Notes under the pieces: model-generated
What the model was told of the DNA's origin: nothing
The model's database searches: none
What the model saw: only the letters and a program-made list of their open reading frames with translations
From: Chloroflexota bacterium
GTDB lineage: Bacteria > Chloroflexota > UBA11872 > UBA12225
Assembly (NCBI GenBank): GCA_009693165.1
Contig: SHXX01000010.1
Location: 1-42,264 of the forward strand
Direction: 5' to 3'
DNA: 42,264 nucleotides
Program-made: the position numbers and the translations under genes
In this document: piece by piece, positions 1 to 42,264 of the stretch
How positions within the stretch are numbered: the first letter of the stretch is position 1
Layout: every line of letters starts with the position of its first letter

Positions 1-1544
1 AGACGACACTCGGCCCAAAAGGCCGCAATGTCGCCATTGACAAGAAGTACGGCGCACCGACGGTGAGTCATGACGGTGTGACCGTCGCCAAGGAAATCGA
101 ACTTCCTGATCCGTTCGAAAACATGGGCGCGCAGCTCCTAAAGGAAGCGGCGACAAAGACCAATGACGTGGCCGGTGACGGCACCACGACGGCAACGGTC
201 CTCGCCCAGGCAATCGTCCACGAGGGCCTCAAGAACGTCGCGGCCGGCGCCAATCCCATGATCATCAAGCGAGGCCTCGACAAGGGCTCCGCTGCGGTTG
301 TCCAGGCAATTCGCAATGCTGCTACCGCCGTCTCCGGACGTGACGAAATTGCGAACGTCGCAACCATCTCAGCCGCCGACTCCGAAATTGGCAATCTCAT
401 TGCCGATGTCATGGACAAGGTCGGCAAGGACGGCGTAATCACCGTCGAGGAAAGCAAGGGCCTCCAGTACGAGACTTCGTACGTCGAGGGCATGCAGTTC
501 GACCGCGGGTACATCTCCCCGTACTTCGTTTCGAACCCCGACCGCATGACTGCGGAGATCGAGGATCCCTTCATCCTCATCACCGAGAAGAAGCTCTCAG
601 CCATCGGCGACATCGTCCCAATGCTCGAAGCAATGATGCAGCAGGGTCGCAAGAACATCGTGATCATCGCCGAGGAGGTTGAGGGGGAGGCTCTCGCGAC
701 CCTCGTCGTGAACAAGATGCGAGGCGTCCTGAACGTCCTCGCGGTCAAGGCACCGGGCTACGGTGACCGCCGCAAGGAAATGCTCAAGGACATCGCCATC
801 CTCACCGGCGGTACCGTCATCTCCGACGAACTCGGCCGGAAGCTCGACAGCATCACCGTTCGCGACCTTGGCCAGGCGCGCCGCGTGACGTCCGACAAGG
901 ACAACACGACGGTTATCGAGGGCCGCGGGTCGTCGGACGAGATCCAGGCACGCATGAAGCAGATCAAGGCGCAGATCGAAGACACCACCTCGGACTACGA
1001 CCGCGAGAAGCTTCAGGAGCGTCTTGGGAAGTTGTCTGGTGGGGTTGCGCTCATCAAGGTCGGTGCCGCAACAGAGACCGAACTCAAGGAGCGCAAGCAT
1101 CGCGTCGAGGACGCCCTGTCTGCGACCCGGGCGGCCATCGAGGAGGGAATTGTCCCGGGCGGTGGTGTCGCTCTCCTGAACGCCGCGGCCGCGCTTGATC
1201 ATCTCCATCTTGTTGGTGACGAGGCCACCGGCATCGCCATCCTCCGCCGCGCGCTTGAGGAGCCGATGCGCACGATCGCGTTCAACGCCGGATACGAGGG
1301 TTCGGTCGTCGTTGAAGAAGTCCGTCGGCGCAATTCAGACGCGGGTTCCTACACGATTGGGTTCGATGTTGTTGCCGAGGAATACATCAACCTCGTCGAG
1401 AAGGGCATCATCGATCCGGCCAAGGTCACCCGTTCCGCCGTCGAGAATGCTGTCTCTATCGCCGGGATGATCCTGACGACCGAGGCACTTGTGACCGACA
1501 TCCCGGAAGACAAGCCAGCCCCGCCAGCCGCGCCCCAGTACTAG
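1..1544 (+). CDS. groEL: Chaperonin GroEL, 5' end outside window
   Basis: This is the 60-kDa chaperonin subunit that forms the ATP-driven double-ring folding chamber in the cytoplasm. The reading frame is already open at base 3, where it reads TLGPKGRN, the ATP-site loop near residue 30 of GroEL. About 27 N-terminal codons therefore lie upstream of the window. Further hallmarks are [24 protein letters not shown] (ATPase aspartate), the apical-domain segments and VPGGGVALL near the C-terminus. The GTG at 63 is internal, not the start. The protein ends in PAPPAAPQY and lacks the Gly-Gly-Met tail common in GroEL, which may mark a secondary copy. No groES is visible because the upstream side is cut. 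It ends in TAG, showing that UAG works as a stop here. Identification is certain; copy status is unknown. Confidence 0.97.
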
Positions 1545-1585
1545 CATCAACGTTGTCCGCACCGCGGACGGCAGGAACACAGAAG

Positions 1586-1614
1586 AAGGGGGAGATCCGT
1601 TGGACCTCCCCCTT
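1586..1614 (+). terminator. Hairpin terminator after groEL
   Basis: A perfect 9-bp stem (AAGGGGGAG at 1586-1594 pairing with CTCCCCCTT at 1606-1614) lies 42 bases after the groEL stop, with an 11-base loop that can add three more pairs. The following bases are only weakly T-rich (CCGTTTG). The neighbouring gene converges on this site, so the hairpin may end transcription from both sides. Confidence 0.75.
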
Positions 1615-1644
1615 CCGTTTGCCCCTCAAGATTTCACGGACACA

Positions 1645-3234
1645 TCAGGTCGTCGGGGTTGAAATGGACTTGCCCTGAAGGAACAGCAGCAGGTAATCGT
1701 GTCCACCCGCCTTGCTGTCGGTCCCGGAAAGGTTGAAGCCTCCAAACGGTTCGACTCCAACGAATGCTCCAGTGCACTTTCGGTTGAGGTAGAGGTTCCC
1801 GCACTGGTACTCCTCGACTGCGCGCGCGAGCCTGGCTTCGTCGCGTGAGAACACAGCTCCCGTCAACCCGAAGTCGGTGTCGTTTGCGATGCGGATCGCG
1901 TCATCAAAATCGGTCGCGCGAATGACCGACAAGATTGGTCCGAAGATCTCCTCCTGGCCCAACCTGCTTCGCGATGCAACCTCGGTGACAATGTGCGGGG
2001 CAACATAGTGGCCGGTCGCCGGAACCGGCACGCCCGGCCCGTACACGACTTTCCCCTCCTCATGCGCGATCGCGATGTACCGTTCCGCAGTCCGCTTCTG
2101 GTCGGCACTTGCCAGCGCTCCAAGGTCGTTGTTGAAGTCCCTCGGGTCACCAATCCGGATTTGTTTCGTCCGCTCGATCACGAGTTCGACCAATCGGTCG
2201 TGCACGGAGTCAACGACGATCAGGCGTGAACACGCGGAACACTTCTGTCCGCCGAACCCGAAGGCACTGGCTGCCACTGCTGTCGCAGCCGCGTCAAGAT
2301 CGGCCGTTTCGTCAAGCACGATGGCATTCTTGCCCCCCATCTCTGCCACCACGCGCTTCAGCCACTTCTGCCCCGGTGCAACCACTGAAGCCGTGCGGTA
2401 GATCAATTCCCCGACTTCCCGGGAACCGGTGAAACTGATGAAGCGCACTCGCGGATGCGCCACCAGTCCCATCCCGACCTCTTCACCCGGACCGCCCAGG
2501 AAGTTCACCACTCCGGCAGGCAAACCCGCTTCGGCGCACAAGTCAACAAACCGCGCCGCGATTGCCGGGGTCAGGCTTGAAGGCTTCAGGATTGCCGTGT
2601 TCCCCGTCACCACCGCGGCCATCGTCATCCCCACGGCGATTGCCAATGGGAAATTCCACGGGGGAATGATGACCCCTACCCCGAGCGGAACATAGACGAA
2701 CCGGTTAGAGGTCCCAGCACGGTGGGCAACCGGTTGTGGCCCGCCCAGTCGCAACGCATCACGCAGATAGAACTCGCAGAAGTCGATGGCCTCAGCGACG
2801 TCGGCGTCAGCCTCCCCCCATGTCTTCCCTGCCTCGATGACCATTGCTGCCGCGAACTGGTCTCGGCGGTCACGGACCAAACTGCTTACCCGGTGCACCG
2901 CGGCTACCCGGTCCGCCACAGGCACTCGTGACCAACTTGCAAAAGCCGTCTCAGCCGCCACAACCGCACGTTCGACGTCCTCGCCGGACCCGGATGCAAC
3001 CCGACCGACAACACGCGACGGGTGGTTCGGATCGGTCGACACGACCCATCGTCCCGTGAAAATCGACTCTCCGGCAATGGTGATCGGACGTTCCCACTGC
3101 GCGCCAACCTCGGCATCGACCGAAGCTACCGCCTCTGCAAAAGAACGGTGCCGTGCGGGGTCATGGAAATCCCCGAGAGGTTCGTTCACAAATGGCGGGT
3201 ATTCGCCCATCCCGTGCAATCCGTCAGTGTTCAT
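1645..3234 (-). CDS. L-glutamate gamma-semialdehyde (P5C) dehydrogenase
   Basis: An NAD-dependent aldehyde dehydrogenase of the 1-pyrroline-5-carboxylate type, which oxidises glutamate semialdehyde to glutamate at the end of proline and arginine/ornithine breakdown. Counting from the chosen ATG, it shows the PWNF substrate-site Asn near residue 194, the general base in EMGGKN near 298 and the nucleophile in GQKCSACSR near 332. The N-terminal FVNEPLGDFHDPARH and the GFGGQKCSACSR block are typical of the RocA/PruA-like branch rather than generic aldehyde dehydrogenases. The frame extends to a GTG at 3261, but the ATG at 3234 is preferred because an AGGGA lies about 9 bases upstream and the family usually begins there. 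It is 529 residues, a normal full length. No proline dehydrogenase gene is adjacent. Confidence 0.9.
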   Translation of the reverse strand: MNTDGLHGMGEYPPFVNEPLGDFHDPARHRSFAEAVASVDAEVGAQWERPITIAGESIFTGRWVVSTDPNHPSRVVGRVASGSGEDVERAVVAAETAFASWSRVPVADRVAAVHRVSSLVRDRRDQFAAAMVIEAGKTWGEADADVAEAIDFCEFYLRDALRLGGPQPVAHRAGTSNRFVYVPLGVGVIIPPWNFPLAIAVGMTMAAVVTGNTAILKPSSLTPAIAARFVDLCAEAGLPAGVVNFLGGPGEEVGMGLVAHPRVRFISFTGSREVGELIYRTASVVAPGQKWLKRVVAEMGGKNAIVLDETADLDAAATAVAASAFGFGGQKCSACSRLIVVDSVHDRLVELVIERTKQIRIGDPRDFNNDLGALASADQKRTAERYIAIAHEEGKVVYGPGVPVPATGHYVAPHIVTEVASRSRLGQEEIFGPILSVIRATDFDDAIRIANDTDFGLTGAVFSRDEARLARAVEEYQCGNLYLNRKCTGAFVGVEPFGGFNLSGTDSKAGGHDYLLLFLQGKSISTPTT

Positions 3235-3393
3235 CAAGCCAATCCCTTCGCGACAACCCACCTAATCATGGCGCCGCCAATGCCGAATGTCACGCGCCTC
3301 ACACTCCATCGATGTGCCCTCAGTCAAAGCGACATCCTCGCAAGACATGAGATTTGGGGAGCGGGTCGGTCGGAGACAACTCTCACGGTGATT

Positions 3394-3397
3394 CTAA
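3394..3397. repeat. 4-bp target duplication CTAA flanking IS copy 1
   Basis: CTAA occurs immediately before the left IS end (3394-3397) and again immediately after the right end (4570-4573). This matches the YTAR target preference and 4-bp duplication known for the IS5 subgroup. The intact duplication shows that copy 1 arrived by simple transposition and has not recombined since. Confidence 0.85.
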
Positions 3398-3637
3398 GGA
3401 AGGGCTGCACAAGGCACGTTTCGCGTCCAGTGCGAGGCAAGTGACCGGGAATCGTGGCCCGTGCGGCTTCCTCAAGCGCCGTTTTCGCCCCGGAACCGGC
3501 CTACCGAAGGCGTCCCTGGCCCGCGGGCGTGCCGTCCGGTGCGCACGTGGGCATGCGGCGGCCTACCCCGCCATCAGCGTGCGCCGTGCCATCCAGAGGT
3601 TGGAGAGGGCGAACAGGGTCACCAGGTGCGCCCCGTT

Positions 3638-4516
3638 CTACGCCAGGCCCCGGTACCGCGCCTTCACGTGGCCGAACTGCCGCTTGATGACCCGGAACGG
3701 GTGCTCGACCTTCGTGCGGACCGAGGCCTTGGCCCGCTCCACCACCGCCTCGGCCGACCTTGGCGCCAGCAACCGTCGCCGGCCCGGTGGCATGGCCACC
3801 ATCCACGCCACGCCGGGGGTGTCCCACCAGCGTGCCACGCCCCGGTATCCCGAGTCCCCGTGGACGATCACCTCGTCACCGTGCAGCAGGGAACCTGCCG
3901 CCGCCAGGTCGTGCACGTTGGCCGGCGTCGCCACCACCGTGTGGACGAGGCCGGAGTCCGCATCGACACCGCTGTGCGCCTTCATGCCGGAGAACCACTG
4001 GTTCCCCTTCCGGGTCTGGTGCATCTCGGGTTCCCCGTGCCCGTCCGGTTCTTCGTCGAGCCCGGGGCCGCGACGATCGTCGCATCGACCAGCGTGCCTC
4101 GGCGGACCATCTGGCCTCGCGCCTCGCGCCTCGCGCACGTCGTTCACCGTCCGGAGGAGTGCGGTGGCCAGGTCGTGGCGCCCTAGGAGGTGGCGGAAGC
4201 GCAGGATGGTGGTGGCGTCCGGGATGCCGGTGGTGCCGGGGTCGATGCCCGCGAAGGCGCGGTACACCGGGATGTCGTGCAAGGCTTCCTCGACGGCCTC
4301 ATCCGCAAGCGAGAACCACTGCTGCAGGAAGTGGACCCGCAGCAGCAGCAGGACCGGGTACGGCGGGCGTCCCGTGGCCCCCGCCGGGGCGAAAGGGGCA
4401 ATCCGGGCGACGAGGCCGTCCCACGGGACGACGGCGAGCATCTCCTCGAGGAAGGCCGGCCGGCGCGTGCGCTTGGTGGATCGTTCGAAACCGTTCCCGA
4501 GTCGCAACTGGTTCAT
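3638..4516 (-). pseudogene. IS5-family DDE transposase, copy 1, multiply damaged
   Basis: The start MNQLRLGNGF and the blocks PVYRAFAGIDPGTTGIPDATT and MHQTRKGNQW are classic for IS5 transposases. Three lesions are visible against copy 2. A 7-bp unit (CCTCGCG) is present three times at 4115-4135, shifting the frame. A single-base loss near 4035 restores it, so about 30 residues are scrambled and the first catalytic Asp (TLVDATIV in copy 2) is lost. Near the end an AAG-to-TAG change (GLA stop, versus GLAKNG in copy 2) removes about 24 C-terminal residues. The second Asp (VHGDSGY) and the Glu (KVEHPFRVIKRQFG) remain. The ORF stays open across the damage and could be mistaken for an intact gene. 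Intact family members would be roughly 315 residues. Confidence 0.88.
4115..4135. repeat. 7-bp tandem repeat (CCTCGCG x3) in IS copy 1
   Basis: Three exact CCTCGCG units stand where copy 2 has one unit fewer. The extra unit is the direct cause of the frameshift in the copy-1 transposase and looks like replication slippage. Confidence 0.85.
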
Positions 4517-4753
4517 GCCACCATGATTCCCGGTCAGGCCCCGACGCCGCTACCTTTTGCAGTCAATCCCTAACTGCGACACTCTGGAATCCTTCGCCAA
4601 CCGCGTGCACGAGGCCGAGCGGTTACTTCTGGTATCGGTCATCACAAACCTGATTGATCGCAGGGGGGTTAGCGACGAACGCGCTCATTGGCCAACGTCC
4701 CGGAGAGACCGGTCAAACTGCCAGCGTGACCGAGTGATGCACCCGATCTTTCA

Positions 4754-5652
4754 TCATGACGCTGGAAAAGTGAGTAGGGCTGCGTCCGCTTCAACCAGGT
4801 CGACCTGGACAGTTACGATCATTTCTTCGTTCACCGGACCGGCGCGACGGACCCCTCGGACGGGGGAGGCATCGATCTAATCAAGTCCCACCGAGACGCG
4901 TATGTACGCTTCGGTGGGATATACGTCATTCGCGGGATCAAAGCCCACCCAACCCAAGCCGGTGACCCACGCCTCGGCCCATGCGAGGCTTGCAGTCGCG
5001 ACATCATGATGGCCCGGCCAGAGGTATCCGCTGACGTACCGTGCAGGAACCCCGAGAGATCGAGCGGCGGCGAGAAAGACGTGCGTGTGATCCTGACATA
5101 CGCCCGCACCCCGGATAACTGCCTCATCAGCGGTTGTCGTGACCGAAGTCGCGCCGATCACATAGCCAACCCGGCGACGCACTTCATTCATGAACCGGTG
5201 GACCGCGCCTAGATCAGCGCTTCCGTCCGATTGTCTGTCCAAACCTGTCCGGTGGTTTTCCCATGCTGACGCAGTCAATTCGCAGACAGGTGGTCCCGCT
5301 TCAGTCTGCGGGGTCTGCTTGAGCCAGAATGCAATTGGAAGATCGTTGTCATCAAGTCCAACGATGCCATCTGATGGAGTGGTTTGGACAACTCCGGTGG
5401 CCAGGATCGAAGACCTGGTGTGCCTCCGGGCGATGCTCAGCAGGTGTGTCCCGATTTGGTACCCGTCGGTGCCTTGAAGGAGCCGGACCGCGACCGGCGG
5501 TGATGTCGGATCAACCGTCGCAAAGGCTTCGACAGACCACTTCTCGACGGACTGCCCACCGTCAATCCGGGGTGAAAGCCGGATTATCTGGGAGGAAGAA
5601 AGGACCGGCGTATCTAGGGGTACGAAGTCAGGTGACGGATCGCCAAGCGCAT
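4754..5652 (-). pseudogene. Transglutaminase-like protein, frameshift plus nonsense
   Basis: Reassembling frames gives a COG1305-type transglutaminase-like (papain-fold) protein. The start at 5652 reads MRLAIRHLTSY, followed after a one-base shift near 5613-5622 (a TACCCCTAG context) by DTPVLSSSQIIRLSPR, which matches the usual N-terminal strand domain. From there one frame stays open through GAGVCQDHTHVFLAAARSLG (catalytic Cys), WAEAWV (catalytic His normally here appears within HDVATASLAWAEAW) and VGFDPANDVYP. It stops at a TAG (4877-4879) exactly where the family has Tyr in the pattern D-Y-x-D. Beyond the stop the frame continues IDASPVRGVRRAG to a natural TGA at 4754. It is downstream of the alpha-E gene in the usual triad order. 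Frameshift and nonsense are direct observations; the family assignment is strong. Confidence 0.82.
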
Positions 5653-5769
5653 CGGAATGGTCAGTCGCTTTCCGTGTGTGAACAAGCCTCTTGGGGCTGG
5701 TGGATTTGCAGTGTGTACGCCATGCTCAGGCTTCGCAGGCATCGGATACTTCGGGCGTGGTGCGGATGC

Positions 5770-6798
5770 CTACAAGTACTCCCGTCGGATCTCAATGCCA
5801 ATCGGGTTCGTGGCGGTGATGAATTCGGTGAGGTACTCGTGAAGGCCTGCAGCAAAGATTTCCTCCACCGTTGTGCGCTGAAGCGATTCGTCGAGCGCGG
5901 GTGCCATTGCCACCGATGTGTGCTGAAGGGCTCCGGAACCTGCCAACGGGGTGACTGATATGTCATCGGCCGCCATGTCGGCGGTGTCAGTCATGAACGC
6001 GGTTGATGCGGTCCCTGGAGACCCGTCGCGGATGCGTTCGAGGTAATAGCGGGCCTGAGACGTGCAACTCAGGAGTGACCGGGGCATCCCGGACCGAAGG
6101 ATGAGCCGTTCAGCTACTCGTCGGGCATCCAGACGGTCGCGATATCCCCAGTGGTAGGCGCGCAATGCCGAGACGGCGCGCAAGACAGCTGCGCACTGGT
6201 AGTAGTCATGGAGGCGTCCGACACCCTCGGCACGAGGCAGCAGCACGTGACACTTGACGTCGACGAGGCGGACAGTGTTCTTGGCGCGCTCCAGAAAGGT
6301 TCCCAATCGAACCCACCAGTAGGCGTCACGGCCCAGCATCGTGTTGGCTACCGCACCCCCAAATCGTTGTGACCGCTCCTTCACCCAGTCAAGGAGGCGG
6401 GGCAGTCCTTCCATCGTGAAGTCCTCGTCGCGAAGAGCCTGGGTCTCGATCCAAATGCTGTTCACGGCATCCCAGACATCCGCTGAGAGGGCGGTTCGAA
6501 CAGCGCGGGCCTTTGAACGCACGGTCCCGAGCGATGCGACGATGGACGAAGGATTGTCGGCGTCGCGCACGAGGTGCCTGATCACGCTTGCGGCGTCGGC
6601 CACCCGGTACCGCGCCTGGAGTGAGGCTTCGCACCCGGCAGCTTCGATCGTTGAAGCCCACTCGGACGCTGCCCCGTCAGGGTCAGGAAGAAGGCTTGCC
6701 ATCCGACGCCCGACGTCGAGAAGACGCTCGATTCGCTCGGCCCGTTCGATATACCGTGCCATCCAGAACAGGTTGTCGGCAGTGCGGCTCAGAAGCAT
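5770..6798 (-). CDS. Alpha-E domain protein (COG2307)
   Basis: A helical protein of the alpha-E family, 342 residues. It begins with the near-invariant MLLSRTADNLFWMARYIERAE and keeps NTMLGRDAYWWVRLGTFLERA in the middle and FAAGLHEYLTEFI near the C-terminus. The biochemical role is not established. The family almost always sits beside a circularly permuted ATP-grasp (here the damaged 6922-8367) and a transglutaminase-like protein (here the damaged 4754-5652), and the three are thought to make and modify or cleave peptide bonds together. A stretch rich in Asp/Ala/Thr before the C-terminal block looks longer than usual. This member appears intact although both partners are broken, so it may be on its way to decay. 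Confidence 0.9.
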   Translation of the reverse strand: MLLSRTADNLFWMARYIERAERIERLLDVGRRMASLLPDPDGAASEWASTIEAAGCEASLQARYRVADAASVIRHLVRDADNPSSIVASLGTVRSKARAVRTALSADVWDAVNSIWIETQALRDEDFTMEGLPRLLDWVKERSQRFGGAVANTMLGRDAYWWVRLGTFLERAKNTVRLVDVKCHVLLPRAEGVGRLHDYYQCAAVLRAVSALRAYHWGYRDRLDARRVAERLILRSGMPRSLLSCTSQARYYLERIRDGSPGTASTAFMTDTADMAADDISVTPLAGSGALQHTSVAMAPALDESLQRTTVEEIFAAGLHEYLTEFITATNPIGIEIRREYL

Positions 6799-6921
6799 CG
6801 CAAGTCATCTCCTGATGACCCATTGTCTGGACGGGCCTGATGAAACCTGTCCAAGGAACCTCACGCACCGGAGGAGAGGTATGGAAGTGGCACGTCTGGA
6901 GGAGATGCAGACCGACGGTGT

Positions 6922-8367
6922 TCACTGATCCACCACCCATGTGTCCTTGATTCCCCCGCCTTGACTGGAGTTGACCTCCAACGATCCATCGGGAAGGGCA
7001 ACACGCGTAAGTGCACCCGGAACCAGGCGGACGTCAATGTTTCCGTCCGGGCCTGCACCGCAAAGGACGTACGGGCGCAGGTCGATGTGTCGTAGCGCGA
7101 CGCCGGTTTCCACGAACGTCGGGCATGTCGACAGGCTCAGGGTGGTTGTGCACTGTATCGGGCTGGGGATGCGACGATCTTCTGGCGAGGCTCGGCGATT
7201 GTCTCTCGAGACAAGTGTGGTCCGACGAGCATCCCATGACCACCTGACCCATTTACGTCCTTCACCACTAGTTCTGGGAGGTGCTCCAAGACGTAGCCGT
7301 AGTCATCCTGGTTCCCGCATTGCCACGGTGGAAACTTCTCCAACAGTGGTTCCTCACCGAGAACGAAGCGGATCATCTGGGGCACGTAGCAATAGATCGC
7401 TTTGTCGTCGGCGGTGCCGGTGCCGACGGCGTTCGCGATGGTGACGTTGCCGGCGCGGTAGGCCGCCATCAACCCCGGAACCCCCGACATCGAGTCGGCA
7501 CGGAATGCGAGTGGATCCAGGAAGGAATCGTCAACGCGGCGGTAGACGACATCCACGCGCCGGAGACCGCGGGTCGTGCGCATGTGGACGAATCCGTCGT
7601 CAACGATCAGGTCAGGTCCCTCGACAAGTTCGATTCCCATTTCGTCAGCGAGGAAAGAATGTTCGTAGTTGGCGCTATTGAACTGGCCTGGCGTCAAGAG
7701 AACCACAACTGGGTCGTCCTGAGTCTTTCGTGGGGCTGCTGAACGGAGGGTCTGCAGGAGCTCCTCGGGATAGTGCGCTACTGGCCGGACCCGGTGGGTT
7801 GAGAATAGTTCCGGGAACAGGCGCTTCATCACATCGCGGTTCTCAAGCATGTAGGCGACGCCCGAAGGCGTGCGGCAGTTGTCTTCGAGGACCACAAAGT
7901 TGCTCGGCCCGGTGCGGACGATGTCAATCCCGGCAATGTGGGTGTAGGCATTTCCCGGCTCCGCAAGGCGGATCATGTCGGCGACGAACTCTGGGTTCCG
8001 CAGCACCAACTCGGCCGGGATGTGACCGGCGCGTATAAAGTCGCGCGGGCCGTGTGTATCCGCAAGGAACGCATTGAGTGCCCGCACCCGCTGCGCGAGG
8101 CTTCGGTGCAGAAACTCCCATTCCCTTGCGTCGATCAGTCGGGGAATGATGTCGAACGGGATAAGCCGGTCAGGGTCGCCCCCTTCGCAGTAGACGGCAA
8201 ACGTGATCCTGGTCCGCCGGAAGACGAATCCTGCGTCGTGCCTTCGCTGCGAGAGGAACGATCGGGGTGTTCTCTGAAGCCATGCGTCGACATCACGGTA
8301 TAAGGGTCAAGCACTATTGGAATCCGTCAACGGCGCCGGACATTTGGTCGTCGACGGATGAGTTCAC
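6922..8367 (-). pseudogene. Circularly permuted ATP-grasp protein (COG2308), frameshifted
   Basis: The central frame (about 8310 to 7137) reads RLIPFDIIPRLID, RALNAFLADTHGPR, EDNCRTPSGVAYMLENRDVM, VDVVYRRVDDSFLDPL, NAVGTGTADDKA and [18 protein letters not shown], all diagnostic of circularly permuted ATP-grasp enzymes that ligate amino or acid groups. After AQP the frame ends in TGA (7137-7139). Removing a one-base deletion around 7141-7146 restores [26 protein letters not shown] through to [10 protein letters not shown] and the true stop at 6922. The N-terminus is also disturbed. A GTG at 8367 with a strong GGGAGG six bases upstream opens a frame that hits TAG at 8314-8316, before the PLYRDVDAWL frame takes over. 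At least two frameshifts therefore separate the parts. Lowest certainty is the exact start. Confidence 0.83.
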
Positions 8368-8633
8368 CGGCTTCCTCCCGTTGCAAACCCGTCCCGGGTT
8401 CCCCATGTTGTGAACACGATACAACGGGAGATCCAGGGAGAGTATGGGCGGGTCTTCCACTAGACCACCTGCCTGATCTGTTCACCGTGTACGAGAATTC
8501 GTCGCCATGGGTGGGAGCGTCGGTATTGCGCCTTAGGCAGTTTGCAATGGGGTCTCGAACCAACGTGGTGTTTCATGAACCTCGGTGCCCCGATCCGATC
8601 GAATGACGGGGTACCGGCCGTTTTAACGTGTGG

Positions 8634-9674
8634 TTATTCGCTCTCGATGATCCCGATGGCTGCCCGCATCCAACCGAGGGTGTAGGCGATGCCGGCATGC
8701 CATGGTGCGCCGCACGTCATCTCGGGCGCGTGGTCGGGGATAAGGACCCCGTCGAACCCATTCTTGTGGTAGATCCGCAGGGCCTTCACCATGTCGACGT
8801 CACCGGTGTCCACAAACTCCTCGATGTAATTCGGGACCGTACCGCGGACGTTCCGGAAGTGAACGTACGCAATCTTCTTCTGGGCGGTGTACGCATCGAT
8901 GGCCTGGTACACGTCCATCTCGCCGTTCATTTCGGCGATGGTGCCCTGGCAGAACTCGGCGCAGTGATGGTGGCTCGGGTAGAGGTCCAAGAACTTCTGA
9001 TACTGCTCTGGTTTCCACACCAGCCGATGCGTACCCCGAAGGACGCCGAACGGCGGATCGGCGGGATGCATCGCGAGGCGGACGTTTGCCTCCTCAGCGA
9101 CGGGGATCATGTCGTGCAGGAAGCGCGTGTAGCGTTCCCAGAGGACTTCCTCGCTGACGGTCCCGATATCTCCCTCGGGGGCACTCGGGTCATACTGAAC
9201 GCTCCAGACGGTCCCCTTTGGGATGGGTGTCTGTTCGGGTGCCTGGGCCTCGAGATAGGCTGGGGTGCGAGCTCCGCCTCGGGCGTACGGGCCGTGGACA
9301 CGTCCCCAGACATTGGCGTAACTGAAGTTGTAGCCCATGACCTCGATGCCGAGACGTCCCATGGTGCGGAGGAGCTCCTGCAAGTTTGCGATCTGTTCGT
9401 CGCGTTTGGGACCGTCGAGGAGGACGTCGTACCAGTGGTCAACTTCGAAATTCTCAATCGCGTAGAACTCGAGGCCTTCGGCGTTCAGGGCCGCCTTGAG
9501 GCTAGCGAGTTCCTCATAGGTCCACATTGCTTCGGGTGGTAATGCCCGGCCAACACGCTTGGCCCATCCGGGCAGGTGAGCGACCACGTGGGTGGCCCCC
9601 GCCTGGGCCGCGAACTTGAAATTGTCAGTGGTTAGGAGGTGTGGGTACAGACCGATGCCAATGCGCATTGCCAT
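8634..9674 (-). CDS. uxuA: Mannonate dehydratase-like protein (UxuA family)
   Basis: A TIM-barrel enzyme related to UxuA, which dehydrates D-mannonate to 2-keto-3-deoxy-gluconate in glucuronate breakdown. Supporting segments are MGYNFSYANVWGR, LAMHPADPPFGVLRG, AEFCQGTIAEMNG and AYVHFRNVRGTVPNYIEEF, which hold the His/Cys/Asp-type metal ligands of the family, and VLIPDHAPEM near the end. The frame extends to 9800, but the ATG at 9674 has AAGGA eight bases upstream and starts the first family-like segment MAMRIGIGLYPHLL. The length of 346 fits the shorter UxuA branch. It is divergent from the serine hydrolase at 9843 with a 168-base shared upstream region. A GH4 enzyme with an alpha-glucuronidase-type motif lies elsewhere in the window (22003), consistent with a uronate theme. 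Substrate could also be another sugar acid. Confidence 0.82.
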   Translation of the reverse strand: MAMRIGIGLYPHLLTTDNFKFAAQAGATHVVAHLPGWAKRVGRALPPEAMWTYEELASLKAALNAEGLEFYAIENFEVDHWYDVLLDGPKRDEQIANLQELLRTMGRLGIEVMGYNFSYANVWGRVHGPYARGGARTPAYLEAQAPEQTPIPKGTVWSVQYDPSAPEGDIGTVSEEVLWERYTRFLHDMIPVAEEANVRLAMHPADPPFGVLRGTHRLVWKPEQYQKFLDLYPSHHHCAEFCQGTIAEMNGEMDVYQAIDAYTAQKKIAYVHFRNVRGTVPNYIEEFVDTGDVDMVKALRIYHKNGFDGVLIPDHAPEMTCGAPWHAGIAYTLGWMRAAIGIIESE

Positions 9675-9842
9675 GATGCGGTTCCTTCTCCGGACGCCTC
9701 GTGCGTCGCGCTCATCATTGCATGAAGCGGGTGGGGCGAGACGGCTTGGACGCCTCGACCGACGGAATGATTGCGGGTATTGGAGTACAGTGCGCCCCAA
9801 TCGCGTTAGGAACCTGTGGCGATCACTGATGGAGGCGAAACG

Positions 9843-11093
9843 ATGACGGAACTGACTCGGCTGGTGATGGACAGTCCTGACCGGAATGGCCTGGACACTG
9901 ACCGATTGCGCCGCGCCTTCGGGATTTTGGATGGATGGATCCAGGACAGGGTTGTGCCGGGCATCGGCGCCATCGTGGCTCGTGAAGGCCGTGTTGTCGC
10001 GGAGGCCTATTTCGGAACTGCCGATCGTGCGACCGGCCGGCCCGTTGATGATGAAACCATCTGGTCCGTCGCCTCGGTGACCAAACCATTCACCGCTGCG
10101 GTCGTAATGCGTGCGGTCGATGCCGGCTTGCTCTCAGTAGATGAGCCGGTCGCGACGCTCGTGCCGGAGCTTCTTTCGGGTACGGCGGAGGATCGGGGAG
10201 ACTTCGTTCATTTCCGAGAACACATTACGATCCGTCATTGCCTGAGCCATTCGTCGGGCCTTCCGGGGTTCAGTGCCGCGAACTTCGACCTGCGACGAGG
10301 TCACCGGCCGCTATCCGACTTCGTGCAGTCGTTCGCACGTGCGCCTCAGCTGTTCGAGCCAATGACGGCGCACCTGTATTCCAACTGCGGCATCTTGATG
10401 GCCGCCGAAGTTGCCGGGCGGGTGTTGGCGAACCGCGAGGATCCTGACAGGCCTGTCACGTCGGGTGTGGCGGCATTCCACGAGGGCTTTGCAAACCTCC
10501 TTACCGATCTTGGGACCACGTCAAGTTCAATCCTTCCTCCTCCAGAGTGGGCGGGGCGCACCGCGACGGTCGTTGACACCGGGCAAGAGGGCACTTCATG
10601 GGAAGCGGCGAACTCGGCCTACTACCGGAGCCTCGGCATTCCGTGGGGTGGCTTGTTCACTACTCCACGCGAACTCGTGACGTTCCTGGCAGTCTTCCGG
10701 CCCCGCCAAGGCGGGGCGACGTCCACGGGTCAACGCATCCTATCGGTGGCGGCGGTGCGTGAGATGGTCAGTGTGCAGGCATCGGGTCCGGACTTTGGTC
10801 GTGAGATTGCCCCTGAACTTCGGGACAGTGCCGCCGGGAGGTCACTTCGTTCGGCGGTTCCATGGGGTATCGGATGGGATGTCAAAGGCGGAAAGCCCGC
10901 TCATCCAACCGGTGACCTGACCTCGCCTGGAACCTGGAGCCACACCGGAGCGACGGGAACACTGGTTTGGTCCGATCCGGTTGCCGATGTGCAGGTCGTC
11001 CTGTTGACCAACCGCACCCTCGGAAGCGGATGGACGCGGGAACGACCCCGACAGGCACTGTTCAGCAATGCGGTAATGAGCGCCGTGCGTTAG
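9843..11093 (+). CDS. Serine hydrolase of the class C beta-lactamase/esterase family
   Basis: A penicillin-binding-protein-like serine hydrolase of 416 residues. The SxxK motif is S78-V-T-K81 (SVASVTKPF), the second motif is Y179-S-N181 (LYSNCG), and the third is the HTGATG segment near the C-terminus. No signal peptide or membrane helix is visible at the N-terminus, so it is probably cytoplasmic. Members of this family hydrolyse esters, amides or lactams, and the substrate cannot be read from sequence. The ATG at 9843 is preferred over the upstream GTG at 9816 because GGAGG sits seven bases before it. It converges on the DegT gene at 11230. Confidence 0.88.
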   Translation: MTELTRLVMDSPDRNGLDTDRLRRAFGILDGWIQDRVVPGIGAIVAREGRVVAEAYFGTADRATGRPVDDETIWSVASVTKPFTAAVVMRAVDAGLLSVDEPVATLVPELLSGTAEDRGDFVHFREHITIRHCLSHSSGLPGFSAANFDLRRGHRPLSDFVQSFARAPQLFEPMTAHLYSNCGILMAAEVAGRVLANREDPDRPVTSGVAAFHEGFANLLTDLGTTSSSILPPPEWAGRTATVVDTGQEGTSWEAANSAYYRSLGIPWGGLFTTPRELVTFLAVFRPRQGGATSTGQRILSVAAVREMVSVQASGPDFGREIAPELRDSAAGRSLRSAVPWGIGWDVKGGKPAHPTGDLTSPGTWSHTGATGTLVWSDPVADVQVVLLTNRTLGSGWTRERPRQALFSNAVMSAVR

Positions 11094-11229
11094 GACAGCT
11101 CTCAACCAGGTCCAGTGTCCGCCGGGTCTCGGCCTTTCTGGGGGCGTGGCGCCTATCGAATTTGGTTCCGAACCACTGTGTCGTCAAGTCGCGCCAAACT
11201 GGACGTGCATCCGACGCGCCGTCAAGGTG

Positions 11230-12492
11230 TCAGTGGGTAGAGGCCCACGCTTGGACCTTTGTGACCGCTTCGACAATCTCGTGCATGGCGCGCTGGTCGC
11301 CAAGGAGAACGGACTGCCCGAACCACACACCTTCCTCACGGCTCGCGCGGTCGGTGACCGGGAGGTTCTCCGCGTCGGGATTGTCCGGACAAGTCACTTG
11401 CCGTCCGCACTCTTTGGCGTGCGTTGCCCACTTGCGTCGTTCCGAAAGGACCGCGGGCATGCGGTGCAGGGGAGTTTCATATCCGGGCGAACACGGGATT
11501 CCTTCGGCGCGTAGCGCGGAAAGGAACCACGCACGGGGACGGCCTCCAAACGCGGGCGGGTCGTAACGCGACACGTAGAGGTGATGCGCGTGTCCGGTCA
11601 CCCGTTCGTCGCGTGCCTGCGGTGCGAACCCTTGAACCATTGACAATCCTTGGTCGAGTGTCCGTGCATTCTGTTCCCGCAGGTCAAATTGCGAAGGAAG
11701 GCGGTCGAGTTGCGACAGCAGAAGTGCGCCTTGGATCTCGGTCATCCGGTGATTGGATCCGGCAAGTTCGTGGTGGTACCAGGCCCCAGCCGGCATTCGT
11801 CCGCAATTGGCAAGGGACCACGCACGATCAGCGAGCGCTTCATCATCAGTGAGGAGGGCACCACCTTCGCCAGCATTGAGGTTCTTGGAAGACTGAAACG
11901 ACAAGGTGCCGATGTCGCCAATCGCTCCGATCGGCCGGCCCCGCCACGAGGCGCCAACGGCCTGGGCGGCATCTTCGATGAGCGCCAATCCATTGGATTG
12001 TGCAACCCTGATAAGCGCGTCCAGGTCGCATGGTTGCCCAGCGATGTGGACTGGCACGATTGCCTTGGTTCGCGCGGTGATCCTTCGGGCCGCATCGTCG
12101 GCATCCATGAGATACGTATCAGATCGAATGTCGGCAAAGACCGGGATTGCCCCGACACTGAGTACTGATGTGGCCGTCGCAACAAATGTGTATGCCGGGA
12201 TGATGACCTCGTCGAAAGGACCGACACCAACGGCCCGCAGCGCGACTTCAAGGGCGACGGTGCCGTTCGAGACGGCAATCGCGCGCCGGGCTTGGTGAAA
12301 CGAGGCAAACCGGGTCGTGAATGCGTCGACAAAGCCACTTCCCGGACGAGAACCCCATCGCCCGGACCGGAGCGCTGAGAGGACTGCCTCCTCATCCGTT
12401 CCGTCCCATACCGGCCAGGAAGGGAACGGTTCCGTCCGGACCGGGGCTCCCCCGTCGACAGCCAGTCTGATCTCGGTCGTCCGTGTCGTCAC
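11230..12492 (-). CDS. DegT/DnrJ/EryC1/StrS-family aminotransferase
   Basis: A PLP-dependent sugar aminotransferase-like protein. The opening LAVDGGAPVRTEPFPSWP, the block PAYTFVATATSVLSVGAIPVFAD, the cofactor-contacting IEDAAQA (Asp near residue 174) and SFQSSKNLNAGEGG (Lys near 203, the internal aldimine) are all family hallmarks. The frame extends to an ATG at 12561, but the first 23 residues from there do not resemble the family, so the GTG at 12492 is taken as start without a clear ribosome site. Many of these enzymes transfer amino groups to keto-sugars or inositols. The divergent neighbour at 12615 is an amidohydrolase, and no nucleotide-sugar genes are near, so a catabolic or inositol-type role is as likely as glycan synthesis. 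Confidence 0.87.
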   Translation of the reverse strand: MTTRTTEIRLAVDGGAPVRTEPFPSWPVWDGTDEEAVLSALRSGRWGSRPGSGFVDAFTTRFASFHQARRAIAVSNGTVALEVALRAVGVGPFDEVIIPAYTFVATATSVLSVGAIPVFADIRSDTYLMDADDAARRITARTKAIVPVHIAGQPCDLDALIRVAQSNGLALIEDAAQAVGASWRGRPIGAIGDIGTLSFQSSKNLNAGEGGALLTDDEALADRAWSLANCGRMPAGAWYHHELAGSNHRMTEIQGALLLSQLDRLPSQFDLREQNARTLDQGLSMVQGFAPQARDERVTGHAHHLYVSRYDPPAFGGRPRAWFLSALRAEGIPCSPGYETPLHRMPAVLSERRKWATHAKECGRQVTCPDNPDAENLPVTDRASREEGVWFGQSVLLGDQRAMHEIVEAVTKVQAWASTH

Positions 12493-12614
12493 GTCGGTTT
12501 CCAATCTGTCCAGATAGTTGCACCCGGGTGATATCCACCGCAACCGTGGGCCGAACGGCATCTTGCGGCCAGGGGAGGCCCTGACGGATATCCTGCGCCC
12601 GAGGAATCAAAATT

Positions 12615-13943
12615 ATGGAGAGCATGCGACCGGAGAACTCGCCGTCTCACCTGCGATCACAAGTCCGCGAAGAGGTGATGGGGATGTGGGCGCTTGACGC
12701 CCACGAGCACCTCCATTTTCCTGACCAGCACGCGGAACATGCGAACGACTGCTTCTACCTGACGAACCACTATCTGAATGCCGATCTTGTATCCGCCGGG
12801 ATGCCCGAGGAAACCATGCACCGGCTTGTCGATCGGTCGGTGCCGTTGGATCTCAGGTGGATGGCCTTTGAACCATTCTGGGAGGTGTCCCGAACCACGG
12901 GCTACGGGCAGGCGGTAGAGAGGGCGGTTCGAGACCTGTACGGTTTGCCTGGATTGACGTCCGCGACCTACCAGGAACTCTCAGTCCGCGTCGCCGAGAC
13001 TGCGGGCGAGGTCTCGTGGTACGAGCAAGTCCTTAAGCGGAATGGCAGGTTCATCGCCTCGCTCATGGATGTTGGCAGTACACGTGGAGACCGGCGCTAC
13101 TTCCTGCCGGTCATGAGAGTGGACCGGTTCATTGTGGCGAGCAAGGCTTCCGAGTTCGCCGACGCCGTCACCAACGGACCATCCGATGGTCGCGAAGCGC
13201 CGGCCAACATGGGAGCGTACCTGGACGCTCTCGACGACCTCTTGGCCGCATACCGTTCTGAAGGGATGATTGCGCTCAAGTGCGGGCTTGCGTACCGCCG
13301 CTCGCTTCGGTTCGAGACCGTCGAACGGCCAACTGCTTCGGCACTATATGAGCACGGGCTCCGGGGGAGCCTTGCGCCATCGGACGCAGCCGCCCTGCAG
13401 GATTTCCTGTTCCACGAAGTCTGTGACCGCGCGTCGGCACTTCACCTGCCTTACCAGGTGCACACCGGTCTGCAAGCGGGAAACTGGGGAGCCGACATCG
13501 CAATTACCAATCCTGCGTTCCTTACCAACACCCTCAAGGCGCACCCGGGCACGACGTTCGACCTCTTCCACGGTGGGTACCCATACGGCGGTGAACTGGC
13601 TTCACTTGCCAAGAACTTCCCAAACGCCTACATCAACGCGTGTTGGTTAGCCATCATTTCACCGACCGTATTGCGACGTTGCCTGCACGAATGGCTTGAC
13701 ACGGTCCCGCATAACAAGATCCAGGCATTCGGCGGCGACTACCGTATGCCCGAACTGGCGTATGCGCACGGCCAGATGGCGCGGGAAGCTGTCGCTGATG
13801 TTGTCGCGGATCGCGTGGAAGCGGGATGGCTTGCGGAAGCTGACGCGTCGGCGCTTGCAAACCGCCTTCTTCGCGACAACGGCCTCAAGTTGTTCGCAAT
13901 AGACGACGAATTCGTGACTTCGGCGACTGCACCGATTGAGTAG
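12615..13943 (+). CDS. Amidohydrolase-family (amidohydrolase 2) protein
   Basis: A metal-dependent TIM-barrel hydrolase or decarboxylase of 442 residues. The N-terminal metal motif reads LDAHEHLHFPD (HxH). The middle contains LPYQVHTGLQAG (third metal His) and FDLFHGGYPYGGEL (fourth His), and AFGGDYRMPE near the C-terminus supplies the Asp. This complete ligand set suggests an active enzyme. It is related to uronate-isomerase-like and ACMSD-like branches, but the substrate is not evident. It is transcribed away from the DegT gene (122-base gap to 12492), and the pair may share a promoter region. A gene of this type next to a mannonate dehydratase and GH4 enzyme hints at sugar-acid metabolism, which is an inference. 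Confidence 0.85.
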   Translation: MESMRPENSPSHLRSQVREEVMGMWALDAHEHLHFPDQHAEHANDCFYLTNHYLNADLVSAGMPEETMHRLVDRSVPLDLRWMAFEPFWEVSRTTGYGQAVERAVRDLYGLPGLTSATYQELSVRVAETAGEVSWYEQVLKRNGRFIASLMDVGSTRGDRRYFLPVMRVDRFIVASKASEFADAVTNGPSDGREAPANMGAYLDALDDLLAAYRSEGMIALKCGLAYRRSLRFETVERPTASALYEHGLRGSLAPSDAAALQDFLFHEVCDRASALHLPYQVHTGLQAGNWGADIAITNPAFLTNTLKAHPGTTFDLFHGGYPYGGELASLAKNFPNAYINACWLAIISPTVLRRCLHEWLDTVPHNKIQAFGGDYRMPELAYAHGQMAREAVADVVADRVEAGWLAEADASALANRLLRDNGLKLFAIDDEFVTSATAPIE

Positions 13944-14015
13944 CCGTCGACACGTCACGGCGGAACTTACAAGACATCCCAGCCAACTCGGTTCGAAAAC
14001 ACTTGTGCTTGGCCG

Positions 14016-14225
14016 TCAAGGTATCCGGCGCAAGGTGCGGACGACACCGGCGATCAGGATTGCCGGAAGGCCGATCACCAGTCCGGCCCCGCCAAGGACA
14101 GGGTCGATGATCTCCAGATAACGCAGGATCCCAACGCTCATGACAAGCGCAACGATGGCAATTGCAAGAAACTCGTCATCCACGAAGAGACCGACCAGTT
14201 CGGACCATATTCCTTTGATCAACAC
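14016..14225 (-). CDS. Small membrane protein coupled to the FTR1-like gene
   Basis: A 69-residue protein read from GTG 14225 (or TTG 14222), overlapping the stop codon of the upstream gene at 14219-14221. It shows two hydrophobic helices (FLAIAIVALVMSVGILRYL and LVIGLPAILIAGVV) joined by a short polar loop, and ends with VRTLRRIP, placing a positively charged tail in the cytoplasm. The overlap implies translational coupling, so the product likely works with the larger permease-like protein. No family could be named. The same frame is open further upstream (to 14342), but that part runs antisense-like through the neighbour's C-terminus in another frame and is not credible. Confidence 0.6.
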   Translation of the reverse strand: MLIKGIWSELVGLFVDDEFLAIAIVALVMSVGILRYLEIIDPVLGGAGLVIGLPAILIAGVVRTLRRIP

Positions 14226-14998
14226 TGTGCTCCGGCCGGCGCCGACTTCGCGTAGCGAGGCCGGTACAAGTTCACGAGTGTCGTACCGATTGCGAAAAAC
14301 ATCAGACCGAACCCGACGATACTTAGGTCGGCTCCTGGCCACTCTATCCCGAAACTTTCACCGGTCCAGAAGACACCGAATGCTGAAAGCATGATCCCCA
14401 CTGAGTACTTGAGCGTGTTTTCCGGGACTGTGGAAAGAGGCTTGTGGACGATCGCGCCGGTAGCAAGGACAAGCACGCATGCCGCGAGTGCGCCAAGGCT
14501 CGCTTCCCAGATCAGGTTTCCACCGTCCGCTGTCCGGGTAGACCCAAGCGCGATCACGATGAATATGACCTCAAGACCTTCGAGCAATACGGCCTTGAAG
14601 GCGGTCATGCCGGCGATCCATTCGAGCCGGGACAGTTTCTGACGTTCAAGAGCGTTCAGCGAGTTGGCTTCCTTCGTGAAGATGGCCTCCTCGTCATGCA
14701 TCGCGATCACCCCGATGGATCGCAGGATTGCCTTCCTGAGCCACCTCAGTCCGAATAGGAGCGTGAGAATGCCAATCGTGAATTGCAATACGTGGATCGG
14801 GACAAGTTCAAGGAGCGGTCCGAAGACGCCTCCGGCAACCCCAAGGAGTGCCAACGCAGCGGCTGTGCCGATGATTGCCGGGCGCCATCCACGCACGATT
14901 GAAACCGCAAGGATGATCGTGAACGCCTCGACGATTTCCACAATCGATGCAAGGAATGACGATCCCACTACCGAGACGAGGGTAGGCAGCTGGATCAT
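14219..14998 (-). CDS. Predicted membrane protein (COG4280-like, FTR1-type Glu motifs)
   Basis: A polytopic membrane protein of about 259 residues. It has roughly seven hydrophobic helices and two internally similar Glu-rich segments, SIVEIVEAFTIILAV near the N-terminus and LLEGLEVIFIVIAL in the middle. The second closely resembles the REGLE motif of FTR1 iron permeases. The block LLFGLRWLRKAILR matches COG4280 proteins as I remember them. Metal or cation transport is therefore plausible but unproven. The ATG at 14998 is chosen over the extended frame to 15058 because AGGAG lies six bases upstream. Downstream it overlaps a small two-helix gene. Upstream on the same strand, 173 bases away, is a chromate transporter gene. 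Confidence 0.72.
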   Translation of the reverse strand: MIQLPTLVSVVGSSFLASIVEIVEAFTIILAVSIVRGWRPAIIGTAAALALLGVAGGVFGPLLELVPIHVLQFTIGILTLLFGLRWLRKAILRSIGVIAMHDEEAIFTKEANSLNALERQKLSRLEWIAGMTAFKAVLLEGLEVIFIVIALGSTRTADGGNLIWEASLGALAACVLVLATGAIVHKPLSTVPENTLKYSVGIMLSAFGVFWTGESFGIEWPGADLSIVGFGLMFFAIGTTLVNLYRPRYAKSAPAGAQC

Positions 14999-15171
14999 CC
15001 GGTGCTCCTGCTTGTGAAAATCGGTGCCCATGCGACGCGACCCAGATTGCCGTCGCAAGGTGACCTAATCTATCCGCAAGTTGTCACCCGGGGTTCCGGG
15101 AGACGTTCACTCAGGTTGCAATCCGGTAGCGCCGTTTACGGCAGTTCTCGTCGGCCATGCCCCAAGTTCAC

Positions 15172-16494
15172 CTAGGCGGAACGGACGAAGGACCAGAGAA
15201 TGCCGGCGACTGCGCCGACTGGAGCCAAGATGTACGTAGGGAGCGAGTACCGACGCAGGGTCACAAAGGTCAGCACTGCAACCGTGACGGCGAACCAGTC
15301 AGGCCTGTCGCCAGTCGGCCAGATGGTGTGCGAAGTGGTGTAGAGGGACAGGTTCGCAATCGCCCCCACGACGGCGGACGTGATCCCCATGAGCGCTGCA
15401 CCAATCACGGGATTTCCAGACAACCGCTCGACAAATGGCGCGCCGGACAGCACGAAAAGGAAGCTTGGCAGGAAGGTGCACCAAGTGGTCAACAGTCCAC
15501 CCAGAAGTCCGGCCACCAGTGGTGAAAGCCCCGGTGCTTGACCGTACGCAGCGGCGAACCCCACGAACTGGGTCACCATTATCAGCGGACCCGGGGTTGA
15601 CTCGGCCAATCCTAGTCCCTGGACCATGCGAGACGCATCGACCCACTTGTAGTCATTGACTACCTCATCCGCTACATGCGACAGGACGGCATACGCACCG
15701 CCAAAGGTGAAGAATGAGACACGTGTGAAGAACAAAGCTATTCTCGTCAGGATGTCGTCAGGACCGCGCCAAAGGGCAATTCCTCCGACCGGGATGATCC
15801 ACAGGATGAGCGTTGTCCCAATAACCTTCCAGATTCGATCTTGGGCCTCGCGCATCGGTGTCACCACGAATGCGGGTTGATCAATTCTTGGCACGGTCCG
15901 GGCGTCAGGGAAGGGAAACCAGTTTGGGGTCAGCCAACCCGCGACCACTCCTGCGACGGCGGCGACGCCAATCACAAACGGGAAGGGCAGTCCCAGGAAC
16001 GCAGTCGCTGCGAAAGAAGTCGTTGCAATAGCCACCCGGAGTGGGCCGCGCAAGGTGCGGTAACCTACCCGAATGACGGCGTCGGCCACAATCCCGACAA
16101 CCATGGCCTGAAGGCCGGACAATGTTCCGGCGACGGCTACGATGTCACCGTGCGCAACGGCCATCCAACTCAGCAAAAGCATCGCGACCACCGATGGCCC
16201 TATGAAAGCCGTCCCGGCAATGATGCCTCCCGGTATCCCGTGTAGGGCCCATCCGAGGTAGATTGCGAGTTGCTGCGCCTCCGGACCCGGCAGGGCCATG
16301 CAGAATCCTAACGCCCTGCCAAACGTGAGCTCACCAACCCATTTGCGTCGCTCCACGAGTTCGCGGTGCATCAGGGCAATCTGGCCGGCCGGACCGCCAA
16401 AGTTGATGAACCCAAGAAGAATCCAGAAACGCACCGCTTCAGTGAAGTCGATTCCCGGTTGTGACGCTTCCCGGCGAGTGTTCACTCCTGACAT
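15172..16494 (-). CDS. chrA: Chromate transporter (long, two-domain ChrA)
   Basis: A CHR-family antiporter that exports chromate in characterised members. It has the duplicated architecture of long-chain ChrA. The N-terminal repeat carries FGGPAGQIALMHRELVERRKWV and LPGPEAQQLAIYLG. The C-terminal repeat carries FFTFGGAYAVLSHVADEVV with KWVDASRMVQGLGLAESTPGPL. About ten membrane helices are visible over 440 residues, the normal length. It starts at ATG 16494 on the minus strand and is followed 173 bases later by the FTR1-like gene, so the two may form a metal-ion locus. No ChrB regulator is present. Actual substrate specificity (chromate versus sulfate or another oxyanion) is not readable. Confidence 0.92.
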   Translation of the reverse strand: MSGVNTRREASQPGIDFTEAVRFWILLGFINFGGPAGQIALMHRELVERRKWVGELTFGRALGFCMALPGPEAQQLAIYLGWALHGIPGGIIAGTAFIGPSVVAMLLLSWMAVAHGDIVAVAGTLSGLQAMVVGIVADAVIRVGYRTLRGPLRVAIATTSFAATAFLGLPFPFVIGVAAVAGVVAGWLTPNWFPFPDARTVPRIDQPAFVVTPMREAQDRIWKVIGTTLILWIIPVGGIALWRGPDDILTRIALFFTRVSFFTFGGAYAVLSHVADEVVNDYKWVDASRMVQGLGLAESTPGPLIMVTQFVGFAAAYGQAPGLSPLVAGLLGGLLTTWCTFLPSFLFVLSGAPFVERLSGNPVIGAALMGITSAVVGAIANLSLYTTSHTIWPTGDRPDWFAVTVAVLTFVTLRRYSLPTYILAPVGAVAGILWSFVRSA

Positions 16495-16551
16495 GTCGCC
16501 GGGCCCATCTGGGTTGTTGGAACTCCAGTCATTGAGCGTGGCGAACTAGGT

Positions 16552-17586
16552 TCAGGGACGGGTCGGCGGTATGGCCCGAGCCTGTCCCTGACGTGCGACC
16601 ATCCACGCGGGGTACTCCGCCGGCAGGGCACTTACGGTTTCGAGCGTTGCGAGGTCGTCGGCATCGAGAACCAGCTGCGCCGCGCCGACGTTGTCGTGCA
16701 ACTGTTCGATGGTCTTCACACCGATGATGACGCTTGTGACAGCCTTCTGGTGGAGCAACCATGCGAGGGCCACCTGTGCCACAGATGCGCCGTGCTTGGA
16801 GGCGATTGGGCGCATCGCGTCAACGCACGCATAGGCGCGCTCCTTGTCGACGATTGGAAAGTCGAACGTCGCGCGGCGTGAACCCTCAGGCATCTTTCGT
16901 TCAGCATCGAATTTTCCTGCAAGCAGGCCACCCGCAAGCGGGCTCCACACCATGAGGCCGACCGACTGGTCCTGAAGCATCGGCACGATTTCGCGTTCGA
17001 GGTCGCGTCCGGCAATCGTGTAGTAGGCCTGCACCGATGCGAACCGCGTCCAGTGACGTGATTCGGAAATGCCGATCGCCTTCATCACCTGCCACGCGGA
17101 CATGTTGCACACCCCGGTGTACCGCACCTTCCCGGATCTCACCAGATCATTCAGGGTCTCGAGAGTCTCCTCGATAGGGGTGCGCGAATCAACTCCGTGC
17201 AATTGATACAGGTCAATGTGGTCGAGTCCGAGCCGCCCGAGGCTTGCATCAACCTGGTTCATCAAGTGGTAACGTGAGTGGCCAAGCCCATTCGGATCAT
17301 TGGACATCAGGCCCGTCGCCTTGGTGGCGACGATGATTTCGTCACGAGGCAAACCGAGGTCACGAATTGCGTTGCCAAGCAGGGTTTCAGATTGCCCCAG
17401 CGAATAGACATTCGCCGTGTCCATGAAGGTGACCCCAGCATCGAACGCCGTCTTGGTGATGGCCGTAGCGGTCTGCTGGTCCACGCCTCCCATGACCTTG
17501 CACGGGCCCTCGCCGCCGAATGTCATCGTGCCAAGGCACAGTTCAGACACGTAGAGACCGGTCTTGCCGAGGATGCGGAACTTCAC
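16552..17586 (-). CDS. Aldo/keto reductase
   Basis: An NADPH-dependent (alpha/beta)8-barrel oxidoreductase of 344 residues. The catalytic tetrad is visible as D56, Y61 (DTANVYSLGQSE), K89 (VATKATG) and H130 (LYQLHGVD). SPLAGGLLAGKF and VTSVIIGVKTIEQL are typical of the YakC/IolS-like branch that reduces sugar aldehydes or ketones. Start ATG 17586 reads MKFRILGKTGLYVSELCLG. It stands alone: the ChrA start is 58 bases downstream on the same strand, and a perfect 13-bp inverted repeat lies 108 bases upstream. Confidence 0.92.
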   Translation of the reverse strand: MKFRILGKTGLYVSELCLGTMTFGGEGPCKVMGGVDQQTATAITKTAFDAGVTFMDTANVYSLGQSETLLGNAIRDLGLPRDEIIVATKATGLMSNDPNGLGHSRYHLMNQVDASLGRLGLDHIDLYQLHGVDSRTPIEETLETLNDLVRSGKVRYTGVCNMSAWQVMKAIGISESRHWTRFASVQAYYTIAGRDLEREIVPMLQDQSVGLMVWSPLAGGLLAGKFDAERKMPEGSRRATFDFPIVDKERAYACVDAMRPIASKHGASVAQVALAWLLHQKAVTSVIIGVKTIEQLHDNVGAAQLVLDADDLATLETVSALPAEYPAWMVARQGQARAIPPTRP

Positions 17587-17693
17587 TCAACCAACTCCTG
17601 GATCGTTGGCGACGGTCGGCAGGTTTTGAAGGCCATCACGGTGCCGGTGAGTCCGGTGCATGTTGGACTCTGATTGTCACCACGAACTAACCG

Positions 17694-17722
17694 CATGCCC
17701 ATGCACTTTGTGCATGGGCATG
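17694..17722. promoter_or_regulatory. Perfect 13-bp inverted repeat, 3-base loop
   Basis: CATGCCCATGCAC (17694-17706) pairs exactly with GTGCATGGGCATG (17710-17722) around TTT. It lies between the stop of the small membrane gene (17748) and the start of the aldo/keto reductase (17586), both minus strand. No T-tract follows on either strand, so a classical terminator is doubtful. It could be an operator for the reductase or an RNA stem stabilising the upstream message. Confidence 0.5.
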
Positions 17723-17747
17723 ATGATCATGGTGGGTTGAATAATGT

Positions 17748-17969
17748 TTACTCCCCGTCCTTGATCGCGCCAATACCGTTGCCAATGGCGAAGAATGTTG
17801 GTGCCCAGAGCCCGACAAAGATGCCGAACCGTTCCCCGGATGCCTTCTCGTCCCCTTCCTTGGTGCCGCCTTGTGAGTACCAGATGAAGATACTGCCGAT
17901 GACCGAAAGGAACCCTAGTGTGTAAGCGACATCGGAAGAAATTCCGAGGGCCTTGATAGTTTTGAACAT
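17748..17969 (-). CDS. Small membrane protein, unknown function
   Basis: A 73-residue protein beginning MFKTIKALGISSDVAY with two probable membrane helices (YTLGFLSVIGSIFIWYS and FGIFVGLWAPTFFAIGNGI), separated by a charged loop containing GGTKEGDEKASGER. The ATG at 17969 is chosen over the upstream ATG at 18047 because AGGAG lies six bases before it. The repeated motif of a small helix followed by FVGLWAPTFFAIGNG resembles small proteins of unknown function seen beside many genes. No functional partner is visible, and the aldo/keto reductase downstream is separated by the inverted repeat. Confidence 0.7.
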   Translation of the reverse strand: MFKTIKALGISSDVAYTLGFLSVIGSIFIWYSQGGTKEGDEKASGERFGIFVGLWAPTFFAIGNGIGAIKDGE

Positions 17970-18174
17970 CCGCTGCTCCTTGCCAAAAACTTCGAGATCA
18001 CAAGTCTGCATGCGCCATGCACGCTTATTTGTTTCAAGTGACAACACATTACCAGCGGGAGCGAAGGATGTGCTCTCCAGTTTAGGAGACCGTACGGGCC
18101 TGCAACGGCAATGCCCATCCCTTGCCTCACCAATTCAACCTTCTGTCGCTGGCTCACAGGTCCTCGAACCGTCG

Positions 18175-18948
18175 TTATGCGAGGTTCCGAATTGTCTCTA
18201 TCCCATTCATCAAGGCTCGTTGATAGAGGTGGGCATCAAGTCCGTACGCGAACAGGCGAAATCCGCGGGTGTGGTAGTCCCGTGCCCACGTTTCGTCGGC
18301 CGCCATCACCCCGGCCACCTTGCCGTGTTTCCCGGCAACCCGGGCTATCTTTGCCACCGCGGCGAGGTAGTCGGGGTGGTTGAACTCACCGGGTATGCCC
18401 ATGAAATTGGTCAAGTCGAAGTGGCCAAGCCACAGGACGTCAACTCCCGGGACAGCGGCAATGTCATCGACGTTCGAGACACCCTCGGGCGTCTCGATCA
18501 TTGCAATCACTAGGGTGCGCGCATCGGCATCCGCGATCTTCTCGCGGGGGGCACCCGGACGGTAACCATCGTGGGCGATGCTAAACGCTGCGCCCCTTCG
18601 GCCAGCCGGTGGGTAGTGTGAATACGACACTATTTCGCGTGCCTGGGTAGCCGTTCCAACCATTGGAACCATTACCCCGTGCGCCCCGGCATCGAGGGCA
18701 CCGGCAACGAAGTGGTAGCCATGCTCTGGCACGCGCACGACCGGTGCGATGCCGACCCCGTCGCACGCGGCGCATTGCGCCTTGATTGCCTCAATCCCTG
18801 TGCCACTGTGTTCGGTATCGAAAATCAGGAAATCTGCACCGGCGGCCCGAGCCATGCGTGAGATTCCGGGAACGAAAAACTCTAAAACCATTGAACCGAC
18901 GGGCATCGTTGTCCCTGACGCGGAGTGGATGCGTTCGCGAAGCGTCAT
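18175..18948 (-). CDS. HpcH/HpaI-family aldolase
   Basis: A class II pyruvate-type aldolase of 257 residues that in characterised relatives cleaves 4-hydroxy-2-oxo acids to pyruvate (or tartronate semialdehyde) plus an aldehyde. Expected catalytic residues are present: H47 in FDTEHSG, R72 in VVRVPE, metal ligands E152 (MIETPEG) and D178 (LGHFDLTNFMG). The start codon overlaps the stop of the upstream amidohydrolase (ATGA at 18945-18948), so the two are translationally coupled. As the last gene of the Rieske/amidohydrolase operon it probably acts on the final hydroxy-oxo-acid intermediate; the exact substrate is inferred only. Confidence 0.9.
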   Translation of the reverse strand: MTLRERIHSASGTTMPVGSMVLEFFVPGISRMARAAGADFLIFDTEHSGTGIEAIKAQCAACDGVGIAPVVRVPEHGYHFVAGALDAGAHGVMVPMVGTATQAREIVSYSHYPPAGRRGAAFSIAHDGYRPGAPREKIADADARTLVIAMIETPEGVSNVDDIAAVPGVDVLWLGHFDLTNFMGIPGEFNHPDYLAAVAKIARVAGKHGKVAGVMAADETWARDYHTRGFRLFAYGLDAHLYQRALMNGIETIRNLA

Positions 18949-20102
18949 TGCGTCTCGCCGAGGCCGTACAGCGCGGCCGCATTGCCGTAGTAGATCTTGT
19001 GTTCAAGTTCGGGAGCAAGGCGGATCGGAAAGGCTTCATCGGGTTGGTCCGCGTCCCAGTGCGGGTAGTCACTTGCAAAGAGGATGTGGTCGGCAAGACT
19101 TCCCAGCTGTTCGATGAACTCGTCGAACTGGTGAGGTTGGTGGGGTTCCTCCATCGGTTGCGTCGTCGTCCAGATGTGACGGCGAACGTACTCAGACGGC
19201 GCCATCTGGAGGTGGGGGACCTCCTCGCGCAGAAGGGACCATGACGCATCCAGGCGCCACATCAGTGATGGAAGCCACCCTGCACCGTTCTCAACCGAAA
19301 TCACTTTCAGGTCTGGGAACCGGTCGAACACGCCCTCGGCAACCAGGCTGATGATATTTGCCTGCATCGCCTGGGCCGGCCCCACGTGGTCCTCCAGGTA
19401 AAAGGATGGCCAACCGGCGCCGGTGATTGGCTGTCCGTATGACCCGAAGGCGTGCGAAATCACCTTCAAGCCGTACTCCTGGCACGCTTCGTATATTGGC
19501 CAGTACTTTCGCCGTCCCATCGGTTCTTGCGGACGGCCAGTGAACTGCACTTGGACAAATCTCGGATCGCTGGCGCGACGGCGGATTTCCGCGACGGCGA
19601 GGTCCGGGGCCTCGATCGGGACAACAATTGACGCGCGAAGGCGTGGTTCCGGGTCAAGCCATTCCGCAACTTGCCAGTCGTTGCATGCCTTTGCCAGAGC
19701 GGCCCCGAACTCGTGGTTCTGCTGGCTCGCGGCAGGCGAAAGGGGGATCAGGATTCCGTATGCCACCCGGAATGGGTCGAGATACTGGGATCGAGTGAAC
19801 GCCACTTCAGATCCAGCGCGACGCCCCGACGGGGGACGCGCATCTTCCCGGTGATCCATGAAGCGAGGGTAGAAGCCACCGGCGGGTGACCGGCCACCGA
19901 AGGTCTCAAGATGCCGTTTCCATCGGTCTGAAAGGTAGGGCACCAAGGCGAGCACGTCACCGTGGAGTTCATTGTGCAGGTCGCAGTCGATCAGTGCAGG
20001 CCGGGTGGATGCTGCCGACCGGGACGCACCGAAAGTGAGCGGAACGGTGGACGGTGATGCGTCGGACGCTGTCTGCGGGGGACTCTGACGGGTCGCAACC
20101 AT
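18945..20102 (-). CDS. Amidohydrolase (ACMSD-like), operon copy B
   Basis: A 385-residue TIM-barrel hydrolase or decarboxylase. Family segments are IDCDLHNEL (the DxH variant of the N-terminal metal motif), KVISHAFGSYG (third-strand His), KVISVENGAGWLPSLMWRLD (Glu replacing the usual His) and LFASDYPHWD (catalytic Asp). Start ATG 20102 has GGAGG seven bases upstream. About 35 leading residues are low-complexity (Ser/Thr/Pro) and may be a flexible extension. It is clearly paralogous to the gene at 20226-21326 (shared DLHN/DVHN, DWQVAEWLD/DWQIAEWLD, ASDYPH). It overlaps the aldolase start by four bases and lies 123 bases after its paralog. Confidence 0.88.
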   Translation of the reverse strand: MVATRQSPPQTASDASPSTVPLTFGASRSAASTRPALIDCDLHNELHGDVLALVPYLSDRWKRHLETFGGRSPAGGFYPRFMDHREDARPPSGRRAGSEVAFTRSQYLDPFRVAYGILIPLSPAASQQNHEFGAALAKACNDWQVAEWLDPEPRLRASIVVPIEAPDLAVAEIRRRASDPRFVQVQFTGRPQEPMGRRKYWPIYEACQEYGLKVISHAFGSYGQPITGAGWPSFYLEDHVGPAQAMQANIISLVAEGVFDRFPDLKVISVENGAGWLPSLMWRLDASWSLLREEVPHLQMAPSEYVRRHIWTTTQPMEEPHQPHQFDEFIEQLGSLADHILFASDYPHWDADQPDEAFPIRLAPELEHKIYYGNAAALYGLGETQ

Positions 20103-20225
20103 TGGATGGCCTCCTCGGCAAGGGCGACGTGAGCGACGGTACTGACGATGCTATCCGACGCGGGCAATTTCACGGATGCTGGTGGAGCAAGAAACTTCCT
20201 AGACGTCGTGTGACCACGATGCGGT

Positions 20226-21326
20226 TTACGCCAACCTCCACAATGCCCGTGCATTTGCAGACCGAATCCGGGCAGCGTGACTTTCAGTGACGACCGACAG
20301 GACGCGGGAAGGCTCACTAGCGTGGCGATGAGGGTAGTCACTGGCATACACGAGCATCTCGTCCGACCCGATTTGTTCAATGGCTTGACGCAGATGGACG
20401 TCGGACGGCGGCGCATCGACCGGCTGGATCGTGAGCCTGATGTGGTCCCGGACGTACGCCGACGGCGCGCGCTTTACCCATGGGACAAGACGACGCAAGT
20501 TCCGCCATTCCTTGTCGAACCGCCAGAGGAACGGCCCCATCCACGTCACACCAGCTTCCAACAGGACCACCCGAAGATCTGGATGGAGGTCGAAGACACC
20601 TTCGGTCACCAGGCTGACAACTTGCGTCTGGAACACCTGCGCCATCCCGACGTGTTCCTCCAGGTAGTACGACGGCCACCCGGATGGCGTGGGAGGCGTT
20701 CCTGGAGCGCCACCAAAGTGGATGGCACCCACGAGGCTATTGCGGGAGATTGCCTCCCAAAGGGGTGCATGCAACCGGCTTCCGTACGGCACTGAGGACC
20801 TCACCGGCAGTCCTACCTGCACGAAGCCCGGGTGGCATCCGACCCGGTCAATCTCACGCGCCGCTTCGGCGGGCAGCTGCGTTGGCACGACGACCGTCGC
20901 CCGCAACCGTTCGTCCTTGTCCAGCCACTCCGCAATCTGCCAATCATTGACCGCGCGCGCCAGGGCAACGGCGGCATCAGGATTGTGCAAGCTGTCGATC
21001 GCATAGGTGCAGCAAAGGACCGCAAACGACAATCCATCGGCGTCGAGGACGTCCCGTTTGATGACTGACAGGTCAGATCCCGCCGGACGCCAGTTGGGAA
21101 GTTCGGAACCGGGGCGCTCGGTCGTCGGCGCCCAACGGGGATACGAGGTCTCAGGTGCCCCCTTGAAGAGGGTGTTGGTGATGTGTTCTCGCCAATGCTC
21201 TGAGAGATATGGGAAAAGAGCCTGCGTATCGGGGACGATGTTGTGCACGTCGCCGTCAATAAGTTCTGTGGCATTTCCGGCATGCGGTCGCGTGGCTATG
21301 CGAAGTGTGTCGGCAGTCGAGGTCAT
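20226..21326 (-). CDS. Amidohydrolase (ACMSD-like), operon copy A
   Basis: A 366-residue paralog of the neighbouring gene. It shows IDGDVHNIV (DxH motif), AVNDWQIAEWLDKDERLRATVVVP, VGAIHFGGAPG (metal His), VVLLEAGVTWMGPFLWRFD and LVYASDYPHRHA (catalytic Asp). Its start ATG at 21326 overlaps the stop of the Rieske gene (ATGA, 21323-21326), so the two are translationally coupled. Members of this DxH subgroup cleave C-C or C-N bonds in ring-derived or carboxylated substrates. Two diverged copies in one operon suggest two sequential steps or a hetero-oligomer. The substrate is unknown. Confidence 0.88.
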   Translation of the reverse strand: MTSTADTLRIATRPHAGNATELIDGDVHNIVPDTQALFPYLSEHWREHITNTLFKGAPETSYPRWAPTTERPGSELPNWRPAGSDLSVIKRDVLDADGLSFAVLCCTYAIDSLHNPDAAVALARAVNDWQIAEWLDKDERLRATVVVPTQLPAEAAREIDRVGCHPGFVQVGLPVRSSVPYGSRLHAPLWEAISRNSLVGAIHFGGAPGTPPTPSGWPSYYLEEHVGMAQVFQTQVVSLVTEGVFDLHPDLRVVLLEAGVTWMGPFLWRFDKEWRNLRRLVPWVKRAPSAYVRDHIRLTIQPVDAPPSDVHLRQAIEQIGSDEMLVYASDYPHRHASEPSRVLSVVTESHAARIRSANARALWRLA

Positions 21327-21880
21327 ATCGCGCCCCCGGAGTGAATGGACCCTTCGACTGGAATGAGTGTGATATCGATATTGCCTTCACTTCGTGCCCC
21401 GGGTGTCCCGAGAACGGTGGCGCTGATCGGAGTGCGTCTCAGGTCAACGACGATGTTTCCGTGTTCGACCGTCACTGGGAATGTGTGTGCAGTTGCGTTG
21501 GTTCGAGAGAGTCGGCCCAGCGTGGAACCATCTTGGTCGGACGGGTGATCCGGTTCAACGGTGACTTCATAGGTGCGAACGCGAAGCCGTTCCGGTTCGC
21601 ACACTGAACGGCCCGTCCGGAGGTCAAACTCCCAACCGTGATACATGCACGCGATGACTGTCCTATCAGTCCGGGTCCGGTAGTCACCCGGAACGTCGCC
21701 CTCGAGCCCCGACCAGAGACGGCCTTCACATAAGCGTGCACCCTGGTGCGGACACCAATTCAGAAGGGCGAAATATTCGCCCTCCACATGGAAGACGCCG
21801 ACCGAATGTCCGTCCAGGTCGACGACTTTCCGACCACCAGGGGGTATCTCCCCAACTTGTGCAACAACATGTCGTGCCAT
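21323..21880 (-). CDS. Rieske [2Fe-2S] ferredoxin-like protein
   Basis: A stand-alone Rieske iron-sulfur protein of 185 residues that would carry electrons to an oxygenase or hydroxylase. The cluster ligands are C-P-H in NWCPHQGARL and C-M-Y-H in IACMYHGWEF; spacing is longer than minimal because of a loop (GDVPGDYRTRTD). No catalytic oxygenase domain follows. The frame extends to 22009, but the ATG at 21880 (MARHVVAQVGEI) begins the domain. Its stop overlaps the next gene's start. The C-terminal 50 residues (from HTFPVTVEHG) are an extra segment with unassigned function. No matching oxygenase is nearby, so the electron partner is missing from the window. Confidence 0.88.
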   Translation of the reverse strand: MARHVVAQVGEIPPGGRKVVDLDGHSVGVFHVEGEYFALLNWCPHQGARLCEGRLWSGLEGDVPGDYRTRTDRTVIACMYHGWEFDLRTGRSVCEPERLRVRTYEVTVEPDHPSDQDGSTLGRLSRTNATAHTFPVTVEHGNIVVDLRRTPISATVLGTPGARSEGNIDITLIPVEGSIHSGGAI

Positions 21881-22002
21881 GACGCCTACTAGTCTAGCGC
21901 GCCTTGGCCCGAGAGCGTCGGAATGGGTTGCTTTCAGGGGACAGGCCACACCATGTTGGACTATGATCTGTCCCAATTCACGGAACGACTGGATCCTCAT
22001 CA

Positions 22003-23352
22003 ATGACACGCAGCATCAACATCACGGTCATAGGCGCCGGTAGCGCGACATTTTCGCTTGGCTTGGTCAAAGACCTCTGCCTCACTGAGAACTTGAAGGG
22101 CAGCCATGTCACCTTCATGGACATCGACGCACAGCGCTTGCGTAATATCACCGGCTTGGCCGAACGTTACAGCCGGGAGCTGGGGGCCGACTTGCGTTTT
22201 ACGCAGACGACCGACCGCCAGGCGGCTCTCTCCGGGGCCGAGTTCATCATCAATACCGCTGATGTAAAGGGCCATCACCATGCCCGGCGCGTGCGGGAAC
22301 TGACCGAGTCGTTGGGGTACTACTACTACACGCCCTCTGCCCTTGGGCACTTCTACAACTTCCGCCTGATGCTTGACATCGCGCGTGACATTGAGCGCAT
22401 TTGCCCCGACGCGTGGCTCATCCAGAGCGGCAACCCGGTCTTTGATGGCACGACTCTCATGACCCGGCAAACCAATGCAAAGATCATCGGTCTGTGTCAC
22501 GGTCACTACGGCTACCTTGAAATGGCCAATGTGCTCGGTCTGGACCCGTCCCGGATTACTTGGGAGGCTCCGGGCGTCAACCACGCAATCTGGCTAACTA
22601 CGTTCATGCACGATGGTGAGGACGCATATCCGATCCTCGACAAATGGATTGAAGAACACGGACCCACGTACTGGGACACCCACGTGGCTACCCGCACGCA
22701 TGACATCCAGATGAGCCGGGGCGTGATCGACATGTACCGGATGCACGGACTGATGCCAATCGGAGACACCCCCCGGCTGGTAGGGTGGTGGTATCACACC
22801 GATCTGGCCACCAAGAAGAAGTGGTTTGGCCAGCCGTGGGGCGGTCCGGACACTGAAATCGCCCGCCCTGTCCACGTATCGGTGCTGAGCGAGCGCCTTG
22901 CCCAGATGGATGCGGCGATCAGGGACCCGGCGGTCAAGGTGACATTGGTATTCGGACAGACGCGCACTCGTGAGCAACAAGTGCCCATCATCAACGCATT
23001 GTCCAATGGCGTTGCGGGTTGCTTTCAGGTAAACATGCCCAACACCGGAGGCGTCGTCGCCGGCATCGATCACGACGTTGTCGTCGAGTCACAGGCGTGG
23101 ATTGACCGTGGTGGTGTGCATCCGATGCGACCCGCGCGTTCCTTGCCGGCATCTGTGATGCGCGACGAAGTGCTGCCGAAGGTCAGCGAGATGGAACGAG
23201 GCCTCGAGGCGTTCTTGATGGGCGACCGGCGCTTACTCCTGCTTGACATCCTTGCCGAACGCAAGACGACGAGCTACGACCAAGCCAAGATGCTGCTCGA
23301 GGCAGTCTTGGCGATGCCTGGTCACGAGGAGGTCGCCGCGCATTACCGGTGA
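22003..23352 (+). CDS. Glycoside hydrolase family 4 (alpha-glucuronidase-like)
   Basis: An NAD- and Mn-dependent GH4 glycosidase of 449 residues, which cleaves by a redox-elimination route. NAD-site motif GAGSATFS lies near residue 11, NPV in QSGNPVFDGTT at 144, the metal-site C165-H166-G-H (GLCHGH) and H194 in APGVNH. In GH4 the four residues at the metal Cys correlate with substrate, and the CHGx type is associated with alpha-glucuronidases (alternatively galacturonidases), rather than CHSV alpha-galactosidases. Start ATG 22003 is divergent from the Rieske operon (122-base gap). Together with mannonate dehydratase this suggests uronate release and use. Confidence 0.9.
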   Translation: MTRSINITVIGAGSATFSLGLVKDLCLTENLKGSHVTFMDIDAQRLRNITGLAERYSRELGADLRFTQTTDRQAALSGAEFIINTADVKGHHHARRVRELTESLGYYYYTPSALGHFYNFRLMLDIARDIERICPDAWLIQSGNPVFDGTTLMTRQTNAKIIGLCHGHYGYLEMANVLGLDPSRITWEAPGVNHAIWLTTFMHDGEDAYPILDKWIEEHGPTYWDTHVATRTHDIQMSRGVIDMYRMHGLMPIGDTPRLVGWWYHTDLATKKKWFGQPWGGPDTEIARPVHVSVLSERLAQMDAAIRDPAVKVTLVFGQTRTREQQVPIINALSNGVAGCFQVNMPNTGGVVAGIDHDVVVESQAWIDRGGVHPMRPARSLPASVMRDEVLPKVSEMERGLEAFLMGDRRLLLLDILAERKTTSYDQAKMLLEAVLAMPGHEEVAAHYR

Positions 23353-23604
23353 CCGGGCAGGCATCGCGCCATCGCATGCGCGGGGGACGGTGATATCGTC
23401 GGCGTCACCGTGGGTGAGACCGGGATCCGGGGCCGGTCGTCCATCGCCCCGCGAAATCTCTCTGCTCTAAATACGGCGAACTAGCTCAAAAACGCGGAAG
23501 TGATCCGTCAGTCATCCCGAGGACGCAACTAGGCCGCTTGACAGTCGGTGTGGCGCCCAACCCGATCAGGGAGCTACCGAGATACGCAGAGATCGAACCG
23601 CCGG

Positions 23605-24000
23605 TCAGGCTGTTTCGGGCAGCGACGTGGCCTCGTTGTTTTGATCGGCTTCGATTGCCGCCCTCGCTACCCATCGGGAAAGGGCCATGACCGAGCTTGT
23701 TTCGGCAACCGCCGCCGCGCCCTTGCGTGAGGCGACGTTCTGCAGGTCGTTCAAAGCGTCCGCTAGGCGAATTAGCGACTCACGAACCGATATGTCGTTC
23801 TTGACAAGCCAACCGACGGATCCTTCACCAGCATCCTGAAGGTCGGAGTTATCGAGCACGTCCCTGATGGCTGCATGTGCCCGGTCGGCGGCGCGAACGG
23901 CATCCCGGTATGCCACCGATGCTTCATGCATTGGACCGATGCTGGTGAACGCCTTGTAGGCAGGCAATTCGCCGGTGCTTTCAGGCGTGCCAGTGTTCAT
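23605..24000 (-). CDS. Helical hypothetical protein
   Basis: I do not recognise this 131-residue protein. It is predicted mostly alpha-helical, with Ala- and Arg-rich amphipathic stretches (YRDAVRAADRAHAAIRDVL, SVRESLIRLADALNDLQNV) and no membrane segment or signal peptide. Cys is absent. The start ATG at 24000 has AAGGA about ten bases upstream. Codon use is like its neighbours. It stands alone between the GH4 gene (convergent side) and the degraded small membrane gene, so context gives no function. Confidence 0.6.
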   Translation of the reverse strand: MNTGTPESTGELPAYKAFTSIGPMHEASVAYRDAVRAADRAHAAIRDVLDNSDLQDAGEGSVGWLVKNDISVRESLIRLADALNDLQNVASRKGAAAVAETSSVMALSRWVARAAIEADQNNEATSLPETA

Positions 24001-24362
24001 CGCGGTGCAGTCCTTTACGACTGTGAGATCGCTGCGTGTCGAAGGGGCCAGACCCGTCGGTTTTGCCCCTGATGTCGATTGTCATCTTGAGGAACCGATC
24101 GCGGGGTAGGTCCGTTCAGTGCAACGGCGGCACCCGGGTTCATGTTGCGGGGTGCTTTTGCCGTATGCGCCCGCGCCCAAGAGGCCCCATATTCCCGTCG
24201 GGCACGGTGCGCGGTTCCCGTCAGAGTGGTTTGGCCGGGTGAACCAAGTTACCGCCTTCGGTCGTGATCAGTTGGTCTTGGGGGCGACGGAGTTCCTGGA
24301 CCCAACAAGGGCCCTGCCGATGGCCCAACCTCCACATCGGGCTTCTGAGGGGCCAGGCCAAC
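24001..24362. other. Intergenic region without a supported gene
   Basis: Between the start of the helical protein and the degraded small membrane gene there are about 360 bases. Open frames here on either strand lack ribosome sites and family-like sequence. It probably holds the promoter of 23605-24000; I could not identify −35/−10 boxes. Confidence 0.4.
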
Positions 24363-24555
24363 CTAACGGATCTTTTGCACGGTGCGCTCAAATTCGTTGC
24401 GAAGTGCCGCGAGCGGGATCCCGGGTAGACCCAGAGCCACTCACTGCAGCGACGCCCGTCAGGAGGCAGATCAACAACCAAACCAGATCCTCGCGGGGTT
24501 CGGTTCGGGTCCTGATCGCCGGGATTTCGCCTTGAGGTTCGGGCGGGATTAGCCG
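24363..24555 (-). pseudogene. Possible small membrane protein, frameshifted
   Basis: Two minus-strand frames join into one credible small protein. The first, directly after the Nudix stop, reads IPPEPQGEIPAIRTR and then the hydrophobic DLVWLLICLLTGVAA. After a shift of one or two bases near 24435-24445 the second continues VALGLPGIPLAALRNEFERTVQKIR to a TAG at 24363-24365. The joined product would have one or two membrane helices and a basic helical tail. No convincing start codon is seen, and it overlaps the end of the Nudix gene. Either a decayed coupled gene or chance; the C-terminal helix looks protein-like, so moderate to low confidence. Confidence 0.35.
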
Positions 24556-25364
24556 TGACGGTTTGCGAGTGGTTCGTTGCTATGGGTCTCGTCAGGCATG
24601 AAGAACTCGTACCTCGCAGGGTCCGTGTGTCCTTCGATCCACTCGGGGGTAACACCCGGGGCGGACAGTGCGGCCCGGACGATGCGCTTGTTGAACGGGC
24701 TAACGAGTTCATGCGAAAGGTACTCGTCGACCGGCATCCAAAGGCACTCTTCAATTTCCTCGGCCTGCATCGTTAGGTCGGTGTTCAGGGGGGTGAGACG
24801 GCACACGAAATAGATATCCGACTTCCCGTACCGATAACCATGCCAATGCCTGAAGCACACCAGCGCCTCGAAACGGGCCTCCACACCCGTTTCCTCGAGA
24901 ACCTCCCGGGTGACTGCATCCACCAGATGCTCGCCGGCCTGGAGTGCCCCACCGGGAAGCTTGTAATAGCGCCGACTGGTCGCGCGGTGACGTTCGCATA
25001 CGACGAGTAACTCGCGTCGGTCGTTAAGGACCACGCCACCGACGCCGACGTAATGCGTGGCATGGGTCGGGATGAATGCGTCTGACACAAGCCGGCCCGT
25101 CATCATCACGTCGTGCTCATTGGCGTGATGGAACGCAAATCCCTTCTGGGCGGCAAGCGGTACAAGCGCGGCGCGGGCCAGCGGCACCTTAAGCCATACG
25201 AGGCGCTTGCCAGCGGCGGCCCACGCATCCATTGACGACGACAGTTCCTCAGTGAAGTGTGCATCGTCGGGCAGATGGTCGGCATCGATCAGGATGCCGC
25301 TGAAGTGGTCGGCGGTATGCGCCAACGTGTGGCTAAGATCAGTTGATCGAGGAGTCGTTCCCAT
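24549..25364 (-). CDS. Nudix hydrolase with pre-Nudix domain (NUDT6-like)
   Basis: A 271-residue Nudix pyrophosphohydrolase. The Nudix box is complete (G-ALQAG-E, then RE and VLEETGV within GGALQAGEHLVDAVTREV). Before it lies a pre-Nudix segment (LIDADHLPDDAHF, KRLVWLKVPLARAALVP, GFAFHHANEHDVMM) typical of NUDT6/FGF2-antisense-like proteins. Substrate is probably a nucleoside-diphosphate-linked compound. The frame extends to 25793, but residues upstream of ATG 25364 are a shadow of the opposite-strand gene. The ribosome site at 25364 is weak; a GTG at 25415 is an alternative. It is divergent from the secreted protein at 25580. Confidence 0.88.
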   Translation of the reverse strand: MGTTPRSTDLSHTLAHTADHFSGILIDADHLPDDAHFTEELSSSMDAWAAAGKRLVWLKVPLARAALVPLAAQKGFAFHHANEHDVMMTGRLVSDAFIPTHATHYVGVGGVVLNDRRELLVVCERHRATSRRYYKLPGGALQAGEHLVDAVTREVLEETGVEARFEALVCFRHWHGYRYGKSDIYFVCRLTPLNTDLTMQAEEIEECLWMPVDEYLSHELVSPFNKRIVRAALSAPGVTPEWIEGHTDPARYEFFMPDETHSNEPLANRHG

Positions 25365-25579
25365 CTTCGTGATGGCAGCATACCGCCGGATGGCACCCTC
25401 AACAAGCGCCTTCACCTGCCGAGCCCTGGATGGGACTTGGGGGATATCGCGTGATGCCGGGGTTCGGTTGCCAGCGCAAGGGAACAAACCGCCGCAAACG
25501 CCGTTTGAACCGTCAAACCCGGTCGAATACCCGGGTGCTTGCGCGGCGTGTGCACTTGCGGAACATGAGAGGAGCAGGG

Positions 25580-26674
25580 ATGAGATTGATGCGCGTGATC
25601 CTGTTGTTCGGGATGATTCTTGGCGTTGTCGTTGGATCCGGGGCGATTTCCGATGCCCAGTCGACACTCGGTCGCGGAGCGGTCGTAGCGTTGCGCAACA
25701 CACCGCACATCTGGGTAGCCGACGATTCCGGTGTTCTGCACTGGGCCGGTGACACCCGTGCCCTAGCCACGAGATACGTCGACTGGGGTGCACGGCGTGA
25801 CGTCGAGCTTGCCGACCTCCGTCAGTTGCGTCGAGGTGACCCCTGGCTATCGTCGGGCCTACTCAAGATGGGTGACCCCATTTACCTCGTGAAATGGGAG
25901 ACCGCGGATCCTGCGCCGACGCTGTTTCACATCCAGTCCTTGGCGGATGTGGAACTGTTCGGAATCAATGGTGACAACTACGGGTCCATGGTGTTCGAGC
26001 AGCCTGCGTGGGAAGGCCGGTTTGCGATGAGCGCCGGCGCGCTTGCCCGCGCCGCGCTTGCTTCGGCCACTATTGCCGCGACACCAACCCCGAACATCTT
26101 CCTCGACGCATGGCGCCTGAACCGATCACCACGGATCGGGCTCGATGGCGACTATCGGTTTGTCGCTCCTGGCACTTGGACTGACAGCCACGGCCTCGAG
26201 GGCTACGTACTCGTTTCCCGTGATGCAAACACTGACCCGATGTACTCGAGCAGTGTGCTTGGCCGTTGGACCTACCTGACCGGCACCATGCCCACCTACG
26301 TGATGGTGATTGCATCGAACCTCGACTACAACAAGGATGTGCGGACCGTTTCCGACCTTGCCCGCAAGTCGGTTACCTACTGGTGCAAGACCGCCGTCAC
26401 CTGCAGTGGCGCGGACTCGACCACCGCCGCATCGTTCACCGGCTATCCGTGGCAGAAAGCGGTTTCGCGCGCGCGAGTGGTCTATTCAGCGAAGGTGTGC
26501 GACAACTGCACTGATCTTGTCGAGCGGGTACACGAGTGGATTGGGTACCACTACTACACGATCCGTGGAAACTGGGGCTACGAAGTCCGCATCTTCGGTG
26601 AAAGCATCGACACCTTCCCGGCACGAGCCCAGGAAGTGATCTCCGTGATGGAGAAATCTCGGTTCGAATCGTAG
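25580..26674 (+). CDS. Secreted protein with Trp-rich N-terminal domain
   Basis: Predicted exported protein of 364 residues. MRLMRVILLFGMILGVVVGSG is a signal peptide, with cleavage likely near SDAQS. The mature N-terminal domain reads WVADDSGVLHWAGDTRALA, then GDPWLSSGLLKMGDPIYLVKWE, HIQSLADVELFGI and NYGSMVFEQPAWE. I associate this pattern with extracellular proteins of Chloroflexota; its function is not known. The C-terminal half contains four Cys (YWCKTAVTCSG and KVCDNCTDL) that could form two disulfides, fitting an extracellular location. Start ATG 25580 is chosen because AGGAG lies five bases upstream; the open frame extends to 25430 antisense to the Nudix leader. It is followed by a strong hairpin (26741). 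Confidence 0.75.
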   Translation: MRLMRVILLFGMILGVVVGSGAISDAQSTLGRGAVVALRNTPHIWVADDSGVLHWAGDTRALATRYVDWGARRDVELADLRQLRRGDPWLSSGLLKMGDPIYLVKWETADPAPTLFHIQSLADVELFGINGDNYGSMVFEQPAWEGRFAMSAGALARAALASATIAATPTPNIFLDAWRLNRSPRIGLDGDYRFVAPGTWTDSHGLEGYVLVSRDANTDPMYSSSVLGRWTYLTGTMPTYVMVIASNLDYNKDVRTVSDLARKSVTYWCKTAVTCSGADSTTAASFTGYPWQKAVSRARVVYSAKVCDNCTDLVERVHEWIGYHYYTIRGNWGYEVRIFGESIDTFPARAQEVISVMEKSRFES

Positions 26675-26740
26675 GAACGTTTCCAGCTAGACCAAGGAAC
26701 GACCCTGACGACCCGGCGACTTCCAATTCACCGGGAATGC

Positions 26741-26779
26741 CAACCGCCCGACTCCCGCACATGGGGAGTGGGGCGGTTG
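26741..26779. terminator. Strong hairpin between convergent genes
   Basis: A 16-bp stem with a single G-G mismatch (26741-26756 with 26764-26779) and a 7-base loop. It lies 66 bases after the secreted-protein stop and 32 bases beyond the stop of the small minus-strand gene, so it could terminate both. No long T-run follows. Confidence 0.7.
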
Positions 26780-26810
26780 CCTATCACTCATCGCTCGTAC
26801 GCAGGCAGGT

Positions 26811-26924
26811 TCACCGTGAACGCGTTGCGCGCCAGTTGCGATACGCCCGGATGAGCGGCTTGTCCGCATCTGCAACCCAGGCGAGGACCGCCACGAATGC
26901 GCCGAATGCGATCGGTCCGCTCAT
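26811..26924 (-). CDS. 37-residue peptide with strong ribosome site
   Basis: A short frame reads MSGPIAFGAFVAVLAWV then ADADKPLIRAYRNWRATRSR. It has one hydrophobic helix (about residues 4-18) followed by a strongly basic, Trp-containing tail. GGAGG lies five bases before ATG 26924, stronger than that of many long genes here. The shape (short membrane helix plus cationic tail) is that of small membrane proteins or type-I-toxin-like peptides; no antitoxin RNA can be recognised by eye. It ends 32 bases from the hairpin at 26741-26779. Confidence 0.5.
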   Translation of the reverse strand: MSGPIAFGAFVAVLAWVADADKPLIRAYRNWRATRSR

Positions 26925-27109
26925 TACAACCTCCATTGGTCAGGATCTTCCGGGCCACCAAGGACCTTCCGAACACCTCCATCATGCGAGGTCGACAAGA
27001 AATGGACGTCAAGTCCCCGGTTGATTGGTGATAAATCTGCCTCACACGGGTGGGTGCGGCGCGTGGGTGTCTATCGTCAAAGGCAGCCACCATGGACCGC
27101 AAACGCGCG

Positions 27110-29701
27110 CTAGTCAATCGTTTCAATTAGGCCGGCGAGACGCGCACCCCATTCGACAAGGGGGTTGTGATCCGGCAGAGTGATCCCGAGTTCCCGGAGA
27201 ATTTCATGGGCTACCCAGCACACCCTTTCGGATCCGAATAGGCTGCGCGGGATGGTATCGATGATCTCCCTGACCCGCGTCTCGCTGGTGCGCCAGATGC
27301 CTCCGACTTGCTCATCGAGTGCGGTATCGATCGCCGAGTTAGTGACCCGTTCGAGGCCGTGCGCAACACAGCTCCGGTTCCGCAGCTGCTTGACCTTGTC
27401 GAGCCTCGTCGCGTGTACGTGGATCCGAAGGAGCCTGTCCGCCTCTGCGGCGTTACCCGCGTCGCGCTGTCGTTGCGCGCGCTTTTCCAAGTCGGCGAAC
27501 ACGTCCCCGCACAACGTCAACTGATCGGCATGCCTCAGCGTGGTTGCTTCGGGCGACTGCTTCGTGAAGATCCGGTAGTCGTCAAGGCTCTTGAAGATCC
27601 GACCGAACGTTCGGCCGGTTTCCGCGAGGAGCGCCTGTTCGACCAACCCACCGATCCGGGCAACGAAGTCGATCATCCTTCCCTGGCGCCACGCGAGGTC
27701 CGCTTGCCAGTAGACCTCGGCGAGCAGGCGCTCCTGATCTTCGGTCGACAGGATATCCCCGGCATGGTTGCGTGGGCGCATCTCGCGGAGTTCGTTTCGG
27801 AGTTCAGGAACGAGGTTACTCCCACGCCCGAATGTGCCACGTTCGAGGCAACGGATGGCGCCGTCGATATCAAAGTTGAGACGCTGGGCCATCGCTTCCA
27901 CCACATCCCGGACTACGCGGAGATCATCCCCGAAGTCGCGGATTGCAACGGCCGCTTCACTGAAGAGGCATTGGATGAGGAGTGTCCCCACACGCGACCT
28001 CGCAACCCTTCCATCCGCCTGCTTCTCCAAACCCGAGAGGTAGCTGCGGTAGTCTGTCGGATCGTCGTCCACTTGGTCGTGGCTTGGCACGTACGGCTTC
28101 GACGGATTGAGTACCTCACCCAGGAACAACACGAGCTCTGCGACACGCGTCTCGGCGATGACGACTGCATTGCGGTACTCATCGCGCTGGACAAGGCGTC
28201 TTAGTTGGCTCGTCTCGAGCTCCTGGAGGCGGTCGATCGATGTCCGAAGTTCGCCCAGGAGGGCAATCGTGGCGTCGCACTCGTCAGGGTCGCATGACGA
28301 CGCCGTCCAGTGGATTGGGTCCACGGCTTCAGACAGGCCCCATTCCCGCAGCGCCTGTCCGTGGGCGGTTAGAAGCGTGGCGATTTCGTTGGCGAGGGGC
28401 GCGCGCATTCGGCTGTGCTCGGCGCGTGTGCGTTCTGCCTGCGCATTCCTAACGGCATCCTTGAGATCGAACATGAACGACCTGAGATCGTCCCACACCG
28501 CCGAGGTCGCCGGTGTCTCCTTGAGCAATGACAAGAGGTCACCAAGGTGGCTGATCGGATCTGGAGAAGCCGGGAGACCAGTCCCAAGTGACGAGGCTAC
28601 CGTGACACCGCCCTCGAATGTAGGTGTATGAGACGTCGCCACTGCCAGCTGGTGGCGAGGGGAACTCTCTACGGACGGAGCAAGGCTTGCATCCGCGATC
28701 TTGTCAGTTGCGCCAACCGGTTCGCCCGCCATGACGGATACGGAGTGTGTTGCATCAACCACGATCGGAATTGAGCCGGCCACCCCAGGAGGTTCTAGGC
28801 CCTCTCCCAACGGTCGTCTTGCATCCTCAATCGAGGGCCGAACCTTGGCCAATGCCGGGGTTGCTGATACCACTTGGTCACTACGGGCCTGTGTGGACGC
28901 CGCCTTCGCGGCACGCTTTGCGCGCCGGTCCACGATCGGAACGACGGTGATCCGTGACTGGCGCAGAGCACGTGTGGACGGTGCGGTTCCGCGGGTCGGT
29001 ACGATAAATGGAGCCAGCTTTGGGGGGTCGACCGGATCCACCGATGCCTCCGGCGGTGCGGTCTGGGCTGCCTTGACGACGGATCGGCCGGCCCGCTTCG
29101 GCTTTGGCTCGGCGGTTTGCACGGGCATGACGATGCGGGATGGTTCATGCTTGACGGCCAGCTTGGCTAGTGATGGCCTTCGGACAATCACGGTACGGAT
29201 TGGCGTGTTCGCTGGCTGGTGGTCAATCGCCGGAGGCAGGGCAGTGGACTTTCGGGTCGGTTCGGGGACGCGTGTCCTCGATGTCTCCAAACCAACCTCG
29301 AGCACGAAGTCGATGCACGCATGGGCGGTGAGGGCTTCGGCCTCCACCGTCACGCCCGGCGCGAGCAGGTTCTGCCAAAGCACTCTCGCGACGGCGGGCC
29401 GGGTTCCGATCGCAGTCGCGTCCGTACCGATTCGCGCAGAGGCCGATTGCACTGACCCGTGCAGATCAATGTGGTCCGCGATCCGGTGCAGGAGATCCGG
29501 GTAGAGCGAAGCGACGCATTCGGTCAGGACTGGCAGTGACCGGACCCCGACTTGCTTCAGAGCCTTGTTGAGCGCCGGCGGTGTCGCATCTTCAAGCGGA
29601 TTGGCATATTGCCTACCGGCCGACACGCCGCGTAGCGCGTCAATAAGCAGTTGCCTCTGCGTACCAGGCAAGTCTGACATGTGTGTGCCGACTTGCATCA
29701 C
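27110..29701 (-). CDS. Large protein with C-terminal Csm6-like HEPN domain
   Basis: An 863-residue protein (from GTG 29701) with a distinct architecture. Residues 1-130 are helical and unrecognised. About 130-380 are Pro/Ala/Thr/Arg-rich and probably disordered. About 380-560 are helical or coiled-coil. The C-terminal third resembles the helical/HEPN part of Csm6-like proteins: FDIDGAIRCLE, AEVYWQADLAWRQGR, then LRNRSCVAHGLERV at about 774, which holds an R-x(4-6)-H RNase motif. No CARF (cyclic-oligonucleotide sensor) domain or cas gene is seen. An upstream ATG at 29765, with AGGAG nine bases before it, fits the frame only if the A7 tract at 29752-29758 were A6. A ribonuclease effector in stress or phage defence is the favoured, unproven role. 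An internal ATG at 29680 is another start. Confidence 0.7.
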   Translation of the reverse strand: MMQVGTHMSDLPGTQRQLLIDALRGVSAGRQYANPLEDATPPALNKALKQVGVRSLPVLTECVASLYPDLLHRIADHIDLHGSVQSASARIGTDATAIGTRPAVARVLWQNLLAPGVTVEAEALTAHACIDFVLEVGLETSRTRVPEPTRKSTALPPAIDHQPANTPIRTVIVRRPSLAKLAVKHEPSRIVMPVQTAEPKPKRAGRSVVKAAQTAPPEASVDPVDPPKLAPFIVPTRGTAPSTRALRQSRITVVPIVDRRAKRAAKAASTQARSDQVVSATPALAKVRPSIEDARRPLGEGLEPPGVAGSIPIVVDATHSVSVMAGEPVGATDKIADASLAPSVESSPRHQLAVATSHTPTFEGGVTVASSLGTGLPASPDPISHLGDLLSLLKETPATSAVWDDLRSFMFDLKDAVRNAQAERTRAEHSRMRAPLANEIATLLTAHGQALREWGLSEAVDPIHWTASSCDPDECDATIALLGELRTSIDRLQELETSQLRRLVQRDEYRNAVVIAETRVAELVLFLGEVLNPSKPYVPSHDQVDDDPTDYRSYLSGLEKQADGRVARSRVGTLLIQCLFSEAAVAIRDFGDDLRVVRDVVEAMAQRLNFDIDGAIRCLERGTFGRGSNLVPELRNELREMRPRNHAGDILSTEDQERLLAEVYWQADLAWRQGRMIDFVARIGGLVEQALLAETGRTFGRIFKSLDDYRIFTKQSPEATTLRHADQLTLCGDVFADLEKRAQRQRDAGNAAEADRLLRIHVHATRLDKVKQLRNRSCVAHGLERVTNSAIDTALDEQVGGIWRTSETRVREIIDTIPRSLFGSERVCWVAHEILRELGITLPDHNPLVEWGARLAGLIETID

Positions 29702-29784
29702 GCAGTAGTCGCGAACCGCGGTACGCGATGTCTCACGGCCGTCGATTCGAGTTTTTTTCTGTCATGTTCAAACACTCCTACATG

Positions 29785-29806
29785 TGATAGTTGTTAAATA
29801 CTATCA
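29785..29806. promoter_or_regulatory. 7-bp inverted repeat between divergent genes
   Basis: TGATAGT (29785-29791) and ACTATCA (29800-29806) flank an AT-rich 8-base spacer, in an unusually AT-rich patch. It lies 20 bases upstream of the ATG at 29765 for the HEPN gene and 87 bases before the fucosidase start. It looks like a dimeric repressor operator or a promoter overlapping one. Confidence 0.45.
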
Positions 29807-29892
29807 GGGATGCCAGAATCCCGCACGGTGCGCAGTTGACGAACTCGGAATCGGGCGTATCCTGGTCGTGCCTGAGGGGGCGGAACGCACGC

Positions 29893-31164
29893 ATGGTGAC
29901 ACCATTCGGAGATGGCCGGGACTGGTTCCTGACGCGGAGGTTTGGGATGTTCGTGCACTGGGGCCTGTACGCAATCCCCGGGTGGCATGAGCAGATGCAG
30001 TGGCGTGGCACGGTTCCGCGGAACCGTTACGGGTTGCTCAAGGACCAGTTCAATCCGGTCCGCTTCGATCCGGAAGCCTGGCTAGACCTGATGCAGTCGT
30101 GCGGCATGGAGTACCTGTGCATCACGACGAAGCACCATGACGGGTTCTGCCTATGGGATACCGCTCACACCACCTTCAACGTCATGCACTCGCCATACGG
30201 GCGCGACATCATCGGCGCTATCGCAGACGCGTGTCATCGACGCGGAATGCCTCTTTCCTTCTATTACTCGATTGCCGATTGGCATCATCCGAACTATCCG
30301 AACCTCGGACGCCATCACGAACTTCCCTCTGCGCTGCCTGGTGACTGGCCCGACTGGGATGCGTACATGGCATTCCTTGTCGCGCAAGTCCGTGAACTCT
30401 CTACCAATTACGGCATCCTTCACGGCTTCTGGTGGGACATGAACGTGCCGGAGTTCCATGATCCGTCGATCAATTCGATGATCCGAAGTCTGCAACCCTT
30501 GGCGGTGATCAACAATCGAGGGTTCGATCAAGGTGATTTCTCCACACCTGAAAGACATGTGCCAGATGGGCGACGGTTTACCAGGCTGACTGAAGCATGC
30601 CAATCGGTTGGTCGCGAGTCGTGGGGGTATCGGGCGGATGAGGACTACTACACTTCGTCCCATCTGGAGCATTCGATCGCACGGATGGTTTCGATGGGAG
30701 GGAACTACCTCCTGAATGTCGGTCCAAAGGGTGACGGCACGATCCCCGAGGTATCGGCGTCCCTGTTGCGTCGCGTTGGAGGGTGGTACGGGTCAGTCCG
30801 TGAAGGGATCACCTCCGAACCGGCACCTGATCTGGTGAATGATCCTTCACTGCATGTGACCAGGCAGGGTGACAACGTCTACGTCGTCGTTCCTTCGATC
30901 ACGGAGAGCAGTTCGGTTAGCCTTCGCCCGATCGCGACGGTGCCGATGTCGGCAGTCCTGCTGAACACTGGGATGCCTGTCGAAACATGCGTCGATCTCA
31001 CGCCGCGAGGCTGGTACGAGCAGTGGCATGAAGGTATTCGTGCGGCAAATGGTGGTAGTCCACTAGCGTACTTGCGCCTCAGGGGTCTCCCGATTGGCCG
31101 GGCGGACGGCGAACCGCTCGTTATCCGCCTGACGTTTGAACCGGGCGCCTTGGATGCCGGCTGA
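29893..31164 (+). CDS. Alpha-L-fucosidase (GH29)
   Basis: A glycoside hydrolase family 29 enzyme of 423 residues that removes alpha-linked L-fucose by a retaining mechanism. The fold signature RFGMFVHWGLYAIPGWHEQ sits near the N-terminus, TTKHHDGFCLWDT near residue 79, and the likely nucleophile is Asp182 in GFWWDMN. NYLLNVGPKGDGTIPE follows near the end of the catalytic barrel, and a C-terminal beta domain completes it. No signal peptide is visible from ATG 29893, so it is probably cytoplasmic and acts on imported oligosaccharides. The open frame begins at 29791, but the first 34 residues there are not family-like. No transporter is adjacent. Confidence 0.93.
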   Translation: MVTPFGDGRDWFLTRRFGMFVHWGLYAIPGWHEQMQWRGTVPRNRYGLLKDQFNPVRFDPEAWLDLMQSCGMEYLCITTKHHDGFCLWDTAHTTFNVMHSPYGRDIIGAIADACHRRGMPLSFYYSIADWHHPNYPNLGRHHELPSALPGDWPDWDAYMAFLVAQVRELSTNYGILHGFWWDMNVPEFHDPSINSMIRSLQPLAVINNRGFDQGDFSTPERHVPDGRRFTRLTEACQSVGRESWGYRADEDYYTSSHLEHSIARMVSMGGNYLLNVGPKGDGTIPEVSASLLRRVGGWYGSVREGITSEPAPDLVNDPSLHVTRQGDNVYVVVPSITESSSVSLRPIATVPMSAVLLNTGMPVETCVDLTPRGWYEQWHEGIRAANGGSPLAYLRLRGLPIGRADGEPLVIRLTFEPGALDAG

Positions 31165-31279
31165 TTGCGTCCAGTCGACTTGACATCACTCGCAACTTTG
31201 CCGCTAGGCGGTCCGTTTCGCTGGTGCACGCATTATGGCCTGCGAAGGTCGTCGCGGTGACCAAATCGCGTGTTCCGGG

Positions 31280-31516
31280 ATGGAAACGATGGAAGACAGC
31301 AGCACGCGGACATTGCCGGATAGCCCAGACACGCTGGGTAACGAGGCTCATGTGCTTCGGGCAAATCTGGCTGACCTTCGCGCACAAGTTGCGCGACTTG
31401 AGACCGAACTCCAGGCCCGCCGGCGCGAAGTTGCCAGTCTCCACGCGATGCTTGGGCAAGTTCTCCGCGGGCCATGGGTCTACGTTGAGGACGGTGCCCC
31501 ACAGCGTTGGGCCTGA
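31280..31516 (+). CDS. Small coiled-coil protein
   Basis: A 78-residue protein from ATG 31280 (an ATG at 31289 is equally possible). The central part (about residues 24-58, RANLADLRAQVARLETELQ...) has heptad leucines and charged residues typical of a coiled coil. No known domain is recognised. The frame is open upstream to 31235. Ribosome site evidence is weak (GGGATGGAAACG before the second ATG). It follows the fucosidase gene by 115 bases on the same strand. Confidence 0.5.
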   Translation: METMEDSSTRTLPDSPDTLGNEAHVLRANLADLRAQVARLETELQARRREVASLHAMLGQVLRGPWVYVEDGAPQRWA

Positions 31517-31675
31517 TCAGCCTCGACTGGTCCGTCATACTCGCGACACCCAAAGTCCCCTTGCATCGCGTGACACCGCTTCTAGTCATCCCTTGGGGAG
31601 GTTGCGAGTTAGTCGCGTCGTGTTCACGAGCAGTCGTGGAAGGCATGTGCGTTCCCGCGATACTGTGATTGCGCC

Positions 31676-32149
31676 ATGAACCGTGCGTCAGTCGCGGTCC
31701 TCATCGTCACGTGTGCCTCGGCGTGGTACCTGACCGGCCTGATCTGGACGATCCAGTGGGTCCACTACCCATTGTTTGAGATGGTCAATCCTGACGTGTT
31801 CGTGAGGTACGAGGCGGCGCATACGATTGCGATCACGACCATCGTCGGCCCAGTCATGCTTGCCGAACTTGTCAGCGCGGTGGCCTGGATTGTCGTCTGT
31901 CCCGCGTCTCTCGGAAGGGCGACCCCGGTCACGGGACTATGTCTCGTGATTCTGGTTTGGGTGTCCACCGCCGTCTTGCAGGTGCCACTGCACGACATGT
32001 TATCGAACGGGTATGACGCACAGGTGATCTCCACATTGGTTGCGACCAACTGGATAAGGACCACATTGTGGACCACGAGGTCGGGGATGTTGGCGTGGAC
32101 GCTTTGGCAGTTCCTCTCCGGAGAACCGGCTGGATCATCCTCCGGGTGA
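31676..32149 (+). CDS. Four-helix membrane protein, unknown function
   Basis: A 157-residue polytopic membrane protein with about four hydrophobic helices. The conserved-looking segment LIWTIQWVHYPLFEMV followed by a polar loop FVRYEAAHTIAITTIVGPVML (short Glu-Ala-Ala-His) is characteristic of uncharacterised membrane proteins found in several phyla. No catalytic motif is evident. Start ATG 31676 has no strong ribosome site. It converges on PhzF with a 21-base gap (32149 to 32171). Confidence 0.7.
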   Translation: MNRASVAVLIVTCASAWYLTGLIWTIQWVHYPLFEMVNPDVFVRYEAAHTIAITTIVGPVMLAELVSAVAWIVVCPASLGRATPVTGLCLVILVWVSTAVLQVPLHDMLSNGYDAQVISTLVATNWIRTTLWTTRSGMLAWTLWQFLSGEPAGSSSG

Positions 32150-32170
32150 TTTCCGTTGACTACGATTGAA

Positions 32171-32995
32171 TCAGACGATGACTGTGCCCTCGATGCACGT
32201 CACGGTATCCCCACCGACCCAAATCTCCCCCATCGCATCACGACGGATATGGACCCGCCCCGCTCGTCCGAGGACGGTACCTTGGCTGGCCACGTACTCA
32301 TCCGGGGCGAGCCCTTGGCCAATCAGCCACTGGGCGATTGCGGCGTTCAGGCTTCCAGTCACCGGGTCTTCCTCTGTCCCGTAGATTGCCCTCACCTCGA
32401 ATGCACATCCGCCCCCCGAGTGCGGGCCAACGATACCGAGTTTGATATCCCCAAGGATCTTTGCGTCGGGACGCAGCGCGAGGACCTCTTCAGCCGACCG
32501 AAGCATGATTGCGCGCCATTGGGGCCCGTTGTCGCACCAGGAATGGTTGATGATGTTGTCGCGGTTGATGCCAAGGGCCCGACAGATTATGTTCAGTTCT
32601 GCCTCATCAAGTGCCCCAGATCGGCGTCTTGGAGGAGCTGCGAACGCAAGTCGTCGGCCGCTCCTCGAGATGCGGACCAGGCCGACACCGCACTCCTGCA
32701 CTACTTCGGATCCCTGCGGCATGCCACCCGCCTCTAGCCACGCATGGCAGCTACCGAGGGTGGGATGACCGGCAAACGGGAGTTCACCCGACCCGGTGAA
32801 GATGCGCACCCTGTAGTCAGCCTTCTGATGTAGTGCGGGCAGCACAAACGTCGCTTCCGAGAGGTTGGTCCAGCTCGTGAACTGTTGCATTTCCTCGGTG
32901 GACAGGTCGGTACCGTCCAGGACGACGGCAAGCGGATTGCCGAGGTATGGCACATCGGTAAAGACATCTACTTGACAGAACATCCGGCGTCGCAT
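32171..32995 (-). CDS. PhzF-family isomerase/epimerase-like protein
   Basis: A PhzF-superfamily protein of 274 residues with diaminopimelate-epimerase-like fold. Start ATG 32995 reads MRRRMFCQVDVFTDVPYLGNPLAVVLDG. The catalytic Glu is E47 in NLSEATFVLP; GELPFAGHPTLG and EEDPVTGSLNAAIAQWL are the remaining family blocks. Outside phenazine gene clusters these proteins have unknown substrates, and no phenazine genes are here. An AGGG lies nine bases upstream of the start. A 460-codon open frame joins it to the preceding decayed gene only because of an extra A in an A7 tract (33097-33103); the PhzF part itself looks intact. Confidence 0.9.
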   Translation of the reverse strand: MRRRMFCQVDVFTDVPYLGNPLAVVLDGTDLSTEEMQQFTSWTNLSEATFVLPALHQKADYRVRIFTGSGELPFAGHPTLGSCHAWLEAGGMPQGSEVVQECGVGLVRISRSGRRLAFAAPPRRRSGALDEAELNIICRALGINRDNIINHSWCDNGPQWRAIMLRSAEEVLALRPDAKILGDIKLGIVGPHSGGGCAFEVRAIYGTEEDPVTGSLNAAIAQWLIGQGLAPDEYVASQGTVLGRAGRVHIRRDAMGEIWVGGDTVTCIEGTVIV

Positions 32996-33084
32996 TGTGT
33001 GGCCCTCGTTGAGTTGGGATTCAGATTGAGCGCACGTGCCATCTCCGGTCTGGCCACGGGCTCGTGAGATGGCGGGGGCCCTGC

Positions 33085-34984
<1,900 letters not shown>

Positions 34985-36215
34985 TGATGAAAATCTCGCC
35001 TCTATCGAATGACACGCTCCACGCGATGATTGACGACGACTTGTTTTCAAGCATCGTGCGCGGGGACTTGCCCTCGAACATCCCCATCTCGCCGGGTCGG
35101 CCCAGAACCCGGATGTCTTCTTCCAGGCACGCGAGGCTGGCAATCCGTACTACTCTGCGGTCCCTGGCATCGTGCAGTCAATGATGGACCAGTTTGCGGA
35201 CCTTACCGGTCGCCGATACCGGATTTTCGAATACGAGGGCGCGCCTGATGCCACCCACGTGATCATCGCCATGTTGTCCGGTGCACAGACGGCATCCGAA
35301 ACGGCGAAGGTACTCAACCCGCAGGGTCGACGTGTCGGCGTACTGACGATCCGGCTGTGCCGACCGTTCTCTGTTGCCAATTTTGTCCATGCATTGCCCG
35401 CAACCGTCGAGCGCATCGCGGTTCTGGACCCTTCAAAAGAGCCCGGCGCCATCGGTGAACCGCCTTATCAGGATGTGGTGACAGCGATCATGGAGGCGGT
35501 TCATGCCGGTGCTTCGTCATTCACTGTCCTGCCAAGAGTCATTGGCGGACGATACGGATTGGCCTCCAAGGAGTTCACTCGCGCAAGGGCCGTGGCGGTC
35601 TTTGATGTCCTACAACGGTCTCATCCGCCCGCTCATTTCACGATCTGCATTCACGACGACGGGACGGGACTCGGCATCTCGTGGGATTCCTCATTTACCA
35701 CTGCTACTCCGGATACCGTAAGTGCCCTTTCTATGGAGTGGGTTCGGATGGCACGGTCCGTGCCAACAAGAACTCGGTGAAGATCATTGGCGAATCTTCG
35801 TCACTCCGTGCGCGGGGCTGCTTCGTGTAGGACTCGAAGAAGTCAGGATCGGTAACGATCTCACATTTGCGCTTTGGCACCGGGCCAGTCCGAGGTCCGA
35901 ACCTGATAGCACTTGCCAATTTCATCGGGTGCCATCAGTTCCAGCTGCTTGACCATCTGGATGTTCTGGCGTCGGCGCACCCTTGTGGCACCTTCCTGCT
36001 AAACAGTCCGTACGGGCCCGAGGAGGTTTGGTACCGGCTTCCACATGCGGTCCGCGAGGCAATTTCTTCCAAGGGTTTGCGGATCTTCGTGATTGATGGT
36101 GATCGCGTCGCACGAGAGACAGGCATGGCCCGACGGATAACCACCGTCATGCAATCATGCTTGTTCGCGCTGTCCGGTGTCCTGCCACGTGACGAGGCCA
36201 TTGCGGCGATCCGAC

Positions 36216-36231
36216 ATTCGATCATTCGATC
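36216..36231. repeat. 8-bp tandem duplication in nifJ
   Basis: ATTCGATC occurs twice in direct succession. Removing one copy restores the frame and the family sequence RHSIEKTYRKRGERVV, so the duplication is the lesion itself and looks like replication slippage. Confidence 0.88.
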
Positions 36232-37742
36232 GAGAAGACCTATCGCAAGCGTGGCGAACGGGTGGTGGCGAAGAACTTTGAGGCTGTTGATGCAGCGCTC
36301 GCGAACCTGCACGAGGTTGCGGTGCCGGACACGCAGCCCATTTCACGCACCAATGGGCCCCTACACTCCTTTGGTCATCGGCCGTTGGATATCTCGACAT
36401 GATTTGGGAGCGTGGCTCCAAGCCCCGACTGGCTGACAGCGATGCTGATCGCCGGCCGAGGCGAGGTTCTCCCGGCCAGTGCCATGCCCGCCGATGGGAG
36501 ATTCCTGACCGGGACCGCGAAGTTCGAGAAGCCCAATCTCGCACGTGAACCCCCCGTCTGGGATGCTGACCTCAGCATCCAGTGTGGGAAGGGCACGATG
36601 ATCTGCCCGCACGCGACGATCCGCGAAAAGGTCTTTATCTTGGCTGATCTGGCCCTGGCACCGGCCGCCTTTGTCACGGCCCCAGCGAAGTGGAGGCAAT
36701 TCCCAGTCCAGGTCGTCAGCCTACAGCTATCTCCCGAGGACTGCGCCGGATGTACATTGTGCTTTGAAGTGTGTCCAGCGGTTAGCCGGGATGATAGCGC
36801 GCACCGCGAACTGCTGCTGCTGCCCACCGTTGCTTCGAGTCGCTGGGATGATGAACGGTCGAGTTGGGAGTTCTTCACGGCCCTTCCGGAGACGGATCGG
36901 ACCAACCTGAACCTCGGCACCGTCAAGGATGCGGCCCTGACCCAACCACTTTTCGAGTTCTCGGGTGCCCGCGCCGGGTGTGGTGAGACACCATACCTTC
37001 GGCTCCTTGCACAACTCTTCGGTGACCACCTCATCGTTGAGAATGCGACCGGTTGCTCATCCATTTATCGTGGATCATTGCCGGCGAAACCTTGGTCACA
37101 GACGATTGACGGCATTGGTCCGGCATGGGCGAACTCCCTGTTCGAGGACAACGCCGAGTTCGGAATGAGTATCCGGGTCGCTGTCGATCATCGGCGGGAT
37201 CATGTGTTTGCCCTGCTTGATACCGTCGCGTCGCTTGTCCCCGATCTGACGGAAGAACTGAATGCACTCCGGGATGCCGACTAGTCGACCGAACGTGGCA
37301 TCGCCGGACAACGCACCCGCGTGTTGGTGATGCAGGACCGTCTCACCGGTTGGGGTGGGTCAGCCGTCCGCGAACGGTCTTCGGTAATTGAGTTACTCGT
37401 TCGCCATTTCGTCTGGCTTGTTGGCGGTGACGGGAGGGCGTATGACATAGGTTATGGTGGTCGCGATCATGTGACGGCATCCGGGACGAACGTCAACATC
37501 CTTGTCCCGGACACCGAGGTCTACTCCAATGCGGGTGGCCAGCAGTCGAAATTCACACCCCGGGGTGCGGTGGCCAGGTTTGCCAGTTCAGGCAAGCGAC
37601 GCGTAAGGAAGGCTTTGGGTCTCTTGGCGAATACTCGTGGCAATGTGTATATCGACCGTATTGCAATGGGCGCGAACGACGCCAACATGGTGAAGTTCGT
37701 ACAGGAGGCCGGAGCCTACGGTGGGCCGTCACTCGTGATCGC

Positions 37743-37746
37743 TTAG
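37743..37746. repeat. 4-bp target duplication TTAG flanking IS copy 2
   Basis: TTAG lies just left of IS copy 2 (37743-37746) and is repeated just right (38679-38682). It fits the YTAR target preference. In nifJ frame it contains the TAG that replaces a conserved Tyr codon. Confidence 0.88.
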
Positions 37747-38678
37747 GGAAGGGCTGCACAAGGCACGATTCGCGTCCAGTGCGAGGCAAGTGACCGGGAA
37801 TCGTGGCCCGTGCGGCTTCCTCCAGCCCCGTTTTCGCCCCGGAACCGGCCTGCCGAAGGCGTCCCTGGCCCGCGGGCATGGCGTCCGGTACGCATTCGGG
37901 CACGCGGAGGCCTACCCCGCCAGCAGCGTGCGCCGTGCCATCCAGAGGTTGGAGAGGGTGAACAGGGTCACCAGCTGCGCCCCGTTCTTCGCCAGGCCCC
38001 GGTACCGCGCCTTCACGTGGCCGAACTGCCGCTTGATGACCCGGAACGGGTGCTCGACCTTCGCGCGGACCGAGGCCTTGGCCCGCTCCACCACCGCCTC
38101 GGCCGACCCTGGCGCCAGCAACCGACGCCGGCCCGGTGGCATGGCCACCTGCCACGCCACGCCGGGGGTGTCCCACCAGCGGGCGACGCCCCGGTACCCG
38201 GAGTCCGCGTCGACACCGATGTGCGCCTTCATGCCGAAGAACCACTGGTTCCCCTTGCGGGTCTGGTGCATCTCCGGGTCCCGCGTGCCGGTCCGGTTCT
38301 TCGTCGAGCTCGGGGCCGCGACGATCGTCGCATCGACCAGCGTGCCCCGGCGGACCATCAGGCCACGCGCCTCGAGCACCTCGTTGACCGTCTCGAGCAG
38401 TGCGGTGGCCAGGTCGTGGCGCCCGGGGAGGTGGCGGAAGCGCAGGATGGTGGTGGCGTCCGGGATGCCGGTGGTGCCGGGGTCGATGCCCGCAAACGCC
38501 CGGTACACCGGGATGTCGTGCAAGGCGTCCCACGGGACGACGGCGAGCATCTCCTGGTGGAAGGCCGGCCGGCGCGTGCGCTTGGTGGATCGTTCGAAAC
38601 CGTTCGCGAGGCGCAACTGGTTCATGCCACCATGATTCCCGCAACGGCCCCGACGCCGCTCCCTTTTGCAGTCAATCC
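37747..38678 (-). mobile_element. IS5-family insertion sequence, copy 2 (internally deleted), inside nifJ
   Basis: A 932-bp relative of copy 1, with matching ends (left GGAAGGGCTGCACAAGG, right inward GGATTGACTGCAAAAGG) and TTAG duplications. Two in-frame deletions (132 and 102 bp, relative to copy 1) are each joined at short shared sequence. It interrupts the decaying nifJ between PSLVIA and the continuing HCVAHGYDL. Orientation matches copy 1 and is opposite to copy 3. Confidence 0.93.
37912..38625 (-). pseudogene. IS5-family transposase, copy 2, two internal deletions
   Basis: The ORF from ATG 38625 reads MNQLRLANGFERS, and after PWD jumps to ALHDIPVYRAFAGID, missing 44 residues (132 bp) of the DNA-binding region that copy 1 has. 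The first catalytic Asp is present in TLVDATIVAAPSS. A second deletion of 34 residues (102 bp) joins GVDADSG directly to YRGVARWW, removing the second catalytic Asp context (VIVHGDSG in copy 1). The Glu remains (KVEHPFRVIKRQFG), and the C-terminus is full (LWMARRTLLAG). An open frame of 237 residues survives, but the enzyme must be inactive. The damage is complementary to that of copy 1. Confidence 0.9.
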
Positions 38679-39047
38679 TTAGGCACACTGCGTCGCGCAT
38701 GGGTATGACCTTGCCCATTGACGGGATCATCAGAAGCAGGCCGTGGCAATTGGCTACTGGCCTAGGTATCGGTACAACCCCACTCGCGCCGTGCGTGGCG
38801 AGAACCCGTTCACGCTCGATTCTCGTCCACCAACCCTTGCTCTTGCCGAATTCCTGGCGACCGAGGACCGTTTCACGACCATGCTCGAGACAACGACTTC
38901 AACGCGATCACCGATAGTCAGTGCGGACGGCGCCGCCTCAGCACTGCAAACTCCGCACGGGGAACTGCTGGAACTGGTTTCCCATTACGTCGCGGCGCGG
39001 TGGCACCTGTATCCACACCTCGCCAAGGAATGGCGCCTCCCCTCAAC

Positions 39048-40178
39048 TCAGCGCCACTCATCGAACGGGTTGCATCCTCGCGCCAAGGGCGGCGCAACCC
39101 GAGCCCCTGAGATGTGTGACTCGTGGGCCAGAAGCGCCATTTCCAGGCATCGGCGAGCCTGATGACCGTCAACCAAGTCCCACTCTGGCGTCTCGCCCCT
39201 CAATCTGGCCACCATGGATGCAGCCATGCGATGGTGCGCACGAACCCACTTGTCATCGGCCGGTGGTGGGTCAGAGGGAATGACCTCCCACCGGTCATCG
39301 CCTCTCACCGGGGGATTGACGAGCGGATGAACCCAGACGTCTGGCTCATTGCTCATCGGCCCGGGGATAGATAGGGTGCCTTCGGTGCCGTGGATATCGA
39401 TCCGGTAGGGGATTTCGCGGCCGTCGCCCTTGTACGACTCGAAGTGGGCGGCGAACGTGTCCCACTGGTAGTACGTGGTCATCCCGTTCCCCGCTACCAA
39501 TCCCATTCCTTCGCCCCCTTGGCGCAGGTCTTCCGGGGTACTTGTGCGACCATCCTGAGTGATGTGCGCCTGGCACCACGAGGGCATGCCGAAAAGCTGC
39601 CACAGGAAGTCGAAAAAGTGCGGTGCGAGGTCAATGAAGAGTTCATTCCCACCGTGCCGTCCACCCATCCCGTAGATTCGTGCAAGCCTGGGTTCGCCGA
39701 TCCGTCCGGCACGGATGGCGGGAATTGCGACGCGTTGGATCGGCGGGTGCCCACGCCACGGATGGGCGACAACCAACTGAAGGTTGTGCGCCTCACAGGC
39801 ATGAATCATGTCATCCACTTCGGCGGGAAACGCTGCCACAGGCTTTTCCAGGTACACGTGGCTCCGGTGGCTTGCCACATCCATGACGATTTGGAGGTGG
39901 TCACCAATTTCACGCGACGCTATCACCGTAATATCGGGACGTTCCCGTGCAAGCATCTCTCGGTAGTCGGCATATCCAACAGGTGCACCAGTAAGGGCGC
40001 GAACACGCTCACGGCCAGTTTGGTCCGGGTCGGCGACGGCAATGACCCGTGTTCCCTGGACCCCTTCGAATGCCCGGTCCAGACTGTGGCCGTAATTGCC
40101 GCGCCCGGTGTGGCCGATGATTGCCACGGTGAAATGATCGCTGCTAGGGCGGCGGTTTGACGCAACCTGTGAGGTCAT
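39048..40178 (-). CDS. Gfo/Idh/MocA-family oxidoreductase (second of operon)
   Basis: An NAD(P)-dependent sugar dehydrogenase-type protein of 376 residues. The Rossmann segment reads VAIIGHTGRGNYG near residue 18, VYLEKPVA supplies the EKP substrate-site motif near 110, and LFIDLAPHFFDFLWQLFG is the usual C-terminal core helix with the conserved His. The Gly-His-Thr-Gly in the Rossmann turn is not the commonest GxGxxG form, so cofactor preference may differ. It is the last gene of a minus-strand operon, 37 bases after the IspA-like gene. Substrate is unknown; inositol or sugar-acid derivatives are common for such proteins. Confidence 0.88.
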   Translation of the reverse strand: MTSQVASNRRPSSDHFTVAIIGHTGRGNYGHSLDRAFEGVQGTRVIAVADPDQTGRERVRALTGAPVGYADYREMLARERPDITVIASREIGDHLQIVMDVASHRSHVYLEKPVAAFPAEVDDMIHACEAHNLQLVVAHPWRGHPPIQRVAIPAIRAGRIGEPRLARIYGMGGRHGGNELFIDLAPHFFDFLWQLFGMPSWCQAHITQDGRTSTPEDLRQGGEGMGLVAGNGMTTYYQWDTFAAHFESYKGDGREIPYRIDIHGTEGTLSIPGPMSNEPDVWVHPLVNPPVRGDDRWEVIPSDPPPADDKWVRAHHRMAASMVARLRGETPEWDLVDGHQARRCLEMALLAHESHISGARVAPPLARGCNPFDEWR

Positions 40179-40215
40179 CCAATAGTTCCTGATTGCGAGT
40201 CGTGATCATGCAGGG

Positions 40216-40947
40216 TCATTCGGCGCCCTCGCTGCGGGCCGGTCGGCGAGCGCCTTGGACGGCGATGCCTGCCAGCACCATGCTTGCAACGGTATCGCCC
40301 CACGCGGAGTACATCAGCCAGATGTCGCGTGACGTGCCAAGTGCGAAGGCCGCATTCAGTCCGGCGAGCGCTGCCCCGACACCACACATGCCGACCGCAA
40401 GCCGCCGTTCGTCCAGATCCGTATAAGCAAGGTACATCGTGAGACGTCGCCCGAGCCATCGCCCATCAAATGCTGCATCCACGGCGTAGGCGATGGCGAC
40501 AGTCCCGCCGATGGCTGTTCCCTTTAACTGGATAGCAAGGTCGGATTCCACCCACCACGAAAAGCCGGCCGAAACGGCAAGCATTCCCATGCCGAACAGC
40601 GCCATGCCCCCGAACAGGTCAATCCGCTTGCCAGTGATGCGCCGAATCCCCCACTGGAGTGGCATCAATGCGATACCGGTGCCCGCCGACACGAGGGCGG
40701 CCGTTCTCAATCCCTCGAACCGGGCAACTACAAAGAACAAGAGGCCCATGCCGATGTCCGTTGCAATCGCGGGAAGGCTTGACCGTAGGCGCGCCACATC
40801 GACCGCAGGATCCTTGTCCGGGGTGCCGGCCGTCCTGTCAGGGACTTCCTGAACATGTCCGCGGTGTGTCACGAGCCCTTCAGTGCCCGGTTGTGGGGCA
40901 GGAGTTGCAGGGTTCGTTGGGTGTGGCGTGCGGTCAGTCCCGGTCAT
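40216..40947 (-). CDS. IspA (YciB)-like membrane protein
   Basis: A membrane protein of 243 residues. About 55 residues at the N-terminus are polar, Pro- and Thr-rich and probably disordered. Five or so hydrophobic segments follow. Segments IDLFGGMALFGMGMLAVSAGFSWWVES, WLGRRLTMYLAYTDLDERRLAVGM and LNAAFALGTSRDIWLMYSAWG match the general layout of septation protein A/YciB-type proteins (helix pairs, then a WxxF/Y-like turn). The function of the family is not settled. It overlaps the upstream oxidoreductase by four bases (ATGA at 40944-40947), so the two are coupled. The resemblance is moderate and the call is tentative. Confidence 0.55.
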   Translation of the reverse strand: MTGTDRTPHPTNPATPAPQPGTEGLVTHRGHVQEVPDRTAGTPDKDPAVDVARLRSSLPAIATDIGMGLLFFVVARFEGLRTAALVSAGTGIALMPLQWGIRRITGKRIDLFGGMALFGMGMLAVSAGFSWWVESDLAIQLKGTAIGGTVAIAYAVDAAFDGRWLGRRLTMYLAYTDLDERRLAVGMCGVGAALAGLNAAFALGTSRDIWLMYSAWGDTVASMVLAGIAVQGARRPARSEGAE

Positions 40948-41993
40948 GGATCCTGTGATTCTCGCGTGGGCCAGTCGCCACCAAGCTGAACGGCCTCGCC
41001 GGAGCGAAGTGAGGTGAACACCGCGTCAATCGTCCGCATTTGCGAGATACTGTCCTCGGGCGGAATGCGATGCGGTTCGCCGGTTCGCACGCACTCCATG
41101 AGATGTTTCAATTGTTCGCCGAATTGGTAGACCGGCGCAAACCCGGTTGAAGTTGTTCCTTCAGCGGTCCTTTGCACGAGGGTCACCGCCCGGTCCTCGT
41201 TGTTCCACGGGTTCTCCAAGCGCAACTGACCGTGCGTACCCCCGATTTCCACTTCGTGCGCGTGCCAGGCGTTGTGCGCCACGGAGATGACCGCGGTACG
41301 TTCGCCTGGGAAGGTCAGGACGATTGACGACGCGACGTCGATCTCACCCTCGATCTGCCCAGAGGCATACACGGAGGTTGGTTCGCACCCGAACACGTAC
41401 CGGGCGTGGTGGATGTTGTAGCAGGCAAGGTCGTAGACGCTTCCTCCACCCCTGGCGCGATCCCATCGCCAATTCGCTTCAGCACGCCGGTTGGCGGCCC
41501 CGACACTTTGGCAGAACGCGCTGCGCACGGTGACGATTTCCCCGATGATGCCGGCATCGATGCGCCGTCTGATCTCGAGATGGACCGGGTGATGCCTGAA
41601 CTTGAACGCTTCGGCAATCAGGGTTCTGGACGCTCGGGAGGCTGCGACAAGCGCCACGGCTTCACTCGCGTCCATCGTGAAGGGCTTTTCGCACAGGATT
41701 GCACGGACCCGTTTGGACTGGGCGAGATGGATCCCCATCGCCGCATGGGAAATGCCCCACGTCGAGATGATGGCTATGTCGGGTGCGATTGCCTCGGTGA
41801 GGGCCTCAACCGACGCGTATCGGTTGGTCACTGGCACTTGCCATTCGTCTCCGAAGCGTGTCAGGGCCTCAGGAGAGACGTCGCAGATCGCGACCAACTC
41901 GATGCCCTCGACCTCCCGGCACGCACGGGCATGGTGGCGCGCGATGGCACCAGTACCGATGATTGCGATGCCAAGGACAGGTTGTATCGACAT
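40944..41993 (-). CDS. Gfo/Idh/MocA-family oxidoreductase (first of operon)
   Basis: An NAD(P)-dependent dehydrogenase-type protein of 349 residues. The Rossmann motif is IIGTGAIARHHA near residue 11, the EKP motif is ILCEKPF near 100, and SVYDLACYNIHHARYVFG carries the conserved Asp and His of the active site. Start ATG 41993 has AGGAGG five bases upstream, better than the ATG at 42014. It leads an operon with the IspA-like gene (ATGA overlap) and the second Gfo/Idh protein. IS copy 3 lies 89 bases upstream of the start and may separate the operon from its former promoter. Confidence 0.9.
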   Translation of the reverse strand: MSIQPVLGIAIIGTGAIARHHARACREVEGIELVAICDVSPEALTRFGDEWQVPVTNRYASVEALTEAIAPDIAIISTWGISHAAMGIHLAQSKRVRAILCEKPFTMDASEAVALVAASRASRTLIAEAFKFRHHPVHLEIRRRIDAGIIGEIVTVRSAFCQSVGAANRRAEANWRWDRARGGGSVYDLACYNIHHARYVFGCEPTSVYASGQIEGEIDVASSIVLTFPGERTAVISVAHNAWHAHEVEIGGTHGQLRLENPWNNEDRAVTLVQRTAEGTTSTGFAPVYQFGEQLKHLMECVRTGEPHRIPPEDSISQMRTIDAVFTSLRSGEAVQLGGDWPTRESQDP

Positions 41994-42082
41994 CGCGGCC
42001 TCCTGACGGTTCATGACAGTGGACGAGGATAGCGATTACGCCCTAAAGCATTCAAGTCCACATTTGATCTTGATTCGCCTAA

Positions 42083-42264
42083 GGATTGACTGCAAAAGGG
42101 AGCGGCGCCAGGGCCGTTGCGGGAATCATGGTGGCATGAACCAGTTGAGTCTCGCGAACGGTTTCGAACGATCCACCACGCGCACGCGCCGGCAGGCCTT
42201 CCTCCAGGAGATGCTCGCCGTCGTCCCGTGGGACGCCCTCGTCGCCCGGATTGCCCCCTTCGCC
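42083..42264 (+). mobile_element. IS5-family insertion sequence, copy 3 (left end only)
   Basis: The first 182 bases of a third copy, in the opposite orientation to copies 1 and 2. It begins GGATTGACTGCAAAAGGGAG, identical in its first 25 bases to the corresponding end of copy 2, and follows CTAA (42079-42082), which fits the target pattern. The element runs off the window. Its right end and duplicate target cannot be checked. Confidence 0.88.
42136..42264 (+). CDS. IS5-family transposase, copy 3, partial at window end
   Basis: The first 43 codons of a transposase, MNQLSLANGFERSTTRTRR..., closely related to copies 1 and 2. It reads PWDALVARIAPFA, the segment that copy 2 has deleted, so it lacks that deletion. 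No frameshift or stop is seen in the visible part. It might be the active or most recent copy, but the catalytic region lies outside the window. Confidence 0.85.
   Translation, partial: MNQLSLANGFERSTTRTRRQAFLQEMLAVVPWDALVARIAPFA

Follow-up and report, generated by a model that had tools for sequence, protein, structure and literature searches.

Which enzyme does a lone Rieske ferredoxin serve when the genes next to it carry the name amidohydrolase? The question is raised by four genes on the minus strand of a 42,264-nucleotide stretch of DNA (the window) from an uncultured Chloroflexota bacterium, whose genome is 82% complete. Open reading frames and Pfam profiles place them in the order Rieske (21323..21880), AH1 (20226..21326), AH2 (18945..20102) and aldolase (18175..18948). 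A first-pass annotation had described the Rieske gene as coupled to one DxH amidohydrolase and a second paralogue as coupled to an HpcH/HpaI aldolase, and both couplings are borne out: a 4-base ATGA overlap joins the Rieske stop to the AH1 start (21323-21326) and another joins the AH2 stop to the aldolase start (18945-18948). Both overlaps are kept in all three further genomes of the window's genus, and a gap of 123 bases lies between AH1 and AH2. This arrangement supports an operon of the four genes, which probably has a catabolic role. A scan for promoters and terminators was uninformative (1 promoter and 5 terminator sites, where 1.3 and 3.6 were expected), a tRNA search of the window found none and an Rfam search gave no match.

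AH1 and AH2 as relatives of AibH1 and AibH2

The annotation also held that no oxygenase is present, and this does not stand. AH1 and AH2 both match PF04909 (98.4 and 139.4 bits) and contain the DxH motif (DGDVH in AH1, DCDLH in AH2). Among solved structures, the closest relative of AH2 is AibH2 (6m1w_B, E 7e-85, 43.5% identity), and those of AH1 are the single-gene oxygenase 8sm7 (E 9.9e-78) followed by AibH1 (6m1w_A, E 2.2e-73), the identity of AH1 to 8sm7 (40.4%) being slightly higher than to AibH1 (36.3%). AibH1H2 of Rhodococcus wratislaviensis is a heterotetrameric amidohydrolase-fold monooxygenase, the one known heteromeric relative, which hydroxylates an aliphatic methyl group and receives electrons from the Rieske protein AibG as its ferredoxin.

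It could be argued that AH1 and AH2 are ordinary hydrolases or decarboxylases of the ACMSD, gamma-resorcylate decarboxylase or LigW kind, acting in an aromatic-acid pathway, while the Rieske protein supplies a ring-hydroxylating oxygenase encoded far away. Their PF04909 membership and DxH motifs fit that reading, and decarboxylases of the family are found among the weaker matches. However, chains of the AibH1/AibH2 type score 175-289 bits against AH1 and AH2, versus at most 55 for the decarboxylases, which trail by tens of orders of magnitude in E value. AH2 moreover has the ligand for a second metal and the accompanying Asp, a Rieske gene stays with the AH pair in different genera and in different phyla, and the ring-hydroxylating alpha subunit (PF00848) is missing from the 82% complete genome. 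Taken with this evidence, the hydrolase reading is extremely improbable.

The metal ligands divide between the two proteins as they do in AibH1H2. All six AibH2 ligands (D25, H27, H211, E265, D337 and H340) have counterparts in AH2 (D41, H43, H217, E271, D345 and H348), which are invariant in a 6-row family alignment, and D350 corresponds to the second-sphere Asp, D342 in AibH2. AH1 follows the AibH1 pattern (D26, H28, H203, E257, D330 and H333), with H335 replacing that Asp. AH2 is thus the putative catalytic subunit, predicted to hold a dinuclear (Mn/Fe or Fe2) site, and AH1 a subunit predicted to be mononuclear and non-catalytic. The signature DHHEDH+D occurs in 45 of 47 AH2 sequences, the other two being gapped there, and DHHEDH+H in 60 of 72 AH1 sequences, none of which has an acid at the last position. 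Seven of the 25 Chloroflexota AH1s are off-pattern, some with ligands lost, in at least one case through an assembly gap. The genome encodes four more PF04909 proteins, none of which matches the oxygenase profile. The structure model of AH2, built from six close rows, is poor (pLDDT 45.5), and no weight is placed on it.

A 67-row tree was built from 56 proteins picked within groups, six named paralogues from related genomes and five PDB chains; the two window proteins were fixed and the other picks were random with a fixed seed. The tree places AibH1 in one clade with AH1 and AibH2 in another with AH2 (support 100/99 for each clade), and the single-gene oxygenases stand apart from both (100/97). 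The branch of AibH1 is very long. Removal of the actinobacterial rows leaves AH1 with AibH1 (95/90), AH2 with AibH2 (100/99) and the single oxygenases apart (99/96). An intact ligand signature was required for inclusion, so degenerate AH1s are left out of the tree.

Relatives encoded by one gene next to a Rieske gene have been found to bind a redox-active dinuclear site (PMC10811679). SfbO and other single-gene oxygenases of the family (8SM6-8SM9; ligands compared in 8SM6, 8SM7 and 8SM9) share with AH2 the six metal ligands, the second-sphere Asp and a linked Rieske ferredoxin, but fall outside both window clades. An SfbO-like anion pocket is not kept in AH2, where H239 and P242 stand at the anion-binding R232 and R235, a residue comparison that is approximate, since of five residues singled out in the SfbO publication only four fit the inferred numbering. 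PtmU3 (6OMP) is likewise an amidohydrolase-fold dinuclear oxygenase, distant in sequence and only weakly matched to AH2 (E 9.4e-19); it works in natural-product biosynthesis (platensimycin).

These relatives suggest another arrangement, in which AH2 works by itself as a homomeric, single-gene dinuclear oxygenase like SfbO, and AH1 is an independent enzyme that merely adjoins it. Related genomes do carry single-gene amidohydrolase-related oxygenases with Rieske genes of their own (five loci, L039-L043), and most Poribacteria loci have AH1 homologues away from AH2. On the other side, the trees pair each protein with its own Aib counterpart, AH1 and AH2 are neighbours in nearly all Chloroflexota and Actinomycetota loci (counts below), and AibH2 without AibH1 gave no product according to the Rhodococcus study (PMC7782822). 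An AH2 acting alone is therefore very unlikely. From the matches, ligands and tree, AH1 and AH2 are homologues of AibH1 and AibH2 and very probably a two-subunit amidohydrolase-fold oxygenase.

The Rieske partner and the spread of the trio

The Rieske protein (185 aa) is an AibG-like [2Fe-2S] ferredoxin, the putative electron donor, with a PF00355 match of 58.1 bits and the cluster motif CPH-x32-CMYH. Its ATG start at 21880 is shared by the same-genus copies. Lying on the strand of AH1 and overlapping it, the gene places a small Rieske protein directly beside oxygenase-type genes. The CxH/CxxH spacing (31-33) recurs in 28 of 29 Rieske matches of the compared neighbourhoods, the remaining one being truncated, and in all five Rieske proteins that related genomes encode next to a single amidohydrolase-fold protein. 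A riboflavin-catabolism system was considered as an analogue and dropped: there the Rieske protein works with a classical dioxygenase (PMC12746152).

The electron carrier had been thought to have its partner elsewhere. For an oxygenase this fails, as the oxygenase would be encoded by the adjoining AH1 and AH2, and no PF00848 match for a distant ring-hydroxylating partner was found in the 82% complete genome by a search that was positive in 4 of 14 control genomes. For the reductase it holds. The genome, at 82% completeness, yields no AibF-like reductase (PF00175), and none of its ten matches to PF07992 reductases can be assigned. In Rhodococcus, AibH1, AibH2, AibG and AibF are each required for activity (PMC7782822).

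The Rhodococcus wratislaviensis C31-06 system (6M1W, 6M2I, 8FUL-8FUO) and the window are alike in a pair of amidohydrolase-fold subunits that split the ligand signatures between them in the same way, in adjacent subunit genes, in a linked small Rieske ferredoxin and in the clustering of each subunit with its counterpart, at the identities given above. They differ in that the Rieske gene is first in the window and third in Rhodococcus, that no AibF-like reductase was found in the window's 82% complete genome, and that the window adds an aldolase. The Aib catabolic genes (aibD1, aibE, aibC and aibT, for dehydrogenases, an SHMT-like decarboxylase and a permease) have no equivalents beside the putative oxygenase of the window.

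Two AH1 peptide patterns (WRFDKEW and LCCTY..D) identified 72 loci, a sampling that misses AibH1-like proteins without those patterns. Among the 25 Chloroflexota loci, AH1 and AH2 are adjacent in 23 and the trio with the Rieske gene is present in 20; for the 7 Actinomycetota loci these counts are 7 and 6. Six of the Chloroflexota loci (L050-L055) lie on contigs of genomes that also appear as G003-G005 and G008-G010. The sampled Poribacteria, closely related among themselves, have a Rieske gene close to the AH1 homologue in none of 40 loci and AH2 within 500 bases of it in two. A search of the open-access literature for Poribacteria or Chloroflexi with an amidohydrolase and a Rieske protein found no paper. 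Genes of the SBP_bac_5/OppBC transporter type adjoin the trio in L052, four further loci (L054, L057, L058 and L119) have clustered homologues of at least one of them, and GntR/FCD regulators adjoin the trio in L057 and L119. Transporter-like genes are also among the immediate neighbours of the window operon.

The aldolase and the proposed route

The aldolase is of the HpcH/HpaI class II type (PF03328, 121 bits against a cut-off of 25). Its H47, R72, E152 and D178 align with H50, R75, E153 and D179 of GarL (1dxe), the His, Arg, Glu and Asp at the catalytic positions of HpaI/GarL class II aldolases. It is not assigned as HpaI or GarL proper, as its scores against the curated models (134.6 and 129.2 bits) lie far under their cut-offs (368.8 and 406.75). 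The four-gene order expected in other genomes exists in all four genomes of the genus; elsewhere the trio recurs without the aldolase. Occurrence of the homologues apart from each other, which had been named as evidence against the grouping, applies to the aldolase only, and Rieske-AH1-AH2 stays together without it.

It is a real possibility, falling somewhat short of even, that the oxygenase is as proposed but the aldolase is part of a sugar-acid pathway encoded nearby, along with the uronate-isomerase-like, UxuA-like and GH4 genes, and has no role in converting what the oxygenase makes. Orthologues of the aldolase (at least 87%) are confined to the genus, with none outside it among 41 genomes of the class, the gene is not with the trio in G004 and G005, and the solved structures closest to it belong to enzymes for sugar acids or 4-hydroxy-2-oxo acids. 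Its absence from the trio in other genera may mean that it serves a different branch. Against this, its start overlaps the AH2 stop by 4 bases in every one of the four genus genomes.

Several neighbours are conserved as well. Downstream of the aldolase, the first gene to be recognised encodes an aldo/keto reductase (16552..17586, minus strand, PF00248), whose homologue adjoins the aldolase in the three other genus genomes. A divergent GH4-family glycosidase gene (22003..23352, plus strand, PF02056/PF11975; alpha-glucosidase 1obb, E 2.6e-114) holds the same place in these three, in one of them cut by a contig end. The uronate-isomerase-like protein (12615..13943, plus strand; model pLDDT 74.7) resembles 4i6v (Z 30.0), 2qpx (Z 28.9) and the uronate isomerase BH0493 (Z 25.7). 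The DegT/StrS-type aminotransferase (11230..12561, minus strand, PF01041) has AHBA synthase and 2-deoxy-scyllo-inosose aminotransferase as nearest solved relatives. Both kinds of gene accompany the trio in another genus (L052/L037 and L054/L038 for the former, L052 and L054 for the latter). A UxuA-like gene is among the neighbours, and an aldehyde dehydrogenase lies at 1645-3261, 15 kb from the oxygenase genes.

A heteromeric oxygenase of the AibH1H2/AibG kind in a catabolic role is the probable reading of these sequences. Its most likely course is electron transfer from the Rieske protein to the dinuclear metal site, hydroxylation of an aliphatic C-H bond and later aldol cleavage. Rieske, AH1 and AH2 would form the enzyme, presumably a heterotetramer, with AH1 as a single-metal partner required for the complex. 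Electrons would pass from an NAD(P)H reductase, none being found near the operon, through the Rieske protein to AH2, whose Mn/Fe or Fe2 site would activate O2 and hydroxylate an unactivated C-H bond. The product would be processed on and, in the genus, the aldolase from the same transcript may cleave a downstream hydroxylated 2-oxo acid. This cleavage would yield pyruvate, or a 2-oxo acid related to it, together with an aldehyde as a possible substrate of the nearby aldo/keto reductase. That the aldolase acts in this way on an oxygenase-derived product is tentative and on the unlikely side. The operon had been read as a compact pathway for an aromatic or carboxylated compound; the compound-breaking operon with its electron carrier is retained as probable, and an aromatic substrate is not, there being no sign of one given that PF00848 is missing from the genome (82% complete) and that AibH1H2 hydroxylates an aliphatic methyl. 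As a guess, the substrate is sugar-acid-like or otherwise small and polar. A wider reading, distinctly unlikely as a whole, is that an H1/H2-duplication oxygenase (possibly Mn/Fe), the duplication being common to Chloroflexota, Poribacteria and Actinomycetota, serves an undescribed O2-dependent sugar-acid or amino-polyol route in Chloroflexota, with hydroxylation setting up retro-aldol cleavage by the enzyme of the same transcript.

Implications for the amidohydrolase family

An "amidohydrolase" next to a lone Rieske ferredoxin is easily misread as a hydrolase with a missing oxygenase; most likely the two "amidohydrolases" are themselves the oxygenase. Only AibH1H2 was found described among heteromeric enzymes of this kind in the open-access literature, and the loci compared here indicate the two-subunit form in at least three phyla. 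The residue at position +2 from the last metal-ligand His would distinguish the subunits, Asp marking the catalytic one and His its partner. With the window, this two-subunit form gains an example tied to an aldolase that can be assayed.

A four-gene operon kept across the genus

Four genes on the minus strand form the operon: one for a small AibG-like Rieske ferredoxin (21323-21880), two for PF04909 amidohydrolase-fold proteins, AH1 (20226-21326) and AH2 (18945-20102), and one for an HpcH/HpaI aldolase (18175-18948, PF03328). The Rieske/AH1 and AH2/aldolase junctions are 4-base overlaps, and 123 bases separate AH1 from AH2. All three remaining genomes of the genus keep the four genes, their order and both overlaps, so the arrangement described in the first-pass annotation is correct and far from chance. 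Identities to the window copies are 73-85% (Rieske), 89-92% (AH1), 94-95% (AH2) and 86-92% (aldolase). In one of the three genomes (locus L035, on the same contig as L055), an assembly gap breaks AH1.

AH1 and AH2 as probable oxygenase subunits

Of all solved structures, AH2 matches AibH2 best (6m1w chain B, E 7e-85); the top matches of AH1 are 8sm7, a single-gene oxygenase, and AibH1 (6m1w chain A). AibH1H2 is not a hydrolase: it is the terminal oxygenase of the three-component 2-aminoisobutyrate monooxygenase, a hydroxylating system whose activity requires AibH1, AibH2, the Rieske ferredoxin AibG and the flavoprotein AibF (PMC7782822). Later studies demonstrated its Mn/Fe cofactor (PMC10401708) and discovered more single-gene members via PF04909 genes next to small Rieske genes (PMC10811679). 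The Rieske protein without an oxygenase, which had been read as part of an aromatic pathway, is exactly this latter pattern. Homology, metal ligands, phylogeny and gene linkage replace that reading: on sequence grounds, the Rieske protein, AH1 and AH2 (the trio) are a predicted AibH1H2-type oxygenase with its own Rieske partner, belonging to an already known type. The other four PF04909 proteins of the genome (2.22 Mb, 82% complete, with the window as its contig 45) are not of this oxygenase kind, and the operon is thus the only such oxygenase in the assembled part.

At the six metal-ligand positions of AibH2, AH2 carries D41, H43, H217, E271, D345 and H348, and its D350 aligns with the second-sphere Asp342, whose loss reduces AibH2 activity (PMC10401708). 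AH1 agrees with this pattern at the first positions; at the last it carries a histidine (His335), as in AibH1. Across the collected loci, with every homologue of 280 residues or more counted, DHHEDH with the second-sphere Asp occurs in 45 of 47 AH2 sequences, the remaining two being gapped there, and DHHEDH with His in 60 of 72 AH1 sequences, none of the 72 having an acid at the last position. The mononuclear site is altered in 7/25 Chloroflexota AH1 sequences (e.g., H217-equivalent to Gln); the AH2 ligands are intact in 24/25 and gapped in one. Ligand loss of this sort fits a subunit that acts as a partner and is not itself catalytic, with assembly error accounting for some cases. The CxH-x(31-33)-CxxH loop is found in 28 of 29 Rieske hits (the other is truncated) and in all five Rieske proteins beside single oxygenase homologues. 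Compared with the dioxygenase ferredoxin 2qpz, the window protein spans about 16 residues more in the match.

A maximum-likelihood tree built from 67 proteins joins AH1 to AibH1 and AH2 to AibH2, each set split from the rest by one branch (support 100/99 in either case); a third group holds the single-gene oxygenases (100/97). After removal of the actinobacterial rows, support is 95/90, 100/99 and 99/96, respectively. The AH1-AibH1 join is weaker than that of AH2 and AibH2, because the AibH1 branch is very long and AH1 is slightly closer by identity to 8sm7 (40.4%) than to AibH1 (36.3%). Locus L039 (G007:C36) clusters three amidohydrolase-fold oxygenase homologues with one Rieske gene; two of the three were placed in the tree, both with the single-gene oxygenases.

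Electrons would pass from NAD(P)H through a reductase and the Rieske protein to the dinuclear site of AH2, where O2 would be used to hydroxylate an aliphatic C-H bond, while AH1 would support the complex. The reductase is the main gap, as the 82% complete genome holds no PF00175 match.

Linkage of the trio across phyla

AH1 alignment yielded 72 loci: 25 from Chloroflexota, 7 from Actinomycetota and 40 from Poribacteria. AH2 within 500 bases and a Rieske gene within 3 kb of AH1 occur together in 20/25, 6/7 and 0/40, respectively; with the Rieske gene disregarded, the counts are 23/25, 7/7 and 2/40. Of the five Chloroflexota loci that lack the full arrangement, three are contigs below 4.2 kb, and the two long ones (L056, L119) have no visible Rieske gene. 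The Chloroflexota order is chiefly AH1-AH2-Rieske, the same as aibH1H2G; it is Rieske-AH1-AH2 in the window's family and Rieske-AH2-AH1 in several Actinomycetota. SBP_bac_5/OppBC-type transporter genes and GntR/FCD regulators adjoin the trio in some relatives, which suggests catabolism.

No Rieske gene lies within 3 kb of the AH1 homologue in the 40 Poribacteria loci (L073-L117), and AH2 is farther downstream in some. A GMC oxidoreductase precedes this homologue in 31/40, as does a PALP-type PLP enzyme, also in 31/40 (example stretches L112:5317-6873 and L084:6801-7778).

Aldolase and wider neighbourhood

Aldolase residues H47, R72, E152 and D178 align with H50, R75, E153 and D179 of GarL, the catalytic positions of that enzyme; scores are far under the curated cut-offs for both HpaI and GarL. 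Among 41 class genomes searched at E 1e-40, five have a homologue: four from the window's genus (87-100% identity) and G003, at 44% on a different contig. No aldolase adjoins the trio in the related genomes G004 or G005, and the G003 contig stops at that place. This near-confinement to the genus, with the absence in G004 and G005, marks the aldolase as a genus-level addition.

A different genus of the family (L052/L037, L054/L038) has the trio next to homologues of two window proteins, a uronate-isomerase-like protein (12615-13943) and a DegT aminotransferase (11230-12561). L052 adds homologues of a beta-lactamase-fold protein (9816-11093) and a UxuA-like protein (8634-9800). The predicted structure of 12615-13943 is nearest to 4i6v (Z 30.0), 2qpx (Z 28.9) and uronate isomerases (Z 25.7). 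Together with a GH4 and an alpha-L-fucosidase (29791-31164), these neighbours lean toward sugar-acid or amino-polyol chemistry over aromatics. Alternatively, a neighbourhood common within one family may reflect slow rearrangement. The substrate and the aldolase's step in the pathway are a matter of conjecture.

FTR1-like membrane protein and ChrA-like transporter genes, named by eye (within 14016-16494, minus), lie on the stretch that separates the trio from the uronate-isomerase-like gene; in L052 a homologue of the ChrA-like protein comes straight after AH2. Also on the minus strand are an 863-aa open frame (27110-29701) and one joining MR_MLE_C (enolase-superfamily C-terminal) and PhzF-like domains (32171-33553), possibly a fusion or frame run-on. 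Two IS-type transposase frames (3638-4516, from a Pfam search, and 37912-38730, both minus) lie toward opposite window ends and resemble the same L034 frame.

The interest of the system lies in an H1/H2 division common to three phyla and, in the window's genus, in the coupling of an oxygenase system to an aldolase.
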